Assembly (NCBI RefSeq): GCF_025989145.1
Contig: NZ_JAPDNQ010000001.1
Span: forward strand, 310,001 to 374,000
Origin: Microbacterium sp. SSM24
GTDB taxonomy: Bacteria > Actinomycetota > Actinomycetes > Actinomycetales > Microbacteriaceae
DNA: 64,000 bases
Direction of reading: 5' to 3'
The notes below the pieces were generated by a model, which made no database searches, was not told the DNA's origin, and saw only the letters and a list, made by a program, of their open reading frames with translations. Below are positions 1 to 64,000 of this stretch, piece after piece. Each line of letters opens with the position of its first letter. Positions within the stretch are counted from its first letter, which is position 1. The translations under genes were made by a program, and so were the position numbers.

Positions 1-187
1 CGTGGAGCCACGCGTTCGCGGAGTAGTTCAGGTAGTCGCCGCCGTCATGGCTGAAGCTGACGCGGTGGGTGAACTCGCCCGCGTAGGCATGGCCGGCGTA
101 ATCGATGACCCCGGTGCCCTCCCAGACGCCGACGAGCCACGAGAGAGGCGCGAGATCCGCGGGAAGGTCGGTCGGCAGGTCGAACAC
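1..187 (-). CDS. FABP-like / nitrobindin family protein (3' end cut by window edge)
   Basis: The N-terminal 62 residues are present and the rest lies outside the window. The segment [15 protein letters not shown] followed by an aromatic, beta-rich stretch is characteristic of the nitrobindin (DUF1794, THAP4-like) heme-binding beta-barrel family, whose members bind ferric heme and can isomerise peroxynitrite. I chose the GTG at 187 because family members start with a short [13 protein letters not shown] leader; upstream codons in frame give no better start. The 37-aa membrane protein lies 11 nt upstream on the same strand and may be cotranscribed. Family assignment is fairly sure; heme binding is inferred. 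Confidence 0.7.
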
Positions 188-198
188 GGCGCGGCCGA

Positions 199-312
199 TC
201 AGCGCTGGCCGCGGTACAGGTTCTTCAGGACGACGACCGAGACGAAGGCGATCGCGAGCGTCGCCAGACCGAGCAGACCCACGAAGAACATCTCGAGCGC
301 GAAGAGATCCAT
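199..312 (-). CDS. Small single-pass membrane protein, 37 aa
   Basis: This ATG-initiated ORF encodes [14 protein letters not shown] followed by a continuous hydrophobic segment (about residues 8-28) and a basic end, KNLYRGQR. It is a one-helix protein with a positively charged C-terminus, which suggests an Nout-Cin orientation. It sits just upstream of the nitrobindin-like gene on the same strand. The function is unknown. Support is the strong hydrophobic pattern, good codon usage and tight spacing; no motif identifies a family. Confidence 0.5.
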
Positions 313-335
313 GGGTCCAGTCTAGCCAGGCCGAT

Positions 336-626
336 TCAGCCCGGGACGATCGAGGCCAGGCCGAAGCCGAGGCTGATGACGCCCATGACCAGGAGTGCGC
401 CCAGCGCGCTCGCGGCGACCCGTTCGGTGAACCCCTGCGAGCGACCTCCCCACAGCTGGATGGCGAACGCGAGGATGAGGCATCCGCCCAGTCCGACGGC
501 GAGCCACTGCGCACGCCACGCGTCTCCCGCCAGCACGCCGACGAGCACGCCGATCACGGCAGCGACGACCCACACGGCGATGATGCCGCCGAGAGTGCGA
601 CGGGGAGCGAGTTCAGGCACGGCCAC
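336..626 (-). CDS. Hypothetical three-helix membrane protein
   Basis: About 96 residues when started at the GTG at 626 (a second GTG lies at 620); a longer reading would add an N-terminus without hydrophobic or conserved character. Three hydrophobic segments are visible: after RRTLGG ([16 protein letters not shown]), after AWRAQ, and near the C-terminus before SIVPG. It is predicted to be a cytoplasmic-membrane protein of unknown role. It is transcribed away from the regulator gene at 765, so the intergenic region 627-764 probably carries both promoters. Confidence 0.5.
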
Positions 627-717
627 GCGCCCATTCTCGCCCACGACGCAGCGAGATGCACCACTGGGACGGATGTCGCGCAGCATCCGTCCGCGGAGCG
701 GCCCGTCCGCCACGCCC

Positions 718-723
718 TACACT
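718..723 (+). promoter_or_regulatory. Candidate -10 element of the GlnR-like gene
   Basis: TACACT fits the actinobacterial TANNNT -10 consensus and lies 42 nt before the TTG start at 765. No convincing -35 is visible. An 8-bp inverted repeat (668-675 with 684-691) lies just upstream and could be an operator or the end of the divergent transcript. Confidence 0.35.
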
Positions 724-764
724 GGGGGCAACGGCGTGCCCCCGCGCGCCGGGAAGGCGACGCT

Positions 765-1463
765 TTGGCACAGCTCCTGGTTCTGAGCTCCGCGCACGGA
801 GCCGGTCCCGTCCTGCCCTCGCTCGAACTGCTGAGCCACCGTGTGCGCCAGATCCCCGCGGAACCCGCGCAGCTGGTGAACGCACCGAGCGCCGACGTCA
901 TCTTCGTCGATGCGCGCATCGATCTCGTCGGCGCCAAGTCGCTGTGCAAGATCCTCAACACCACGGGCCTCGACGCGCCGCTGCTGCTGGTCGTCACGGA
1001 GGGCGGACTGACCGCCGTGTCGACGGACTGGGGCATCGACGACGTCATCCTGATGAACGCCGGACCCGCCGAGGTCGACGCGCGGGTGCGCCTCGCGATC
1101 GGACGGATGAGCCAGGAGCAGGTCTCGACCCGCATCCAGACGTCGGGCATCACGATCGACGAGGCGTCGTACTCGGCCAAGGTGCACGGCAAGCCGCTCG
1201 ACCTCACGTACAAGGAGTTCCAGCTCCTCCACTTCTTCGCGACCCATCCGTCGCGCGTGTTCACCCGCGAACAGCTGCTGAGCGAGGTGTGGGGCTACGA
1301 CTACTTCGGGGGCACGCGCACGGTCGACGTGCACGTGCGACGTCTGCGCGCGAAACTCGGCGACCTGGAGCAGCTGATCGGCACCGTCCGCAACGTCGGC
1401 TATCGCTTCAACGTCTACGAGGACGACCAGATCCCCTCGCCGCGCGAGCGCACGGGCGCCTGA
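765..1463 (+). CDS. glnR: GlnR-like OmpR-family orphan response regulator
   Basis: 232 aa from a TTG start with GGAAGG seven bases upstream. The N-terminal receiver-like domain (1-115) carries GlnR-type segments such as [23 protein letters not shown] and [13 protein letters not shown]. The C-terminal OmpR winged helix (about 130-225) includes [10 protein letters not shown], the HTH before [24 protein letters not shown], and VGYRF. Asp49 occupies the phosphorylation position, but the acidic pair expected near residue 8 is replaced by Ser-Ser, so it is an atypical receiver like GlnR of Streptomyces, the global nitrogen regulator. No sensor kinase lies nearby. Its position before ppk and pst suggests a nitrogen/phosphate cross-talk neighbourhood. 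The GlnR label is by resemblance. Confidence 0.7.
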
Positions 1464-1513
1464 CACCGGACCCCGTTCACACTCTCGTCACCTGTCCCTG
1501 CAATGATGAGGGG

Positions 1514-3676
1514 ATGATCGATCACGAGGTGCTCGACGCGGGGCTCGGCGACGCGGACGACGACGACTTCGACCTGGACGAAGAGCAGGATGCGCAGCTC
1601 CCCGAGCACCGCTACCTGGACCGCGAGCTGAGCTGGCTCGCATTCAACCAGCGCGTGCTCGAGCTGGCCGAGGACACGAACCTCCCCGTCATCGAGCGCG
1701 CCAACTTCCTGGCGATCTTCGCGAGCAACCTCGACGAGTTCTTCATGGTGCGCGTCGCCGGACTCAAGCGCCGGATCGTGACCGGCCTCGCGGTACCCAC
1801 CAATGTCGGGCGGGCGCCCGCCGAGGTGCTCGCCGACATCTCCGTCGAGGCGCACCGGCTCCAGCTCCGTCACGCGGAGGCGTGGACGAGCCAGGTCATG
1901 CCGGCCCTCGCCGAGGCGGGAGTGAACGTCGTGGCATACGACGCCCTCGACGCCGCAGACCGCGAAGCGCTCTACGAGTACTTCCAGGCGCAGGTCTTCC
2001 CCGTGCTCATGCCGCTCGCGGTCGACCCCGCCCATCCCTTCCCCTACATCTCGGGCCTCTCGCTCAACCTCGCCATCCGCATCCGCAACGCCCGCACCGG
2101 ACGCCAGGAGTTCGCGCGCCTCAAGGTGCCGCCCATGCTCCCCCGCTTCGTGCAGGTGCCCTCGAGCGACGGCGCGCTGCGCTACCTGCCGCTCGAGGAC
2201 CTCATCTCGAACCACCTCGACGATCTCTTCCCCGGCATGGAGGTGCTCGACCACCACGCGTTCCGCCTCACCCGCAACGAGGACGTCGCGATCGAGGAGG
2301 ACGAGTCCGAGAACCTCATCCAGGCGCTCGAGGCCGAACTGCTGCGCCGCCGGTTCGGCCCGCCCATCCGGCTCGAGATCACCGACGACATGGACGAGGT
2401 CACCCTCGAACTGCTGATCCGCGAGCTCGACATCACCGCGCAGGAGGTCTACCGCCTCCCCGGCCCGCTCGACCTGCGGGGGCTGTTCGACCTGCGCATC
2501 GACCGGCCGGACCTCAAGTTCAAACCGCATGTGCCCACCACGGCGATGGCGTTCCAGCCCGGCGACAACAACGAGCGGCCCGACGTCTTCGCGTCGATCC
2601 GCAAGGGCGACGTGCTCGTGCATCACCCGTACGAGTCGTTCGCGACGAGCGTGCAGGCGTTCCTCGAGCAGGCGGCCAAGGACCCGCACGTGCTCGCCAT
2701 CAAGCAGACGCTCTATCGCACGTCGGGCGACAGCCCGATCGTCGAGGCGCTGATCGATGCCGCCGAGGCCGGCAAGCAGGTGCTCGCACTCGTCGAGATC
2801 AAGGCCCGCTTCGACGAGGCGAACAACATCCTGTGGGCGCGCAAGCTCGAGAAGGCGGGCGTGCACGTCGTCTACGGACTGGTCGGCCTGAAGACCCACT
2901 GCAAGCTCGCACTCGTCATCCGCGAAGAGGGCGGCGTGCTGCGCAGCTACAGCCACATCGGCACGGGCAACTACAACCCCAAGACGAGCCGCATCTACGA
3001 GGACTTCGGCCTGTTCACCGTCGACGACCAGGTCGGACGGGACCTCACCCGACTGTTCAACGAGCTGAGCGGCTACGCGATCGAGAAGAAGTTCAAGCGC
3101 CTCCTCGTCGCCCCCCTGCACCTGCGGAAGGGACTCCTGAGACTGATCGACAAGGAGCGCCGCAACGCGCTGGCGGGCAAGCCCGCGAGCGTGCGAATCA
3201 AGGTCAACTCGATGGTCGACGAGCAGATCATCGACGCCCTCTACCGTGCGAGCCAGGCCGGTGTGAAGGTCGACGTGTGGGTGCGCGGCATCTGCTCGCT
3301 CAAGCCGGGCGTCCCCGGCATGAGCGAGAACATCCGGGTGCGGAGCATCCTGGGCCGCTACCTCGAGCATTCGCGCATCTTCTCGTTCCACAACGACGGC
3401 GACCCGCAGCTCTACATCGGCAGCGCCGACATGATGCATCGAAACCTCGATCGCCGCGTCGAGGCGCTCGTGCGCGTGACCGCACCGGCCCACGTCAAGG
3501 AGCTCGGCGACTTCTTCGACCTTGCGATGAGCGACTCCTCGAGTTCGTGGCATCTCGGCCCCGACGGCGAGTGGATCCGCCACAACGTGGGCGAGGACGG
3601 CCATCTCCTCGTCGACGTGCAGGACCGCACCATGACCACCGTGCAGCGCCGTCGGCGGGCACGCGCGGTGCGATGA
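1514..3676 (+). CDS. ppk1: Polyphosphate kinase 1
   Basis: 720 aa, the usual size of PPK1, which reversibly polymerises the gamma-phosphate of ATP into polyphosphate at the inner membrane. Domains in order are an acidic N-terminal extension, the N domain ([19 protein letters not shown]), the head domain, and two phospholipase-D-like catalytic domains. The histidine in [10 protein letters not shown] (about H462) is the likely phosphorylated residue, and the one in [10 protein letters not shown] (about H619) the second catalytic histidine; [10 protein letters not shown] is a further signature. The ATG at 1514 has GAGGGG directly adjacent, so the in-frame GTG at 1529 is an alternative start. The stop overlaps the next ATG by four bases, indicating coupled translation with mutT1. 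Confidence 0.95.
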
Positions 3677-4611
3677 CGGAGACCGCGGTCTACGCCGCGG
3701 GCGGTGTCGTCTGGCGCGTCGTGGACGGCAAACTGCGCGTGCTGCTGATCCACCGCACCCGCTACCGCGACGTGACGCTCCCCAAGGGCAAGGTCGATCC
3801 CGGCGAGATGCTCGCCGAGACCGCCGTGCGCGAGATCTTCGAGGAGACCGGCATCCGTGTCGCCCTGGGCATGGCCATCGGCGTCTCGCGCTACCGGCTG
3901 CCCAGCAAGCGCACCAAGATCGTGCACTACTGGTCGGCGGAGGCGACGGATGCCGCGATCCGCGCGTCCGCCTTCGTGCCGAACAAGGAGATCGCCGCGA
4001 TCGAGTGGGTGACGGCGAAGAAGGCGCGCTCCCGCCTCAGCTATCCCGTCGATGTCGAGATCCTCGAGAACTTCCTCCGCCTAGTCGACGAGGGCGTGCT
4101 GCGCACCTTCCCCATCATCGTGCTGCGCCACGCCAAGGCGCTCGCTCGCGAGGAATGGGACGGTGAGGATGCCGCGCGCCCGCTCGCACCCCGTGGCAAG
4201 AAGCAGGCGAACTCGATCGTCGGTCCGCTGCTCGCCTTCGGCGCGCGCAAGCTGGTGTCGAGTCCCGCCGTGCGCTGCATGAAGACGGTCACGCCGCTCG
4301 CCGCCGCGCTGGGCCGCAAGGTCGAGAAGACGTCGCTCATCAGTCAGGACGCGTGGGAGGACGGCGAATCCGACGCTCGCACGATCATCGGTCAGCGCGT
4401 GCGCGCACGGAAGGCCGCCGTGCTGTGCAGCCACGGTCCCGTGCTGCCCGACATCCTGTCGGAGCTCGCGCTCGCGACGGGCACGCTGCGGGGGTCCTAC
4501 CTCGGCAGCGCCTCTGCGCTCGAGCCGGGCGCGTTCTCGGTCGTGCATCTCTCCGTCGAGAACCCCGGATCGGGCATCGTCGCGATCGAGACCCACATAC
4601 CCAAGGTCTGA
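3673..4611 (+). CDS. mutT1: NUDIX hydrolase fused to histidine phosphatase (MutT1 type)
   Basis: 312 aa with two domains. The N-terminal NUDIX domain (1-135) has the complete box [20 protein letters not shown] followed by TG. The C-terminal histidine phosphatase domain (about 148-312) begins with VLRHAKA (catalytic His153) and has a second phosphatase motif CSHGPVLPD. Mycobacterial MutT1 has the same architecture, lies next to ppk, and hydrolyses 8-oxo-dGTP/GTP and diadenosine polyphosphates. The ATG at 3673 overlaps the ppk stop (ATGA). The product is therefore likely a nucleotide-pool sanitiser co-expressed with polyphosphate kinase. Confidence 0.88.
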
Positions 4612-4675
4612 GCGACGGCCGCGCCGGCGCAGAGGTGAACGAGCGCGCATCCCGATGCATGGATGTCGGCGCTCC

Positions 4676-4693
4676 GTTCACCTCCCGTTTACC
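4676..4693 (+). promoter_or_regulatory. PHO-box-like direct repeat upstream of pstS
   Basis: GTTCACC (4676-4682) and GTTTACC (4687-4693) are spaced by exactly 11 bp. This matches the direct-repeat architecture of the actinobacterial PhoP PHO box (11-bp units with a conserved GTTCACC core). A TANNNT element (TACGTT, 4725-4730) follows at promoter-like distance, and pstS starts at 4810. It is expected to bind phosphorylated PhoP under phosphate limitation. The repeat is seen directly; the binding is inferred. Confidence 0.65.
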
Positions 4694-4809
4694 AGCCGAG
4701 CGCAGTCTCTTAAGAGTCCGAGCCTACGTTTCAGTGCGAACCCCGCACCGGGTTCACTACCCGAAGCCCTCTGTGGCCTCATTTCCCTGACACGTGAAGG
4801 ATTCACACA

Positions 4810-5919
4810 GTGAAGATCTCCCGCATCGCCCAGGTGGGCGCTATCGCCGCAATCGCGGCCCTCGCCCTCGCCGGCTGCGCCTCCAACGAGACCCCGGGCG
4901 AGCCCTCGGGCTCCGCACCCGTCTCCGACCTGAAGGGCGCCATCGCCGGTGGCGGCGCTTCCTCGCAGGAAGTCGCCGTCCAGACCTGGACCGCCGGCGT
5001 CCAGGGCGCCAACCCCGACGTCGACATCACGTACGACCCCTCGGGCTCGGGTGCCGGTCGCGACTCGTTCATCGCCGGCGCCGTCCAGTTCGCCGGCTCC
5101 GACCGCGCGTTCAAGGCCGAAGAGATCACCGACAGCACCTTCGCCGGCTGCGTCGAAGACACCGACATCGTCGAGCTGCCGCTGTACATCTCGCCGATCG
5201 CCGTGATCTTCAATGTCGAGGGCGTCGAGAGCCTCGACCTCGATGCCGCCACGATCGCCGGGATCTTCGCCGGCCAGATCACGAACTGGAACGACGCCGC
5301 GATCGCCGACCAGAACCCGGACGCCACGCTGCCCGACCTCGCGATCACCCCGGTCGTGCGCTCGGACAAGTCCGGCACCACCGGCAACTTCACCGACTAC
5401 CTCGCCGCGACGGCGGAGAGCGTCTGGACCTTCGGCTCGGTCGAGGAGTGGCCCGCCACGTCCGTGACCCCCGAGTCGGCGCAGGGCACCTCGGGTGTCG
5501 TCGCGGCCGTCGAGGGTGGCTCCGGCACGATCGGCTACGCCGACGCGTCGCGCGCCGGTGACCTCGGCACCGTCGCGATCAAGGTCGGCGACGAGTACAT
5601 CGCGTACTCGCCCGAGGCCGCCGCGAAGGCCGCCGACGTCTCGACCCTCGAAGAGGGCCGCGGCGCAGGTGACCTCGCGATCAAGATCGACCGCACCACG
5701 ACCGAGGCCGGCGCCTACCCGCTGATCCTCATCAGCTACAGCATCGCGTGCGAGCAGTACCAGGACGCAGCCGCCGCCCCGATCGTCAAGGCGTACCTCA
5801 GCTACGCCGCGTCGGTGCAGGGTCAGGATGAGGCCGCCGCCGCCGCAGGCAGCGCCCCCATCTCGGACGAGCTGCGCGACCAGGTCAACGCCGCGATCGA
5901 ACTGATCGTCACGGACTGA
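4810..5919 (+). CDS. pstS: Phosphate ABC transporter substrate-binding lipoprotein PstS
   Basis: 369 aa from a GTG with GAAGGA eight bases upstream. The lipoprotein signal peptide ends in LALAGCAS, giving Cys21 or so as the lipidated residue. The mature protein has phosphate-binding family features: GGGASSQEVAVQTW, YDPSGSGAGRDSF, FAGSDRAF, ITNWNDAAI and VRSDKSGTTGNFTDYL. It captures orthophosphate outside the membrane for PstCAB. It is the first gene of pstSCAB, downstream of a PHO-box-like repeat, and is followed by a strong hairpin before pstC. Confidence 0.95.
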   Translation: MKISRIAQVGAIAAIAALALAGCASNETPGEPSGSAPVSDLKGAIAGGGASSQEVAVQTWTAGVQGANPDVDITYDPSGSGAGRDSFIAGAVQFAGSDRAFKAEEITDSTFAGCVEDTDIVELPLYISPIAVIFNVEGVESLDLDAATIAGIFAGQITNWNDAAIADQNPDATLPDLAITPVVRSDKSGTTGNFTDYLAATAESVWTFGSVEEWPATSVTPESAQGTSGVVAAVEGGSGTIGYADASRAGDLGTVAIKVGDEYIAYSPEAAAKAADVSTLEEGRGAGDLAIKIDRTTTEAGAYPLILISYSIACEQYQDAAAAPIVKAYLSYAASVQGQDEAAAAAGSAPISDELRDQVNAAIELIVTD

Positions 5920-5925
5920 CACCAC

Positions 5926-5962
5926 TGACCCGGCCCGGCGGCCACACCGCCGGGCCGGGTCA
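5926..5962 (+). terminator. 16-bp perfect hairpin between pstS and pstC
   Basis: Arms 5926-5941 and 5947-5962 are perfect reverse complements with loop CCACA. There is no T-run, so it more likely acts as a partial terminator or as a 3' stabiliser of the pstS transcript. That would give more PstS than membrane components. Confidence 0.7.
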
Positions 5963-5997
5963 TCCACGCCCCCGCCACCCCGGACGAACGAGACCTC

Positions 5998-6939
5998 ATG
6001 ACGACAACCACTGCGCCACCTGCGAAGACCACGCAGCGGGCCGGCGACCGCTGGTTCTCCAGAACCGCACTGTTCGCGGGATCGATGATCCTCGTGACGC
6101 TCGCGGCCGTCGCCATCTTCCTCTTCGTCCAGTCCATTCCCGGGATCACTGCGACCAGTGACAACGCGTCGATCATCACGACCAACTTCTGGGACTACGT
6201 CTGGCCCCTCGCCTTCGGCACGGTGTGGGCATCGATCCTGGCACTCATCATGGCGGTGCCCCTCGCCATCGCTGTCGCCCTCTTCATCTCTCACTACGCC
6301 CCGCGTCGACTCGCTCAGACCCTCGGCTACATCGTCGACCTGTTGGCCGCAGTCCCGTCGGTCGTCTTCGGCCTGTGGGGCATCCTGGTCCTCGCTCCCG
6401 CGGTTCAGCCCGTCTATGCCTGGTTGGTCGACAACATGGGCTGGTTCCCGCTGTTCGGCGGCCCCGTCTCGGCGACGGGCCGCACGATCTTCACGGCGGC
6501 GATCGTCCTCGCCGTCATGGTCGTGCCGATCATCACCGCGATCTGCCGCGAGATCTTCCTGCAGACGCCGGTCCTCCATGAGGAGGCGGCCCTCGCCCTG
6601 GGCGCCACCCGCTGGGAGATGGTCCGCATGTCCGTCTTCCCCTTCGCGCGCAGCGGCATCGTCTCGGCCTCGATGCTCGGCCTCGGCCGCGCGCTCGGCG
6701 AGACGATGGCCGTCGCGATGGTGCTCTCGGCCTCGGGCGTGATCACGTTCCAGCTGTTCACCGCGCGCAACCCCTCGACGATCCCGGCCAACATCGCCCT
6801 CACCTTCCCCGAAGCGTATGGAACGAACATCAACGTCCTGATCGCGACCGGCCTCATCTTGTTCATCGTCACCTTCGCTGTGAATGCGCTCGCTCGCTGG
6901 ATCGTCAGTCGGCGCAAGGAATTCTCGGGAGCCAACTGA
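5998..6939 (+). CDS. pstC: Phosphate ABC transporter permease PstC
   Basis: 313 aa with six predicted membrane helices, the first around residues 20-45. The binding-protein-dependent transport signature is seen as LHEEAALALGATRWEMVRMSVFPFARSG split over the cytoplasmic loop, and LGRALGETMAVAMV is the typical PstC motif. With PstA it forms the membrane channel. The gene starts 78 bp after pstS, past the hairpin, and ends one base before pstA, so pstC, pstA and pstB are probably one message. Confidence 0.93.
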   Translation: MTTTTAPPAKTTQRAGDRWFSRTALFAGSMILVTLAAVAIFLFVQSIPGITATSDNASIITTNFWDYVWPLAFGTVWASILALIMAVPLAIAVALFISHYAPRRLAQTLGYIVDLLAAVPSVVFGLWGILVLAPAVQPVYAWLVDNMGWFPLFGGPVSATGRTIFTAAIVLAVMVVPIITAICREIFLQTPVLHEEAALALGATRWEMVRMSVFPFARSGIVSASMLGLGRALGETMAVAMVLSASGVITFQLFTARNPSTIPANIALTFPEAYGTNINVLIATGLILFIVTFAVNALARWIVSRRKEFSGAN

Positions 6940-6940
6940 C

Positions 6941-8047
6941 ATGACGACGATCCAGACTCCCCCGCTCGCGCCTGAGGCGCCGAGCATCACCCCCTCCGCA
7001 CGCCTCACCAGCGGACGCCTGCCGCGATGGGCACCGTGGGCGCTGCTCGCCGGAACCGCCGCCGTCGCGGGGCTCGTGATGGCCATGCTCACCGTCGCGA
7101 GCGGGGATGAGTTCAGCCTCGCCGGCTGGGCGATCTTCACCGCGATCGGCTACCTGATCCTCATCGCGGTGATCTCCGCGATCGTCGAGGGCCGCCGCAA
7201 GGCCGTCGACCGTGTCGTGACCGGCGTCGTGAGCATCGCCTTCCTCATCGCGATGGTCCCGCTCGTCTCGGTCGCCTACACGGTGGTCGTCAACGGCGTG
7301 GCGGCCTTCAGCGCGGAGTTCTTCACGAGCTCGATGCGCAACGTCGTCGGCGAAGGCGGAGGCATCCTCCACGCCATCGTCGGCACGCTCCTCATCACAC
7401 TCGCCGCCGCCGTCATCTCGATCCCGATCGGCATCTTCACCGCGATCTACCTCGTCGAGTACGGCGCAGGCAACCGACTCGCTCGCGGCATCACGTTCCT
7501 CGTCGACGTCATGACCGGCATCCCCTCCATCGTCGCGGGCCTCTTCGCCTACTCGCTGTTCGCACTGTTCCTCGGACCGGGCATTCGCATGGGCATCATG
7601 GGCTCGATCGCCCTGTCGGTGCTGATGATCCCGGTCGTGGTCCGCTCCAGCGAGGAGATGCTGCGCCTGGTGCCGAACGAGCTTCGTGAGGCGTCGTATG
7701 CACTCGGCGTTCCGAAGTGGCTCACGATCGCCAAGGTGGTCCTCCCGACGGCCATCGCCGGAATCACGACCGGCGTCATGCTCTCCATCTCCCGCGTCAT
7801 CGGCGAGACCGCGCCGCTCCTGCTCACCGCGGGCGTGGCCACCTCGATGAACTACAACCTCTTCGAGGGACGCATGATGACCCTCCCGGTGTTCGCGTAC
7901 ACCCAGTACATGAATCAGGGCATCCCGCCCGAGGCGTATATCGACCGGGCCTGGGGCGCCGCCCTCGTGCTGATCATCATCGTGATGGTGCTCAACCTCG
8001 TCGCGCGCCTGGTCGCAAAGATCTTCTCCCCCAAGCTGGGCCGCTGA
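6941..8047 (+). CDS. pstA: Phosphate ABC transporter permease PstA
   Basis: 368 aa from the ATG at 6941, one base after the pstC stop. It is longer than the classical PstA (about 280-300 aa) because of an N-terminal extension with two extra hydrophobic segments (about 27-50 and 57-80) before the conserved six-helix domain, a form seen in actinobacteria. The signature LREASYALGVPKWLTIAKVV lies in the cytoplasmic loop, followed by ISRVIGETAPLLL. It partners PstC in the inner membrane. Confidence 0.92.
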   Translation: MTTIQTPPLAPEAPSITPSARLTSGRLPRWAPWALLAGTAAVAGLVMAMLTVASGDEFSLAGWAIFTAIGYLILIAVISAIVEGRRKAVDRVVTGVVSIAFLIAMVPLVSVAYTVVVNGVAAFSAEFFTSSMRNVVGEGGGILHAIVGTLLITLAAAVISIPIGIFTAIYLVEYGAGNRLARGITFLVDVMTGIPSIVAGLFAYSLFALFLGPGIRMGIMGSIALSVLMIPVVVRSSEEMLRLVPNELREASYALGVPKWLTIAKVVLPTAIAGITTGVMLSISRVIGETAPLLLTAGVATSMNYNLFEGRMMTLPVFAYTQYMNQGIPPEAYIDRAWGAALVLIIIVMVLNLVARLVAKIFSPKLGR

Positions 8048-8089
8048 GCCGGGCCCCCCGAAACTTCCCGAAGCGAAATCAGAGGAATC

Positions 8090-8869
<780 letters not shown>

Positions 8870-8885
8870 CGCGGCACCTCACCGA

Positions 8886-8909
8886 GACCCCTGCCTCCGG
8901 GCGGGGGTC
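8886..8909 (+). terminator. Terminator hairpin after pstB
   Basis: Arms 8886-8895 and 8900-8909 pair with one mismatch around the loop TCCG and are followed by a short TCTTCG. The hairpin lies between the pstB stop and the convergent tetR stop, so it may serve both. Confidence 0.55.
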
Positions 8910-8917
8910 TTCGTGTC

Positions 8918-9475
8918 TCAGGCGACGGGCGTCGTGGTTCCGGTGGCGAGCGCGCCCAGCGTGTCGACCATCGAGCGCGGGTCGGATGCGGCATCCCACC
9001 CGCTCGAGACCAGCTGCTGGTAGCCGATGACCGCCGACACGATGATGACGGCCCGACGGCGGGCCTCATCAGGCGCGACTCCGGATGCCGCGACCAGCGA
9101 CGCCAGGTAGGAGACGCGTCTCTCGGTCACCGTCGACACGAAGTCTCGCACCGGCCCCGTCGCATCGGCGTAGAGCGTACGCTCCCCCGATCGCTGGCCG
9201 GTGCGGTGTGCGATCAGCTCGAGCAGACCGCCCAGCCTGGCCGAGGCCGGCCGGATGCGCTCGACCTCGGCGATGAGGTGCTCGGTCTCGAGCTCGCGCC
9301 AGCGCTCGAGGACGGCATCCACCAGCGCGGGCCGGTCAGCGAAATGCCAGTAGAACGACCCCTTCGTCGCCCCGAGGGCGCGTGCGACGGGTTCGACGGC
9401 GACGGCCGTGATGCCGTCGGCGCTGAATCGCTCGTACGCGGCGGCGATCCAGTCCTCGCGCGTGAGCCTTGCCAT
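8918..9475 (-). CDS. TetR/AcrR-family transcriptional regulator
   Basis: 185 aa starting at MARLTREDW (ATG at 9475); longer in-frame starts would cross the promoter region. The N-terminal HTH spans residues 5-50, with ITAVAVEPVARALGATKGSFYWHFADRPALV as the DNA-binding helices followed by the typical YWHF helix. The C-terminal ligand-binding part is helical with no recognisable ligand motif. A perfect 18-bp palindrome lies 36 bp upstream, between this gene and the divergent gene at 9546, and is the probable operator controlling both. Confidence 0.88.
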   Translation of the reverse strand: MARLTREDWIAAAYERFSADGITAVAVEPVARALGATKGSFYWHFADRPALVDAVLERWRELETEHLIAEVERIRPASARLGGLLELIAHRTGQRSGERTLYADATGPVRDFVSTVTERRVSYLASLVAASGVAPDEARRRAVIIVSAVIGYQQLVSSGWDAASDPRSMVDTLGALATGTTTPVA

Positions 9476-9510
9476 GTCCGTACCGTACCGTATAGTCTCA
9501 CCCGTGGAAT

Positions 9511-9528
9511 CCATACGCATGCGTATGG
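9511..9528. promoter_or_regulatory. Perfect 18-bp palindrome, probable TetR operator
   Basis: CCATACGCATGCGTATGG is its own reverse complement and sits in the divergent region between the TetR gene and the 150-aa gene. The nearby TACCG repeats (9481-9492) and TATAGT may form promoter elements. Palindromes of this length at divergent TetR promoters are typical operators. Confidence 0.65.
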
Positions 9529-9545
9529 CTCAAGGGGGAGGTGCC

Positions 9546-9998
9546 ATGAGGCAACCGGCATTCTGGTCGCTCGCGCTGGCCGACATCAGCGATCCCGACT
9601 ACACGCAGGTGTGGATCGACGTGCTCCCGGCGCACGCCACCGCAGATCCGGCCGCATGGGCGCGCAATCTCTTCTCGCGCACGGCGCTCCCCCGCTGGCT
9701 CGCCGGCGCCATCGTCGTAGGAGCCGTGCTGCGTCGGGAGCGACGTCGGTGCGACCTGTTCGCCGTGCGGCGCGTGGAAGGCGAGGAGGCTCTCGTGGCA
9801 GTCGACGCCCGCCGCGTCGACATGCGCGTCGGCGTCGGGGTCGACGAGGAACGGGCGCTCGTGCGCGTGGTGACCGCGATGCGGTTCAAAGGGCGCGGAG
9901 CCCGGCTGTGGTCCCTGCCGCTGCGCCTCTCGCTCGCCGTGCTCATGCGCGGGATGATCTCCCGCGCGCGGCGCGAGCTCTCCGGCGTGACACGCTGA
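9546..9998 (+). CDS. DUF2867-like hypothetical protein
   Basis: 150 aa from an ATG with GGGGGAG five bases upstream. The sequence has DYTQVWIDVLP near the N-terminus, LFSRTALPRWL, and VTAMRFKGRGARLWSLPLRLSLAVLM towards the C-terminus, a pattern that resembles short DUF2867 proteins. No catalytic residues can be assigned. It is divergent from the TetR gene across the palindrome and is probably its regulatory target. Its function is unknown. Confidence 0.7.
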   Translation: MRQPAFWSLALADISDPDYTQVWIDVLPAHATADPAAWARNLFSRTALPRWLAGAIVVGAVLRRERRRCDLFAVRRVEGEEALVAVDARRVDMRVGVGVDEERALVRVVTAMRFKGRGARLWSLPLRLSLAVLMRGMISRARRELSGVTR

Positions 9999-9999
9999 T

Positions 10000-10887
10000 T
10001 CAGGTGCGCGGGCTGAGCAGATAGTCGTTGAAGGATGCCGTCAGCTCGACGTCGACCGGCACCGCGACGCCGTCGATGGCCGAGATCGGCGCCGCCAGAC
10101 GCACGCTCGACAGCAGCCACGCAGCATCCGCCTCGGCCAGCGCTGAGACGGGGATCGTCTCGTACGCGGTGTCGTGGCCGAGCTCGGCGAGGTGCTCGAA
10201 CAGACTCAGCTGCGTCGTGCCGTGAAGGATGCCGCCATTCGGCGCGGGTGTGACGAACCGGCCGCCGACGCGCAGGACGAGGGACGCGGTCGGCGCCTCC
10301 AGCACGTAGCCGTCGGAGGTGACGAACACGGCGTCGTCGGCGCCGCGCCGCTTGGCCTCGCGGATCGCCGCCATGTTGACCGCGTACGACAGCGTCTTCG
10401 CGCCGAGCAGCAGCCACGGCGCGCGCGCCGGGGTGTCGATCGCGTAGCCGCGGTCGAGGGTGACCACGCGCACGCCGCTCTCGCGCACCGCCGAGTTGTC
10501 GGCGGCCTCCGCGGCCGTGACCCACGCCGTGGGTGCGGGGCCGTGCTCGACACCGCGACTGAGGATGAGCTTGATCACGCCCTCGCCGTCCTGCGGGCAG
10601 TGCGCGGCGGCGACGGCGACCGCCTGACGCCACTGCTCCTGCTGCGGAGCGGGAAGGTCGCACAGAGCGGCCGAATGGGCGAGTCGCTCGAGGTGCGCCG
10701 TCACCTCCTGCGGGTGCCCGTGCACGACGCCGATCGACTCGAAGATGCCGTCGCCGCGCTGCGTGCTCAGCTCGCCCACGCTCAGCGCCGGGGCCGCCGG
10801 GTCGATCTCTCGGAAGGTCGACGCGAAATCCGTGCGGGGATCATCGGATGCCGCGGGCTCGAGTACGAGCGCGTAACGCCAGGTCAT
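10000..10887 (-). CDS. pabC: Aminodeoxychorismate lyase (class IV PLP enzyme)
   Basis: 295 aa with the fold-type IV aminotransferase pattern: QRGDGIFESIGVV near the N-terminus, the PLP-binding lysine in LLLGAKTLSYAVNM, ADDAVFVTSDGYVLEAPTASL as the cofactor-phosphate region, and a C-terminal region after LSLFEHLAELG. PabC converts 4-amino-4-deoxychorismate to p-aminobenzoate and pyruvate in folate synthesis. A branched-chain or D-amino-acid aminotransferase is possible, but the length and actinobacterial context favour PabC. The start is the ATG at 10887. Confidence 0.75.
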   Translation of the reverse strand: MTWRYALVLEPAASDDPRTDFASTFREIDPAAPALSVGELSTQRGDGIFESIGVVHGHPQEVTAHLERLAHSAALCDLPAPQQEQWRQAVAVAAAHCPQDGEGVIKLILSRGVEHGPAPTAWVTAAEAADNSAVRESGVRVVTLDRGYAIDTPARAPWLLLGAKTLSYAVNMAAIREAKRRGADDAVFVTSDGYVLEAPTASLVLRVGGRFVTPAPNGGILHGTTQLSLFEHLAELGHDTAYETIPVSALAEADAAWLLSSVRLAAPISAIDGVAVPVDVELTASFNDYLLSPRT

Positions 10888-10932
10888 GCCACGAGCCTAG
10901 GGCGTCGGGAATGCCGGAACCCCTCCCTCGGT

Positions 10933-10938
10933 TACACT
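10933..10938 (+). promoter_or_regulatory. Candidate -10 element for the structured RNA
   Basis: TACACT lies seven bases before the outer stem of the predicted RNA at 10945. It fits TANNNT; a -35 is not clear. Confidence 0.35.
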
Positions 10939-10944
10939 GGATCA

Positions 10945-11030
10945 GCCGGGCCGCAGTAACCCCGGGCTCCATCTTCTGCCGCTCCGAGCGGCTCCGCGCC
11001 GAGAGGCGTTCTGCGGCCCGGCTTCTTCGT
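10945..11030 (+). ncRNA. Candidate structured small RNA closed by a 12-bp stem
   Basis: A perfect 12-bp stem (GCCGGGCCGCAG at 10945-10956 with its complement at 11011-11022) encloses two further hairpins. One is a 7-bp hairpin (10978-10984 with 10986-10992) and the other a CGCC-GAGA-GGCG tetraloop hairpin (10997-11008). The stem is followed by CTTCTTCGTT, a weak U-rich tail, and preceded by a TACACT box. The orientation is taken from these flanks. It could instead be only a complex terminator. It was compared from memory with SRP RNA and 6C RNA and matches neither. Confidence 0.45.
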
Positions 11031-11038
11031 TCCCGGAC

Positions 11039-11677
11039 TCAGGTCAGGGCTTCGCGGCGCCACAGCGCGGCGCATGCGGCGAGGTCGGCGGCGTAGTCCG
11101 TGAGGCGCAGCGCCCGTGTCGTGAGCGCCGATGCCCGCTCGGGCTCGGTCGCGTCGTAGTCGTCGGCGAGGTGCGTCGCCCCGGCCGCCTGCACACGGCA
11201 GAACGCCGCGGCACGATCGAGGGCGACGGCGAAGTCCCCCGCGAACAGCCCGCGCAGGATCTGGTCGATCAGCGCGACGAGCTCTTCCGGCCCGGCCGGC
11301 GTCGGCGCGCCGGCGACGACCTCATCGGCTGACGAGAGCTCGGCGCGGCCGCGCTCGTAGAGGAGCGCTGCCGTGCGCGCGTCGTCGTGGATCATGAGCT
11401 GGAGCAGGTAGAGGCGCCACAGCGCCCCGGGCAGCGTCTTGGCCGGCGACCGCGACCAGAGCTCCGCGATGTCGTCGATGCCGTGCTCATCGGTGAACGC
11501 GACGAGCCGGTCGACGACCCGCCCATCGGGATCCTCGCGCACGCGCGCGAGCAGGGCATGCGCCGTGGAGTGCGCCACCCGCGAGACCTCGGCGGGATCC
11601 TCGGCGGCGAACAGCCGATCGAACAGCTCCGCCGGCCGGCGCACCGGCTTGTGAAACCCTCTGGACTCGTCGCTCAC
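11039..11677 (-). CDS. Conserved hypothetical protein, all-helical
   Basis: 212 aa from a GTG at 11677. The sequence is rich in Ala, Leu, Arg and Glu, with VAHSTAHALLARVREDPD, LWRLYLLQLMIHDDA and LADDYDATEPERASALTTRALRLTDYA as likely conserved helices. There is no signal peptide or membrane segment. Related actinobacterial proteins are, I believe, often labelled an RNA polymerase beta subunit in databases, which nothing in this sequence supports. The function is unknown. Confidence 0.6.
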   Translation of the reverse strand: MSDESRGFHKPVRRPAELFDRLFAAEDPAEVSRVAHSTAHALLARVREDPDGRVVDRLVAFTDEHGIDDIAELWSRSPAKTLPGALWRLYLLQLMIHDDARTAALLYERGRAELSSADEVVAGAPTPAGPEELVALIDQILRGLFAGDFAVALDRAAAFCRVQAAGATHLADDYDATEPERASALTTRALRLTDYAADLAACAALWRREALT

Positions 11678-11733
11678 CCCGCCAAGGGTACCGTCGCCTC
11701 GAGAGGCCGGCTGCGCTCGTCGGCGTCGCGAAC

Positions 11734-11799
11734 GGAGGAGATGTCACGAAAGGAGGACGCCGACGCGGCATCCGATCCTCGTTTCGTGACATCTCCTCC
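11734..11799. repeat. 18-bp inverted repeat with 30-nt loop, REP-like
   Basis: GGAGGAGATGTCACGAAA at 11734-11751 is perfectly complementary to 11782-11799. The motif is partly repetitive, as GGAGGA also follows the left arm. It lies between the start of the 212-aa gene and the end of the VOC gene, both on the minus strand. It may be a dispersed palindromic element or a strong intercistronic terminator. I saw only this copy in the window. Confidence 0.6.
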
Positions 11800-11841
11800 T
11801 TTCGTCGCGCGCTGCGCGGCCTCCCACGGCAGGCACACGGG

Positions 11842-12249
11842 TCAGACCTGGTTGATGCGGATGTGGTTGCCCGACGGATCGCGGAACGCGCAGTCGCGCG
11901 GCCCCCACGACTGCTCGATGGGCTCCTGCAGCACCTCGGCCCCGAACGCGCGCAGGCGTTCGAACGTCGCGTCGATGTCGGTGGTCGAGAAGACGTAGGG
12001 TCCGGGGCCGGATCCCTTCACCACGAGCCGCTGCAGCGCCTCCCCGTCCTCCGGGGATCGGCCCGCGGTCGGATCGGACACCACGAGCATGAGGCCCTCC
12101 TGGCCGGCGAAGCCGAAGCTCACCCACCGATGGCCGTCGTACGCGACGTCGTTGACGATGTCGAGTCCGAGACCGTCGCGGTAGAACGGGATCGCGGCCT
12201 CGACGTCGTCGACCGTGATGGGGCAGTACGCGAGAGAGATGCTGGTCAT
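11842..12249 (-). CDS. VOC (glyoxalase/bleomycin-resistance) family protein
   Basis: 135 aa from the ATG at 12249. The two beta-alpha-beta-beta-beta halves are seen as ISLAYCPITVDDVEAAIPFYRDGLGL (N-terminal half) and PYVFSTTDIDATFERLRAFGAEVL with RDCAFRDPSGNHIRI (C-terminal half). Such proteins bind a metal and small substrates; the substrate cannot be predicted. It lies 67 bp downstream of an AraC-type regulator on the same strand, a common actinobacterial pairing, so the two are probably one operon. Confidence 0.85.
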   Translation of the reverse strand: MTSISLAYCPITVDDVEAAIPFYRDGLGLDIVNDVAYDGHRWVSFGFAGQEGLMLVVSDPTAGRSPEDGEALQRLVVKGSGPGPYVFSTTDIDATFERLRAFGAEVLQEPIEQSWGPRDCAFRDPSGNHIRINQV

Positions 12250-12316
12250 GGATGCCACGGTAGAGGAGCGTTCCCGGGTCCGCTTCTCCGATCCTGCTCC
12301 ATCGGATCCCGGGTGC

Positions 12317-12718
12317 TCAGCGACGGGGACGAGTGAGGATCTTCGCGACGCACAGCGGCATCGCCTCGGCGGCATCGTGCGGCCGGGAGCGATACGAGCT
12401 CGGAGTCTCGCCGACGATCTCGGAGAACGTCGAGCTGAACGAACCCAGCGACGTCGCGCCCACCGCGGTGCAGGCATCCGTCACCGACGTGCCCGCGCGC
12501 AGCAGCGCCATCGCCCGCTCGATGCGCCGCGTCATGAGGTACGCGTAGGGCGTCTCGCCGTAGGCGGCCTTGAACTCGCGCGAGAAGTGCGCCGGAGACA
12601 TGAGCGCCTTCGCCGCCATCGTCGGAACGTCGAGCGGTTCGGCATAGTCGCGGTCTATGAGGTCGCGGGCACGCCGAAGGTGCACGAGGGTCTCGGTCGT
12701 CTGCGGGACGGATGCCAC
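12317..12718 (-). CDS. AraC-family DNA-binding regulator (HTH domain only)
   Basis: 133 aa from a GTG. The protein consists essentially of the double HTH domain: LDVPTMAAKALMSPAHFSREFKAAYGETPYAYLMTRR is the first HTH and linker, and AGTSVTDACTAVGATSLGSFSSTFSEIVGETPSSYR the second. It lacks the usual N-terminal ligand-binding domain, so sensing may depend on the VOC protein encoded just downstream. Regulation of its own operon is inferred. Confidence 0.88.
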   Translation of the reverse strand: MASVPQTTETLVHLRRARDLIDRDYAEPLDVPTMAAKALMSPAHFSREFKAAYGETPYAYLMTRRIERAMALLRAGTSVTDACTAVGATSLGSFSSTFSEIVGETPSSYRSRPHDAAEAMPLCVAKILTRPRR

Positions 12719-12752
12719 GCCCTCACGCTACCGCCGGAGGCGGCGGCGCGAG

Positions 12753-13589
12753 CTACGCGGTCGGGATCTGGACGATCGGGTCCGACGTCGGCTGCCCATC
12801 GGGCGATCCGCCCTGCGGCTCGACGGTCACCGCGATGACGTCGCCGGGTTCCATGGCCCCCTCGAGGAGAGCCGTCGATCCGCCGGTCGCCGTCGGCTCG
12901 AAGGTGCCCGCCGAGACGGCGGCGCCATCGCGCACGAACCACAGCTCGAAGCTCTCGTCGTCGGCGATCTCGGGCAGCCCTGCCGACACCACGACCGCCT
13001 TGCCGACGGACTCCGACCAGTGCGCGGTCATCGTGCCGCCGTCGTCGAGCTCGGCCGTGACGGACTGGGAATCGGGTGCGGCCTCGATCTCCTGGAGCGC
13101 GACGACCTCGGGCGATCGGTTGACGAACTGATTGATGGATGCCGCGCCGAAGCCGAGCACGACCAGGACGACGATCGACGCGGCGAGGGTGAGCAGACCG
13201 CGCGTCCAGTTGCGGCGCGAGATCGCCTGGATCGTCGCCGTCGTCGGCGCGGGATCCACGGCCGGCGCCTCATCGGGATCATCGGATGCCTCGGCCTCCG
13301 CCTCGGCAGCGGTCGGCCACGTCTCGGACACCGCGGCGTCCGCCGCGGTGATGTCGGGAAGCTGTGGCATGGTCGCGATGCGGGAGAGGAGTGTCGAACG
13401 AAGCGTCAGCGGCGGAGCCTCGTCGGGGACGCCGTCGCCGAGAGCGGCCGCGGTCGCGACATCCGATTCGACCCAGTGCTCCCACTCGGGGTGTGCGGCG
13501 CGCGCCTCGTCGAACGCGCGACGGTCGGCGGGCGACAGCGCGTCGAGTGCGAAGCCGGAAGCGAGCTCGGCGAACTCCCTCTCGTCCAT
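12753..13589 (-). CDS. rskA: Anti-sigma-K factor RskA-like protein
   Basis: 278 aa. The cytoplasmic N-terminal zinc-less anti-sigma domain starts [19 protein letters not shown]. One membrane helix follows RNWTRG at about residues 148-168 ([19 protein letters not shown]). The extracytoplasmic RskA domain ends with [20 protein letters not shown] and [19 protein letters not shown], both typical of the family. It holds SigK inactive until proteolysis. I chose the ATG at 13589, which overlaps the sigK stop by one base, rather than the GTG three bases upstream; the pair is translationally coupled. Confidence 0.88.
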
Positions 13590-14191
13590 CACGCGGTCAC
13601 CCCCATCTCGGCCCTCAGGCGGGACAAGCCGTCCCGCATCCTCGTCTTGATCGTCCCCAGTGGCGCACCCACGAGCGCCGCGATCTCGCTCTGACTGTAA
13701 CCTCCGAAATACGCCAGGGTGAGAGCCTCGCGCTGCACGTCAGGCAGCGCGGTGAGCGCTGCCGTGACCTTCTCGCCCTCGATGCGGAGCTCGACCTGCT
13801 CGGCCACCCCGTCATGCGCGACGTCAAGGTCGCGGAAGCCCACACGGACATCGCGATCGGTGCTCGCCTGCGCCGACCGCACGCGGTCGACGGCCCGGCG
13901 ATGCGCGATCGTGAGCACCCAGGACCTTCCCTGGCCTCTGTTCGGAGCGAAGCGCGAGGCGGATTGCCACACCTCGAGGAACACCTCCTGCAGCACTTCC
14001 TCGCTCTGCGCCCTGTCGACGAGCACGCGCAGGATGAGCCCGAACACGCGCGCGGAGATGAGGTCGTACACGCGCGCGAACGCGGTCTGATCGCCGGCGG
14101 CGACGCGCTGCAGCAGCTCGCCGACGTGGTCGACAGGTTCGGCGCCGTCCTCCGGCACGTCGATCCCATCGATCACCATAGGGACCAGCAT
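13589..14191 (-). CDS. sigK: ECF sigma factor SigK
   Basis: 200 aa with region 2 ([37 protein letters not shown]), a linker, and region 4 ([23 protein letters not shown] followed by [15 protein letters not shown]). I chose the ATG at 14191; the ATG at 14179 is nearly as good. It is coupled to rskA downstream and divergent from a fasciclin-domain lipoprotein. In mycobacteria SigK drives mpt70/mpt83, which encode fasciclin-domain proteins, so this lipoprotein gene and sigK itself are the likely targets. Confidence 0.88.
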
Positions 14192-14222
14192 GCCGTACTC
14201 ATGGCCCGTCCCCCGCTTCGTA

Positions 14223-14249
14223 CCATCGCAATCCGGTTCCAATCCGTTC
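14223..14249 (+). promoter_or_regulatory. Possible SigK-type promoter for the fasciclin gene
   Basis: CCATCG (14223-14228) and CCGTTC (14244-14249) are separated by 15 bp, which loosely resembles the CCATCC / CGAATC elements reported for mycobacterial SigK promoters. The match is partial and is offered only as a candidate. Confidence 0.25.
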
Positions 14250-14353
14250 TGCTCCAGCCTCCGAAGAGCCCGTGTAGCCGCTCTTGCGGCACACCCCCGC
14301 ACCGCGGGGCCTGCAGATCACGGTCCGCACCGGACCTCTACGAGGAGGAAGTC

Positions 14354-15016
14354 ATGTCCCGCATCACAAAGAAGCGCGTCTCGGCCGGTCTGGCGCTCGC
14401 GCTCGCTGCCACGTTCGCGCTGTCGGCATGTTCGATGGGCGGAAGCGCCGCTCCGTCGGATGAGCCCTCGAGCCCCGCGATGGAGGAGTCCGAAGCACCC
14501 GCCGAGGAGATGGATCCCGCGGCGAACCTCGTCGGCCCCGGCTGCGCAGACTACGCCGAGGCCGTGCCGGACGGCGCCGGCTCCGTCGCAGGCATGGCGC
14601 AGGACCCGGTCGCGACCGCGGCATCCAACAACCCGCTCCTGACGACGCTCGTCGCCGCGGTGAGCGGACAGCTGAACCCGGACGTCGACCTCGTCGACAC
14701 GCTCAACGGTGACGAGTTCACCGTGTTCGCACCGGTGGACGAGGCGTTCGCTGCGATCGACCCCGCGACGATCGAGGCTCTGAAGACCGACAGCGAGACG
14801 CTCACGTCGATCCTCACCTACCACGTGGTCCCCGGCCAGGTCGCTCCGGCTGACATCGCCGGCATGCACACGACCGTGCAGGGTGCCGACCTCGAGGTCA
14901 CGGGTTCGGGCGACTCGCTCATGGTGAACGGCGCCAACGTCATCTGCGGTGGAGTGCAGACGGCCAACGCGACGGTCTACCTCATCGACGCGGTCCTGAT
15001 GCCTCCCGCACAGTGA
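14354..15016 (+). CDS. Fasciclin-domain lipoprotein (MPT83/MPT70-like)
   Basis: 220 aa from an ATG with GAGGAGG upstream. The signal peptide ends in ALSACSM, predicting a lipid-anchored cysteine. An acidic Pro/Glu/Ser linker follows, then a single FAS1 domain (about 85-218) with [41 protein letters not shown] and [14 protein letters not shown]. Such surface proteins mediate adhesion or host contact in mycobacteria; here the role is unknown. Divergence from sigK-rskA mirrors the M. tuberculosis mpt83/mpt70 locus. Confidence 0.9.
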
Positions 15017-15024
15017 CCGACCTG

Positions 15025-15084
15025 CCGGCTTCGGCCGGTTAGGGCGGCGTGGCCGCCGGTGCCTGGCGAGGTGCACCGGCGGCC
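15025..15084 (+). terminator. Terminator hairpins after the fasciclin gene
   Basis: A small CCGGC-TTCG-GCCGG hairpin (15025-15038) is followed by a perfect 12-bp stem (15051-15062 with 15073-15084, loop of 10 nt) and then TCGTCGTGCTC. The second is the likely terminator. Confidence 0.6.
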
Positions 15085-15221
15085 TCGTCGTGCTCCCGGC
15101 AATGCACGCGTCCCGCAGGCTCGTCAAGGGTGTCGTTCCGGGGCGGGTGAGGGCGTAGCGTCGGAGATCGCTCGGCCCGACGATCGACTCCCCCGCGACC
15201 GCGAGACCGGCGGGGAGGACC

Positions 15222-16559
15222 ATGTCGGATCTGCGCGAGGCCGGTGACCTGTCGACCGGCGAGATTCTGGACCACCGGTACGTGCTCAGGGAGCGCATCG
15301 GCGAGGGCGGGATGGCACGCGTCTACCGCGCCGACGACCAAGCACTCGGCCGCACCGTCGCGATCAAGGTCCTTCGCGGCGTCGACGCGATCGGATCGGT
15401 CGATCGCGCCAGGACCGAGACGACGCTCCTCGCCGCACTCAACCACCACGGGCTGGTCACCCTCTTCGACGCCCACATCTCCGACGAGGGCGCGAGCTAT
15501 CTCGTCATGGAGTACGTCGACGGGATCACGCTCCGAGAGCGCATCGCGCAAGGCCCGATCCCGCCGGCCGAGACCGCGTCGATCGCCGTCGATCTGGCGG
15601 AGGCGCTCCACGTCGCGCACTCCTCCGACATCGTCCATCGCGACATCAAGCCCGCGAACGTGCTGCTGTGGAAGTCACCACTGCCCGGACGAGAATGGCG
15701 CGCGAAGCTCGCCGATTTCGGAATCGCGCATCTGCTCGACTCGGCGCGCGTCACGACCCCGGGCATGATCATCGGAACGGTCGCGTACGTGGCGCCCGAG
15801 CAGGCGCGCGGCGAGGAGCCCGCGCCACCGGCCGACATCTACGCACTCGGCCTGCTGCTCATGGAGGCCCTCACCGGCAAGCGGCCGTTCGCCGACGCCG
15901 AGGGCATCGGCTCGGTGATGGCACGGCTCGCTGCACCGCCGGAGGTGCCCGGATCGGTGGAGCCCGCGTGGCGAGGGCTGCTCCGCGGCATGACCGCGAT
16001 GCGTCCCGAGGATCGCCCGACGGCGCTGGAGGTGGCGATCACCGCTGAACGCCTTGCGCTCGGGAGCGCGCCGCTCCCCGCCGCGCTCGCCGAGGAGCCG
16101 ACGCAGGAGACACCGGTCATGAAGACCGGCCCGACACGGATGCTGCCCGCGCTGATGGTCGGCGATACCGGCGCCACCGCGCTGATGCCGCCGCCCCTCC
16201 CTGTCGCCGCGGCGCCGGCTCCGGGTTCCGCAGTGCCGCGTCCGGCGGGACGCGACGACCGGCGCCGGCGAACGGTCCTGATCGCCCTCATCGTCGCGGC
16301 CGTGCTCGCAATCGGGGCGGTGTCGGCCTCGCTCTGGTGGTCGACGAAGGCCGGCGGTGCAGACGTGCCCGAGCCCGTGCCCACCGTGGTCGACACTCCG
16401 TCGCCGCAGCCGAGTGAAACGTCCGTCGTCGACACCCCCGCGCCGCAGCCGAGCGAACCCGGGACCGATACCAGCGGAAACGGCAAGGGGAACGGCAACG
16501 GCAACAGCGGGCCGGGCAACAACAACGGGAACGGGAAGGGGAACGGCAAGAAGCCGTGA
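15222..16559 (+). CDS. Membrane Ser/Thr protein kinase (PknB-like family)
   Basis: 445 aa from an ATG after GGGGAGGA. The kinase domain (about 18-275) has the glycine loop GEGGMARVY, Lys in VAIKVL, catalytic loop HRDIKPANVLL, ADFGIAHLL, the activation segment ending GTVAYVAPEQ, and DIYALGLLLMEALTGKRPF. One membrane helix spans about 350-372. The outside part is short, with two near-repeats TPSPQPSE/TPAPQPSE and a Gly/Asn/Lys tail, and no PASTA domain. It is an orphan kinase with unknown substrate. Confidence 0.9.
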   Translation: MSDLREAGDLSTGEILDHRYVLRERIGEGGMARVYRADDQALGRTVAIKVLRGVDAIGSVDRARTETTLLAALNHHGLVTLFDAHISDEGASYLVMEYVDGITLRERIAQGPIPPAETASIAVDLAEALHVAHSSDIVHRDIKPANVLLWKSPLPGREWRAKLADFGIAHLLDSARVTTPGMIIGTVAYVAPEQARGEEPAPPADIYALGLLLMEALTGKRPFADAEGIGSVMARLAAPPEVPGSVEPAWRGLLRGMTAMRPEDRPTALEVAITAERLALGSAPLPAALAEEPTQETPVMKTGPTRMLPALMVGDTGATALMPPPLPVAAAPAPGSAVPRPAGRDDRRRRTVLIALIVAAVLAIGAVSASLWWSTKAGGADVPEPVPTVVDTPSPQPSETSVVDTPAPQPSEPGTDTSGNGKGNGNGNSGPGNNNGNGKGNGKKP

Positions 16560-16591
16560 CCTGCTAGGACGATCGGATGCCACGCGGGAAG

Positions 16592-16597
16592 TAGGCT
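16592..16597 (+). promoter_or_regulatory. Candidate -10 element of tRNA-Lys
   Basis: TAGGCT fits TANNNT and lies 10 bp before the mature tRNA 5' end. This is close but possible for a short leader. Confidence 0.35.
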
Positions 16598-16607
16598 TGG
16601 AGGCCGC

Positions 16608-16680
16608 GGGCCTCTAGCTCAGTCGGTAGAGCATCGGACTTTTAATCCGCGGGTCGTGGGTTCGAGCCCCACGGGGCCCA
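16608..16680 (+). tRNA. tRNA-Lys (anticodon TTT)
   Basis: 73 nt with a complete cloverleaf. The acceptor stem GGGCCTC pairs with GGGGCCC (one G-U), the D-arm contains AGCTCAGTCGGTAGAGC, the anticodon loop is CTTTTAA within GGA/TCC pairs, and the T-arm contains GTGGGTTCGAGCCCCAC. CCA is not encoded in full. The accessory region begins immediately downstream. Confidence 0.97.
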
Positions 16681-16685
16681 CCGCA

Positions 16686-16860
16686 TCAACTCCCCACCGC
16701 CGAGCGCGCCGTCTGCCGGGCGTGCACCGTCAAGTCTCCCCCGCGCCGGGCGCGGAACAGCTCGAGGCGACCGGGGTCGATCCGGCCGATCTCGCGCAAA
16801 GCGGCGCCGACGTAGGTCTGCGCACCTCGGGGTCGGCTGCGGGCTGTGGCGTGCGGGCCG
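16686..16860 (-). pseudogene. Decayed 3' fragment of an AlkD-like DNA alkylation repair gene
   Basis: The last 44 codons read as TYVGAALREIGRIDPGRLEL and onward to HARQTARSAVGS, matching the C-terminus of the intact gene at 33802-34464 at about 34 of 44 residues. Upstream the similarity (AADPEVR) continues in another frame, implying a one-base deletion near 16828, and then fades. It lies on the minus strand directly behind tRNA-Lys. It is a relic, not an expressed gene, and its relation to the intact copy suggests the region between them was inserted or exchanged. Confidence 0.7.
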
Positions 16861-17176
16861 CTCGAGCGATGACGCACACGCGCCGGGTCGAGCGAATCCG
16901 ATTGCCTCTTCGTTCGTCGGGCGCCTTTCGGGCATCGGACCGCCCGCGGTAATCGTTCGCTCGCCGCGCCAGCGAGCTGACCGGCCGCGTCGCTCCTTGA
17001 GTCGCACCTATGCCGACCCGCTACCGGGCAGGGAGGCTGGGGCACGTCGATCCCGGACGAGGACGCGCGGATCTCGCGAGTCAACTAGCCCGTGGTCGAG
17101 CCCGGCAGCCTACCTCCGAGCGCGCGACCGTGCTGATCGACTTCCTTCCAGATTCCTGGGCATCGGGAGTATGCGC
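16861..17176. other. Non-coding stretch at the left edge of the accessory region
   Basis: About 315 bp follow the pseudogene fragment before the candidate abi promoter. Codon bias is absent in all frames, no tRNA 3'-end duplicate was found and no transposon end is obvious. It appears to be decayed DNA. Confidence 0.4.
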
Positions 17177-17205
17177 TTGAGGCGGGAACCGTATCTAGCT
17201 AAGGT
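17177..17205 (+). promoter_or_regulatory. Promoter for the abi-associated RNA
   Basis: TTGAGG (17177-17182) and TAAGGT (17200-17205) are separated by 17 bp, a good sigma-70-type arrangement. Transcription would begin near 17212. An in-frame TTG at 17205 would lie inside the -10 box, which argues against it as the abi start. Confidence 0.45.
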
Positions 17206-17211
17206 TGATCT

Positions 17212-17264
17212 CAACTAGACCCGCCAAGCCTCTCCACGATGCTCAAACCGGCGGGTTATTTTTT
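17212..17264 (+). ncRNA. AbiF-type antitoxin RNA candidate ending in an intrinsic terminator
   Basis: The segment GACCCGCC (17218-17225) pairs with GGCGGGTT (17250-17257) as an 8-bp stem including one G-U pair, enclosing a 24-nt loop. It is followed at once by TTATTTTTTC, a rare clear U-run in this GC-rich genome. The predicted RNA is about 50 nt and ends three bases before the HEPN gene. Structured RNAs immediately upstream of Abi_2/AbiF genes are known (AbiF RNA motif) and have been reported as antitoxins. The hairpin and U-run are seen; the antitoxin role is inferred from the family. Confidence 0.6.
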
Positions 17265-17267
17265 CTT

Positions 17268-18197
17268 GTGCCACAAAGCCGACTAGAGATCGTACGAGGG
17301 TCGACGCCCTACCTGAAGCCGCCGCTCGACCTCGGGGCGCAGGCAGAGTTGCTGATCGCACGAGGCCTCCAGTGCGATAGGCCAGCGCTTGTAGCGTCGC
17401 TTAGCAGGATTGGCTATTACCGACTCACCGGCTACTTGTGGTGGTACCGCCTCGACGCCGAGCCTTCGGGATCGGCCGAGCTGATCCCTGGCACGACACT
17501 CGACGATCTGCATCGCCTCTATGAGTTCGACGCGAAGCTGCGATCGATCGTGATGGCCATGACCGACGTTATAGAGGTGTGGTTCCGTGGCGCCTTCGCC
17601 AATACGACGGGAATCAGGCTTGGTGCGTTCGGCTATCTCGAGCGTGCCAACGCTCTCGGTGCGGATGCACTCGAGCGTGATAAGCGGAAACTCACCGAAA
17701 GACTTGAGGATCCGAGTGAGAGCTTTCTTGCGCATTTCCTGGAGAAGTACTCGAATCCATACCCGCCCGTGTGGATGATGGTGGAGCTTTCGTCGCTCGG
17801 CTTGCTTTCGAAGTGGTACGACAATCTCGCCTCGGCGTCGCTTAGGCAGTCGATCGCCGATGGAGTGAGGCTCAACCACTCAGTCCTAGGCGGGTTCTTG
17901 AGAACGTGGACGGTTGTTCGAAACGTCGCAGCGCATCATGGACGCCTATGGAACCGACGCTTCGCGACGAAGATGAGCGCACCCAAGAAGCCTGAGTTGT
18001 TGAGGATCGCAACCGACGGCGCAGACTACTCTCGCATCTACCCGTATCTGGCAACCGCTGCGTACCTGACGAGTGTCATCGACCCGTCGAGCGACCTCCG
18101 CCAACGACTCGTGAACCTGCTGCTGTCTGCGGACGATGGATGGCTCGACGAGATCGACGCACCTCGGGCATTCGAGAACGATTCAATCTGGCTGTAG
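17268..18197 (+). CDS. Abi_2 / AbiF-family HEPN abortive-infection protein
   Basis: 309 aa from the GTG at 17268, just after the U-run. Abi_2 signatures are IGYYRLTGYLWWYR (about 48-61), YEFDAKLRSIV (85-95) and the RNase motif RNVAAHHGRLWNR (218-230), an R-x4-H HEPN active site. No membrane segment is seen. HEPN proteins of this type cleave RNA and arrest growth on phage infection. No Shine-Dalgarno precedes the GTG, so expression may depend on read-through of the upstream RNA. Codons are less GC-biased than in flanking core genes, consistent with transfer. The family is sure; the phage defence role is inferred. Confidence 0.88.
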   Translation: MPQSRLEIVRGSTPYLKPPLDLGAQAELLIARGLQCDRPALVASLSRIGYYRLTGYLWWYRLDAEPSGSAELIPGTTLDDLHRLYEFDAKLRSIVMAMTDVIEVWFRGAFANTTGIRLGAFGYLERANALGADALERDKRKLTERLEDPSESFLAHFLEKYSNPYPPVWMMVELSSLGLLSKWYDNLASASLRQSIADGVRLNHSVLGGFLRTWTVVRNVAAHHGRLWNRRFATKMSAPKKPELLRIATDGADYSRIYPYLATAAYLTSVIDPSSDLRQRLVNLLLSADDGWLDEIDAPRAFENDSIWL

Positions 18198-18350
18198 TGC
18201 GGCCCCGATCGACGCTCGATGGAGGACCAGCTATGGAGTCGCCTCGCTCGATCGCATACGCGCCTCGCAAACTGAGCACTGGCGTGTCTACAGCTTCAAT
18301 GTCGGTGGTCCAGGCTGTACTTTGCAAGGAACAGGATCGGGAGGCTCCTC

Positions 18351-18530
18351 ATGGCGAGACGGTCAGATTCAGCACGCGCAATGACGCCCGCGCTGGCGCC
18401 ACCGGTCGGCGCGGATCCGAGATGGAGTGAGAAACGGGACATCGCGATCCGCGCTCGGGAACTCGCGGCGCAAGCCCGTCAGGGCAAGCCGGCGAGCTTT
18501 CGGAGCGGTGTCGGGCGAATCGCTCCGTGA
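18351..18530 (+). CDS. Small basic ORF (59 aa) coupled to the SDH protease gene
   Basis: An ATG with GGGAGG six bases upstream opens a 59-codon ORF whose TGA overlaps the GTG of the next gene (GTGA, 18527-18530). The protein is basic with MARRSDSARAM at the start and an amphipathic segment KRDIAIRARELAAQARQGK. No family is recognised. The good ribosome-binding site and coupling to the protease gene argue that it is translated; it could be a partner, an inhibitor or merely a leader that sets protease translation. Confidence 0.55.
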   Translation: MARRSDSARAMTPALAPPVGADPRWSEKRDIAIRARELAAQARQGKPASFRSGVGRIAP

Positions 18531-19375
18531 GCGGGTCTTCTAGCGCGACTCATCTGTTTGCCGCGCAACACGCCGATCGGTACGCCCGCCAGGACCTCAT
18601 TCGAGAATACGAGGAACTAGTCGGGGCTCGCCTAATCGTCATGATTGACCAGGTGTTCCCCTACGCCACGACTCTCGTCGAAGAGTTGTTGACTGGTGCG
18701 GATTCGTCAAAGCCGTTGCACCTGCTCTTATCGACGCCCGGCGGCGATGGTGAGGTAGCTGTGCGCCTCGTTCGTGCGATGAAAGCTCGGTGCACCGAGT
18801 TGACCATCATTGTGCCCGACATGGCGAAATCGGCTGGCACGATCATGTGTCTCGGCGCGGACAGAATCATTATGGCCGCCGGAAGTGACCTCGGTCCCAT
18901 CGATCCCCAGATGCAGATCGGCGGGTCACTTGTTGGTGCTCGGGAGATAGATCAGGCGTTGCGCGACGCGGAAGAGCGCGTCGCTGCAGAGCCGAATGCT
19001 TTCCCGTTGTATGCAGGCCTACTGTCGGACGTCAACATGCTAATGATCGAGCAAGCCCGCTCGGCTACTGCTCGCACGTACGACCTGATCGACGAAGCAC
19101 TCACTTGCAGAGGACTTAACGAGGAAGCACGTAAGGCGATCACGGAGGCAATCCGAGGGCCGCTAGTAGACGACGCGAAGAATCACGCCGCGACTGTCGG
19201 CCCCGAACTCGCCGCGAAGATGGGGCTTCCCGTCGAACTTGCCGATCCCGCAAGCGACTCCTGGCACCTGATCTGGTCGTTGTGGACGCGCTACTTCCAG
19301 CTCGGAGCTTGGCCAGCAGCACAGAACGCCGTTTACGAGGGCCAGCGCGCGTCACAGGTACTCACTCGCGGCTGA
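18527..19375 (+). CDS. SDH-family Clp-fold serine protease
   Basis: 282 aa from a GTG overlapping the upstream small ORF. The fold is marked by LLLSTPGGDGEVAVRLVRAM (oxyanion region) and PDMAKSAGTIMCLGADRIIM, where Ser102 in KSAGT is the probable nucleophile, followed by DLGPIDPQM. There is no signal peptide or membrane helix, so it is probably cytosolic. SDH proteins are distant relatives of SppA/ClpP. Clp-fold proteases of this kind turn up in accessory and defence neighbourhoods; its substrate is unknown. It lies between the HEPN toxin and the ImmA/ubiquitin-like modules. Confidence 0.8.
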   Translation: MSGSSSATHLFAAQHADRYARQDLIREYEELVGARLIVMIDQVFPYATTLVEELLTGADSSKPLHLLLSTPGGDGEVAVRLVRAMKARCTELTIIVPDMAKSAGTIMCLGADRIIMAAGSDLGPIDPQMQIGGSLVGAREIDQALRDAEERVAAEPNAFPLYAGLLSDVNMLMIEQARSATARTYDLIDEALTCRGLNEEARKAITEAIRGPLVDDAKNHAATVGPELAAKMGLPVELADPASDSWHLIWSLWTRYFQLGAWPAAQNAVYEGQRASQVLTRG

Positions 19376-19476
19376 AGTCAACTGTCGCACGGTGTGCGGA
19401 GACACCCTCCAAAGCCTTTGGCAACGACGGCGGTCGACCAAGTCGTGGCGACCTCCGTCGGTGGCCACGGCGCGAT

Positions 19477-20364
19477 TCAGATGAGGGTGAGCCGTTGTCC
19501 GGCGGCCCGCGATCGCCGAGCGAGAACGATGAATCCGTTGCGGCCATTTACGAATCCCTCGGCTGCGAACCGGACTGCACCTCTGTTGGTCTGCAAGACC
19601 ATCTCACATGCGTCGATCTTGCCTCTCTTGTCGGGGCGGATCGCCGAGATGCCGGGGTAGATTGCGGGGGTCAACGCCTTGGGCAACATCTGCCGGACCG
19701 GCCCGTACTTCTTGGCGAAGCTGACGGACTGGCTAGTTATACCCTCGAAGATCGGTAGGGCGCCGCTGGCGCTCGAGAACATGCCTGTCCCCACGACGGC
19801 AACGGGTCTGCTGCTATCGGAGATGTAGCGCCGGATGGCCGCGGCTGCTGAAACCTGATACCGGCCGTTCAGGGCAAGTGGTACATCGAGTGATGGAGCC
19901 CAGTCATCCGCTTCTCGGTTGAACCGATCTCCGGCAAAGAGGATCTCCGCCGAGAAGAGGTTCGCTTCGAGCTCCAGCAGGTCCCGGGTGTCTGTGGCAA
20001 GTGTGTGGTAGTCATCTGCAAAATAGGCGAGTCGGTGCCACGGGAGTGTGTGGTGGCCAATCTCATGCGCCTCTGTGAATCTTCGGCGATCGAGGGTTAG
20101 GGATGCGTCAACGTAGTAGCGCCGCTCCTGCACGTCCAATAGGCCGAGGACTGTACCTCGAAGCTTGTGAATGATCGCTCGGATGCCGGCAGGCAAATCG
20201 ATGTGCCCACCCAGATCGAACAGCGCCTCCTTATGGAGCTCAGCTGCAGCTGCGATGTCGGCGAGCGGGACGGGAAGTTCTTCACCCGCTGATGCCGCGC
20301 GCAATGCGCCACGCGCGTATCGTCGAACGTCTCGCTCGCTTGAGAGCAGCTGCAGCGCGGTCAT
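19477..20364 (-). CDS. ImmA/IrrE-type zinc metallopeptidase
   Basis: 295 aa. The zinc motif HEIGHH is at about 100-105 after RRRFTEAH, and ELEANLFSAEIL (about 130) supplies the third ligand, the standard COG2856 arrangement. The C-terminal half is a less conserved domain. ImmA peptidases cleave a partner XRE repressor to induce a mobile element or a defence operon. The gene overlaps the upstream XRE gene by four bases (ATGA), so they form one transcript that diverges from the ubiquitin-like operon. Confidence 0.88.
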   Translation of the reverse strand: MTALQLLSSERDVRRYARGALRAASAGEELPVPLADIAAAAELHKEALFDLGGHIDLPAGIRAIIHKLRGTVLGLLDVQERRYYVDASLTLDRRRFTEAHEIGHHTLPWHRLAYFADDYHTLATDTRDLLELEANLFSAEILFAGDRFNREADDWAPSLDVPLALNGRYQVSAAAAIRRYISDSSRPVAVVGTGMFSSASGALPIFEGITSQSVSFAKKYGPVRQMLPKALTPAIYPGISAIRPDKRGKIDACEMVLQTNRGAVRFAAEGFVNGRNGFIVLARRSRAAGQRLTLI

Positions 20365-20705
20365 CGTTGGTCCCCGCGCTTTTGACGGATGAACGCGAGA
20401 TAGTTGCGCAGTTCCGCAGCCTCGTCTTCGGTCAGTTCTTCGAGGGCACGCAAAGGGATGCCTGCCAACGCGCTCGGACGCACGGCGTCGCCATCATTCG
20501 GGACATGGTGACCCGCGCGCCGCATGAGGTCGCTGTAGTCGATCCCGTACACGTCGGACAGTTTGTAGAGAACATTCGGGGAAGGGCGATCGACCGCGTT
20601 GCTCTCGATCTGGGACAGATAGCCGTTGGTGATCTGGGTTTGTGCTTCCACCCCCCGGAGACTCAGGCCGGTCGCCTTTCGACTCTTCTTGAGATGGTCC
20701 CCCAA
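20361..20705 (-). CDS. XRE-family HTH repressor partner of ImmA
   Basis: About 114 aa from the TTG at 20705, which has GAGGAAAG just upstream. The HTH is DHLKKSRKATGLSLRGVE with TNGYLSQIESN as recognition helix. A longer form from the ATG at 20816 would add 37 residues including a hydrophobic segment (SALALGIVAVAAIVALA) and has no ribosome-binding site; I prefer the short form but cannot exclude a membrane-tethered repressor. It presumably binds the inverted repeats in 20834-20895 and represses both directions until ImmA cleaves it. Confidence 0.8.
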   Translation of the reverse strand: MGDHLKKSRKATGLSLRGVEAQTQITNGYLSQIESNAVDRPSPNVLYKLSDVYGIDYSDLMRRAGHHVPNDGDAVRPSALAGIPLRALEELTEDEAAELRNYLAFIRQKRGDQR

Positions 20706-20833
20706 TCTTTCCTCGGCGGTCGAGCGGGGCGCGAGCGCGACGATGGCGGCTACGGCGACGATGCCCAGCGCCAGCGCCGACGTAATCGGACGAAGAGGTT
20801 GTGTTGTTGACCGCATGTAGCAAGTTTGCCCGA

Positions 20834-20895
20834 ATCTGCTTGATCTGTCGAGCGCTTGCGCTCCGCGGGATGCATGCGTACTCTATCAAGCAGAT
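20834..20895. promoter_or_regulatory. Divergent operator region with paired inverted repeats
   Basis: ATCTGCTTGAT (20834-20844) and its perfect complement ATCAAGCAGAT (20885-20895) flank a second palindrome, GAGCGC-TT-GCGCTC (20850-20863). All lie between the XRE/ImmA genes and the ubiquitin-like operon. They are the likely binding sites of the XRE repressor and would cover both promoters. Confidence 0.65.
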
Positions 20896-20931
20896 GCCGC
20901 ACAGATCGTGCGCCGAGAAGGGAGGGTCACG

Positions 20932-21360
20932 ATGACCCCCAGCAGCCCCATCAACCTGCAGATCAACATCGATGGCACGGCTTACAACGTTCACGACTCC
21001 GACCAGGAGGCTGCAGCACTGCTGCGCCTCGCTGATCACGACCCGAAGACCTTCGACCTGTTCCTCGTGAAGAAGGATGGCGTCGAGGTGAAGATCCGTG
21101 ACAACCAGATCGTCAACCTCGAGGACGGCGATCGGTTCGTCTCCCGCCGGAACCTCCGGTTCACGATCGATGGTGAGCCGTTCCGCAGCTACGACGACGA
21201 TCAGGCGGCCGCCGCACTGGTGCGCCTTGCGGGCCTGGATCCGGCTGTCTTCGACCTGGCCCGCGTCGGAAGCCCTACAGCGTTCGCGGACGACGAGATC
21301 GTCACGATCGCTGACGGCGACGCGTTCGTCACCATTAAGCACGTCGGTGGCGTGGCGTGA
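20932..21360 (+). CDS. Multi-ubiquitin domain protein (tandem ubiquitin-like modifier)
   Basis: 142 aa from an ATG with AAGGGAGG seven bases upstream. Two beta-grasp repeats are visible: NLQINIDGTAYNVHDSDQ to LEDGDRFVS (about 8-71) and LRFTIDGEPFRSYDDDQ to IADGDAFVTIKHVGG (about 75-140). Both share the DQ(E/A)AAALxRLA and DGDxFV positions of the Multi_ubiq family. The C-terminus is KHVGGVA: a Gly-Gly followed by two residues, as in ubiquitin precursors that need trimming. The next ORF overlaps its stop (GTGA). It is predicted to be activated by the E1 domain and trimmed by the JAMM domain of the third gene. The target is unknown. Confidence 0.85.
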   Translation: MTPSSPINLQINIDGTAYNVHDSDQEAAALLRLADHDPKTFDLFLVKKDGVEVKIRDNQIVNLEDGDRFVSRRNLRFTIDGEPFRSYDDDQAAAALVRLAGLDPAVFDLARVGSPTAFADDEIVTIADGDAFVTIKHVGGVA

Positions 21361-21737
21361 GCGAGGCACCAGAGTTGTCCGAGGCGTCCCAGCAGTTCAT
21401 CGCCGACATGACTGCTGCGGGCGCGTCGGCGCGCGCCGACGGACCTCGCATCCTCTATGACGTCGTCGCTGTCGGGGGCGCTCTCGCCGGCCAGACCATT
21501 ACGACCGGCGTCAGCATCTCCGAGGTGCAGAGCTGGCCCGCTGTGCCACCCCACTGGATTCACCTTCCGGCGTCCGTCCACTTCACCGAGACCAACATGG
21601 ACGAGACAGACTGCGCGCCCGGTTATGTGAGGCATTCGCGTGACTACAACTACACCGACACCTCCATCCGCCCCGCACGCGCGTGGCTGAGCCACGTCCG
21701 CGGATTCATTTCGATCGCGATCGCTGAGGCGGCCTGA
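21357..21737 (+). CDS. E2-like protein (Prok-E2 family), ubiquitin-like conjugation operon
   Basis: 126 aa from a GTG overlapping the modifier gene. Position between the modifier and the E1 gene, the segment WPAVPPHWIHLPASVHF resembling the proline-rich strand region of E2 folds, and RPARAWLSHVRGFISIA as a C-terminal helix point to a prokaryotic E2-like protein. Cys86 in DETDCAPGY is the only cysteine and therefore the only candidate for a thioester. It would receive the activated modifier and pass it to a substrate. The E2 assignment relies strongly on context; a structure prediction would settle it. Confidence 0.65.
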   Translation: MSEAPELSEASQQFIADMTAAGASARADGPRILYDVVAVGGALAGQTITTGVSISEVQSWPAVPPHWIHLPASVHFTETNMDETDCAPGYVRHSRDYNYTDTSIRPARAWLSHVRGFISIAIAEAA

Positions 21738-21738
21738 C

Positions 21739-23217
21739 ATGCGCTACTCCGTCGCGATGAGCGGCGACACCGAAGCCGTCATGCGCGACCACCTGTTGCG
21801 TGAGGACGGTCAAGAAGACGTCCTTATCGCTACCTATGTGCTCTCCACGGGGATCGAGCGAACCACAGCAGTGATCCGGTCCGTCATCCTCCCTCGAGAC
21901 GGAGAGCGGCACGTCCACGGCAACGCGTCGTTCACCAGCGCCTACGTGCTCCGCGCCGCGCACGAGGCACGAGTCGCGGGGCATGGACTCGCGCTCCTAC
22001 ACTCCCACCCAGGTGGCCACGGCTGGCAGCGCCTCTCGCGCACCGACTGGGAGACCGAGTCTGACTACGAACGAGTGGCCCGCTCCGCCACGAAGATGCC
22101 GATGCTTGGAATGACGCTCGGCGGCGAAAACATCGCGTGGTCGGCGAGGTTCTGGTTCGACCGGACCGAACCGACATGGGCAGAGTCCGTCCGCTCCGTC
22201 TCTCCCGTGCTCGCCGTCACGTGGAACGACGAGCTGCGCCCGGTCCCCAAGATCACCGGAGCACAGGAGCGAACAGTGTCGTCGTGGGGCGATCGCTCTC
22301 AGGGCAGGATCGCACGCCTCCGCGTTCTCGTCGTCGGAGCTGGAAGCGTTGGCCTGGATGTCGCTCAGCGCCTTGCCGCGACCGGGCTCATCACCGTCGG
22401 CGTGATGGACTACGACGCGGTTGAGCGCCGAAACCTGGACCGCATGATCGGCGCAACTCGGCTCGATGCCGCGCTCGGCCGCGCAAAAGTAGACGTCGCG
22501 GCGCGGCTGATGAAATCTGCCGCAACCGCCGACGTCATCGACGTTCGGCGCCACGAGGTCAGCATCACCGATCCTGTCGGCGTCAGCATCGCGCTCGACT
22601 ATGACGTGATCTTCTCCTGCGTCGACCGACCCTGGCCCCGCGCCGTACTCAATGGGATCGCGTACGCCGACCTCATCCCCGTCATTGACGGAGGCATCGC
22701 ATTGACCACGTTCCCGGACGGGCACATGCGAAACGGTATCTGGCGGACCCACACCCTCACCCCCGGTCGGCCGTGTATGGCCTGCATCGGCCAGCTGGTT
22801 GCAGGCGAGGTGTCCTTGGACAAGCTGGGGCTCCTCGAGGACCCTGAGTACATCGAGGGCGCCGGGCGCGAAGCACCGTCGCACCAGAATGTCGCCGCTC
22901 TCTCGGCGAGCGTCAGCGCCTCCCTTCTGGCCCAGTTCGTGAGCCTGGTCGCCCATCCGGGCAGCCGAGGGGCGCCCGCGCCGCTCCACTACGTTCTCTC
23001 CACGCACACCTTGATGCAGTCCGACACATCATGCGGGCCCTACTGTGCCTACGAGAACGCGACCAGGACGGGCGATCGTCGCACCCCAATCGCCGAGCAC
23101 CGGAACGACTGGCGAGAGGAAGTCGAGGCGCGCAAGGCGAAGAGGCACCCGCTCCGACTCCGGATCCTTTCGAGCGTCGAGTACCTGCTGCAGCGGTACA
23201 CCAATCGCCTTCGGTAG
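21739..23217 (+). CDS. JAMM (JAB/MPN) protease fused to ThiF/E1-like adenylating enzyme
   Basis: 492 aa, one base after the E2-like gene. The N-terminal JAMM domain (1-150) has LLHSHPGGHGWQRLSRTD, giving the zinc ligands His88, His90 and Asp103, Ser100, and a probable Glu26. The C-terminal E1 domain (about 190-440) has the nucleotide loop VLVVGAGSVGLDVAQRL (Gly200-Gly205), DYDAVERRNLDRM, FSCVDRPWPR and the zinc pairs CMAC (346-349) and CGPYC (432-436). It should adenylate the modifier C-terminus and also trim or remove it. Ubiquitin-like operons with fused E1-JAB proteins are known from comparative genomics; related systems act in phage defence. Confidence 0.9.
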   Translation: MRYSVAMSGDTEAVMRDHLLREDGQEDVLIATYVLSTGIERTTAVIRSVILPRDGERHVHGNASFTSAYVLRAAHEARVAGHGLALLHSHPGGHGWQRLSRTDWETESDYERVARSATKMPMLGMTLGGENIAWSARFWFDRTEPTWAESVRSVSPVLAVTWNDELRPVPKITGAQERTVSSWGDRSQGRIARLRVLVVGAGSVGLDVAQRLAATGLITVGVMDYDAVERRNLDRMIGATRLDAALGRAKVDVAARLMKSAATADVIDVRRHEVSITDPVGVSIALDYDVIFSCVDRPWPRAVLNGIAYADLIPVIDGGIALTTFPDGHMRNGIWRTHTLTPGRPCMACIGQLVAGEVSLDKLGLLEDPEYIEGAGREAPSHQNVAALSASVSASLLAQFVSLVAHPGSRGAPAPLHYVLSTHTLMQSDTSCGPYCAYENATRTGDRRTPIAEHRNDWREEVEARKAKRHPLRLRILSSVEYLLQRYTNRLR

Positions 23218-23370
23218 TCGGCCCATGCCTATGAATCGGAGCGGTCAAGTAGCGCGAAGGCGAACGATACGGGTCCCACACCTCGCTCCCCGCGACGGCC
23301 CCGCTTACGCGCACCGCCCGGATGGGGATCGAGCCGGGTCGTGGGCTCGGCAAGTCATCTCTGTCGGCAG

Positions 23371-24699
23371 CTACAGACGGCCGGCTGGCCGACCGAGCGC
23401 TGCGGCATAGCGCACGGCGATGCTTCGCGGTTCTTGACCGCGCCTCCCGCTCAGCCAACCTCCGATCGTTTCAGCGACGCCTGTGAGGGTGGCAGCAACG
23501 GCTGCGCCGACGGCGACTGCGACGCCGTTGCTAGGATCCGTGACTCCGCCCGCAACCGCGGACGCCACAATTGCCACGCCGGCGGGGAGTGCTCGGTCGC
23601 GCGCGTGCCGTTTGAGTGAGCTCGACCTGATACCGACCGCGAGCTCTTTCGCTGCGTCGTTCATTCGGGCTTCGAACTCCTTAACGGCGCGCTCCCTTTC
23701 CAATCGGTCCCGCGCCACCGCCGTGCGGTTGTCATCGAGCGCACGTCGGAGGTGGCCGCGGAAGAGTTCGAAGGAGTCGTCGCGACGAATTGTCACTGCT
23801 TCATCGACGGTGAGCTGCATCCCATCGAAGCTCGGGATGTCACCCAGCGACGCCATTCCCACATATTCCGTGTGAGTTGTGGCCCCCGCTATGTCCGAGT
23901 CGACCAGGGATGAGCTATTGACGAGCTCGCGGAAAAGGACTTCCTCTGAGGGGTTGAGAAGTACCACGTCAACCTCTGGATCGTCGGTGCAGACGGCGAG
24001 TTGCCACGACAGGTGGAGAAGGGCCTGCGCAGTCGACCTCATCGCGGCGTGCGCGACCCGAGGATCAGAGAACCTTTGCGGCGGAAGGCCAAGCAACACG
24101 ATCAATTCCTCGCACTGGCGAAGTATTTGCTCACGACCCGTCTCGCTGAAGGCGTAGTAGCCGGCAAAGATCTCCTCGAAGTTGGTGAAGACCGTCATCC
24201 CTGGATCGATGCCGAAATGAGCGAGCACCGCGGCACGATCGCCTGACTTCAGTGATGGACGCGCGTGCTCGACCGCCAGCACGCCTGCTTCGAAGAGCGG
24301 CTCCAACTCGGCGTATATGAACATCATCCGTTTGAACAGCTTGATTGCTCTGAGGTCGTCGCCTAGGCGCGCGGCCTCGCGAATCTCGACGAGGGGGTCA
24401 GCTATGGCGAGACCGTCGTACAGCAGCAGCAGCGTAAGCGCGTCGTCCGCGATCCCATGTCTCTTCCGGCCTGGACGCAAGAGCCCGTGGGGGTTGAAGG
24501 GGTGATGGCTCAGCAGTGGCCACATACCCACGGTGGCTCTGTCGACAAGCGATCGCGATGTGACGTCCCAGTCGTCGGCTTCGAGGACGGATATGACGTC
24601 CTCCATAGGGTCACGAAGCTTCCTGAGTGGCTTCCAGTCGCTCGGAATAAGCGCTAGCCCTTCTCTGATCGAAACGATCGGGTTTTCTCTCAATCCCAT
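23371..24699 (-). CDS. Unrecognised 442-aa protein with C-terminal glycine-rich hydrophobic segment
   Basis: I do not recognise a family. The first 280 residues look globular (WDVTSRSLVDRATVGMWPLL, HHPFNPHGLLRPGRKR, NFEEIFAGYYAFSETGREQI). A charged helical stretch follows (about 320-365, rich in Arg, Glu and Asp, possibly a coiled coil). Residues about 385-425 form a Gly/Ala/Val-rich hydrophobic region resembling glycine-zipper membrane segments. The gene is convergent with the ubiquitin-like operon. By analogy with other defence proteins it could be a membrane-acting effector, but this is speculation. Its ATG at 24699 lies next to a GGGGG run. Confidence 0.65.
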   Translation of the reverse strand: MGLRENPIVSIREGLALIPSDWKPLRKLRDPMEDVISVLEADDWDVTSRSLVDRATVGMWPLLSHHPFNPHGLLRPGRKRHGIADDALTLLLLYDGLAIADPLVEIREAARLGDDLRAIKLFKRMMFIYAELEPLFEAGVLAVEHARPSLKSGDRAAVLAHFGIDPGMTVFTNFEEIFAGYYAFSETGREQILRQCEELIVLLGLPPQRFSDPRVAHAAMRSTAQALLHLSWQLAVCTDDPEVDVVLLNPSEEVLFRELVNSSSLVDSDIAGATTHTEYVGMASLGDIPSFDGMQLTVDEAVTIRRDDSFELFRGHLRRALDDNRTAVARDRLERERAVKEFEARMNDAAKELAVGIRSSSLKRHARDRALPAGVAIVASAVAGGVTDPSNGVAVAVGAAVAATLTGVAETIGGWLSGRRGQEPRSIAVRYAAALGRPAGRL

Positions 24700-25090
24700 C
24701 CCCCAGCGACGCGACGGTGAGCCCCCACACTGCCCGAGCCCTTACGGCTGATGATGTCAGCCGTCACCGTTGTGTCGCCATAGTTGGCCAATGTCGCGAG
24801 CGACTTTGCTTCGCTGACAGCGGCATGCATGCTCGGCGATGGTCGGCGCGGTTCCATTCGGCATGCGCTGCTGTCGCCTGCCGGTGTGCGGGATGACCGT
24901 CCCTGATAGTTCGCACGCCCGCTTGAGGATCCGGTGGTGAATGCGGACACGGCGGAGTCTGTGCGCAAGCTCGACCAGACGTTCGGCGTGGTCTCGCCGG
25001 GTACAGGCTGATGCCTCTCCCGCGACCTGAGACCCCGACACGGGGACATCACACTTCGAGTCTGTTTCGTCTGGTCCCGCGCCGAGGCAG
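24700..25090. other. 391-bp gap without a recognisable gene
   Basis: Short minus-strand frames run through this stretch but have no start signals, family features or codon bias. A small CCCCG-ACA-CGGGG hairpin lies at 25033-25045, near the stop of the next minus-strand gene's neighbour. The region may contain decayed coding DNA. Confidence 0.35.
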
Positions 25091-25678
25091 CTATTGAATT
25101 GTCAGCAAGCGATCCAATTTCGACAGGGTGCTATCTGTGCTGGCCGCGCCTTCCGCGTACGCCGAGATTAGGTCAGCTACGTCCAGAACAATCCCGACTG
25201 CCTCGTCGCTGTCGTCAAATCCCACGTTGAGGTCGATCGTCCAATCCTGCACGAACCGGAGCAGTTCAAGATCCCGTCCAAGTGCGTAAACCCTCACGTT
25301 CGCCAGCTTCTCGTTGAACGACACAAACCAGCGCGTGATCTCGTCGAGACTGTCTGGCCCGTCCCGAATGTGAATTCGAGCGATGAGGGCGGTAGCGACC
25401 ATCCCCCACCCTCGACGTAGCTCCCGAGAGGAGCGATCTTCGCGCTCGCGCTCGCGATCGAGGTGGGCTTCTCGACGTTCGAATTCTCTCTCTCGCTTAT
25501 CCTCCGCTCGCTCAGACTCTCGGAAACGTCGATCCTCTGTGCGCTCTGCATCGCGCGTGAGGCGATCGCGGCGGCGAAGATCGAGGGCGAACAGCCACGT
25601 ACCGATTGCACCAACCGCGGCGCCGGCGAGGGCGCCCCACATCGTTGCCCAAAAGGTTGCCCAAAAGTCCACGAGCAC
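25091..25678 (-). CDS. Membrane-anchored coiled-coil hypothetical protein
   Basis: 195 aa from a GTG at 25678 (another GTG and an ATG follow shortly after). An N-terminal membrane helix (about 5-32, WATFWATMWGALAGAAVGAIGTWLFAL) is followed by a long, very charged helix (about 33-90) dominated by Arg and Glu that is a likely coiled coil, and then a globular C-terminal half. Single-pass proteins of this layout with no known domain are frequent in defence islands and prophages, but the function here is unknown. Confidence 0.6.
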   Translation of the reverse strand: MLVDFWATFWATMWGALAGAAVGAIGTWLFALDLRRRDRLTRDAERTEDRRFRESERAEDKREREFERREAHLDREREREDRSSRELRRGWGMVATALIARIHIRDGPDSLDEITRWFVSFNEKLANVRVYALGRDLELLRFVQDWTIDLNVGFDDSDEAVGIVLDVADLISAYAEGAASTDSTLSKLDRLLTIQ

Positions 25679-25739
25679 ACGCTAGCGCCGGTGCTTCATC
25701 TCATCCGGGATGCGACGCGGCTCCAGGTCGGCGTCGAGG

Positions 25740-25853
25740 GCATTCAAGACCGTCCCCGGCCGCCACTTCCTCGTCGCATTCCGCCTCTACGGCACCGAAC
25801 ACGCCTTCTACGACCAAACCTGGAAACTCGACGACCTCATCAAGATCGACTGA
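25740..25853 (+). pseudogene. C-terminal remnant resembling DUF1214/DUF1254 proteins
   Basis: The frame ending at TGA 25853 reads VPGRHFLVAFRLYGTEHAFY then DQTWKLDDLIKID, which resembles the C-terminus of DUF1254/DUF1214 proteins (FRLYGP...DKTWKLPD). No start or N-terminal part precedes it; the upstream sequence is in other frames. It is a likely relic of a larger gene. The remainder of 25679-26010 holds nothing recognisable. Confidence 0.4.
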
Positions 25854-26010
25854 ACCAGACCCTCCCAAGTGAGCAGGAACGAACGCCACCCTCCCCCCAC
25901 CGGGCACGGCCCGTTTGAGGATCCCTATGCGGGCGGTGCTCGAACGACACACGCGCCCGCGGATCTCGGTGGCCGAGTGTGTTCGAGACCTGAGCAGATA
26001 CGTTTGTGCG

Positions 26011-26559
26011 ATGACTGCTTCGGATGCCTGGAGTCAGCCGACGGTTGTCATCGTCACTGGTTTGCCCGGCACGGGCAAGTCGACGATTGCGGATCGGCTT
26101 GCACAGAATGCGGGCGTTCCCGCGTTCTCTGGAGACTGGTTGCTCGGCGCGATCGCGCCCACGGGCGTTCTCGACGACGTTGATCGCGCAGTCACGATGC
26201 AGGTGTACGAGGGATTGTTCGAGGCGCTATTCCGTCGCCAGCTTATGCTGGGGCAATCCGCGATCCTTGACTGCCTGGCATCCGACCAACTTGTCGACCG
26301 GTGGTCTGCGGTGGCGGCACAGGCCGGCGGACGCGTCGTCACCGTCGAATGCGTCTGCTCCGACGAGCGGGTCCACAGGGCGCGGATCGAGGGCCGACAA
26401 CGGAACATTCCGGGGTGGCACGAGATCGACTGGGCACACGTCGAGTTCATGCGCCAGACCACCAAGCCGCTCACAGTACCTCGACTAACGCTCGACGCGA
26501 TCGATCCGATCGAAGCGAACCTGTCCTCACTCCTGAGCTACACGGGCTGCAACCGCTGA
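26011..26559 (+). CDS. P-loop kinase-like ATPase (AAA_33 / zeta-toxin-like)
   Basis: 182 aa starting MTASDAWSQP. Walker A is TGLPGTGKSTIADRLA (about 16-31) and a DxxL segment, ILDCLASDQLVDRWSAVA, follows in the middle. ECVCSDERVHRARIEGRQ resembles the arginine-containing lid of small nucleotide or antibiotic kinases. Such proteins phosphorylate small molecules or, in zeta toxins, UDP-sugars. No antitoxin-like ORF overlaps it, so a toxin role is not supported. Function beyond nucleotide binding is unknown. Confidence 0.75.
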   Translation: MTASDAWSQPTVVIVTGLPGTGKSTIADRLAQNAGVPAFSGDWLLGAIAPTGVLDDVDRAVTMQVYEGLFEALFRRQLMLGQSAILDCLASDQLVDRWSAVAAQAGGRVVTVECVCSDERVHRARIEGRQRNIPGWHEIDWAHVEFMRQTTKPLTVPRLTLDAIDPIEANLSSLLSYTGCNR

Positions 26560-26641
26560 AAGCTCATCTAGACGATCGGTCAGCGGGCGGTTTGCGCCAA
26601 GGGGCGATGAGGGCGGGCGGCGGGGCATCGGCGACGCGGAT

Positions 26642-27250
26642 TCAGAAAATGTGCGCTTCGCAGGTGGCAAGGAATGCCAGTCGACGACGCTTCAGCTCGC
26701 GGTAGACGGTGGCACGGGAGACGTTGAACAGCTCGGCGATCTCAGTCTGTGTGTACTCGCCCCGATCCTGGACGTCGAAGAGAAGCTTGCGCTGGGTCAT
26801 CGACAGCTTCGGCTGCTTGCCCTTCAAGTGGCCCTTCGCACGAGCCACCGCCATCCCTTCTCTGGTGCGCATGCTGATCAGGTCGCGTTCGAACTCCGCG
26901 ACCATGGCGAGCACGTTGAAAAGCAGCCTTCCGACCGGGTCTGTCGGGTCGTATCTGCTTCCGCCGAGACTGAGTGCGACGCCCTTCGTCGTGAGTTCGT
27001 CGGCGATGTCGCGTGCGTCCTTCACCGATCGGGCGAGCCGGTCGAGTTTGGTGACGACGAGGGTGTCGCCTTCTCGGACGGCGGCGAGTGCCTCGCGCAG
27101 TCCCGGCCTGGCCCGGTTGGTTCCGGTCAGCCCATGATCGACGTAGATGTTCGAATCGATGACCCCCAGTCGCAGTAACGCGTCGCGCTGCGAGGTGAGG
27201 TCTTGATCCGCCGTGGAGACCCTGGCATAGCCAACCTGTATTCCGTTCAT
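26642..27250 (-). CDS. Serine recombinase (Tn3-type resolvase/invertase)
   Basis: 202 aa starting MNGIQVGYARVSTADQDL, where Ser12 is the catalytic residue. The catalytic domain continues with LVVTKLDRLARSVKDARDIA and MVAEFERDLISMRTREGM. The C-terminal HTH is YTQTEIAELFNVSRATVYREL. It could resolve or invert DNA at paired res sites. No transposase, paired inverted repeats or res site were identified nearby, so it is probably a leftover from a mobile element that helped build the accessory region. Confidence 0.92.
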   Translation of the reverse strand: MNGIQVGYARVSTADQDLTSQRDALLRLGVIDSNIYVDHGLTGTNRARPGLREALAAVREGDTLVVTKLDRLARSVKDARDIADELTTKGVALSLGGSRYDPTDPVGRLLFNVLAMVAEFERDLISMRTREGMAVARAKGHLKGKQPKLSMTQRKLLFDVQDRGEYTQTEIAELFNVSRATVYRELKRRRLAFLATCEAHIF

Positions 27251-27389
27251 GCCGCCGACGGTGCCACCATCATCGCGGATACGCACCCAGGATGGATCCT
27301 CATGCGCGCCGTGCACGGATCAGAGAGGTCGGCGGGCGTCCTTGAGGCAGTCCTGTGCGAGTCCGTGGTGGGTTCGGCAGACTTATGCC

Positions 27390-27854
27390 ATGGCTCTCAC
27401 GCGGATGCGTATCGAAGCAGAGGTCCTCGTGCCGCAGGCTCTCACTGATGTGTGGGACTTCCTCAGCGATCCGAAGAACTCCGAGCTGTGGGACAAGAGC
27501 GTTGCGAGCATCGAACCCGTCGACACGCGGCCGGTCGGGCTGGGCTGGGAGGGTACAACGACGGCACCATCGGGCATGCGCCAGAGCTTCCGGATCAGCC
27601 GGTGGGAACCTCCGAAGGCGTTCGCGTTCCAGTTGCAGCAGTCGTCGATGTTCCGCGAGGCCGAGTTGAGCTTCCACCTCGAGCCGACCGCCGGCGAGGT
27701 CCTCATCCTTCATCGACTGGACCTGCAGTTGCGCAACGTACTGCTTTACCCGGTGCTGCGGCTCACTGCGAAGCGAGCGCTCGGCGCTGACCTTCAGTCC
27801 CTGAAGGACTGGCTGGCCAAGACCTATCCCTCCGGGAGAGAACAACGATCGTAG
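27390..27854 (+). CDS. SRPBCC-family (START-like) protein
   Basis: 154 aa starting MALTRMRIEAEVLV. The pattern VPQALTDVWDFLSDPKNSELWD is typical for polyketide-cyclase/dehydrase-type SRPBCC proteins, followed by GMRQSFRISRWEPPKAFAFQL as a beta strand pair and a C-terminal long helix LTAKRALGADLQSLKDWL. These bind hydrophobic ligands in a helix-grip cavity; the ligand is unknown. There is no good ribosome-binding site, so the message may be leaderless. Confidence 0.75.
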   Translation: MALTRMRIEAEVLVPQALTDVWDFLSDPKNSELWDKSVASIEPVDTRPVGLGWEGTTTAPSGMRQSFRISRWEPPKAFAFQLQQSSMFREAELSFHLEPTAGEVLILHRLDLQLRNVLLYPVLRLTAKRALGADLQSLKDWLAKTYPSGREQRS

Positions 27855-27926
27855 ATCGCAGGACCGCACGGATCGTCCACCGTGCTGCGGACTTCGTGTC
27901 ACGCGGGATGACGGTGTGAGGCACAT

Positions 27927-28553
27927 CTAGCGCAAGATGCCGCGTTCTCTGGCTGCCGAGACGGCTGCGGTTCGTGAGGTGACCGCGAGCTTGGTGAAGA
28001 TGTGGGCGAGGTGGGATTTGACGGTGGTCTCGCTGACGAAGAGCTCTGTTGCGATGTCGGTGTTCGAGTGGCCAGCTGCGACAAGCTTGAGTACTTGCAT
28101 CTCGCGACTGCTGAGGCTTGCTTGGGGGGCTCGCATGCGGTTCAGGAGTCGAGAGGCGATGACGGGAGCGAGGGCGCTTTCGCCGGCCGCGGCTGCTCGG
28201 ACTGCTGCTGCGAGCTCGTGGGGTGGAGCATCTTTGAGGAGGTACCCGCTGGCGCCGGCTTCAACGGCTCCCAGGATGTCGGCGTCGGAGTCGTAGTTGG
28301 TGAGCACGAGAACGTAGGGGGCTGCGTCGAGGGCGCGGATACGTCGTGTGGCGTCGGCTCCGGTCGTTGATGCTTGGGCGCCGAACTGGAGATCCATCAG
28401 TACGACGTCAGGATTGCTGTGTTCTGCCGCAGTGACCGCTTCATCTGGTGTGGCAGCTTCCGCGATGACGTCTATGTCTCCCTCGAGGGCGAAGAGAGCC
28501 ACGAGTCCCGCGCGGACGATGGGATGGTCGTCGGCGATGAGAAGCCGGATCAT
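27927..28553 (-). CDS. NarL/LuxR-family response regulator
   Basis: 208 aa. The receiver domain starts MIRLLIADDHPIVRAGLVAL with Asp pair 8-9 and the phospho-acceptor in PDVVLMDLQFG (about Asp54); the switch Lys is in GYLLKDAPP. The C-terminal LuxR HTH is LSSREMQVLKLVAAGHSNTDIATELFVSETTVKSHLAHIF. Its ATG overlaps the stop of the sensor kinase by four bases, so the two form a two-component system. The divergent ABC exporter genes are the probable regulon. Confidence 0.93.
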   Translation of the reverse strand: MIRLLIADDHPIVRAGLVALFALEGDIDVIAEAATPDEAVTAAEHSNPDVVLMDLQFGAQASTTGADATRRIRALDAAPYVLVLTNYDSDADILGAVEAGASGYLLKDAPPHELAAAVRAAAAGESALAPVIASRLLNRMRAPQASLSSREMQVLKLVAAGHSNTDIATELFVSETTVKSHLAHIFTKLAVTSRTAAVSAARERGILR

Positions 28554-29737
28554 GTGGGCTGCTCCAAGGTGAGCTCGATGGTCAGTTGTGTTCCTCCGCC
28601 GGGGTAGGTGTCGATGGTGAGGCTGCCACCGAGTTGTTCGGCGCGTTCGCGGATCGCCTGGAGCCCGAACGAATCTGAGTGCCCGCGCGATTCCACGGTC
28701 GCGAGGTGGGGATCGAAGCCTTCTCCGTCGTCGGCAATGGTGAACTGCAGTCGCTCGTGATCGGCGGCGAGGGTGATGGTCGCGGTGGTGGCATGCGCGT
28801 GCTGGATGACGTTGGCGATGGCCCCCTGCGCGATTCGCAGGAGCGCCGTTTGGACGTGCATGGGTAGATCGAGTTTGTCGGATACCCGCACGTTGACCTG
28901 AAGTCCTTGCGCTGCCCATCGAGTGTTGGCGAGTCTCCGCAGTGCCCCGCCGAGTCCGCGGTCGTCAAGGTCGGGCGGGGTGAGTTCGCGGATGAACCGG
29001 CGTGCATCGGCAAGATTGTTGGCTGCAGTTTCGCGTGCGAGGCGGATGTGTTCGGCACCAGGTCGATCAGGGTCGGCTTTTTCGGCGGCGTGAAGGAGCA
29101 TCTGGATGCTGGAGAGGCCCTGCGCGACGGTGTCGTGGATTTCGCGGGCTAGCCGGGCGCGTTCGGCGAGGACTCCGGATTCGTGTTCGGTTGCGGCGAG
29201 CTGTCCTCGGGTCGCGAGCAGTTCGCGCATGAGGGTCTCGCGTTGTTCCGCCTCGCGGGCAAGAGCCTGGTAGCCGAGACCGATCAGGAGGGCGACTCCT
29301 GCCCCGATCAGTGGGCCGACGACTCCCGCGAGACTCCATCCGTTATGGATGCCGAGCGCACAGATCGCGGTCACGGTAGCGAGCACGATCGCTGCAGCGC
29401 CCCACCAGGGGCCGAGGAGGTGGAGGTAGAGGAAGAACAGGGGGAAGACGAGGTACGCGGCTTCGGGAGTCAGCCACAAGAGGACCACCCACTCGAGCGT
29501 GAGCGCCGCCAACCAGAGCAGGCGCACGGCGTGGGCATTCTGACCTGTGGTCCTGGCCTTTATCGCCCCGACCCCGTATGTGGCGATCATCCCCAGCGTG
29601 AGGACGATAGCGGCGACGCTGTTCTCCGTGGGTGAGATCACTGCACGGACGATGACCAGAACGGCGAGAGCAGCGAAAAGTACATGCAGTCCGGTGCGCA
29701 GACCCACGAATACGGGGGTGAGCGCAGTGTGGGGCAT
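28550..29737 (-). CDS. Two-component sensor histidine kinase (HisKA_3 type)
   Basis: About 395 aa from the ATG at 29737, which has AGGA eight bases upstream; longer forms start at 29755 or 29800. The N-terminal part has five or six membrane helices (to about residue 170), then a coiled coil, the dimerisation/phosphorylation motif ERARLAREIHDTVAQGLSSI with the phosphorylated His, and the ATPase domain with RIAQGAIANVIQHAHA and DDGEGFDP. Without a periplasmic domain it resembles sensors of membrane stress or peptide antibiotics. Confidence 0.9.
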   Translation of the reverse strand: MPHTALTPVFVGLRTGLHVLFAALAVLVIVRAVISPTENSVAAIVLTLGMIATYGVGAIKARTTGQNAHAVRLLWLAALTLEWVVLLWLTPEAAYLVFPLFFLYLHLLGPWWGAAAIVLATVTAICALGIHNGWSLAGVVGPLIGAGVALLIGLGYQALAREAEQRETLMRELLATRGQLAATEHESGVLAERARLAREIHDTVAQGLSSIQMLLHAAEKADPDRPGAEHIRLARETAANNLADARRFIRELTPPDLDDRGLGGALRRLANTRWAAQGLQVNVRVSDKLDLPMHVQTALLRIAQGAIANVIQHAHATTATITLAADHERLQFTIADDGEGFDPHLATVESRGHSDSFGLQAIRERAEQLGGSLTIDTYPGGGTQLTIELTLEQPT

Positions 29738-29900
29738 GGACCGAATCCTACGCATCGACAGGGCGACGGCATCGTCCGAAAGGATGACTTCCCCAGCCAC
29801 CCTTCAGTCGGCAAAGCCTGTGCGGGCGGGCGATGAGATGGCAGGTCAAGAAAGGAAAAGTGGTACGGGTCCCCAGCTCGGGTGACAGGAAAGGAATCTC

Positions 29901-30971
29901 ATGTTCGTCGCGCTCCGCGACCTACGCTTCGCCCGCGGCCGATTCGTCTTGATCGGGTCGGTCGTTGCCCTCATCACCGTTCTCGTCGGGTTCCTCAGCG
30001 GCCTCACCGGCGGCCTTGCCACCCAGAACATCTCCGCCGTCCTGTCCATCCCGGCAGATCGAGTCGTCTTCTCTGCGCCCACCACGGACGGCGCGGCCGC
30101 AAGCTTCTCCGACTCCACCATCACAGAACAGCAGACCACCGCCTGGGACACCGCGGCCGGCGTCACCTCGACGGAACCGCTCGGGATCAGTCAGACCCGG
30201 GCAGAGGCCGGCGACGTCCGCATCGCGATCGCCATCTTCGGGGTGCAGCCCGGCTTCAACACCACCGCACCCTCCCAGGACGGCCGGGTGAGTCTCTCCG
30301 CTCCCGCAGCCAAGGACCTCGATGTGGCCACTGGTGACGACGTGACGATCGCCGGGACCACATACACCGTCGAAACTATCGCTGGCGACGCCTGGTACAG
30401 CCACACCCCCGTCGTGGAGATGACCCTCGCCGACTGGCAGGCCTACTCGGCAGCCACTGGCAACCCCGACGCGTACGCGACGGTTCTCGCTGTCACGGGG
30501 GCACCGGACTGGGAAACCACAGACACCGCGAACTCCACCGTCTCTCAAACCATCCTCGGGTCATTGACCGCGCTCAGCGCGTTCCGCTCCGAGATCGGAT
30601 CCCTCCTGCTGATGGTCACCATGCTGTTCGGGATCTCCGGCCTCGTCATCGGCGCCTTCTTCACCGTCTGGACCATGCAACGAAAGGGCGACATCGCCGT
30701 GCTCAAGGCACTCGGCGCCAGCACCTCCTCGCTGGTCCGGGACGCTCTGGGCCAGGCGCTGATCGTCCTGGTCCTGGGGATCGGCACCGGGTTGGGACTG
30801 GTCACCCTCTTCGGCACCCTCGCCGGTACCGCCCTGCCGTTTCTCCTAAGCCCCCTCACGACACTGCTGCCCGGCGCGATCATGATCACGCTCGGCCTCG
30901 CTGGCGCCGCATTCGCGCTCCGTTCCGTGACCTCCGCCGACCCCCTCACCGCCCTCGGGAGCAACCGATGA
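29901..30971 (+). CDS. ABC transporter permease (MacB/FtsX-like)
   Basis: 356 aa from an ATG with AAAGGAA five bases upstream. One N-terminal membrane helix (about 14-36), an extracytoplasmic domain of some 180 residues, and three C-terminal helices (about 230-260, 285-310, 320-345) give the FtsX/MacB topology. TVWTMQRKGDIAVLKALGAS is the typical coupling loop. It pairs with the ATPase that overlaps by four bases and is divergent from the two-component genes, suggesting an inducible exporter of lipophilic or peptide compounds. Confidence 0.9.
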   Translation: MFVALRDLRFARGRFVLIGSVVALITVLVGFLSGLTGGLATQNISAVLSIPADRVVFSAPTTDGAAASFSDSTITEQQTTAWDTAAGVTSTEPLGISQTRAEAGDVRIAIAIFGVQPGFNTTAPSQDGRVSLSAPAAKDLDVATGDDVTIAGTTYTVETIAGDAWYSHTPVVEMTLADWQAYSAATGNPDAYATVLAVTGAPDWETTDTANSTVSQTILGSLTALSAFRSEIGSLLLMVTMLFGISGLVIGAFFTVWTMQRKGDIAVLKALGASTSSLVRDALGQALIVLVLGIGTGLGLVTLFGTLAGTALPFLLSPLTTLLPGAIMITLGLAGAAFALRSVTSADPLTALGSNR

Positions 30972-31663
30972 TCCGCCTCGACAACATCACCCTCACCTTC
31001 CCAGACGGCGACAATCGCATCACCGCCGTCAACCAGGTGAGCCTCACCGCTCACCCGGGAACCGTTACCGCCATCACCGGCCCGAGCGGCTCGGGGAAGT
31101 CCAGCCTCCTCGCCGTCGCCGCGACCCTCATCCGCCCCGACACCGGACAGGTCATCATCGACGACGTCGATGCCACCCGCCTCACTCCCGGCGAAGCGAC
31201 AGAGACCCGCCGAACCAAGATCGGCATCGTCTTCCAGCAGTCCAACCTCATCTCGTCCCTGACCGCGCTCGAGCAGCTGTCGGTCATGAACGAGCTCGGC
31301 GCACGCCACTCCCGCCGAAACCGAGGCAATGCGACCAAACGCGCCGAGACGCTCCTGGATGCGGTGGGACTCGCCGACCACCGAGACAAACGACCCCACC
31401 AGCTCTCCGGAGGTCAACGCCAGCGAGTGAACATCGCCCGTGCCCTCATGAACGACCCCAGCGTGCTCCTGGTCGACGAACCGACCAGCGCACTCGACCA
31501 GGAACGCGGCGCCAGCATCATCCAGCTCATCGTCCGCCTGACCGACCAGCTGAACACCTCGACGCTGCTCGTCACCCACGACCTCGTCCACCTGCCCCGG
31601 ATGCACGGCGTCGTCAACCTCGTCGACGGCGCACTCGTCGACACCGTCTCTGCCGCCGCGTAA
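30968..31663 (+). CDS. ABC transporter ATPase (MacB/LolD-like)
   Basis: 231 aa, ATGA overlap with the permease. Walker A is GPSGSGKSS, the Q-loop is IVFQQSNLISSLTALEQL, the signature is LSGGQRQRVNIARAL, Walker B is VLLVDEPTSALD and the switch His is in LLVTHDLVHLP. The LolD/MacB type of signature matches the FtsX-like partner. It energises export by a mechanotransmission mechanism typical for this class. Confidence 0.93.
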   Translation: MIRLDNITLTFPDGDNRITAVNQVSLTAHPGTVTAITGPSGSGKSSLLAVAATLIRPDTGQVIIDDVDATRLTPGEATETRRTKIGIVFQQSNLISSLTALEQLSVMNELGARHSRRNRGNATKRAETLLDAVGLADHRDKRPHQLSGGQRQRVNIARALMNDPSVLLVDEPTSALDQERGASIIQLIVRLTDQLNTSTLLVTHDLVHLPRMHGVVNLVDGALVDTVSAAA

Positions 31664-31764
31664 CGGATCGGCGGTGAGGTTCCCCGAGAAGTTCGGCTTC
31701 AAGTCAGTAGGTGAGCTGCCGGCGAGCCAGGACCGTCGCGTCGCTCAGCGGATGCAGCAACCGC

Positions 31765-32910
31765 TCAGCCGGCGCCCCGGAGCCGCTCGGCCTGGCGCAG
31801 CAGGTGCTGCTGCTCGAGGACGCTGGTCGCCCGGCGCGCCGCTTCCGCGTACTCGGATGCCGCGGCATCCGTCTCTCCCGCCCGTTCGTGCATATACGCG
31901 AGCGCGGCGTGAAATCTCGGCACATCGACGTCCACCGCGGCGAGCGCTGCAAGACCGGCTTGCGGACCGTCCGCCTCTCCGACAGCGACCGCGCGACCGA
32001 GGCGGATGACGGGCGAGTCGCCGAGGCGGAGGAGCTCGTCGTACCACTCGACGATCTGCACCCAGTCGGTCTCCGAAGCGCTCGACGCATCCGCATGCAG
32101 CGCGGCGATCGCAGCCTGCGCCTGATACTGGCCCAGTGCGTCGCGGGCCAGTGCCTCCTGCAGGATGTCGACGCCCTCCGCGATCGCCGCGGTGTCCCAC
32201 AGGGCGCGGTCCTGCTCGGCGAGCGGAATGAGCCGGCCGCCGACCACTCGAGCCGGTCGCCGCGCGTGGTGGAGGAGCATGAGCGCCAGAAGGCCGCGGA
32301 CCTCGGGCTCGTCGGTCAGCACGGCGAGCTGTCGCGTCAGGCGGATCGCTTCGGCGGCGAGGTCGATCTCGCCCGAGTAGCCCTCGTTGAACAGCAGGTA
32401 GAGCACGCGCAGCACTCGGGACAGGTCGCCGCGCTGGTCCAGCGGGATTCCGGCGAGCCGCTGCTTCGCGCGACTGATCCGCTGTGCCATCGTCGCCTCC
32501 GGCACCAGGAAAGCATCGGCGATCTGGCGGGTCGTCAGCCCGGCGACCGCGCGCAGCGTGAGGGCGATCGAGGATGTCGCGGTCAGTATGGGGTTCGTGC
32601 ACAGGAAGTACAGCGCGAGCGTGTCGTCGCGCTGAGGCACCGGGCCGACCTCCGGCTCGGTCGCGAGGCGCTCCTCGCGCGTGGCGCGGGCCGCGTCGCC
32701 GCGCACCTGGTCCAGGAACGCCCGCCATGCGACGGTGATCAGCCAGGCCCGGATGTCTCGGACCTCGTCGAGGTCCGCTCGCTCGAGCGCTCGCACGAGA
32801 GCGGTCTGGACGGCATCCTCGGCCGACGCGAAATCAGCGCCGCGCCGGACGAGGATGCCGGTGACCTCGGGGATCGCGCGGCGCAGGGCCGTGGCGTCCG
32901 AGATCGTCAT
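31765..32910 (-). CDS. ECF RNA polymerase sigma factor with DUF6596/TPR-like C-terminus
   Basis: 381 aa starting MTISDATALRRAIPEV. The sigma region 2 (FASAEDAVQTALVRALERAD, IRAWLITVAWRAFLDQVR) and region 4 (VAGLTTRQIADAFLVPEATMAQRISRAKQRL) are followed by the long helical domain found only in this ECF subgroup (LYLLFNEGYSG, LTRQLAVLTDEPEVRGLLALML, YQAQAAIAALHA). There is no anti-sigma factor; the upstream YCII gene overlaps by four bases, the standard partner of this subgroup. The role of the long domain is thought regulatory. Confidence 0.9.
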   Translation of the reverse strand: MTISDATALRRAIPEVTGILVRRGADFASAEDAVQTALVRALERADLDEVRDIRAWLITVAWRAFLDQVRGDAARATREERLATEPEVGPVPQRDDTLALYFLCTNPILTATSSIALTLRAVAGLTTRQIADAFLVPEATMAQRISRAKQRLAGIPLDQRGDLSRVLRVLYLLFNEGYSGEIDLAAEAIRLTRQLAVLTDEPEVRGLLALMLLHHARRPARVVGGRLIPLAEQDRALWDTAAIAEGVDILQEALARDALGQYQAQAAIAALHADASSASETDWVQIVEWYDELLRLGDSPVIRLGRAVAVGEADGPQAGLAALAAVDVDVPRFHAALAYMHERAGETDAAASEYAEAARRATSVLEQQHLLRQAERLRGAG

Positions 32911-33314
32911 CCCGCGTCTGCCGGGGGCGCGCTCATCACCTCGCGCAGCTCGAGCCACTCGCCCAGCGGCGTGCCGCCGGCCCACGGCGCCGCGGACAGC
33001 TCCGAGGCGAGCTCGAGCGCCCGATCGTACGAGTCGACCTCGATCAGCATCCACCCCGCGATGAGATCCTTCGTCTCGGCGAATGGGCCGTCGACGACCG
33101 GCGGGCGTCCCTCCCCATCGAAGCGCACCCACGCGCCGCCCATCGCGAGTCCCTCCGAAGAGACGAGCTCCCCGGACTCGAGGAGGCGTCGCTCCATGTC
33201 CCCCATGTACTGGATGTGCGCAGCCCACTCGTCCGGCGTGAGCTGGTCCATCGGAACCGAGTTCACGGCGGGGCGACCCCCTCGGTAGTGCTTCAGCATC
33301 AGGTACTTCGGCAT
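32907..33314 (-). CDS. YCII (DGPF) domain protein
   Basis: 135 aa starting MPKYLMLKHYRGG. The YCII-related fold shows MDQLTPDEWAAHIQYMGDME, the DGPF motif in VVDGPFAETKDLIAGWMLIEV, and GEWLELREVM. The gene overlaps the downstream ECF sigma gene by four bases, a widespread pairing. YCII proteins are small ferredoxin-like enzymes or ligand-binding partners; the substrate is unknown. Confidence 0.9.
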   Translation of the reverse strand: MPKYLMLKHYRGGRPAVNSVPMDQLTPDEWAAHIQYMGDMERRLLESGELVSSEGLAMGGAWVRFDGEGRPPVVDGPFAETKDLIAGWMLIEVDSYDRALELASELSAAPWAGGTPLGEWLELREVMSAPPADAG

Positions 33315-33801
33315 GTCAGCCTCCCGTTCGTGCGGCCCATTCTGGCCGCTTCACAATGGAGACGGAACCGAACCCGCGTTCTCGACATCCGCCGGCGAAC
33401 AATTTCTGTCGGATATCGGGACTGGCCGACAACAGCGCCGTGTCGGACTGCGACGGCAACGAGTAGATGGGCTCAGGGCGCGAACTCGTGAAAGCTCGGG
33501 ACCACGGCGAGCCCTACCTCGGCCGCATACACAGCGACCTCTTTCACCAGTTCGTCTCCCGCCGCGATCCACGCTCGGCCCACCGCCGGATCTGACCAGC
33601 GCACCTCGTGCCTATCTGCGGGACGAGATCGACGTTCCCAAAAGGGTGTCCAAGAGGCAGCTTCCATCCCCAACTGCACGCATGATCGTTAAGAACCGAG
33701 GCCGCGCCATTCCCCGGCCTTGCCCTCGCGAGGAGCGTCGTCGGGCCAATCACTCGAGGCGCTGCCCGAGCGGCTTGAACCGCTGCGACCGTCCGGAGCA
33801 C
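33315..33801. other. 487-bp gap at the right edge of the accessory region
   Basis: A minus-strand frame ending near 33473 (RWSDPAVGRAWIAAGDELVK to SFHEFAP) has some coding character but no start signal or family; it may be a gene remnant. Otherwise no tRNA duplicate, inverted repeat or transposon end was seen. The intact alkylation-repair gene begins right after it. Confidence 0.35.
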
Positions 33802-34464
33802 TCAACCCTTCAGCGCCGAGCGCGCGGTCCGCCGGGCGTGCGCCGTCAGGTCTCCCCCGCGGCGTGCGAGGAACTGCTCGAGACGGCCGGGGTCGATCCG
33901 CCCGATCTCGCGCAGTGCGACGCCGACGTTGTTCTGCACGAACGGCTCAGGGTCTGCGGCGAGCAGCTCGCACAGCGCGAGCGGGTCGTCGAGGTCACCG
34001 GTGCGGATGATCCAGAACGCCGCGGTGATCGCCGCCCGCCGGTGCCACCGATCGGCGGAGCGCGCCAGGTCGAACAGCACGTCGCGCGGCTGATCGACGA
34101 GGTACCAGCCCACGACGCGCGGGGCGGATCTGTCGATGAGGTCCCACGTGTCGATGCGGTCGAGCCGCCGCATCCACAGCTCGTAGAGCGACGCGCGGTC
34201 CGCGCCCTTGCGTCGCGCACGGAAGTCGAGGATCGAGACGGCGACCATCCTCATCTCGTACGCGTCGGAGTCGAGCAGCCGGTCGACCTCGGGCAGCGGC
34301 ATCCGCTCGTTCTTCTTCGCGATCTCGAAGACCGTTCCCATGCGCACGCCGATGACCTCGGTGCGGTCGTCGGTCATGCGCGTGCGTATCTTGGCGGCTT
34401 CGTCCGCGGATGCCGCGTCGTCGAGCTGCGCGCGCACCGCGGCCGCGTTCAACGACTCAGGCAT
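33802..34464 (-). CDS. DNA alkylation repair protein (AlkD-like HEAT-repeat family)
   Basis: 220 aa from the ATG at 34464 (a GTG lies one codon before). Helical HEAT-like repeats are visible: RMVAVSILDFRARR, DTWDLIDRSAPRVVGWYLVD, RWHRRAAITAAFWII and FVQNNVGVALREIGR. The family excises 3- or 7-alkylpurines without base flipping. WDLID and the WHRRAAI helix are typical of the DNA-facing positions. The gene overlaps the GNAT gene by eight bases and is the last of the pncA-GNAT-alkD operon. Its C-terminus is the same as the fragment at 16686. Confidence 0.85.
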   Translation of the reverse strand: MPESLNAAAVRAQLDDAASADEAAKIRTRMTDDRTEVIGVRMGTVFEIAKKNERMPLPEVDRLLDSDAYEMRMVAVSILDFRARRKGADRASLYELWMRRLDRIDTWDLIDRSAPRVVGWYLVDQPRDVLFDLARSADRWHRRAAITAAFWIIRTGDLDDPLALCELLAADPEPFVQNNVGVALREIGRIDPGRLEQFLARRGGDLTAHARRTARSALKG

Positions 34465-35002
34465 CACCGAGACCGCGGGACATCTCGAGCTCGCGGCCGT
34501 TCTGGCCGACGATCGTCCCTCCGGTCACCACGAAGCCCAGCCGCGAGTAGGCGGCGCGAGCGCGCGCGTTGTCCTCATGGACGTCGAGGGACAGGATGCC
34601 GCAGCCCTGCGCGCGCGCCCACTCGGCGCCCGCATCGATCAGTCGATCGAGGATGCCGCGACCGCGGTGATCCGGCGCGACGTAGACCGCGACGAGCAGC
34701 GCGGTGCCCGCCTCGCGGACGCGCCCGAAGTAGTCGGGGAGGGCGGGCTCGGGCACGAGGATCGTCACCGTGCCGACCCAGGCATGCCCCAGCTCCGCGA
34801 TGAACTGGGCGGTCGACGAGGTCAGCGACGCTCCGACCGCGCGCTCGTCCCAGAACGAGCCGGGTCGTGCCGCCGCGGATTCGTAGGTGTCGAGGAAGGC
34901 GATCCCGGCCGCGGGGTCCTGCAGCGACTCGAGGCGCAGTGCGCGCAGCCGGTCTCCTTCGGTCGCGAGCACCCGGCGGATGCGGACGGGAGCGTCAGGC
35001 AC
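34457..35002 (-). CDS. GNAT-family N-acetyltransferase
   Basis: 181 aa from a GTG overlapping pncA by eight bases. Motif A, the acetyl-CoA loop, is VAVYVAPDHRGRGILDRLID, and LDVHEDNARARAAYSRLGFV is the C-terminal motif B. The start MPDAPVRIRRVLATEGDRLRALRLESL is typical of the family. The acceptor substrate cannot be predicted. Confidence 0.9.
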   Translation of the reverse strand: MPDAPVRIRRVLATEGDRLRALRLESLQDPAAGIAFLDTYESAAARPGSFWDERAVGASLTSSTAQFIAELGHAWVGTVTILVPEPALPDYFGRVREAGTALLVAVYVAPDHRGRGILDRLIDAGAEWARAQGCGILSLDVHEDNARARAAYSRLGFVVTGGTIVGQNGRELEMSRGLGDA

Positions 35003-35573
35003 CGGAGATGGCGAGTTCGGCGCCGGCGTGGGCGAGTTCGGCGAGCGCGGCGTCGCTCGTCTCGGCCGCGACTCCCGCGACGAGGTCGGTCAGGATCCGC
35101 ACACGTCGACCGTGCTCGATGGCATCGAGGGCCGAGGCCCGCACGCAGTAGTCGGTCGCGATGCCGGTGATGTCGACATCGACCACGCCGTTCACCTCGA
35201 GGAGGTGCGCGACCGTCTCGCCGTCGTCGGTGGTGCCTTCGAAGAGCGAGTAGGCCGGACGCCCCTGACCCTTCTTCACGTGATGGGTCACGGCATCGAC
35301 GTCGAGCGCCGGGTCGTACTCGGCACCCGCTGTGCCGCTCACGCAGTGCACCGGCCACGAGTCGACGAAGTCCGGTTGCGGATGGAAGTGCCCGCCGTTG
35401 TCGTTGTCCGCGTCGTGCCAGTCGCGGGAGGCCACGATCACGGCGTAGTCCTCGGCGTGCGTCGCGAGGAACGCGGTGATCCGCTCGGCCACCGCGTCAC
35501 CGCCGTCGACGCCGAGCGCACCGCCCTCCGTGAAGTCGTTCTGGACGTCGACGATGAACAGCGCCTTGCTCAT
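34995..35573 (-). CDS. pncA: Nicotinamidase PncA (isochorismatase family)
   Basis: 192 aa starting MSKALFIVDVQNDFTEGGAL. The catalytic triad is Asp10 (VDVQNDF), the Lys in THHVKKGQG and Cys in GIATDYCVRASALDA; the metal site is SRDWHDADNDNGGHFHP. It hydrolyses nicotinamide to nicotinate for NAD salvage, and in mycobacteria also activates pyrazinamide. It overlaps the MMPL gene by four bases. Confidence 0.92.
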   Translation of the reverse strand: MSKALFIVDVQNDFTEGGALGVDGGDAVAERITAFLATHAEDYAVIVASRDWHDADNDNGGHFHPQPDFVDSWPVHCVSGTAGAEYDPALDVDAVTHHVKKGQGRPAYSLFEGTTDDGETVAHLLEVNGVVDVDITGIATDYCVRASALDAIEHGRRVRILTDLVAGVAAETSDAALAELAHAGAELAISGA

Positions 35574-37837
35574 GAGTCGAGCGTACGCCTGTACTCCTCA
35601 CGCGTGAGCGGATGCCCGTCGTCGGCGACGACTGCAGCGTCCGGCGTCGTCTCGCCGCGCTCTCGCCACAGCTTCGAGGGCCACCAGATCGCGCGTCCGA
35701 TGTCGTACGAGAGGGCCGGCACCAGGAGGGAGCGGACGACGAAGGTGTCCAGCAGCACGCCGAACGCGACGATGAACGCGATCTGCGCGAGGAACAGGAT
35801 CGGGATGACTCCGAGCGCCGCGAACGTCGCGGCGAGCACGAGGCCGGCCGACGTGATGACACCACCCGTCGCCACGAGCCCGCGCAGGATGCCGGGTCTC
35901 GTGCCGTGCACGAGCGACTCCTCGCGCACCCTCGACATCAGGAAGATGTTGTAGTCCACTCCCAGCGCGACGAGGAAGACGAAGCCGTACAGCGGCACCG
36001 CAGGGTCGGCTCCGGGGAAGGCGAAGATGCCGTCGAAGACCAGCGCGGCGACGCCGAGCGATGTCGCGAACGAGAGGATCACGGTCGCGATGAGAAGCAC
36101 CGGCGCCAGGATCGAGCGCAGCAGCAGCATCAGGATCAGGAGGATCACCAGCAGGATCACCGGGATGATGACGGTTCGGTCGCGGATCGACGTGTCGTTC
36201 GAGTCGATGTCCGTCGCCGTCTCGCCGCCGACGATCGCGGTGCCCGCTCCGAGCGCCTCATCGAGGTCGGTGCGCAGCTCTCGCACGGTGTCCTCGGCGG
36301 CGACGGAGTCGGCGGCGTCGGTCAGCGTCCCGATCACGAGAACGTCCCCTTCCGACACGGTCGGCGTGGGCGCGGGGGTGCCGGGCGGGCCGACCGCGGT
36401 GAAGACGGGTTCGCCGTCCTCGACCTCGACGGCCGCCTGGCCGGTGGGCGAGTCGTCCGACGCCACGGCCACGGATTCGATTCCGTCGCTGCCGGCCAGG
36501 ACCTCGACGGTGCCGGCGAGCTCGTCCTCGGGCACGATCACGTAGACCGGGCTTCCGGAACCGGCAGGGAAGTGCTCGGCCAGCACGGCCTGCCCGTCGC
36601 GCGCCTCGGACTGCCCGAGCACGAGGTCGCTCGACGGGACGCCGTCGGCCTTGAGCTGCGTGATGCCGACGGCGCCGACGAGCAGCACGACGGTGCAGAT
36701 CACCCACACGGCGCGCGCGTGGCGAGCGATGAACCGCGCCTGTCGGGGCCACAGCCCCTTGACCGGCTCCGTGAGGTCGTCGGGGATCGTCGCGATCGGC
36801 TCCTTCGGGATGAACGGCCAGAACGCCGCCCGGCCGAACAGCGCCAGCAGCGCGGGAAGGAAGGTCAGGGCGGACAGCACTGAGAAGGCGATGCCGATCG
36901 AGGCGATCGGGCCGAGCGCGCGGTTCGTCGCGAGGTCGGAGAGCAGCAGGCAGAGGAGTCCCGCGATGACGGTGCCGCCCGAGGCGAGGATGGGCTCGAA
37001 CGCACCGCGCCAGGCCCGGACCGTGGCATCCCATCGTCTCTCGCCGTCGGCGACCGCCTCGCGGAACCGCGCGACGTAGAGCAGCGCGTAGTCGGTCGCG
37101 GCGCCGATCACGAGGATGAACAGGATGCCCTGCACCTGCCCGTTGAGCACGAAGATGCCGGCGTAGGCGAGCCACCAGACCGTGAGCAGCGCGACGCACA
37201 GCGCGAACACCGACGTCAGCAGCACGAGCACGGGCAGCAGCGGCGAGCGGTAGACGATCACCAGGATCACGAACACCGCGATCAGCGCGACCGCGAGCAG
37301 CAGCCCGTCGATCCCGAGGAAACCGGCGACGAGGTCGGCGGTGAACCCGGCTGGACCGGTGACCCAGCCTTCGAGAGGGGCGGCGAGATCGTCGTCGACG
37401 AGGGTGCGGATCTCGTCGACGATCTCGGCGACCTCGCCGGATGCGTCGACGGGCACGAACACCTGGGCTGCCTCGCCGTCATCCGACACGATGGGCGGCG
37501 AGACGCCGTCGAGAACGCCGGAAACCCCGGCGATGTCGTCGGCCAGCGTCTGGACGTCGGCGAGCTGGTCTTCGGTGAGCTCACCGTCACCGGTGACGAC
37601 GACGACTGCGGGGATGCTGTCGTCCCCGAGGAAGTCCGGAAGGCGCTCGTTCACCTGCGTCGCGTCGGCGCTCTGCGGGAGGAAAGACGACCGGTCGTTG
37701 GAGGAGACCTCGTCGACCTTGCCGAAGTAGGGTCCGCCGATCGAGCCGACCACGAGCCACACGAGCACGAGAAGAGCCGGGATTCCGATCCGGAGCCAGC
37801 GAGTGGGGGTGCGCCGCGCGTGGTGGGGGTTCGCCAT
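35570..37837 (-). CDS. MMPL-family RND-type transporter
   Basis: 755 aa with an N-terminal helix (about 14-32), an extracytoplasmic domain (RSSFLPQSADATQVNERLPDF), five helices, a second extracytoplasmic domain and six further helices. The family motifs are seen as GAATDYALLYVARFREAV and LGVDYNIFLMSRVREE, each with the Asp-Tyr pair used for proton coupling. Substrates are lipids or drugs. It precedes pncA by an overlap and diverges from an EamA exporter with an inverted repeat between their starts. Confidence 0.93.
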   Translation of the reverse strand: MANPHHARRTPTRWLRIGIPALLVLVWLVVGSIGGPYFGKVDEVSSNDRSSFLPQSADATQVNERLPDFLGDDSIPAVVVVTGDGELTEDQLADVQTLADDIAGVSGVLDGVSPPIVSDDGEAAQVFVPVDASGEVAEIVDEIRTLVDDDLAAPLEGWVTGPAGFTADLVAGFLGIDGLLLAVALIAVFVILVIVYRSPLLPVLVLLTSVFALCVALLTVWWLAYAGIFVLNGQVQGILFILVIGAATDYALLYVARFREAVADGERRWDATVRAWRGAFEPILASGGTVIAGLLCLLLSDLATNRALGPIASIGIAFSVLSALTFLPALLALFGRAAFWPFIPKEPIATIPDDLTEPVKGLWPRQARFIARHARAVWVICTVVLLVGAVGITQLKADGVPSSDLVLGQSEARDGQAVLAEHFPAGSGSPVYVIVPEDELAGTVEVLAGSDGIESVAVASDDSPTGQAAVEVEDGEPVFTAVGPPGTPAPTPTVSEGDVLVIGTLTDAADSVAAEDTVRELRTDLDEALGAGTAIVGGETATDIDSNDTSIRDRTVIIPVILLVILLILMLLLRSILAPVLLIATVILSFATSLGVAALVFDGIFAFPGADPAVPLYGFVFLVALGVDYNIFLMSRVREESLVHGTRPGILRGLVATGGVITSAGLVLAATFAALGVIPILFLAQIAFIVAFGVLLDTFVVRSLLVPALSYDIGRAIWWPSKLWRERGETTPDAAVVADDGHPLTREEYRRTLDS

Positions 37838-37838
37838 A

Positions 37839-37857
37839 TCGCTAGCTTATCTAGCGA
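37839..37857. promoter_or_regulatory. 7-bp inverted repeat between mmpL-like and EamA genes
   Basis: TCGCTAG (37839-37845) and CTAGCGA (37851-37857) are separated by CTTAT. The 19-bp dyad begins two bases upstream of the mmpL-like ATG (minus strand) and 23 bp before the EamA start, a position expected for an operator. No regulator gene is adjacent. Confidence 0.5.
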
Positions 37858-37879
37858 AATCGCGTCGCGCGACATCCAT

Positions 37880-38845
37880 ATGCTGAAACCGATGATCTCC
37901 GCACTGCTCGCACTCGCCGGCGCCCTCGTCTACGGGGCTGCCGACTTCCTGGGCGGACTGGCGGCCAAGCGCCTGAGGTCGATCGTCGTCACCGCGGTGA
38001 CGGCATTCTCCGGACTCGTCGCACTGGTGGTCGTACAGCCGTTCATCGGCGGCACGTGGGCACCCGCCGATCTCGGGTGGGGAGTGCTCGCCGGCGGATT
38101 CGGCGCGCTCGCGATCGTGCTGCTCTACGCATGCCTCGCCATCGGCCCGATGAGCATCCTGTCGCCGCTGACCGCCGTGGTGTCGGCCATCGCCCCGATG
38201 CTGTGGGGCCTGCTGGTGGACGGCGAGACCCTCTCCCCCGTCGCGTACGCCGGCCTCGCCGTGGCTCTGGTGGCCGTCGTGCTGGTGGGCTTCATCCCCG
38301 GCGAGAAAGTCGTGCGACCCAGCATCCGAGGTCTCCTGATGGCCGTGGGGGCGGGCATCGCGATCGGCGGATTCCTCATCGTGATCGATCAGACCTCGGG
38401 TGCGAGCGGACTGGTACCGCTGATCCTGAGCCGGTCGACCACGTTCCTCGTGGCCGGCATCGCCGTCGGCGTGCTCGCGCTGGTGGCGATGCGGCGGGGG
38501 CAGAGGGCAGCATCCGTCCTCTCACCGGCCTCCGGCCTCGGCGTCACGCCCACCGGCCACGCCGATCTCGAGCACGCCACCGCGACGCACCCCACTCCTG
38601 TGCCCTCGGTCTCGCGGGCGTGGCTGCTGGCGGCGGCCTGCGGGGTCGTGGACGCCGCCGCGAATGCGCTCACGCTGCTCGCGCTGCGCGGCGGCGACCT
38701 CTCGATCGTGTCGGCGCTCACCGCGCTCTATCCGGCGGGGACGATACTGCTCGCCGCCGTCGTGCTGCGGGAGCGGGTCGCCGGCGTGCAGTGGGCCGGT
38801 CTGGCACTGGCGCTCGTGGCGGGCGGGATGCTGGCGCTCGGCTGA
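37880..38845 (+). CDS. EamA/DMT-family exporter
   Basis: 321 aa from the ATG at 37880; an ATG at 37892 is an alternative. Ten hydrophobic segments in two five-helix halves are seen, with GALVYGAADFLGGLAAKR at the start of the first and GVVDAAANALTLLALR in the second. A Pro/Thr/His-rich loop (ASGLGVTPTGHADLEHATAT) joins them. DMT proteins export amino acids, sugars or other small metabolites. The substrate is not predictable. Confidence 0.85.
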   Translation: MLKPMISALLALAGALVYGAADFLGGLAAKRLRSIVVTAVTAFSGLVALVVVQPFIGGTWAPADLGWGVLAGGFGALAIVLLYACLAIGPMSILSPLTAVVSAIAPMLWGLLVDGETLSPVAYAGLAVALVAVVLVGFIPGEKVVRPSIRGLLMAVGAGIAIGGFLIVIDQTSGASGLVPLILSRSTTFLVAGIAVGVLALVAMRRGQRAASVLSPASGLGVTPTGHADLEHATATHPTPVPSVSRAWLLAAACGVVDAAANALTLLALRGGDLSIVSALTALYPAGTILLAAVVLRERVAGVQWAGLALALVAGGMLALG

Positions 38846-38863
38846 ATCGCCGTGCGGCGCCGA

Positions 38864-39259
38864 TCAGCCGCGCGTGAAGAGCAGGACCCCCGAGACGACG
38901 ACCGCCAGCAGGCCGAGGCCGATGAACCCACCTGCCAGGTACGCGACCGCGCGAACGGCCGGGGAACCCTGGGTGAGGCGCATGCGTCCGCGCGCACCAC
39001 GGCGGTAGAAGAGGTCGGCCATGTCCTTGCCGGCGAGCTCGCGCTCCTGCTCGTGCGAGAGGTGGGCCTCGTTGACCCCGCCGTCCTCGTCGAACCAGCG
39101 CACGAGGCGGCCGTGCTCGGAGTCCTCGATCACGCCGCGTGCGGGCAGCCAGGTGCCGTCGAAGAGATACATGATCAGCGCGATGCCTGCGACGAGGGCG
39201 CCGACGGCGAACCCGACCCAGGAGAAGATCTCCACCAGGGCGTCGATCGCGGAATCCAT
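38864..39259 (-). CDS. Hypothetical two-helix membrane protein
   Basis: 131 aa from the ATG at 39259, which has GAGG six bases upstream; an ATG at 39271 is less well placed. Helices are at about 12-36 and 105-128, and the hydrophilic middle (LPARGVIEDSEHGRLVRWFDEDGGVNEAHLS) looks like a small beta-domain. Nothing identifies its function. Confidence 0.65.
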   Translation of the reverse strand: MDSAIDALVEIFSWVGFAVGALVAGIALIMYLFDGTWLPARGVIEDSEHGRLVRWFDEDGGVNEAHLSHEQERELAGKDMADLFYRRGARGRMRLTQGSPAVRAVAYLAGGFIGLGLLAVVVSGVLLFTRG

Positions 39260-39287
39260 CGGGGACCTCATCCTGCGCGGATACGGA

Positions 39288-39312
39288 AAACGGCCGCCGC
39301 GGGCGGCCGTTT
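39288..39312 (-). terminator. Terminator of tRNA-Thr
   Basis: A perfect 11-bp stem (39288-39298 with 39302-39312) has a 3-nt loop. On the minus strand it is followed by TTCC after the stem's own U-run, fitting an intrinsic terminator after the tRNA. Confidence 0.65.
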
Positions 39313-39320
39313 CCGGTTCG

Positions 39321-39393
39321 AGCCACCTAAGGGAATCGAACCCTTGACCTATTCATTACGAGTGAATCGCTCTGCCGACTGAGCTAAGGTGGC
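39321..39393 (-). tRNA. tRNA-Thr (anticodon CGT)
   Basis: 73 nt on the minus strand. The acceptor stem GCCACCT pairs with AGGTGGC, the D-arm contains AGCTCAGTCGGCAGAGC, the anticodon loop is CTCGTAA and the T-arm contains AAGGGTTCGATTCCCTT. A TAAGAT box on the minus strand (39424-39429) is the likely -10. Confidence 0.96.
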
Positions 39394-39610
39394 GCGCTTC
39401 GCTTGCGCGATGCACGATCAACGATCTTACAGGGTCGCGGGAGCCCTCGCGAACACGCTCGAACGCCTCCCCGTGTCGACGTGTTACGCCGCGATTCGGA
39501 AGGGTCCGAACCCCGACATAGCGTCGAAGGCGTACCGCGACGGAGCGAGCGCGGTCGAATGATCGTGTTCGTGACGGACCGGCGGATCCACACGCACAGG
39601 AGTCACACAC

Positions 39611-40513
39611 ATGCCAAAGAAGATCACGATCGCCGCCGCAGCGGCCCTCCCCCTCGCCCTCCTCGTCCTCGCGGGGTGCGCCACCGGAAACGCCGATGCG
39701 GGTTCGGGCGACGGCGGCGCGTCGAACGAGGTCGTGCGCATCGGCGTCGTCGGCGCCGGCGACCCGTACTGGGAGACCTACAAGGAGGCGGCGGCCGCCG
39801 AGGGCATCGAGATCGAGCTCGTCGACTTCAGTGAATACACCCAGCCGAACCCCGCACTCTCCGCCGGCGAGCTGGACCTGAACCAGTTCCAGCACGTCAT
39901 CTACCTGGCCACCTACAACGTCGCCAGCGACGACGACCTGCAGCCCATCGGTGCGACCGCGATCTACCCCCTCGGCCTGTACTCGACCCAGTACGAGTCG
40001 GTCGAGGACATCCCCGAGGGATCGACCGTCGCAGTGCCCAACGACGAGAGCAACCAGGCTCGCGGCCTGCTCGTGCTCCAGTCCGCAGGACTCGTCGAGC
40101 TGAAGGACGGCGGATCGATCTTCTCGACCGTCGCCGATGTCGAGCCGTCGTCGAAGGTCAAGGTCGAGGCGCTCGACGCCGCACTCACGGCGACGTCGCT
40201 GCCCGATGTCGCCGCGGCGATCATCAACAACGACTTCGTCGAGGATGCCGGTCTGACCTTCGAGGACGCGATCGCCGTCGACGACCCGTCCGACCCCAAC
40301 GCGCTGCCGTACATCAACATCTTCGCTGCCCGCGCCGAGGACGCCGACAACCCGACGTACCTCAAGCTCGTCGAGATCTACCAGAACAGCCAGGACGTCC
40401 TCGACGGCGTGCTCGAGGCATCCGGCGGCACTGCCGTCTTCGTCGACACCCCGGCCGCCGACCTCGTCGCTTCGCTCAGCGACGTCGAGGACGACATCCG
40501 CGCGAACCAGTAA
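39611..40513 (+). CDS. metQ: Methionine ABC transporter substrate-binding lipoprotein MetQ
   Basis: 300 aa from an ATG with CAGGAG nine bases upstream. The signal peptide ends in LLVLAGCATG, a lipobox. NlpA-family features are VRIGVVGAGDPYWETYKEAA, VDFSEYTQPNPALSAGELDLNQFQH split across strands, and VPNDESNQARGLLVLQSAGL. It delivers D- or L-methionine to MetNI. No SAM riboswitch is recognisable in the 200 bp upstream; a 6-bp dyad ACCGCG/CGCGGT near 39531-39553 is the only structure there. Confidence 0.9.
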   Translation: MPKKITIAAAAALPLALLVLAGCATGNADAGSGDGGASNEVVRIGVVGAGDPYWETYKEAAAAEGIEIELVDFSEYTQPNPALSAGELDLNQFQHVIYLATYNVASDDDLQPIGATAIYPLGLYSTQYESVEDIPEGSTVAVPNDESNQARGLLVLQSAGLVELKDGGSIFSTVADVEPSSKVKVEALDAALTATSLPDVAAAIINNDFVEDAGLTFEDAIAVDDPSDPNALPYINIFAARAEDADNPTYLKLVEIYQNSQDVLDGVLEASGGTAVFVDTPAADLVASLSDVEDDIRANQ

Positions 40514-40525
40514 TCGCCTTCGCGC

Positions 40526-40556
40526 TGTGCGGCCCGCTCGACGAGCGGGCCGCACA
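40526..40556 (+). terminator. Strong hairpin between metQ and metN
   Basis: Arms 40526-40540 and 40542-40556 are perfect complements separated by one base, giving a GC-rich hairpin without a U-run 22 bp before metN. As between pstS and pstC, it may protect or partially terminate the binding-protein transcript. Confidence 0.65.
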
Positions 40557-40577
40557 CGCACGTCTCCAGGAAGCACC

Positions 40578-41615
40578 ATGAGTCTCATCCGCCTGAGCGG
40601 CGTCTCCAAGACCTTCCCTCCCCCGGCCAAGGACGCCGCGCCGGTCATCGCGGTGGACGGCGTCGACCTCGCGATCGAGTCGGGCGAGGTCTGCGGCATC
40701 ATCGGCTATTCGGGTGCGGGCAAGAGCACCGTGCTGCGCCTCGTGAACGCGCTCGAGACGCCGACGGAGGGAACCGTCGAGATCGACGGCCGCGACGTGA
40801 CGGGACTGCGCGAGCGCGAGCTGCGCGAGCTGCGCTCCGACATCGGCATGATCTTCCAGCAGTTCAACCTCTTCGAGTCACGGACTGTCGCGAAGAACAT
40901 CGCCTATCCGCTCGAGGTCGCGGGTCGCTCACGCAGCGAGATCGGCACACGCGTGACGGAACTTCTGCAGTTCGTCGGCCTGGCCGACAAGGCGCGCAGC
41001 TACCCCGAGCAGCTGTCGGGGGGACAGAAGCAGCGCGTCGGCATCGCCCGCGCCCTGGCGACGAACCCGCGCATCCTCCTCGCCGACGAGGCGACGAGCG
41101 CGCTCGACCCCGACACCACGCAGGAGGTGCTCGCGCTCCTCCAGCGCGTGAACCGCGAACTCGGCGTCACCATTCTCGTCATCACCCACGAGATGGACGT
41201 CATCCGCACCCTCGCCGATCGCGTCATCGTGATGGAAGACGGCCGGATCATCGAGTCCGGCGAGGTGTTCGAGGTGCTCTCCGCACCCCGCCATGCCGCG
41301 ACGCAGCGCTTCGTCGCCAGCATCATCGAAGACGTCCCCGTCGGCGCGCAGCTCCGGACCCTCCGCGAGCGCCACCCCGGACGCATCGTGACGTTCACGG
41401 TGCGAGACGGCGATGTCACGCAGGCCGACGTCTTCGCCGCGCTGGCCGCCCACGGAGTGCGCTTCGAACTCATCCACGGCGGCATCAACGACATCCGCGG
41501 ACGGGTCTTCGGGCATCTGACGCTGTCGTTGACCGGTGGTGACGCGGCGGTGACCGCGGCGATCGCCGCGGCATCCGTCCATGCCCCGCTCATCGAGGAG
41601 GACGCCCGTGGATAG
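40578..41615 (+). CDS. metN: Methionine ABC transporter ATPase MetN
   Basis: 345 aa starting MSLIRLSGVSKTF. Walker A is GYSGAGKST, the Q-loop MIFQQFNLFESRTV, signature LSGGQKQRVGIARAL, Walker B ILLADEATSALD and switch His in ITHEMDV; DEATSALDPDTT is typical of MetN. A C-terminal NIL domain (about 265-345, IVTFTVRDGDVTQADVF) is present, which senses methionine and inhibits transport. The gene overlaps metI by eight bases. Confidence 0.93.
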   Translation: MSLIRLSGVSKTFPPPAKDAAPVIAVDGVDLAIESGEVCGIIGYSGAGKSTVLRLVNALETPTEGTVEIDGRDVTGLRERELRELRSDIGMIFQQFNLFESRTVAKNIAYPLEVAGRSRSEIGTRVTELLQFVGLADKARSYPEQLSGGQKQRVGIARALATNPRILLADEATSALDPDTTQEVLALLQRVNRELGVTILVITHEMDVIRTLADRVIVMEDGRIIESGEVFEVLSAPRHAATQRFVASIIEDVPVGAQLRTLRERHPGRIVTFTVRDGDVTQADVFAALAAHGVRFELIHGGINDIRGRVFGHLTLSLTGGDAAVTAAIAAASVHAPLIEEDARG

Positions 41616-42267
41616 GCTCATCGACCTGCTTCCCGAGCTGTGGACCGCCACGGTCGAGACGCTCTACATGGTGACGTTCAGCCTCATCCTGGGCGGCCTG
41701 GGCGGCCTGGTTCTGGGGGTCGCGCTCTACGCCACCCGCGCGGGCGGCCTGTTCCCGAGCCGCGCCGTCTCGGGCACGCTCAACGTCATCGTCAACACCG
41801 TGCGCCCCATCCCGTTCGTGATCCTGCTCACCGCGCTGCAGCCGCTCGCCCGGAGCGTCGGCATCCCCGGCATCGGCACGAACTTCGGTGTGTTCGTGAT
41901 CTCGATCGCGTCGCTCTTCGCCATCAGCCGCATCGTCGAGCAGAACCTGCTCACCGTCCGCCCCGGCGTGGTGGAGGCGGCGCGTGCGGCGGGCGCGAGC
42001 CGATCGCGCATCCTGTTCCGACTGGTGCCGCGCGAGTCGCTCGGCCCGCTCATCCTCGGGTACACGTTCATCGTCGTCGCGCTCGTCGACATGACGGCGA
42101 TGGCGGGCGCGGTCGCCGCCGGCGGTCTCGGCGACTTCGCGATCGTCTACGGGTTCAAGCAGTTCAACCCATGGGTGACGTGGGCGGCCGTGATCGTGAT
42201 CATCGTGATCGTGCAGGGTGTGCAGTTCTTCGGGAACTGGCTGGCGCGGCGGGTGCTGCGCCGATAG
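41608..42267 (+). CDS. metI: Methionine ABC transporter permease MetI
   Basis: 219 aa from the GTG at 41608 with GAGGAGG six bases upstream. Five helices, the loop signature GVVEAARAAGASRSRILFRLVPRESLG, and NTVRPIPFVILLTALQP near the start of the core are typical MetI features. It forms the channel with MetN and completes metQNI. A short GC-rich hairpin (42267-42294) follows, shared with the convergent gene. Confidence 0.93.
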   Translation: MDRLIDLLPELWTATVETLYMVTFSLILGGLGGLVLGVALYATRAGGLFPSRAVSGTLNVIVNTVRPIPFVILLTALQPLARSVGIPGIGTNFGVFVISIASLFAISRIVEQNLLTVRPGVVEAARAAGASRSRILFRLVPRESLGPLILGYTFIVVALVDMTAMAGAVAAGGLGDFAIVYGFKQFNPWVTWAAVIVIIVIVQGVQFFGNWLARRVLRR

Positions 42268-42294
42268 CGGGGCGAGCGGATGCCGCGGCCCCGC
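42267..42294. terminator. Hairpin between convergent metI and hydrolase genes
   Basis: GCGGGGC (42267-42273) pairs with GCCCCGC (42288-42294). The weak 7-bp stem has a 14-nt loop and no U-run. It lies between two converging stops. Confidence 0.4.
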
Positions 42295-42295
42295 C

Positions 42296-43849
42296 TCACC
42301 CGCAGGTGAGCCCGTCCTGCGGCACGGTGCCGTCGAGCAGATACTTCTCGACCGCGTCGTCGACGCAGTCGCTGCCCTTGTTGTAGCCGGTGTGACCCTC
42401 GCCCTCGCGCGTGATGAGCACGCCGGAGGCGAGCTGCTCAGCAAGGGACACCGACCATTCGTAGGGGGTCGCCGGGTCGTTCGTGGTGCCGACCACGACG
42501 ATGGGCGCGGCGCCCTCGGCGGTGATCTCTCCGCGTGTGCCGGTCGCGGGGTACGGCCACACCTCGCAGGGGTCGGGGCCGAACCAGTACGGCGCCACTG
42601 TCGGGGCCTCCGAAGCCAGCTGCTCCTTCGCCGCCGCGATGTCGACGTCGGTGGCATCGACCGGATAGTCCATGCAGTTGTACGCGCGGAACGCCTCGGT
42701 CTGATTGCCGTAGTACGTGCCGCCCTCGCGGTTGTTGTAGAAGTCGGCGAGGATGAACGCCGTCTCGGGGTCGCCCTGGAGGGCGCCGTCGAGGGCGAGC
42801 GTGAGGTAGTCCCAACTCTGCTCGGAGTAGAGGGCCGCCACGATCGCGGTGAGGAGCGAATCCGCACCGAGCTCTCGCCCATCGGCCGCGGGGAGGGGAT
42901 TGCGGTCCACCGACGCCATCAGCGCACCGAGGTCGGCCATCGCGTCGTCCACGGAGCCGCGGAACGGACACTCGCGGCTCTCGAGGCAGTGCGCCATGTA
43001 CGCGCGAAGCGCCGATTCGAAGCCCACCCCCTGCGTCACGTTCATCTCGAGACCCGAGATGGCGGGGTCGACCGCGCCGTCGAGGACGAGGCGCCCGACC
43101 TTGTCGGGGAAGAGCTCCGCGTAGGTCGCGCCGAGGAACGTGCCGTACGAGTAGCCGAGGTAGTTCAGCTCGCTGTCGCCGAGCACCGCCCGCAGCAGGT
43201 CCATGTCGCGCGCGGAGTTCTCGGTCGTGATGTACGGCAGGATGCCGTCGCTGTTCTCGTCGCAGGCCTCGGCGAAGCCGGCGTGACGCTCGAGGAGCTC
43301 GTCGGTCCAGGCATCCGATCCCCGCTCGTTCTCGGGGATGTCGTAGAGGTAGGCGTCCATGTCGGCGTCGTCGAAGCAGGTGACGGCGGTCGATTCGCCG
43401 ACTCCCCGCGGATCGAAGCCGATCACGTCGAACTGCTCGCGCAGCGGCTCGCCCACCGCGAAGGTCAGCGAGTCGCGGATCAGCTCGACGCCGCTCGCAC
43501 CGGGTCCGCCGGGGTTGGTGAGGAGCGAGCCGATCGCCTCGCCGCCTTCGGCGCGGCTGCGGATCACCGACAGCTCGATGTCGCCCTTCGAGGGGTCCGC
43601 CCAGTCGAGAGGGGCCGTGACCATCGTGCAGTCGAACCCCTCGTCGCAGGCAGCCCAGTCGAGGGTCTGCTCGTAGTACGGCAGAAGGTCGTCCGGCACG
43701 CCCGCGGTATCGGGCGCGGGACTCGAGGTCGATATCGCTTCGTCGGGGATCATCGCGTAGAAGCAGCCGCTCAGGGCGACGGATGCCGCGGCCAGCGCCG
43801 CCACGACGGCGACGACACGGCGGGCACGGCGACGGGGGGACGCGTTCAC
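42296..43849 (-). CDS. Secreted lipoprotein alpha/beta hydrolase (tripeptidyl aminopeptidase-like)
   Basis: 517 aa from a GTG. The signal peptide ends in VALSGCFY, a lipobox. The alpha/beta hydrolase domain has GGPGASGVELIRD as oxyanion region, the nucleophile elbow NYLGYSYGTFLGATYAELFP, the late Asp in GTTNDPATPYEW and the His in EGEGHTGYNKGSDC. The C-terminal cap resembles the TAP-like domain of Streptomyces SlpD/SlpE and tripeptidyl aminopeptidases. It likely trims peptides outside the membrane. It follows holB with a four-base overlap. Confidence 0.88.
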   Translation of the reverse strand: MNASPRRRARRVVAVVAALAAASVALSGCFYAMIPDEAISTSSPAPDTAGVPDDLLPYYEQTLDWAACDEGFDCTMVTAPLDWADPSKGDIELSVIRSRAEGGEAIGSLLTNPGGPGASGVELIRDSLTFAVGEPLREQFDVIGFDPRGVGESTAVTCFDDADMDAYLYDIPENERGSDAWTDELLERHAGFAEACDENSDGILPYITTENSARDMDLLRAVLGDSELNYLGYSYGTFLGATYAELFPDKVGRLVLDGAVDPAISGLEMNVTQGVGFESALRAYMAHCLESRECPFRGSVDDAMADLGALMASVDRNPLPAADGRELGADSLLTAIVAALYSEQSWDYLTLALDGALQGDPETAFILADFYNNREGGTYYGNQTEAFRAYNCMDYPVDATDVDIAAAKEQLASEAPTVAPYWFGPDPCEVWPYPATGTRGEITAEGAAPIVVVGTTNDPATPYEWSVSLAEQLASGVLITREGEGHTGYNKGSDCVDDAVEKYLLDGTVPQDGLTCG

Positions 43850-45021
43850 GGGGTCCTTCCGCTCGCGACGGTCACGAGCATGCTCTCGAGGGCGAGGGTG
43901 GGAGCGGCATTGAGCTCGACGTTCTCACGCGTGACCGCGATGCGATCGACGACGGTGAGGGTGCGCTCGGGCGACCAGGCTGCGGCGAGCGAGCGCAGGT
44001 CGGGCTCGAGCTCGCGGTTGATGAGATCGGCGTCGCGGCCGAACTGGAGCATGAGCACGTCGCGGAACATCGACTCGAGGTCGGTGAGCACGCGATCGAT
44101 GCCGTCGCGCAGACTGCGCGTCGCACGGCGCTTCTGGTCGTCCTCGAGAGCCGAGAGCTGGGCGCGCACCGCCGGCGGCACGGCACCGCCCTCGGGGATG
44201 CCGAGCGTGCGCAGCAGCGACGACCGCTCCGCCTCGTCGCGCTCGGTGGTCAGCGCCTTGGCGTCGTCGGTGGCCGCCTGCACGATCCGGCCGGCGACGT
44301 CGACGGCGTCGCCCACGCCGCGCACCCGCAGCACCGCGCGGAGCATGGCGTCCCGGCGGGCGCGCGTAGCGGCATCCGTCGCCAGCCGCTGCGCCATGCC
44401 GATGTGACGCTGGGCATGACGGGCGGACTGCTCCGCCGTCGCCTCGTCGACACCGGTGCGCTCGACGATCAAGCGCGCCACGTCGTCGACGCCGGGCTCG
44501 CGCAGCCGGAGGGTGCGCACGCGTGATCGGATCGTGGGCAGCAGGTCGGCGTCGCTCGGCGCGCACAGCACCCAGACCGTGCGCTCGGGCGGCTCTTCCA
44601 GGGCCTTGAGCAGGACGTTGGAGGTGCGCTCGGCCATGCGGTCGGCGTCTTCCATCACGATCACGCGGTAGCGGCCGAGCGACGGCGAGAAGTACGAGCG
44701 CTCGACGAGTGCACGGGCGTCTTTGGTCGAGATGATCACGCCCTCGGTGCGCAGCGAGGTCAGGTCGGGATGCGTGCCCGCGAGCACCTGTCGCATCGCG
44801 TTCTGGTCGCCGGGCTCGGCGATGAGCGCGGCAGCGAAGGCGTAGGCGAGCGTCGAACGCCCCGATCCGGGTGGACCCGTGATGAGCCACGCGTGGGTGA
44901 GAGCGGACGGATCGGATGCTGCGTCCTGCAGTGTCGCGACGGCATCGGCCTGTCCCCACACCTCGCCCCACGGGACCTCGGCACGCACGGTCGTCGCCGC
45001 CGCGCCCGCCGTCGAATCCAT
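43846..45021 (-). CDS. holB: DNA polymerase III subunit delta'
   Basis: 391 aa from the ATG at 45021; the longer frame adds an unrelated N-terminus. It opens with VPWGEVWGQADAVATLQDA, Walker-A-like GPPGSGRST, then VIVMEDADRMAERTSNVLLKALEEPPERT as Walker B and sensor regions, and a C-terminal helical collar domain. There is no zinc-binding CxxC cluster. It is part of the clamp loader. The gene follows tmk (37-bp gap), as in many actinobacteria. Confidence 0.9.
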   Translation of the reverse strand: MDSTAGAAATTVRAEVPWGEVWGQADAVATLQDAASDPSALTHAWLITGPPGSGRSTLAYAFAAALIAEPGDQNAMRQVLAGTHPDLTSLRTEGVIISTKDARALVERSYFSPSLGRYRVIVMEDADRMAERTSNVLLKALEEPPERTVWVLCAPSDADLLPTIRSRVRTLRLREPGVDDVARLIVERTGVDEATAEQSARHAQRHIGMAQRLATDAATRARRDAMLRAVLRVRGVGDAVDVAGRIVQAATDDAKALTTERDEAERSSLLRTLGIPEGGAVPPAVRAQLSALEDDQKRRATRSLRDGIDRVLTDLESMFRDVLMLQFGRDADLINRELEPDLRSLAAAWSPERTLTVVDRIAVTRENVELNAAPTLALESMLVTVASGRTP

Positions 45022-45058
45022 GCCAGTCAGCCTAGTCGCGGCCACGGACGCCCCCGGC

Positions 45059-45706
45059 TCAGCCGAGAAGGGCCGAGACCCGTTGCTGCACCGCGGCGGA
45101 GAGCTCCTCGGGCCGCCGCGTCGCGTCGAGCACGAGGAATCGGCCGGGCTCGGCGGCGGCGAGGGCGAGGAACTCCTCGCGCACCCGTGCGTGGAACGAC
45201 TCGCGCTCGGCCTCGAGCCTGTCGAACGGCTTGTCGTCGGCGTCGAGTCGTCCGCGCGCGACCGAGGGGTCGAGGTCGAGGAGCACCGTGAGATCGGGCA
45301 GCAGGTCGCCGGTCGCCCACATCGACAGGCGCCGGACCTCGTCGGTTCCGAGCACGCGACCGGCACCCTGGTATGCGACCGACGAGTCGAGGTAGCGATC
45401 CTGGATCACGACGTCGCCGCGCTCGAGCGCCGGGCGCACCACGGCCTCGACGTGGTGTGCCCGGTCGGCCGCGTACAGGAGGGCCTCGGCGCGTGCCGCG
45501 ACCTCACCGCGGTGGTGCAGCACGATGTCGCGGATCAGCCGCCCCACCTCGGTGCCGCCCGGCTCGCGCGTGCGGACGACGCGGCGCCCGGCATCCGTGA
45601 GCCACTTCTCGAGCAGCACCGCCTGGGTCGTCTTTCCGGCGCCGTCGCCGCCCTCGAGCGTGATGAAGAGCCCGGCGTGCGAGCCGGGCACGGCCGCGTC
45701 GGTCAC
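45059..45706 (-). CDS. tmk: Thymidylate kinase
   Basis: 215 aa. The P-loop is LEGGDGAGKTTQ, the DR-x motif is TREPGGTEVGRLIRD, QDRYLDSSVAYQGAGR supplies the substrate-binding Arg and Tyr, and the lid region is LDADDKPFDRLEAE. It phosphorylates dTMP to dTDP. The start overlaps the topA stop by four bases, indicating coupled translation. Confidence 0.95.
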   Translation of the reverse strand: MTDAAVPGSHAGLFITLEGGDGAGKTTQAVLLEKWLTDAGRRVVRTREPGGTEVGRLIRDIVLHHRGEVAARAEALLYAADRAHHVEAVVRPALERGDVVIQDRYLDSSVAYQGAGRVLGTDEVRRLSMWATGDLLPDLTVLLDLDPSVARGRLDADDKPFDRLEAERESFHARVREEFLALAAAEPGRFLVLDATRRPEELSAAVQQRVSALLG

Positions 45707-48399
45707 TTCTTCGCCGGGGCCTTCTTCGTGGTGGTCCGTCGCGCGGTGCGCTTGGGCGCCGGTCCCTTCGCGCGCTTGTCGGCGAGCATCTGGACGGCGA
45801 TCTCGTAGGTGATGTCGTCGGGCGTCTGGCCGCGCGGGATCGTGACGTTGGTCACCCCGTCGGTGACATACGCGCCGAACCGGCCGTCCTTCACCTTGAT
45901 CGGCTTCTCGCTCACGGGGTCGTTCTCGAACTCCTTGAGCGCGCTGCTCGCCCCGCGGGCCCCGTACTTGGGCTGCGCGTATACGGCGAGCGCCTCGTCG
46001 AGCGTGATGTCGAAGAGCTGCTGCTCGCTCTGCAGCGTGCGCGAGTCCGTGCCCTTCTTGAGATACGGGCCGTACCGTCCGTTCTGCGCCGTGATCTCGG
46101 CACCGGACTCGGGGTCGGCGCCCACCACGCGCGGCAGGTCGAGCAGACGCAGCGCCGTCTCGAGGTCGATGGTGTCGACCGACATGGACTTGAAGAGCGA
46201 TGCGGTGCGGGGCTTGGGTGCGACCTCTTTCTTCGCACCGCGCTTCTTCGGCGCGGGAGGCGCCTCGACGATCTCGCCGGTCTCTTCGTCCACCTCCTCG
46301 TCGGTGGGCGGGTCGGCCTCCTGCACGTAGGGCCCGAACCGACCGTCCTTGACGACGACGAGCTTGCCGTTGGCCGGGTTCTCACCCAGCACGCGGTCGC
46401 CCGCCACCGGCGCGTCGATGAGCTCCTGCGCCTTCGCGGGCGTGAGTTCGTCGGGCGCGAGATCCTCGGGGATGTTGACGCGGCGCGGATCGCCCTCGGG
46501 GTTCTCGGGATTGGGCACCTCGAGGTAGGGACCGTACTTGCCGAAGCGCAGGGTCGCGACGTCGCCGATGGGCGTCGAGTTGAGTGCGCGGGCGTCGATC
46601 TCGCCGAGGTTGTCGACGATGTTGCGCAGGCCGACCTGCCCCTCCGAGCCGAAGTAGAACTCCTTGAGCCAGTCCTCGCGCCGCTGCTCGCCGCGGGCGA
46701 TCGCGTCGAGGTCGTCCTCGAGCGCCGCGGTGAAGTCGTAGTCGACGAGGTCGGCGAAATGCTCCTCGAGAAGCCGCACGACACTGAACGCGAGCCAGCT
46801 CGGGATCAGCGCCTGGCCGCGCTTGGAGACGTACCCGCGATTGAGGATCACGTCGATGATGCTCGCGAACGTGGACGGGCGGCCGATCCCCTTCTCCTCG
46901 AGCGCCTTGACGAGGCTCGCCTCGGTGTAGCGAGGCTTGGGGCTCGTCGCGTGCCCCTTGGGCTCGACCTCCTTGAGCCGCAGGACATCGCCCTCGGCGA
47001 GCACGGGCAGCGACTGGTCGTCGGCCCGGTCGGCGTCGCCGCGCTTCTCGTCCTTGCCCTCCTCGTACGCCTCGAGGAAGCCCTTGAAGGTGTAGACGGT
47101 GCCGGACGCCGTGAACTCGGCACGCCGATCGCCGGCCTGCGCCGTGAGCGTGACGGTCGTCGTCTCGTACTTCGCATCGGACATCTGGCTGGCCATCGTG
47201 CGCTTCCAGATGAGGTCGTAGAGCCGCTGCTCATCGCGGTCGAGCTCGCCGGAGACGGACGCGGGCGTGCGGAACTCCTCGCCGGAAGGACGGATCGCCT
47301 CGTGCGCCTCCTGCGCGTTCTTGCTCTTGCTGGCGTAGGTGCGCGGGTTCAGCGGAACGGCCTTCTCGCCGTACATCGCGACGGCCTGCGCCCGAGCGGC
47401 CTGGATCGCCTGCGTGCTGAGCGCCGTCGAGTCGGTGCGCATATAGGTGATGAAGCCCTTCTCGTAGAGACGCTGGGCGACGCTCATGGCGTGCTTGGCG
47501 CTCATCGAGAGCTTGCGGCCGGCCTCCTGCTGGAGGGTCGAGGTGGTGAAGGGCGCGCGCGGGCTGCGGGTTCCGGGCTTCGATTCGACGCCGGTGACGG
47601 ACGCCTCGCCCGCCGCCTGGATCGCCTCGGCGAGCGAGCGCGCCTCGGTCTCGTCGAGGACGAGCACGGCCTTCTTCAGGGTGCCGCTGTCGTCGAAGTC
47701 GGTGCCGCGCGCGAGCGGCGCACCGTCGACGCGGGCGAGGCGGGCGCCGAACGAGTCGGATCCCTTGACCGCGAGCGTCTCGATGTCCCAGTACGAGGCG
47801 GACACGAATGCCATCCGCTCCCGTTCGCGCTCGACGACCATGCGGGTCGCGGCGGACTGGACACGCCCAGCGGACGTGCCCTGCTGCACCTTGAACCACA
47901 GCACCGGGCTGACATCCCACCCGTACAGCCGGTCGAGGATGCGGCGCGTCTCCTGCGCGTCGACGAGCGCGAGGTCGAGTTCACGCGTGTTGCCGACGGC
48001 GGCCTGAATGGCGTCTTTGGTGATCTCGTGGAACACCATGCGCTTGACCGGGACCTTCGGCTTCAGCGTCTGCAGGAGGTGCCACGCGATGGCTTCGCCC
48101 TCGCGGTCCTCATCGGTCGCGAGCAGGAGTTCGTCGGCTCCCTTCAGCGCACGCTTGAGCTCGGCGACGGTCTTGCGGCCGCGCTCGCTCTCGACGTAGT
48201 AGGGGTCGAAGCCGTTGTCGATGTCGATCGAGTACTTGCCGTACGCCTGCTTCTTGTCAGCCGGAATGTCCTTCTTGTCCGCGAGATCGCGGATGTGACC
48301 GACCGAGCTCAGCACCTCGTAGCCGTCGCCGAGATACCCCTGGATCGACCTCATCTTCGTCGGGGACTCGACGATGACGAGCTTCTTGCCATCTGCCAA
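45703..48399 (-). CDS. topA: DNA topoisomerase I
   Basis: 898 aa from a TTG at 48399, supported by AGGA ten bases upstream and by the typical ADGKKLVIVESPTK start; the longer frame runs into a spacer. The Toprim domain has LLATDEDREGEAIAWHLLQ, and the catalytic tyrosine lies in GFITYMRTDST. The C-terminus has four TopA repeats (FGKYGPYLE, DGRFGPYVQ, NGRYGPYLKK, DGRFGAYVTD) and a Lys/Arg-rich tail, as in mycobacterial TopA, where the basic tail binds DNA and RNA polymerase. It relaxes negative supercoils. Confidence 0.96.
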   Translation of the reverse strand: MADGKKLVIVESPTKMRSIQGYLGDGYEVLSSVGHIRDLADKKDIPADKKQAYGKYSIDIDNGFDPYYVESERGRKTVAELKRALKGADELLLATDEDREGEAIAWHLLQTLKPKVPVKRMVFHEITKDAIQAAVGNTRELDLALVDAQETRRILDRLYGWDVSPVLWFKVQQGTSAGRVQSAATRMVVERERERMAFVSASYWDIETLAVKGSDSFGARLARVDGAPLARGTDFDDSGTLKKAVLVLDETEARSLAEAIQAAGEASVTGVESKPGTRSPRAPFTTSTLQQEAGRKLSMSAKHAMSVAQRLYEKGFITYMRTDSTALSTQAIQAARAQAVAMYGEKAVPLNPRTYASKSKNAQEAHEAIRPSGEEFRTPASVSGELDRDEQRLYDLIWKRTMASQMSDAKYETTTVTLTAQAGDRRAEFTASGTVYTFKGFLEAYEEGKDEKRGDADRADDQSLPVLAEGDVLRLKEVEPKGHATSPKPRYTEASLVKALEEKGIGRPSTFASIIDVILNRGYVSKRGQALIPSWLAFSVVRLLEEHFADLVDYDFTAALEDDLDAIARGEQRREDWLKEFYFGSEGQVGLRNIVDNLGEIDARALNSTPIGDVATLRFGKYGPYLEVPNPENPEGDPRRVNIPEDLAPDELTPAKAQELIDAPVAGDRVLGENPANGKLVVVKDGRFGPYVQEADPPTDEEVDEETGEIVEAPPAPKKRGAKKEVAPKPRTASLFKSMSVDTIDLETALRLLDLPRVVGADPESGAEITAQNGRYGPYLKKGTDSRTLQSEQQLFDITLDEALAVYAQPKYGARGASSALKEFENDPVSEKPIKVKDGRFGAYVTDGVTNVTIPRGQTPDDITYEIAVQMLADKRAKGPAPKRTARRTTTKKAPAKK

Positions 48400-48466
48400 A
48401 GGGGTGGTCCTTTCTTCGACGCAAACCATACACGCCCAATTTCGGTGTGGTGCCTGTGAGAGCGCC

Positions 48467-48784
48467 TCATGACGCTGGGCCGGCACGCGCCCGCGCCGTC
48501 GCGGTGAAGACGCCGAAGCCGCCCGACACCGTCACCGTCGCCACCAGAGCGTCCACGTCGCACACGCTGACGACGACCCCGGAGGCCGCGGCCACCTCGT
48601 CCGCGCGCTCGCACGGCACCCCCGTGACCGCCCCGGAGGCGGCATCCGCGGCGGCCAGCGCCGCAGCATCCGCCGCGCCCGCGAGGCGCTGCCCGTACAC
48701 GGACGCGGCGGACACCGCCCCGAGGCCCAGGGTCACAGCGGCCACCGCCGCCATCACGCCCACGGCGAGCGCCGTGCCGGGCAT
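48467..48784 (-). CDS. TadE-like protein of the helicase/secretion neighbourhood (Rv3654c-like)
   Basis: 105 aa starting MPGTALAVGVMAAVAAVTLG, with an N-terminal hydrophobic helix and then a small domain with two cysteines (VPCERADEV and SVCDVDAL). The ATG overlaps the upstream tadE-like stop (ATGA). The M. tuberculosis equivalent, Rv3654c, lies in the same place next to tad genes and topA. A minor pilin or substrate of the Tad apparatus is likely. Confidence 0.75.
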   Translation of the reverse strand: MPGTALAVGVMAAVAAVTLGLGAVSAASVYGQRLAGAADAAALAAADAASGAVTGVPCERADEVAAASGVVVSVCDVDALVATVTVSGGFGVFTATARARAGPAS

Positions 48785-49116
48785 CAGAGTCCTCCGGCGA
48801 GCGCACAGGCCGTGGCGTGGACATCGATCCCGAGAAGGGCGGACGCGGATGCCGTGACGCACACGAGATCGTCACGTGCGTCGACGGCGCCCCGTGCGCC
48901 GGGCACCGCACCGGTGATCGCCGCGGTGACACGGTCGTTCGACTCGCCGCGTGCCGCCAGTCTCGCCGCATCGGAGACCGCATCCTGCAGTCGCACGTGC
49001 CGGGCGCCTGCGGCCAGCACGCCCGCCCCGAGGAGCAGCACGAGAGCGACCGCCGGCAGCGCGACCGCGAACTCGGCGACGACCGAACCGCGATCGTCGC
49101 CGGGTCGCGGCCTCAT
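48784..49116 (-). CDS. TadE-family pilus assembly protein
   Basis: 110 aa starting MRPRPGDDRGSVVAEFAVAL. The RGSVVAEFA motif before a hydrophobic helix (about 15-38) is the TadE/TadG signature where prepilin peptidase would act after Gly. The rest is a short outside domain with a possible disulfide pair (DLVCVTA, ATACALAG). It is an ATGA-overlapped member of the tad operon. Confidence 0.82.
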   Translation of the reverse strand: MRPRPGDDRGSVVAEFAVALPAVALVLLLGAGVLAAGARHVRLQDAVSDAARLAARGESNDRVTAAITGAVPGARGAVDARDDLVCVTASASALLGIDVHATACALAGGL

Positions 49117-49331
49117 CAGGCCACCGTGAGCGCGCGCCGGACCAGGTCGGTGAGGATGCCGCGCACCTCGTCGGATCGCATGATCACGACGAGCATGCCG
49201 GCGAAGGCCACGGCCGCCATCGTGGCGATCGCGTACTCGGCGGTGGCGGCGCCGGTGTCGTCGGCGTTCGCCTCGGCGAACAGCCGGGCGGCGCGGCGGG
49301 CGGTGAGCGGAGGAAGGACGAAACGGGGCAT
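49116..49331 (-). CDS. DUF4244 Flp-pilin-like protein
   Basis: 71 aa from the ATG at 49331 (another ATG two codons upstream at 49337). DDTGAATAEYAIATMAAVAFAG is the Flp-pilin-like processing site (Gly/Ala then Glu at +5 relative position) followed by the helix that packs in the pilus core. The family occurs only in tad clusters of actinobacteria (Rv3656c). It is the likely major pilin subunit. Confidence 0.85.
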   Translation of the reverse strand: MPRFVLPPLTARRAARLFAEANADDTGAATAEYAIATMAAVAFAGMLVVIMRSDEVRGILTDLVRRALTVA

Positions 49332-49379
49332 GTGCATCTCTTTCTGTGTGCGGATGGAAGGGCGGGCACGGTCGGTGGG

Positions 49380-50288
49380 TCACAACGAGAACGACATCGT
49401 CGACATGACGCTGAGCATCATCGGCGCGACGCCGAGCAGGAGGAAGGCGGGCAGGGTGCACACGCCCAACGGCAGGAGCAGGCGCGACGAGAGACGCGCC
49501 GCTCGAAGGCGGCCCTCGACGCGGGCACGATGGCGCGCGAGCACCGCCGACGCGCGGAGCAGCTCGACGGCGGGCACCCCCGCAGAACGCGAGAGGGAGA
49601 GGATGCCGTCCGTGGACGGGTCGGGGTGGGCGCCGCAGTTCTCGACGAGCGCCGTCGCGCGATCGATGGAGACACCGCCGCTGAGAGCGATCGCCAGCAA
49701 TTCGGCGCTGTGGCCCGCGACGCCCGGTTCGGCGCGGGCGCGCCGAACGAGGGCCGCCGTCCACCGCTGCGCCGCGACGATGAGGGCCGCACCCGCGCCG
49801 AGGCACACCAGGCCGAGCGGGTGTCCGAAGAGCGCACCGAACGTGTCGAAGCCCAGCGCGGCGCCGAGTGCCACCGCCACCAGCGGCAGCCACCCCATGA
49901 GTCGCGCGGTGCCGGCGGGCTCGGCGAGCGCGACCCGCACCTCGTCGGCGGCCTCCTGCGCGTCGCGGAGCGCCGCGGCGAGCCCGCGCAGGCTCTCGGC
50001 CAAGGGCGCACCCACCGTCGTGGCGACGCGCCACGCCGACGCGATCTCGGACCACGCACCGCCGTCCGTGTGCGACTCCCCCGCTCCACCGATCGCCTCG
50101 GCCGGCGACGCGCCGCCCTGCATCGCTTCGACGACGCGCGCCGCCGCCGGATCGCCGGCGTCGGCGAGGTGCACCCAGGCGCGCGCGGGCGCCACTCCGG
50201 CCTGGAGGAGCACGGCGAGGCGCAGCACGGTCTCGGCGGCGGCGGAGGCATCCGCCCCCTGCGCGGACCGCCGCGTCAGGCGGCGCAC
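49380..50288 (-). CDS. tadB: Type II/Tad secretion system membrane protein (TadB/TadC, GspF domain)
   Basis: 302 aa from a GTG overlapping tadA by 13 bases. The first half has the T2SSF-like region VLRLAVLLQAGVAPARAWVHL and the second repeats it as HSAELLAIALSGGVSIDRATALV, with membrane helices around 150-195 and 270-300. In many actinobacteria TadB and TadC are separate; here one polypeptide seems to do both. It anchors the assembly ATPase in the membrane. Confidence 0.85.
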   Translation of the reverse strand: MRRLTRRSAQGADASAAAETVLRLAVLLQAGVAPARAWVHLADAGDPAAARVVEAMQGGASPAEAIGGAGESHTDGGAWSEIASAWRVATTVGAPLAESLRGLAAALRDAQEAADEVRVALAEPAGTARLMGWLPLVAVALGAALGFDTFGALFGHPLGLVCLGAGAALIVAAQRWTAALVRRARAEPGVAGHSAELLAIALSGGVSIDRATALVENCGAHPDPSTDGILSLSRSAGVPAVELLRASAVLARHRARVEGRLRAARLSSRLLLPLGVCTLPAFLLLGVAPMMLSVMSTMSFSL

Positions 50289-51370
50289 GCGTGCTCCTCG
50301 ATCGCGAGGCGGCCACGGTCATCGACGACGGGACGCCCCATCGCCGCCAGCCGCCGGGTTCCGTCGGGTGCGCGCTCGACATGGAGCACGCAGCCGATCG
50401 CGCTCGCCACCTGCCGCGCGAGCGCCCGATCGTCGAGGCCGGCCAGCGCGCCGAGTGCCTCGAGCCGCGCCGGCACCTCGTGCAGGCCGTTCGCATGCAC
50501 GGTACCGGCACCGCCGTCGTGGCCGGTGTTGAGAGCGGAGAGGAGCTCCCTCACCTCCTCACCGCGACACTCCCCCACGACGAGGCGATCGGGTCGCATG
50601 CGAAGCGCCTCGCGGACGAGCCTGGCGAGGCCGATGGCGCCCGCGCCCTCGAGGTTGGGCTGACGCGCCTCGAGCCTGACGTGGTGGGGATGGTCGATGC
50701 GGAGCTCGGCGACGTCTTCGATCGTGATGATGCGCTCGCGCGGATCCGCGCAGCCGAGCAGGCTCGCGAGCAGCGTCGTCTTGCCGGCGCCGGCCGCACC
50801 CGAGACCAGGATGTTCTCTCGGCGCGAGACGAGTTCCTCGAGCGTGCGTCGCATCGCGCCGTCGAACGCGCCCGACTCCTGCAGCGCGTTCAGACTCGGC
50901 CGATCGAGGCGCGGCACGCGTATCGAGATCGCGGTGCCCTCGGCGGACACCGGCGGGAGCACCGCGTGCACGCGCATGCCGCCGTCGAGGCGCACGTCGA
51001 CCGCGGGGCTCGCGTCGTCGATGTGCCGTCCGCCGAGCGCGATGAGGGCGACGGCCAGGTCGCGCACGTCGTCCTCGTCGGCGTGCCACTCCGGCGCGGC
51101 GACGGGTCCGCTCCCTCGGTCCACGAACAGGCCGGCCGACCCGTTCACGAAGAGGTCGGTCACCGCGGGATCGTCGAGATAGGTCGCCAGGGCCTCGAGC
51201 GAGGGGTGCCGGGGCGGTCGCGCCCTCGCCTGCGAGGTCGGCCGCGGCATCCATCCCCCGCCCCCGGAACCCGACGCGGGCGCCGACGCGACAGGTCCGG
51301 GCACCACGACCACGTCGGGCGCCGGCGGGTTCGCGGTGCCACGCGGCTGGACGATGAACGGCTCGGGCAT
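50276..51370 (-). CDS. tadA: Tad/type IV secretion ATPase
   Basis: 364 aa. Walker A is VSGAAGAGKTTLLASLL, the Asp box is RIITIEDVAELRIDHPHHVRLEAR, Walker B is RPDRLVVGECRGEEVRELLSAL, and the His box is HDGGAGTVHANG. The N-terminal part (VTDLFVNGSAGLFVDRG) is that of TadA-like VirB11 ATPases in the helicase/secretion neighbourhood (Rv3659c). It powers pilus assembly. No septum-site protein (Ssd) gene precedes it, unlike in mycobacteria. Confidence 0.93.
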   Translation of the reverse strand: MPEPFIVQPRGTANPPAPDVVVVPGPVASAPASGSGGGGWMPRPTSQARARPPRHPSLEALATYLDDPAVTDLFVNGSAGLFVDRGSGPVAAPEWHADEDDVRDLAVALIALGGRHIDDASPAVDVRLDGGMRVHAVLPPVSAEGTAISIRVPRLDRPSLNALQESGAFDGAMRRTLEELVSRRENILVSGAAGAGKTTLLASLLGCADPRERIITIEDVAELRIDHPHHVRLEARQPNLEGAGAIGLARLVREALRMRPDRLVVGECRGEEVRELLSALNTGHDGGAGTVHANGLHEVPARLEALGALAGLDDRALARQVASAIGCVLHVERAPDGTRRLAAMGRPVVDDRGRLAIEEHACAA

Positions 51371-51489
51371 GCCCCGACGCTAGGAGCCTCCTGCGCACAC
51401 GAGGAGCCGGATCGGGACGACGGCGTGAATCGGCCTGACGAGGGGTGCCTGTGGAGGAGAGCGCGGACGAACGTCCCGGAGAGAACAGG

Positions 51490-51522
51490 GGCGGCATCCC
51501 ATGGGGGGAATGGGATGCCGCC
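51490..51522. other. Perfect 13-bp hairpin upstream of the tad operon
   Basis: GGCGGCATCCCAT (51490-51502) is complementary to 51510-51522 with a 7-nt G-rich loop. There is no U-run on the plus side; the minus-strand flank is TGTTCTCTCC. It could be a terminator for antisense transcripts or a regulator of the tad leader. Confidence 0.45.
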
Positions 51523-51715
51523 ACGTGCGACACCACACTTCGGGGGGTGATTCGGGTGCCGCAATGCCAGAATCGATGTTCGGCCGCTGGACAGCATATG
51601 CGAGGAAAGCGTCCTCGCAAAACAGTTCATGAGAGCCTTCTCACTGATATATCGCTCCAGTCCGGCAATGGCCCGGTCCCCACTATCGGGGGTGGTGACC
51701 GCTCCCTCCGCTGGT

Positions 51716-51721
51716 TACATT
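51716..51721 (+). promoter_or_regulatory. Candidate -10 element of acsA
   Basis: TACATT fits TANNNT; GGTGAC at 51694-51699 is a possible -35 with 16 bp spacing. The start codon follows 91 bp downstream. Confidence 0.4.
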
Positions 51722-51812
51722 GCAGTCAGACTCGGCCGACACCGCGGCCGCCGGATCGAGCGCGGCCCGCCGCGTCGAGACCATCAGCACAGCCCGCAAA
51801 GGAGCGCGCTCA

Positions 51813-53780
<1,968 letters not shown>

Positions 53781-53790
53781 CAGCGAAGAC

Positions 53791-53829
53791 GACGGATGCC
53801 CCGGCACGTGCTGTGCCGGGGCATCCGTC
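53791..53829. terminator. Bidirectional 17-bp hairpin between acsA and ridA
   Basis: Arms 53791-53807 and 53813-53829 are perfect complements with loop GTGCT. It lies between converging stops and so may terminate both transcripts. Confidence 0.75.
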
Positions 53830-53837
53830 ATCTGCTT

Positions 53838-54305
53838 CTAGGCGTAGGAGAAGACGACCTCGACCTCGACGGGCGCGTCGAGCGGAAGCACGGGCACGCC
53901 GACGGCGGACCGCGCGTGCCGGCCGGCCTCGCCGAAGATCTCGCCGAGCACCTCGCTGGCGCCGTTGATCACTCCGGGCTGCCCGGTGAACTCCGGAACG
54001 GATGCCACGAACCCGACCACCTTGATCACGCCGGTGAGCCGGTCGACACCGCCCACGGCGGCCGCGGCAGCCGCGATCGCGTTGAGTGCGCACTGACGCG
54101 CGTAGGACTTCGCGTCGGATGCCGGCACCAGGCCGTGACCGTCGCCCACCTTGCCGGTCGCCGGCAGCGAGCCGGAGATCATCGGCAGCTGACCCGCCGT
54201 GAACACGAGGTCGCCGTGCGCCTTCGCCGGCACGTACGCTGCGACGGGCGGGACGACGTCGGGAAGATCGATGCTGAGCTCCGCGAGCTTCTGGGTGACG
54301 CTCAC
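53838..54305 (-). CDS. RidA-family protein
   Basis: 155 aa from a GTG that overlaps the DUF4177 stop (GTGA). The YjgF/RidA fold shows HGDLVFTAGQLPM, ARQCALNAIAAAAAAVGG, VVGFVASVPEFTGQPGVINGASEVL and a C-terminal VPVLPLDAPVEVEVVFSY. RidA removes reactive enamine and imine intermediates. The catalytic Arg of classical RidA (in a xCxR motif) is not present in its usual place, so it belongs to a divergent subfamily (Rv3678c-like). Confidence 0.85.
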   Translation of the reverse strand: MSVTQKLAELSIDLPDVVPPVAAYVPAKAHGDLVFTAGQLPMISGSLPATGKVGDGHGLVPASDAKSYARQCALNAIAAAAAAVGGVDRLTGVIKVVGFVASVPEFTGQPGVINGASEVLGEIFGEAGRHARSAVGVPVLPLDAPVEVEVVFSYA

Positions 54306-54523
54306 GCCGTGCCCTCCTCGAACTGCCTCGCGGCCTGTGCCGCGGCACCGAGGCCCGCGTTCGCCTCACCGGCGCCGCTCGGCCGCTTGAGATAGGCGAC
54401 GAGCCCACCCTCCGGCCCGGGAACGACCTGCACGAGCTCCCAGCCCTGCTTGCCCCAGTTGTTGAGGATCGCGGCGGTGTTGTGGATCAGAAGGGGCGTG
54501 GTGAGATACTCCCACGTCGTCAT
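54302..54523 (-). CDS. DUF4177-like small protein
   Basis: 73 aa starting MTTWEYLTTPLLIHN. The pattern WEYxTxPL, LNNWGKQGWELVQVVPGPEG and VAYLKRP is the DUF4177 fold core. It is coupled to ridA (GTGA overlap), as Rv3678A is to Rv3678c in mycobacteria. The role is unknown. The C-terminal 20 residues are Ala/Gly-rich and probably disordered. Confidence 0.8.
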   Translation of the reverse strand: MTTWEYLTTPLLIHNTAAILNNWGKQGWELVQVVPGPEGGLVAYLKRPSGAGEANAGLGAAAQAARQFEEGTA

Positions 54524-54633
54524 CGCGGCTCCTCGAGTCGGCGTGCGGAAACGGGCTGGTGAAGGCTGGGAAACACCCGGTGGGCGCACGTCCGTCAGGG
54601 AATCGCCCAGGTAGTTCCCTTACGATCAAGCCT

Positions 54634-57432
54634 ATGCCTGATACCAATCGATCGGCTAGCGGTGTGCTCGGCGGTCTCGCCGGCCTCGTCGGCCTCAGCG
54701 CTGTCGCCGGCGTCCTCGTCGCGGCGACCGTGACTCCCGCCATCGCCCTCTCCGGCGCGGCAGCCACCAGCGCGATCACGATGTTCGACAACCTTCCGAG
54801 CGTGCTCGACATCGACAAGCTCATGCTCCCGACCACGCTGTGGGTGAAGACCGACCCCACGAAGGACGACTACGTCGTCATGACGCAGTTCTACGACCAG
54901 AACCGCTCGCCCGTGGACTACAACGAGGTCGCTCCCGTCATGTACGACGCGATTCTCTCCAGTGAGGACCCGCGGTACTACCAGCACGGCGGCGTCGACC
55001 TGATCGGCACGACCCGCGCGGTGCTGTCTAACATTCAGGGCGGCGGCGAGACGCAGGGTGGCTCGACCATCAGCCAGCAGTACGTCAAGAACATCCTCGT
55101 CCAGCGCTGCGAGGCGGACGCCAAGACCGAGTACAAGACCGACGAGAACGGCGAGGTGGTCGTCGACGAGAACGGCCAGGCCGTCGTCGAGGTCTCCCTC
55201 GAGCAGGCGAAGCTCGACTGCTGGACGCAGGCGACCACTGCGGCAGGCGACGAGGGCATCCAGCGCAAGCTCCAGGAGATGCGCTACGCGATCGCCCTCG
55301 AGAAGAAGTACGACAAGGAGACGATCCTTCTCGGCTACCTCAACATCGCCAACTTCGGCGGCACCACGTACGGCATCGACGCTGCCGCTCGGTACTACTT
55401 CGGCGTCGCGGCGAAGGATCTGACGCTCGGCCAGGCGGCGACGCTGGCCGGCATCGTCCAGAACCCCAACACGTACAAGATCGACAAGCCCAAGGGCTCG
55501 ATCGTCGACGGCGACGGCGTCGGGTACAACAAGGCGCCCGACGGGCTCATCGACGATGTCAACCCGAAGCAGATCGCCGCGCTGACCTCGAAGCTCGACG
55601 CCGGCGAGATCACGCAGGAGCAGTACCTCGCCGCAGCAGACGGCTACAGCTCGACCAAGGGCCGTCAGCTCTACGTGCTCTCCCGCATGCTCGACGACGG
55701 GAAGATCACGCAGGAGCAGTACGACGCCGCGGTGCTCGAGCCGATCGTTCCCAAGATCACCTCGCCCAAGGTCGGCTGCGCCGCCGCAACGGGCCTCGAG
55801 TACTTCTGCCAGTACGTGCGCTACGTCATCCAGCAGGATCCCGCGTTCGGTGCGACGCAGGAGGAGCGCACCGAGAGCCTCCGCCGCGGCGGCCTGAACG
55901 TGTACACGACCCTCGACATGCGACTCCAGAAGGAGGCGCAGAGCACCATGAACACGCTGGCCCCGTCGTCGGTTCCCGGCGGCTACTTCGGCGCGACGTC
56001 GATCAGCCTCGAGGCTTCGACCGGCCGCATCCTGGCGGTCGCGCAGAACACGAAGTTCAGCGAGTCGATCACCGACGACCCGAACTACTCGTCGATCGTC
56101 TACGCCGGCGATCTGAAGTTCGGCGGGTCCCGCGGGTTCAGCGCCGGGTCGACGTTCAAGCTCTTCACCCTCATCGACTGGCTCGAAAAGGGCCACTCGG
56201 TCAACGAGGTCGTCAACGGCCGCAACCGCATCATCAAGGAGTTCCCCGACTCCTGCTACAACGGCGGCACGTACTACAACTCGAACTGGAACCCGAAGAA
56301 CTTCAAGAACCAGTCGGGTTACGTCGGCACGCCGATGCAGTTCACCCGTGACTCGCTGAACACCGGATTCCTCGCGATGGCCTCCGAGCTCGACCTGTGC
56401 GACATCGGCAAGGCCGCGACGCGCATGGGCGTCGAACTCGGCACCGGCGAGCCGATCGTGATGACCGGTCCGAACAAGGTGATCGGTGACGACGCCATCT
56501 CGCCCCTCGCGATGGCCTCGGCCTACGCGACGGTCGCGAACAAGGGCATCCAGTGCCAGCCGCAGGCGATCGACCGCGTGACCGACTCGGACGGCAAGGA
56601 GATCGCCAAGCCGGACCGCAAGTGCAGCCAGGTCATCGACCCCGCTGTCGCGGCGACCGCGGCCTACGCCTTCCAGGGCGTGATGGCTCCCGGCGGAAGC
56701 GCCTACCCCGGCAACCCGTTCGACGGCACCCAGGTGATGGGGAAGACCGGCACGCACGAGGAGACCCACACCTGGATCATCGAGTCCAGCACCAGGGTCA
56801 CCACCGCCGTGTGGACGGGCAACGTGCAGGGCGAGATCTCGCTCTACGACAAGTACTGGACCGGCAGCTACGAGCCGCTGAGCCGCATCCGCTTCCAGAT
56901 GGCGAGGCAGCTTCAGCACCTCGCCAACCAGCTCTATCCGGCCGGCGGCTTCCCCGGCCCCGACAGCAACCTGTCGCGCCAGGTCTACACGGACCTTCCC
57001 AGTGTCGTCGGCAAGTCGCTGGACGAGGCCAGGAGGATCCTGCAGGACGCCGGATTCGAGGTGACGGTGGGCGCCCCGGTCGATTCCGACATGCAGAAGG
57101 ATCTCGTCGCGACGCAGAGCCCGGGTGCGGGCAGGGTCGCGGGCGGCACCGTGGTGACGATCAACCCGAGCAACGGGCAGGGCCTCACCGTGCCGGATGT
57201 CTCCGGGCGCAAGCTCGACCGTGCGATCGCGGAGCTGCGCCAGGCAGGATTCGGCAACGTGCTGCCCGGAGCGTGCACGCAGCGCGACGACGCCGATCCC
57301 CAGGGTGACGCGACGGGCACCAAGCCCGCCGCGGGCACCGTGACCAACCGCAACACCGCCATCACCGTGGACTACGCCGCATCCGACTGCGGCGGCGGCA
57401 ACGGCAACGGCAACGGCAACGGCGACGGCTAG
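54634..57432 (+). CDS. ponA: Class A penicillin-binding protein with PASTA repeats (PonA2-like)
   Basis: 932 aa. Membrane anchor at about 15-40; transglycosylase domain (about 85-300) with SSEDPRYYQHGGVD (catalytic Glu) and GGSTISQQYVKNILVQ; transpeptidase domain (about 450-780) with the SxxK motif GFSAGSTFKLF and KTGTHEE; two PASTA domains (about 785-915, VYTDLPSVVGKSLDEARRIL and VPDVSGRKLDRAI); and a Gly/Asn tail. It polymerises and crosslinks peptidoglycan. An insert of about 30 acidic residues lies in the transglycosylase domain. It overlaps the next gene by one base. Confidence 0.93.
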   Translation: MPDTNRSASGVLGGLAGLVGLSAVAGVLVAATVTPAIALSGAAATSAITMFDNLPSVLDIDKLMLPTTLWVKTDPTKDDYVVMTQFYDQNRSPVDYNEVAPVMYDAILSSEDPRYYQHGGVDLIGTTRAVLSNIQGGGETQGGSTISQQYVKNILVQRCEADAKTEYKTDENGEVVVDENGQAVVEVSLEQAKLDCWTQATTAAGDEGIQRKLQEMRYAIALEKKYDKETILLGYLNIANFGGTTYGIDAAARYYFGVAAKDLTLGQAATLAGIVQNPNTYKIDKPKGSIVDGDGVGYNKAPDGLIDDVNPKQIAALTSKLDAGEITQEQYLAAADGYSSTKGRQLYVLSRMLDDGKITQEQYDAAVLEPIVPKITSPKVGCAAATGLEYFCQYVRYVIQQDPAFGATQEERTESLRRGGLNVYTTLDMRLQKEAQSTMNTLAPSSVPGGYFGATSISLEASTGRILAVAQNTKFSESITDDPNYSSIVYAGDLKFGGSRGFSAGSTFKLFTLIDWLEKGHSVNEVVNGRNRIIKEFPDSCYNGGTYYNSNWNPKNFKNQSGYVGTPMQFTRDSLNTGFLAMASELDLCDIGKAATRMGVELGTGEPIVMTGPNKVIGDDAISPLAMASAYATVANKGIQCQPQAIDRVTDSDGKEIAKPDRKCSQVIDPAVAATAAYAFQGVMAPGGSAYPGNPFDGTQVMGKTGTHEETHTWIIESSTRVTTAVWTGNVQGEISLYDKYWTGSYEPLSRIRFQMARQLQHLANQLYPAGGFPGPDSNLSRQVYTDLPSVVGKSLDEARRILQDAGFEVTVGAPVDSDMQKDLVATQSPGAGRVAGGTVVTINPSNGQGLTVPDVSGRKLDRAIAELRQAGFGNVLPGACTQRDDADPQGDATGTKPAAGTVTNRNTAITVDYAASDCGGGNGNGNGNGDG

Positions 57433-58373
57433 TGCCGCACAGCGCATCCCGCGCCGCCCTCACCACGCTCGGCGTGGTGGGGGCGGTCGGCGCAGGTGCC
57501 GCGGTGTGGGGGGTCGGCATCGAGCGATACCTCTTCACCGTCCGCTGGCACGAGCTCGCCATCCTGCCCGCGGGCTCGCGTCCGCTGCGCATCCTTCATC
57601 TGTCCGACGCGCACATGGCGCCGTGGCAGCACCGCAAGCAGCAATGGATCGCAGCGCTCGCTGACCTCGAGCCGGACCTCGTGATCAACACGGGCGACAA
57701 CATGGGTCACCACGACGGCCTGCGCGGCCTGCGTGCGGCGTTCGACCCGCTACGCGGCATCCCGGGGTTCTTCGTCCACGGCTCGAACGATCACACGGCT
57801 CCGTCTCCCCGGAACCCGTTCAAGTACTTCCTCGGCCCGTCCCGGACATCCGGCCGGAACCGCACGGAGCCGCTCGACACCCAGGCGCTCGACGGCTACT
57901 TGACGGACGAGCTCGGCTGGGTCGACCTCAACAACGCGGTCGGATCGGCGGATGCCGCCGGCACGCGCATCGAGGCGTTCGGCGTCAGCGACGCGCATCG
58001 CGACTGGGACCGGCTGGATGTGCTCCCCGACCTGCTGTCCGGGCTGCGCGCCGACTCCCCGCGCGCGCTGACGATCGGAGTCACGCATGCGCCCTACCGC
58101 CGTGTGCTCGACGAGTTCACCGACCTGGGCGCCGAGGTGATCTTCGCCGGACACACCCACGGCGGGCAGGTGCGCATCCCCGGTTCGCCCGCCGCGCTGG
58201 TCGCGAACTGCGACATCCCGCTGCGCCAGGCCCGCGGCCTCAGCGACTGGTCGCACGGGGGACGACGCATCCCGCTCAATGTGAGCGCCGGTCTCGGCCA
58301 CTCGATCTACGCTCCGGTGCGGTTCGCGTGCCGTCCCGAGGCGTCGCTGCTCACCCTCAGCGCTCGTCCCTGA
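57432..58373 (+). CDS. Metallophosphoesterase
   Basis: 313 aa from a GTG overlapping the PBP stop by one base. An N-terminal membrane helix (about 9-27) is followed by the calcineurin-like phosphatase motifs LHLSDAHMAPW, NTGDNMGHHDG, GSNDH, THAPY and GHTHGGQVRIPG, supplying the di-metal ligands. The same pair (ponA2 and Rv3683) occurs in mycobacteria. It may process cell-wall or lipid-linked phosphates at the membrane; the substrate is unknown. Confidence 0.9.
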   Translation: MPHSASRAALTTLGVVGAVGAGAAVWGVGIERYLFTVRWHELAILPAGSRPLRILHLSDAHMAPWQHRKQQWIAALADLEPDLVINTGDNMGHHDGLRGLRAAFDPLRGIPGFFVHGSNDHTAPSPRNPFKYFLGPSRTSGRNRTEPLDTQALDGYLTDELGWVDLNNAVGSADAAGTRIEAFGVSDAHRDWDRLDVLPDLLSGLRADSPRALTIGVTHAPYRRVLDEFTDLGAEVIFAGHTHGGQVRIPGSPAALVANCDIPLRQARGLSDWSHGGRRIPLNVSAGLGHSIYAPVRFACRPEASLLTLSARP

Positions 58374-58415
58374 GACGAAGGCCCGGCCCGGTTCGGCGCA
58401 CGGCTTCGGATCGGT

Positions 58416-58421
58416 TAGACT
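58416..58421 (+). promoter_or_regulatory. Candidate -10 element of tRNA-Pro
   Basis: TAGACT fits TANNNT and lies 15 bp before the tRNA 5' end. Confidence 0.45.
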
Positions 58422-58436
58422 CGGAGGGTTGCAAAA

Positions 58437-58510
58437 CGGGGTGTGGCGCAGCTTGGTAGCGCGCGTCGTTCGGGACGACGAGGCCGCAGGTTCAAATCCT
58501 GTCACCCCGA
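58437..58510 (+). tRNA. tRNA-Pro (anticodon CGG)
   Basis: 74 nt. The acceptor stem CGGGGTG pairs with CACCCCG, the D-arm contains GGCGCAGCTTGGTAGCGC, the anticodon loop is TTCGGGA in the CGTCG/CGACG stem, and the T-arm is GCAGGTTCAAATCCTGT. A HAD gene follows 27 bp downstream. Confidence 0.96.
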
Positions 58511-58537
58511 CCGGAGAGGCCACGAGGTGAGGAGCAC

Positions 58538-59305
58538 ATGACAACTCCTCGCCTCGTCGCCTTCGATCTCGATGACACCCTCGCGCCGTCCAAGAGCGCG
58601 ATCGACCCGCGCATCGGCGATCTTCTCATCGCCCTCGCCGACCGGGTCGAGGTCGCCATCATCTCCGGCGGCCAGCTCGCCCAGTTCACGACGCAGGTGG
58701 TCGATCGACTGCCGGATGCCTCTGCTGTGACTCTCGCGCGCCTCCACCTGCTGCCCACCTGCGGCACGCAGTACTACCGCCTCACGCCCGACGGCATCAC
58801 GACCGTCTACGCGCATTCGCTGACGGACGACCAGAAGGCGCGCGCACTCGCCGCCGTCGAGGGCGAGGCGCGGCGTCTGGGGCTCTGGGAGTCCGAGACG
58901 TGGGGCGACATCCTCGAGGACCGCGGTTCGCAGATCACGTTCTCCGCGCTCGGCCAGCGGGCACCGCTCGACGCGAAGATCGCGTGGGATCCCACCGGAT
59001 CGAAGAAGAGCACGCTCCGGGCCGCCGTCGCCGAGCGCATCCCCGACCTCGAGGTCCGCTCGGGCGGATCGACGTCCGTCGACATCACGCACCAGGGCAT
59101 CGACAAGGCCTACGGCATGACCCGGCTGTCCGAGCAGACAGGCATCCCCCTCGACGACATGCTGTTCGTCGGCGACCGCCTCGACCCCGACGGCAACGAC
59201 TATCCCGTTCTGGCGATGGGCGTGGCCTGCCACGCGGTGGAGGGCTGGGAGGACACCGCCGCGTTCCTCGACGGCCTCATCCCCACCCTCCCGCCGCGCG
59301 ACTAG
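58538..59305 (+). CDS. HAD-superfamily phosphatase (type IIB, phosphomannomutase-like)
   Basis: 255 aa starting [19 protein letters not shown], where the first Asp of DLDDT is the nucleophile. Motif II is [12 protein letters not shown], motif III lies around [15 protein letters not shown], and motif IV is [15 protein letters not shown]. The cap is the IIB type, suggesting sugar phosphates such as sucrose-6-phosphate or mannose phosphates. The stop overlaps that of the convergent lldD by four bases. Confidence 0.88.
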
Positions 59306-60579
59306 ACCTTCGTGGTGCGTGCCCGCGCCGGCGCACGCCGGGGGGCAGCAGCGATCGGCTGCAGTCGCGCGAGCTGCGTCACGTGCCGCGGCTCGAGCTC
59401 TGCCAGCGAGGCGACGCCGAGCAGCTGCATCGTTCGCTCGATCTCGGTGCGCAGGATCTGGATCGTGCGGTCGACGCCTTCCCGGCCGCCCGCCATCAAG
59501 CCGTAGAGGTACGCGCGCCCGATGAGGGTGAACTTCGCGCCGAGCGCGATCGAGGCGACGATGTCGGCTCCGTTCATGATGCCCGTATCGATCATCACCG
59601 TCGCGTCCTTGCCGACCTCGCGGACGACGGTGGGCAGCAGATGGAACGGGATCGGCGCGCGGTCGAGCTGGCGGCCGCCGTGGTTCGACAGGATGATGCC
59701 GTCGACGCCGGCGTCGATGAGCCGGACCGAGTCCTCGACGTTCTGCACACCCTTCACCACGATCTTGCCGGGCCAGATGTCGCGGATGATCGCCAGATCG
59801 TCGTAGCTGATCGTGGGGTCCATCGCGGCGTTCAGCAGCTCACCGACCGTGCCGCCGGTCGTCGAGAGCGACGCGAACTCGAGCTTCGGGGTGGTGAGGA
59901 AGTCGTACCACCACCACGGGCGCGGGATGGCGTTCACGATCGTGCCGAGCGTGAGCTGCGGCGGAATCGCGAACCCGTTCCTCTTGTCGCGCAGTCGGGC
60001 CCCCGCGACGGGTGTGTCCACCGTGAACTGCAGGGTGTCGAATCCGGCTTCCGCCGCCCGGCGCGCCAGTCCGTAGGAGATCTCGCGATCGCGCATGACG
60101 TACAGCTGGAACCAGTTGCGACCGTGCGGGTTCGCCGCCTTCACCCCTTCGATCGAGGTGGTGCCGAGCGTCGAGAGGGTGAACGGGATGCCCGCGGCCC
60201 CCGCCGCCGATGCGCCGGCGACCTCTCCCTCGGTCTGCATCAGGCGGGTGAAGCCCGTCGGCGCGATGCCGAACGGCAGCGCGCTCGGACCACCGAGGAT
60301 CTCGACCGAGGTGTCGACCTCGGGTGCGGGACGGAGGATGCCCGGATGGAACTCGATGTCCTCGAACGCCTGCCGGGCGCGCGAGAGCGAGAGCTCGCCT
60401 TCGGCCGCGCCATCGGTGTAGTCGAAGGCCGCCTTCGGCGTTCGACGCTTCGCGATCGTGCGCAGGTCGTAGATCGTGAGGGCCGCGTCCAGACGACGCT
60501 TCTTGCCGTCGAACTCGGGCTTCTTGAACTTCATCAGCTCGAGGAGCTCTGCGGGATTGGGCAGCTGACGCTGAACCAT
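59302..60579 (-). CDS. lldD: FMN-dependent alpha-hydroxy-acid oxidase / L-lactate dehydrogenase
   Basis: 425 aa from the ATG at 60579 with AAGGAAAG eight bases upstream. Family motifs are [62 protein letters not shown] and the active-site [14 protein letters not shown] with the catalytic His and Arg, followed by [13 protein letters not shown]. The lysine in VVKGV binds FMN. The enzyme oxidises L-lactate or a related acid. It follows the FadR-type regulator with a 14-bp gap, so regulator and enzyme form one operon. Confidence 0.9.
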
Positions 60580-60593
60580 GTGGGTTCTTTCCT

Positions 60594-61319
60594 TCACTCG
60601 GTGCGGCGGGACAGGCCCGCTTCGGCGTAGTAGCCGGTGATGTGGTCGTGAATGCGGGTGCGGGCGAGCGCGGTGTCGCCCGCGTCGACGGCGTCGAGGA
60701 TCGCGCGGTGCTCGCGGCGCAGTCGGCCGGCAGCGGCATCCCAGTCGTCGATGCCGGCGGCTCCTGCTTGCACGTACGACTCGATCGCCGTGCGCAGCCC
60801 CGCCATCATCGCGGCGATGACGACGTTGCCGGATGCCTCGGCCAGCGCCAGGTGGAGCTGCGCGTCCAGCGCGAGGAACTCGGCCGGCGTGAGATCGGCC
60901 GAGTCCATCGCGTCGACGACGGCGCGCGCCGCCCTCGTGTCGCGCTCGGGGTCGCCGGCAAGCGCATCGACGACGGCTGATTCCAGGACGAGACGCGTGC
61001 GTACGACGTCGTCGAGGGGGAAGCCCTGCGCGGCGACCTGGAGGCGCAGCAGCGCCGACATGCCGCCCTGCGGGGTGGCGATGATGATGGCGCCGGCCGA
61101 CGGCCCCGAGCCCGTGGCTGTGCGGATGAGACCCATGACCTCGAGGACGCGCAGCGCCTCGCGCACGCTCGAACGGCCCACACCCAGTGAGGCGGCGAGC
61201 TCGCGCTCGGGCGGCAGGCGGTCGCCCGGGCGCAGCGTGCCGTCGAGCAGGTCGGTCTCGACCCGTTCCAGCACGACCTGCCATGCCCGTGCGGTCGGCG
61301 TCTGCGTTGACTGGGCCAC
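60594..61319 (-). CDS. FadR-family (GntR) regulator, LldR-like
   Basis: 241 aa from the GTG at 61319 with GAGGGAG five bases upstream. The winged HTH is [37 protein letters not shown], and the all-helical FCD ligand domain (about 90-235) contains [17 protein letters not shown] and [15 protein letters not shown] and [12 protein letters not shown] with metal-binding positions. Two identical operators lie just upstream. It is the first gene of the lldD operon and presumably represses it without lactate. Confidence 0.9.
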
Positions 61320-61336
61320 GGAACTCCCTCGACGAT

Positions 61337-61351
61337 TGTGGTCAGACCACA
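61337..61351. promoter_or_regulatory. FadR-type operator copy 1
   Basis: TGTGGTCAGACCACA is a 15-bp dyad around A, containing the TGGTC-N-GACCA core expected for FadR/LldR regulators. It lies 18 bp upstream of the regulator start. Confidence 0.8.
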
Positions 61352-61357
61352 GTATCG

Positions 61358-61372
61358 TGTGGTCCGACCACA
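61358..61372. promoter_or_regulatory. FadR-type operator copy 2
   Basis: TGTGGTCCGACCACA has the same arms as copy 1, with centres 21 bp apart, i.e. on the same DNA face. It sits between the regulator and the divergent DUF1295 gene, so it may control both. Confidence 0.8.
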
Positions 61373-61393
61373 AGCAACCGGTACCCTGGCGCC

Positions 61394-62227
61394 ATGGATC
61401 CCCTCCTCGTCGTCCTCATCGTCGCGGGCGCGGCCTGCGCCTTCTGCTGGATCGCCTCGCTCATCACCAAGGACACCTCCTGGGTCGATCGCCTGTGGTC
61501 GATCGTTCCCGTCGTGTACGTCTGGATCTTCGCGATCTCGGGGATTCTGGGCGGCGAGGACGCCACCCGCCTGATCGTGATGGCGGTGCTGGTGACGGCG
61601 TGGGGCGCGCGCCTCACCTTCAACTTCGCCCGCAAGGGCGGGTACACCGGCATGGAGGACTACCGCTGGGCCATCCTGCGCGGTCGCATGAAGCCGTGGC
61701 AGTTCCAGCTGTTCAACCTGTTCTTCATCGTGCTGTACCAGAACGCCCTGCTGGTGCTCATCACGCTCCCGGCCTACATCGCCTGGCAGCATCCGGTGCC
61801 GTTCGGCGGGTGGGATGCCGCGTTCGCCCTGCTCTTCGCGGCGTTCCTCGTGGGAGAGTTCGTCGCCGACCAGCAGCAATGGGACTTCCACGAGAAGAAG
61901 AAGGCCGCAAGGGGCACCCTCGAGCCGGGATTCGTCACGAGCGGCCTCTTCGCCTACAGCCGTCACCCGAACTTCTTCTTCGAGCAGGCCCAGTGGTGGG
62001 CGTTCTACGCGATCGGTGCGGCCGCGCTCGTGACCGACGGCGGCGGATGGCTGAACTGGACGATCGCGGGAGCCGCGCTGCTCACGCTGCTGTTCATCGG
62101 CTCGACGGTCTTCACGGAGTCGATCACCGCGTCGAAGTACCCCGCGTACGCCGAGTACCGCCGGACGACCTCGATGCTGATCCCGCTCCCCCGCCGTCGC
62201 GGTGCGGCAGCGCCCGAGATCTCTTAG
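61394..62227 (+). CDS. DUF1295 membrane protein (steroid 5-alpha-reductase-like)
   Basis: 277 aa starting MDPLLVVLIVAGAACAF. About seven membrane helices are seen. DUF1295 features are DTSWVDRLWSIVPVVYVW, ARLTFNFARKGGY, EDYRWAILR, and the C-terminal NADPH-type motif GLFAYSRHPNFFFEQAQWW followed by PAYAEYRRTTSMLIP. The reaction is not known for actinobacteria; lipid reduction is a guess. It diverges from the FadR-type regulator across the twin operators. Confidence 0.88.
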   Translation: MDPLLVVLIVAGAACAFCWIASLITKDTSWVDRLWSIVPVVYVWIFAISGILGGEDATRLIVMAVLVTAWGARLTFNFARKGGYTGMEDYRWAILRGRMKPWQFQLFNLFFIVLYQNALLVLITLPAYIAWQHPVPFGGWDAAFALLFAAFLVGEFVADQQQWDFHEKKKAARGTLEPGFVTSGLFAYSRHPNFFFEQAQWWAFYAIGAAALVTDGGGWLNWTIAGAALLTLLFIGSTVFTESITASKYPAYAEYRRTTSMLIPLPRRRGAAAPEIS

Positions 62228-62230
62228 GCC

Positions 62231-63250
62231 TCAGGCTCCCGCGTACCCGCGCGGGTTGCGTGACTGCCAGTTCCAGTAGTCACGGCAGGCGTCGTCGATC
62301 GTGAGGCGCGTCGCCCACCCCAGCTCGCGTCCGGCCTTCGAGGGGTCGCCGTAGGTGGCGGCGACGTCGCCGGGGCGGCGCGGCGCCAGCCGCTTCGGGA
62401 TCTCGCGTCCGCTCGCCCGCTCGAACGCGGCGATCAGCTCGAGGACTGAGACGGGCTCGCCGGTGCCGAGGTTGTAGACGTCGTACCCGGGCGTGGCCTG
62501 CTCGAGGGCGGCGACGTGGCCGGCGGCGAGATCGGTGACGTGGATGTAGTCGCGCTGTCCCGTTCCGTCGGGGGTGTCGTAGTCGGTGCCGAACACCGCC
62601 ACCTCGGGGAGGGACCCGATCGCGACGCGCGACACGAAGGGCATGAGATTGTTCGGGATGCCGTGCGGGTCCTCGCCGATGAGGCCCGACGGGTGCGCGC
62701 CGACCGGGTTGAAGTAGCGCAGGCTGATCGCCCGCAGGTCGGGGTCGGCGGCTGCGGCGTCGGAGAGGATCTCCTCGATGATGCGCTTGGTCTTGCCGTA
62801 GGGGTTCGCGAGGTCGATGCCGGTGGGCGACTCCTCGGTGAGCGGGAGCTGCTCAGGCGTGCCGTAGACCGTCGCGGAGCTGGAGAACACGATCGTGCGG
62901 ATGCCCTCCGCCGCCATCACCTCGAGCAGCGTGATCGACGATCCGAGGTTGACGTCGTAGTAGCGCACCGGCTCCGCCATCGATTCGCCGACGGCCTTCA
63001 GTCCCGCGAGGTGGATCACGGCGTCGACGGGCGCGTTCCTGCGCAGGAAGTCCGTCAGCGCCTGCCGGTCGCGCACATCGGCGACGAGCAGGGGCACGGT
63101 CGTCCCCGTGATCTGCTCGACGCGCGCAACCGCCTCGGGGCTGGTGCCCGACATGTCATCCACGATGAGCACGTCGTGGCCGGCCTCGAGGAGCGCGATC
63201 GCGGTGTGCGCGCCGATGTAGCCGGCACCGCCGGTGAGGAGAACTCGCAT
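62231..63250 (-). CDS. galE: UDP-glucose 4-epimerase
   Basis: 339 aa starting MRVLLTGGAGYIGAHTA, the NAD-binding loop. The catalytic pair is Ser/Thr in FSSSATVYG and Tyr-Lys in NPYGKTKRIIEE; GTDYDTPDGTGQRDYIHVTDLA is typical of GalE. It interconverts UDP-glucose and UDP-galactose. Its stop is three bases from that of the convergent DUF1295 gene. Confidence 0.95.
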   Translation of the reverse strand: MRVLLTGGAGYIGAHTAIALLEAGHDVLIVDDMSGTSPEAVARVEQITGTTVPLLVADVRDRQALTDFLRRNAPVDAVIHLAGLKAVGESMAEPVRYYDVNLGSSITLLEVMAAEGIRTIVFSSSATVYGTPEQLPLTEESPTGIDLANPYGKTKRIIEEILSDAAAADPDLRAISLRYFNPVGAHPSGLIGEDPHGIPNNLMPFVSRVAIGSLPEVAVFGTDYDTPDGTGQRDYIHVTDLAAGHVAALEQATPGYDVYNLGTGEPVSVLELIAAFERASGREIPKRLAPRRPGDVAATYGDPSKAGRELGWATRLTIDDACRDYWNWQSRNPRGYAGA

Positions 63251-63259
63251 CGTCCCAGA

Positions 63260-63919
63260 CTAGTTGGCGCCGATTCGCCCACCCGATTCGCGCAGGTAGC
63301 ATTCCGCGCACATCGACTCGTAGGTGACGCGCGCCGTCGACAGCTCGTCGATCGCGACCTGGTCGCCGTCGAACACGAACCGGCCACCGACGAGGCGGGC
63401 GTTGAAGAGCGCCTTGCGCCCGCAGCGGCAGATCGTCTTGAGCTCCTCGAGGCTGTGGGCGAGTTCCAGCAGTCGACGGGATCCCGGAAAGGCCTGCGTC
63501 TGGAAGTCCGTGCGGATGCCGTATGCGAGCACCGGGACGTGATCGAGCACGACGATCCGCAGCAGGTCGTCGACCTGCTCACGGGTGAGGAACTGCGCCT
63601 CATCGATCATCAGGCACGCCACGTCGGGCGCGGCGCCGGTCGCCGAGGACTCCGGGATCAGCGCGTCCTCGGCGCGCTCCCGCACGCGCTCCCGATGCTC
63701 CGCGAAGAGCGCCCGGACGTCGGCGCCCGGCGGAATGAGGAAGTCGACGGTGCGCTCGACGCCGAGGCGGCTGGAGATCTGGTCCGCGCCCTTGGTGTCG
63801 ATCTCGGGCTTGGCCAGGAGCACGTGCTGCCCGCGCTCCTCGTAGTTGTACGCGGCCTGCAGGAGCGACGTCGACTTGCCGGAGTTCATCGCGCCGTAGC
63901 GGAAGTACAGTTTGGCCAC
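63260..63919 (-). CDS. tdk: Thymidine kinase
   Basis: 219 aa starting MAKLYFRYGAMNSGKSTSLL (P-loop). CLMIDEAQFLTREQVDDL carries the catalytic Glu, YGIRTDFQTQAFPGSRRLL the lasso region, and the zinc ligands are CRCGRK and MCAECYL. It is of the type II TK1 family and salvages thymidine. It ends nine bases before galE and is probably cotranscribed. Confidence 0.95.
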   Translation of the reverse strand: MAKLYFRYGAMNSGKSTSLLQAAYNYEERGQHVLLAKPEIDTKGADQISSRLGVERTVDFLIPPGADVRALFAEHRERVRERAEDALIPESSATGAAPDVACLMIDEAQFLTREQVDDLLRIVVLDHVPVLAYGIRTDFQTQAFPGSRRLLELAHSLEELKTICRCGRKALFNARLVGGRFVFDGDQVAIDELSTARVTYESMCAECYLRESGGRIGAN

Positions 63920-63937
63920 CCGGCGAGTCTACGGAAG

Positions 63938-64000
63938 TCAGCGGCCTCCGAACCCGCCTCCGCCTCCCCCGCCGCCGGAGAATCCGCCGCCCGACGACCC
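63938..64000 (-). CDS. C-terminal end of a Gly-rich membrane protein (DUF2207/TPM-type), cut by the window edge
   Basis: Only the final 20 residues are inside: GSSGGGFSGGGGGGGFGGR, then TGA. Such serine-glycine-phenylalanine tails are typical of DUF2207 or TPM-domain membrane proteins. Nothing more can be said from this fragment. Confidence 0.4.
   Translation of the reverse strand, partial: GSSGGGFSGGGGGGGGFGGR

Follow-up and report, generated by a model that had tools for sequence, protein, structure and literature searches.

Ubiquitin-like conjugation is commonly recognized by a terminal glycine on the modifier and by a relay through cysteines. Ye et al. reportedly described Bub, one of the closest known systems to the operon considered here, as using ester intermediates on serine. 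Reference structures of the Citrobacter Bub proteins (BubA, BubB and BubCD) are available as PDB 9ea4, 9ea8, 9eae, 9eav and 9d59. According to one report, CapH+CapP or CapW adjoins 219 of 544 Bub operons (PMC13373217), and the type 6e polyUbl operon, as described, counts actinobacteria among its hosts (Iyer, Burroughs and Aravind 2006, PMC1779556).

The three-gene operon of Microbacterium sp. SSM24 discussed here, located in a 64,000-nucleotide stretch of DNA (the window), is an actinobacterial branch of these Bub-like (type 6e) ubiquitin-like conjugation operons, a related pathway being already known. Judging from the sequences, what marks it as a variant within this known kind is a ubiquitin-like protein (Ubl) ending in Val-Ala, an E2 with a constant serine, and an operon without a DUF6527 gene.

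Operon organization and genomic context

The operon (20932-23217) runs head to tail on the forward strand and encodes a tandem Ubl (20932..21360, stop included; 142 aa, ending KHVGGVA), an E2-fold protein (21357..21737, stop included; 126 aa, GTG start) and a JAMM-E1 fusion (21739..23217; 492 aa). All three open reading frames were confirmed; that of the E2-like protein overlaps the Ubl frame by 4 bases, and that of JAMM-E1 begins one base past it. Homologues at E<=0.001 numbered 151 for the Ubl and 130 for the E2, while the E1 search gave 2520 matches, the distant ones of which may be other ThiF proteins, and Ubl, E2 and E1 were recognized together in 32 of 40 loci (L001-L040). These homologue numbers and the joint recognition of the three genes indicate that the operon is not a chance arrangement and, with the confirmed frames and predicted folds, they uphold the earlier note, which had read a Ubl-E2-JAMM/E1 operon from the letters alone. 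Its views that the E2 is minimal (126 aa) and that the subtype is little described also held, as did the lack of an E3, in that a scan of 10 proteins between 17205 and 27316 showed no E3-like family. PADLOC, NCBIfam and Pfam assigned neither the Ubl nor the E2 of the window to Bil, CBASS or Bub, and PADLOC gave no such name for those of L003, L034, L039 and L055 either. Phage records yielded two weak partial matches to the E1, both in unannotated Staphylococcus phage records.

Divergent from the operon, on the reverse strand, lie genes for a CapH-like HTH repressor (20361..20816 as the frame was listed, its true start being unsure; PADLOC capH 9e-8, HTH_3 2.3e-9) and for a CapP-like ImmA/IrrE protease of the M78, HEIGH type (19477..20364; PADLOC capP 2.4e-20, Peptidase_M78 2.9e-8, with an HExxH motif). 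This HTH and M78 peptidase couple resembles the CapH+CapP pair and comprises two genes, whereas L035 and L036 have single longer M78 genes (366 aa, with an N-terminus that looks HTH-like by eye). An M78 gene was also found no more than 0.65 kb upstream in 17 of the 23 further loci having at least 1.5 kb of upstream sequence. Given these upstream CapH/CapP-like genes, it is likely that the operon is under DNA-damage control. The divergent promoter region, which lies in an intergenic stretch of 115 bases, contains a perfect 11-base inverted repeat (arms at 20834..20844 and 20885..20895) as an operator candidate; the search for promoter-like and terminator-like sites found none. Attachment repeats sought for the tRNA-Lys of the window gave only 12-base matches, and one 16-base direct repeat occurs elsewhere, at 17497 and 32045.

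The tandem modifier and its C-terminus

The AlphaFold2 model of the Ubl (pLDDT 91.8) contains both beta-grasp units that the earlier note had described, which its secondary structure places at residues 9-73 (20956..21150, forward strand) and 75-136 (21154..21339, forward strand). The Pfam profile Multi_ubiq matched the first repeat only (residues 10-69, 1.2e-5, above cut-off), and the best Foldseek matches of the model were the multi-ubiquitin proteins 9d5a, 9cd2 and 8u38 (E 1.9e-9). A Fer2_4 match on repeat 2 (5e-4, below cut-off) was taken as chance.

The tail Gly139-Gly140-Val141-Ala142 (21346..21357, forward strand) had been interpreted as a precursor, from which the JAMM domain cuts Val-Ala so that the E1 activates the exposed Gly-Gly and Cys86 of the E2 carries it as a thioester. 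The KHVGGVA ending, an intact JAMM and the presence of Cys86 in 111 of 121 members of the close clade would fit this, as would the Citrobacter system, in which BubA and BubB form a single polypeptide, its solved pieces being divided after Gly229, and complexes were made with the JAMM-dead D104A protein (by alignment, Asp104 of Citrobacter BubCD is the equivalent of Asp103 in the window). However, a removed propeptide should vary and the glycine that it exposes should stay, and the opposite pattern was seen. Among 120 close Ubl homologues, Val141 and Ala142 were present in all 120 and Gly140 in 117. In a redundant set of 158 tails (120 homology matches, 31 loci and 7 further pieces), position -2 was Val in all 158, position -1 was Ala in 154, Ser in 3 and Glu in 1, and position -3 was Gly in 131, Pro in 17 and one of six other residues in 10. 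Gly-Gly was lost in many homologous tails, and members ending in PVA, QVA, TVA or HHPVA own no Gly-Gly to expose.

The tree of 42 E1s gave the same picture, with a VA clade of 30 rows (support 100/99) within which 0 changes are needed at -2, 1 at -1, 8 at -3 and 4 at -4. This tree omitted the paralogue L002, the near-duplicates L006, L012, L031, L043 and L050, the partial or broken L021, L027, L030, L035 and L044/L047, and the weak matches L046 and L048. Between them, the tails of 28 loci (27 ending in Ala and 1 in Ser) use every one of the four Val and four Ala codons, which indicates that the amino acids are under selection rather than the overlap with the start codon that follows. Furthermore, the Rhizobium relative encodes a Ubl that already ends in Gly and needs no trimming, yet its JAMM residues are kept, and some E2s of the family have no Cys at all. 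Trimming of Val-Ala followed by a Cys86 thioester is therefore quite unlikely, since no other part of the tail varies as little as Val-Ala, and the wider clade does not retain Gly-Gly.

The distance from the last-strand aromatic residue to the end of the Ubl is 11 residues in 155 of the 158 redundant tails, and manual counts gave the same 11 for the solved constructs of Citrobacter BubA, whose last residue is Gly229, and for Rhizobium BubA. The encoded Val-Ala end thus falls where the final Gly of the Citrobacter constructs falls. Given this tail pattern, the Ubl is probably encoded in its mature form, and Ala would be the residue that reacts. Alternatively, Val-Ala could be a handle for a partner other than the E1, such as a protease that recognizes it as a degron when the modifier is free, with conjugation proceeding via another group. 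Small hydrophobic C-terminal residues do resemble ssrA-type degrons, and a gene for a ClpP-like SDH-type protease lies nearby at 18527-19375; nevertheless, a similar protease gene was near only 2 other fetched operons (L029 and L055) and the tail length equals the Gly end of the solved BubA constructs, so that we consider a handle of this kind highly improbable.

The E2-like protein

The model of the E2-like protein (pLDDT 90.9) adopts an E2 fold, as had been anticipated, and its best Foldseek match was Citrobacter BubB (9eae_C, E 0.047, prob 0.95), with none at E<=0.001. Neither the E2 alone nor a set of 28 E2s found a match in a PDB sequence search, and hence the E2 is tied to Bub only via folds and profile-profile comparison. 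In the latter (hhalign), 56 clade E2s matched 8 type 6e E2s, namely 6 of the BubCD clade and 2 that lie at the margin of the actinobacterial one, with prob 96.1 and E 3.7e-9; against 5 Citrobacter/Rhizobium-type E2s, the 56 clade E2s gave prob 86.3 and E 4.8e-6 and the 28 close E2s gave prob 56.2 and E 1.1e-4, and the negative control with the Ubl profile gave 0.5. All three alignments place Ser94, which lies in an R-H-S-R motif (codon 21636..21638, forward strand), on the RWSRH Ser of the BubB-type E2s of Rhizobium and Citrobacter. The F-S-W-H serine motif of Deinococcus and Bradyrhizobium E2s aligns ambiguously, and a Ser is accordingly not claimed for them. Of the three profiles that the earlier note had named, Multi_ubiq and ThiF found their proteins but Prok-E2_E (PF14462) did not match the window E2, and of its 56 relatives it reached a single one, at an E of 0.046 that falls short of the cut-off. 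A below-cut-off match of the E2 to the Pfam family MdcE (E 8e-4), seen also in 8 of the 56 relatives, was taken as chance.

Cys86 (codon 21612..21614, forward strand) is the only cysteine of the window E2, as had been noted, and its proposed role as carrier would require that it be kept. Of 33 tree rows, 13 lack it, including 10 within the 30-row VA clade, and 5 of 32 locus E2s contain no cysteine anywhere. Ser94, in contrast, was present in 120 of the 121 close E2s with 1 gap, and together with His66, His69, Arg95, His113 and Arg115 it is invariant in 56 diverse E2s; an obligatory Cys86 carrier is thus not sustained. The loss of Cys86 would also agree with an E2-like protein that is a non-catalytic, RWD/UEV-like adaptor, the E1 itself transferring the Ubl. 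Such a role finds further support in UEV domains among the best VIA matches and in the type 6e E2-like domain, which its original description holds to be inactive, RWD-like and Cys-less (Iyer et al. 2006, PMC1779556). Nevertheless, the six invariant residues resemble an active or binding site and, by PDB entry title, a BubCD-BubB complex has been solved, so that a mere adaptor seems unlikely.

The JAMM-E1 fusion

Alignment to Citrobacter BubCD and conservation place the JAMM/JAB domain at about residues 1-150 (21739..22188, forward strand), with Glu26, His88, His90, Ser100 and Asp103. The zinc ligands reported earlier are indeed intact: in the aligned set of 121 E1s (the search listed 120 of its 2520 matches), His88, His90, Ser100 and Asp103 are kept in all 121 and Glu26 in 119, with 2 gaps, and none of the 30 rows of the VA clade has lost the ligands. 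The E1/ThiF adenylation domain with its C-terminal extension follows from about residue 180 (22276..23217, forward strand; ThiF 3.9e-26 over residues 180-350). The two cysteine pairs described for it stand in part, as Cys346, Cys349 and Cys436 occur in 121 of 121 aligned E1s and Cys432 in only 12. The closest solved relative is Citrobacter BubCD (phmmer, residues 12-394, E 1.4e-16), and E1 positions 203, 234 and 298 differ between the BubCD clade and the window branch. Cys294 sits in what we take to be a MoeB-like C-x-D motif, but 2 of 9 outgroup rows have another residue there, and hence it is not argued to be catalytic. The E1 matched the PADLOC E1-E2 models at 2.8e-10 and stayed far below the cut-off of 6A-MBL_cap2_3 (26.4 of 320 bits).

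Proposed mechanism and implications

Taken as a whole, the explanation that we consider more probable than its alternatives combined is a Bub-like branch with Val-Ala as the mature end of the modifier, Ser94 as the best E2 candidate and the JAMM as a deconjugase. By homology, the divergent CapH/CapP pair would silence the operon until DNA damage yields single-stranded DNA. The tandem Ubl would then be made with its final Val-Ala C-terminus and, as its conservation pattern suggests, left untrimmed; the E1 domain could adenylate the carboxylate of the terminal Ala142 and hand the Ubl to the E2-fold protein, where Ser94 is the best candidate for acceptor or catalytic residue and Cys86 might be at most a lineage-specific alternative. 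Amines of the targets would finally receive the Ubl, and the JAMM domain of the fusion may dismantle conjugates rather than mature the Ubl. The stronger claim, that the modifier is activated and joined via its ready-made C-terminal Ala and that the E2 works with an invariant Ser and a dispensable Cys, which would make a branch free of terminal glycine and E2 cysteine across Actinomycetota, is a serious though still tentative possibility.

With an Ala-ended modifier and a constant E2 Ser, tagging chemistry may run without two textbook features. If so, a clade that keeps Val-Ala and the E2 Ser while losing Gly-Gly and Cys would reveal which features the chemistry needs, and mass spectrometry should seek a Val-Ala remnant, since a Gly-Gly search would miss such conjugates. 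The three-gene system is small enough for rebuilding in vitro. A search through titles and abstract beginnings, with two key Bub papers outside its scope, found no Val-Ala-ended Ubl, and we do not claim that such a protein is unpublished.

Comparison with known systems

Like the Citrobacter Bub system, the window operon has a multi-Ubl protein, an E2-fold protein and an N-terminal JAMM fused to E1. In contrast to Bub, its Ubl ends in an encoded Val-Ala at the distance at which the Citrobacter constructs have their Gly, its E2 stands alone, carries R-H-S-R where Bub has RWSRH and is outside the reach of Prok-E2_E, and it lacks the DUF6527 gene that all seven BubCD-clade loci have. A profile of 6 DUF6527 proteins matched all 7 of these loci, at 6e-20 or better in leave-one-out runs, and nothing between 15000 and 32000 of the window or in the other fetched loci, some of which have no more than 1.5 kb of flank. 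The type 6e operon as described (PMC1779556) shares with the window operon the fusion of JAB to E1, a protein with Ubl repeats (one to three) and, in some cases, an E2-like gene between the two. Its metal-binding protein, taken here as DUF6527, was not found near the window operon, and its E2 is without the Cys; the window E2 has Cys86 and a Cys occurs in part of its clade, but the family does not keep it.

CBASS Cap2 (6A) differs in fusing E2 to E1, which are separate genes in the window, and the scan of 10 proteins (17205 to 27316) showed no CD-NTase or MBL partner. The Bil system (BilABCD), according to a review (PMC11354881), shares two Ubl units, E1, E2 and JAB with the window, but its JAB and E1 genes are separate instead of fused, and its E2 motif (CEHH: Cys, Glu at +6, His at +8 and His at +13) contrasts with Cys86, Arg92, Ser94 and Tyr99 here. 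Although Bil had been named among possible relatives, the E1, E2 and Ubl matches to Bub and multi-ubiquitin proteins place Bub/type 6e closer to the window operon.

Operon organization and putative regulation

The three genes form a compact unit on the forward strand, in which a tandem ubiquitin-like protein (Ubl; 20932–21360, 142 aa) is overlapped by four bases at its stop by the GTG start of an E2-like protein (21357–21737, 126 aa), and a JAMM-E1 fusion (21739–23217, 492 aa) begins one base past the latter; all three are open reading frames, and the earlier note had named them rightly. Searching the genome itself with the E1 recovered, besides the gene in the window, a single short match at another place (36% over residues 175–272).

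Divergent genes upstream, on the reverse strand, encode a CapH-like helix-turn-helix protein (20361–20816; PADLOC capH, 9e-8; Pfam HTH_3 above cut-off) and a CapP-like M78 peptidase (19477–20364; PADLOC capP, 2.4e-20; Pfam Peptidase_M78 above cut-off). An M78 gene lay at most 0.65 kb upstream in 17 of the 23 further operon loci whose upstream sequence extends to 1.5 kb or more, a count that includes the near-duplicates L005/L006 and L011/L012, and was absent from this interval in L004, L008, L017, L024, L028, and L029. The 115-base gap between the divergent transcription units holds a perfect inverted repeat with 11-base arms (20834–20844 and 20885–20895), a length reached in none of 500 mononucleotide shuffles of this intergenic stretch. 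Since the longest perfect arms in upstream stretches of up to 200 bases from 20 other loci were 6–12 bases long and of other sequence, the repeat is a candidate operator for the window locus only.

C-terminal tail of the ubiquitin-like protein

The Ubl ends in KHVGGVA, and it had been proposed that the JAMM domain trims Val-Ala to expose Gly-Gly. A propeptide whose removal bares Gly-Gly should give the opposite of the conservation pattern found, and the proposal was not supported. In 120 close homologues, Val-Ala and Gly139 were constant and Gly140 was kept in 117, while distant loci ended in TAPVA, SAPVA, HHPVA, QGTVA, SAQVA, EASVA, SSPVA, NSPVA, AGPVA, or VGDVA. Across a redundant set of 158 tails, made up of 120 hits, 31 loci, and 7 additional tail fragments, position −2 was always Val and position −1 was Ala in 154, Ser in 3, and Glu in 1; at position −3, 131 tails had Gly, 17 had Pro, and the remaining 10 had one of six other residues. 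An E1 tree of 42 rows, for which the tool warned that long outgroup branches meet, placed the Val-Ala-ended loci in a clade of 30 rows (VA clade; support 100/99), with Gly-Gly tails only as a nested tip inside it. The minimum number of changes on this clade was 0 at −2, 1 at −1, 8 at −3, and 4 at −4, and further inward 10 at −5 and 9 at −6. Every Val codon and every Ala codon, four of each, occurs in the terminal dipeptides of 28 loci (Ser comes last in one of these), and the Ubl–E2 junction varies between an overlap of 8 bases and a gap of 11 (starts set by us), so that Val-Ala is kept as amino acids.

The distance from the last-strand aromatic residue to the Ubl end was 11 residues in 155 of the 158 tails. 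In the PDB, the Citrobacter BubA constructs 9d59 and 9ea8 ("BubA(155-229)") end at Gly229, 11 residues from the equivalent strand position by our count, and the BubB construct (9eae_C) starts immediately past this glycine; the Rhizobium Ubl has its own stop directly after Gly, also at a distance of 11. Given this equal spacing, the terminal Ala of the VA clade would stand where the terminal Gly stands in BubA, a claim limited by the near-constant Gly-Gly within the close clade and by three loci that border the VA clade, which end in PVE, THVS, and KTVS at a distance of 12 residues.

Conserved residues of the JAMM-E1 and E2-like proteins

The intact JAMM ligands described earlier were borne out: His88, His90, Ser100, and Asp103 were each present in 121 of 121 aligned E1s and Glu26 in 119 (two gaps), and all five positions were kept in the 30 VA-clade rows. 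L025, outside this clade, carries Gly at position 100. Asp103 is the counterpart of Asp104 of Citrobacter BubCD, which was mutated in solved complexes. The two His, Ser, and Asp were found in all nine outgroup rows and Glu in eight. The presence of JAMM need not mean trimming, because the Rhizobium Ubl is encoded ending in Gly and the JAMM residues are still kept; deconjugation is likelier than Ubl trimming as its job. As for the two cysteine pairs reported for the E1, Cys346, Cys349, and Cys436 were constant in the 121 sequences, but Cys432 was found in only 12; the first two were missing in two of nine outgroup rows, which the sequences show to be Citrobacter and Rhizobium T1473. Residues 203, 234, and 298 (codons 22345–22347, 22438–22440, and 22630–22632), close to the nucleotide loop and the C-x-D motif, were Ser (29/30), Asp (30/30), and Pro (30/30) in the VA clade, and Gly (nine), Asn (nine), and mostly His (seven) in the nine outgroup rows, a clade switch possibly tied to the alanine end.

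Cys86 of the E2-like protein had been suggested as the Ubl carrier. Position 86 was Cys in 111 of 121 E2s (Thr 7, Ser 1, Val 1, gap 1), and position 94 was Ser in 120 (gap 1). Among 32 locus E2s, near-duplicates included, the Cys86 equivalent was present in 23 and absent in 9, and those of L014, L017, L018, L025, and L026 lacked any Cys; in the tree, 20 rows had the Cys and 13 lacked it (three of them outside the VA clade), with at least three changes. A Cys thioester on E2 therefore cannot be the mechanism common to the clade, and the proposed Cys86 step was not supported. Residues invariant in 56 diverse E2s were Gly41, Pro61, Pro65, His66, Trp67, His69, Ser94, Arg95, Trp110, His113, and Arg115, and Ser94 would be the simplest alternative acceptor. 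The main rival reading, in which E2 is an adaptor and the conserved serine is structural only, is the one given in the 2006 paper (PMC1779556) for the E2-like domain of type 6e, a polyUbl operon class. Control profile comparisons kept the serine register, but the profile link was weaker without bridging sequences; they did not shift the balance between the readings.

Distribution and genomic surroundings

The E1 is sporadically distributed, with relatives in 4 of 198 relative genomes at E ≤ 1e-40 and, across the phylum, in 7 of 396 genomes at E ≤ 1e-20, its own included in both; 174 of 72,556 plasmid records carried relatives (169 below 60% identity), and phage records gave two weak matches. 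Of 40 loci, 32 had recognizable Ubl, E2, and E1 genes. The remaining eight comprise a paralogue (L002), three partial matches (L021, L027, L030), and four distant relatives (L034, L038–L040), whose Ubl and E2 these profiles did not recognize as a full set. A closely similar actinobacterial operon (L009; E1 74% identical) lies on a 4.4-kb contig labelled as a Spirochaetia MAG, which is probably mis-binned. The E1 is broken in genome G343 (L044 and L047; two pieces, one internal stop), and on the L035 plasmid its gene is apparently frameshifted near the end.

Behind tRNA-Lys (16608–16682, +), GC drops from about 0.70 to 0.60–0.67 (17000–30000), and a serine recombinase is encoded at 26642–27316; by composition and gene content the region looks like a genomic island, for which an attachment repeat was sought and none found. 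An AbiD/Abi_2 gene (17205–18197, +; AbiD 3.6e-46) precedes the operon, and L003 (10756–11607) and L037 (6638–7621) likewise have Abi-like genes, downstream of their operons. A ClpP-like SDH-type serine protease (18527–19375, +; PF01972, 2.4e-14) is conceivable as a proteolytic partner; similar stretches occur near the operons of L029 (9903–10133) and L055 (5816–6178). Convergent with the operon is an open reading frame for a 442-aa protein (23371–24699, −), to which Pfam, PADLOC, and NCBIfam assigned no family above their cut-offs.

Relationship to Bub and type 6e systems

A DUF6527 gene accompanied all seven loci of the BubCD clade, one of these genes being unannotated, and leave-one-out profiles recovered the omitted member at 6e-20 or better; the profile search found none in the other loci compared or in the window at 15000–32000. 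A DUF6527-like frame in L052 (5008–5577, +) is absent from the annotation table of the Jiella plasmid record. The Ubls of L053 and L054 (Bradyrhizobium and Deinococcus) end in TFG plus 3–4 varied residues, as would be expected of a trimmed modifier, and their operons have an extra gene ahead of DUF6527. The window operon is alike in build to, and related by descent with, the Citrobacter Bub pathway (BubA, BubB, and BubCD) and type 6e, yet neither the terminal Gly nor the DUF6527 companion of those systems was found in it. Its most fitting classification is as a branch of its own within the actinobacteria.
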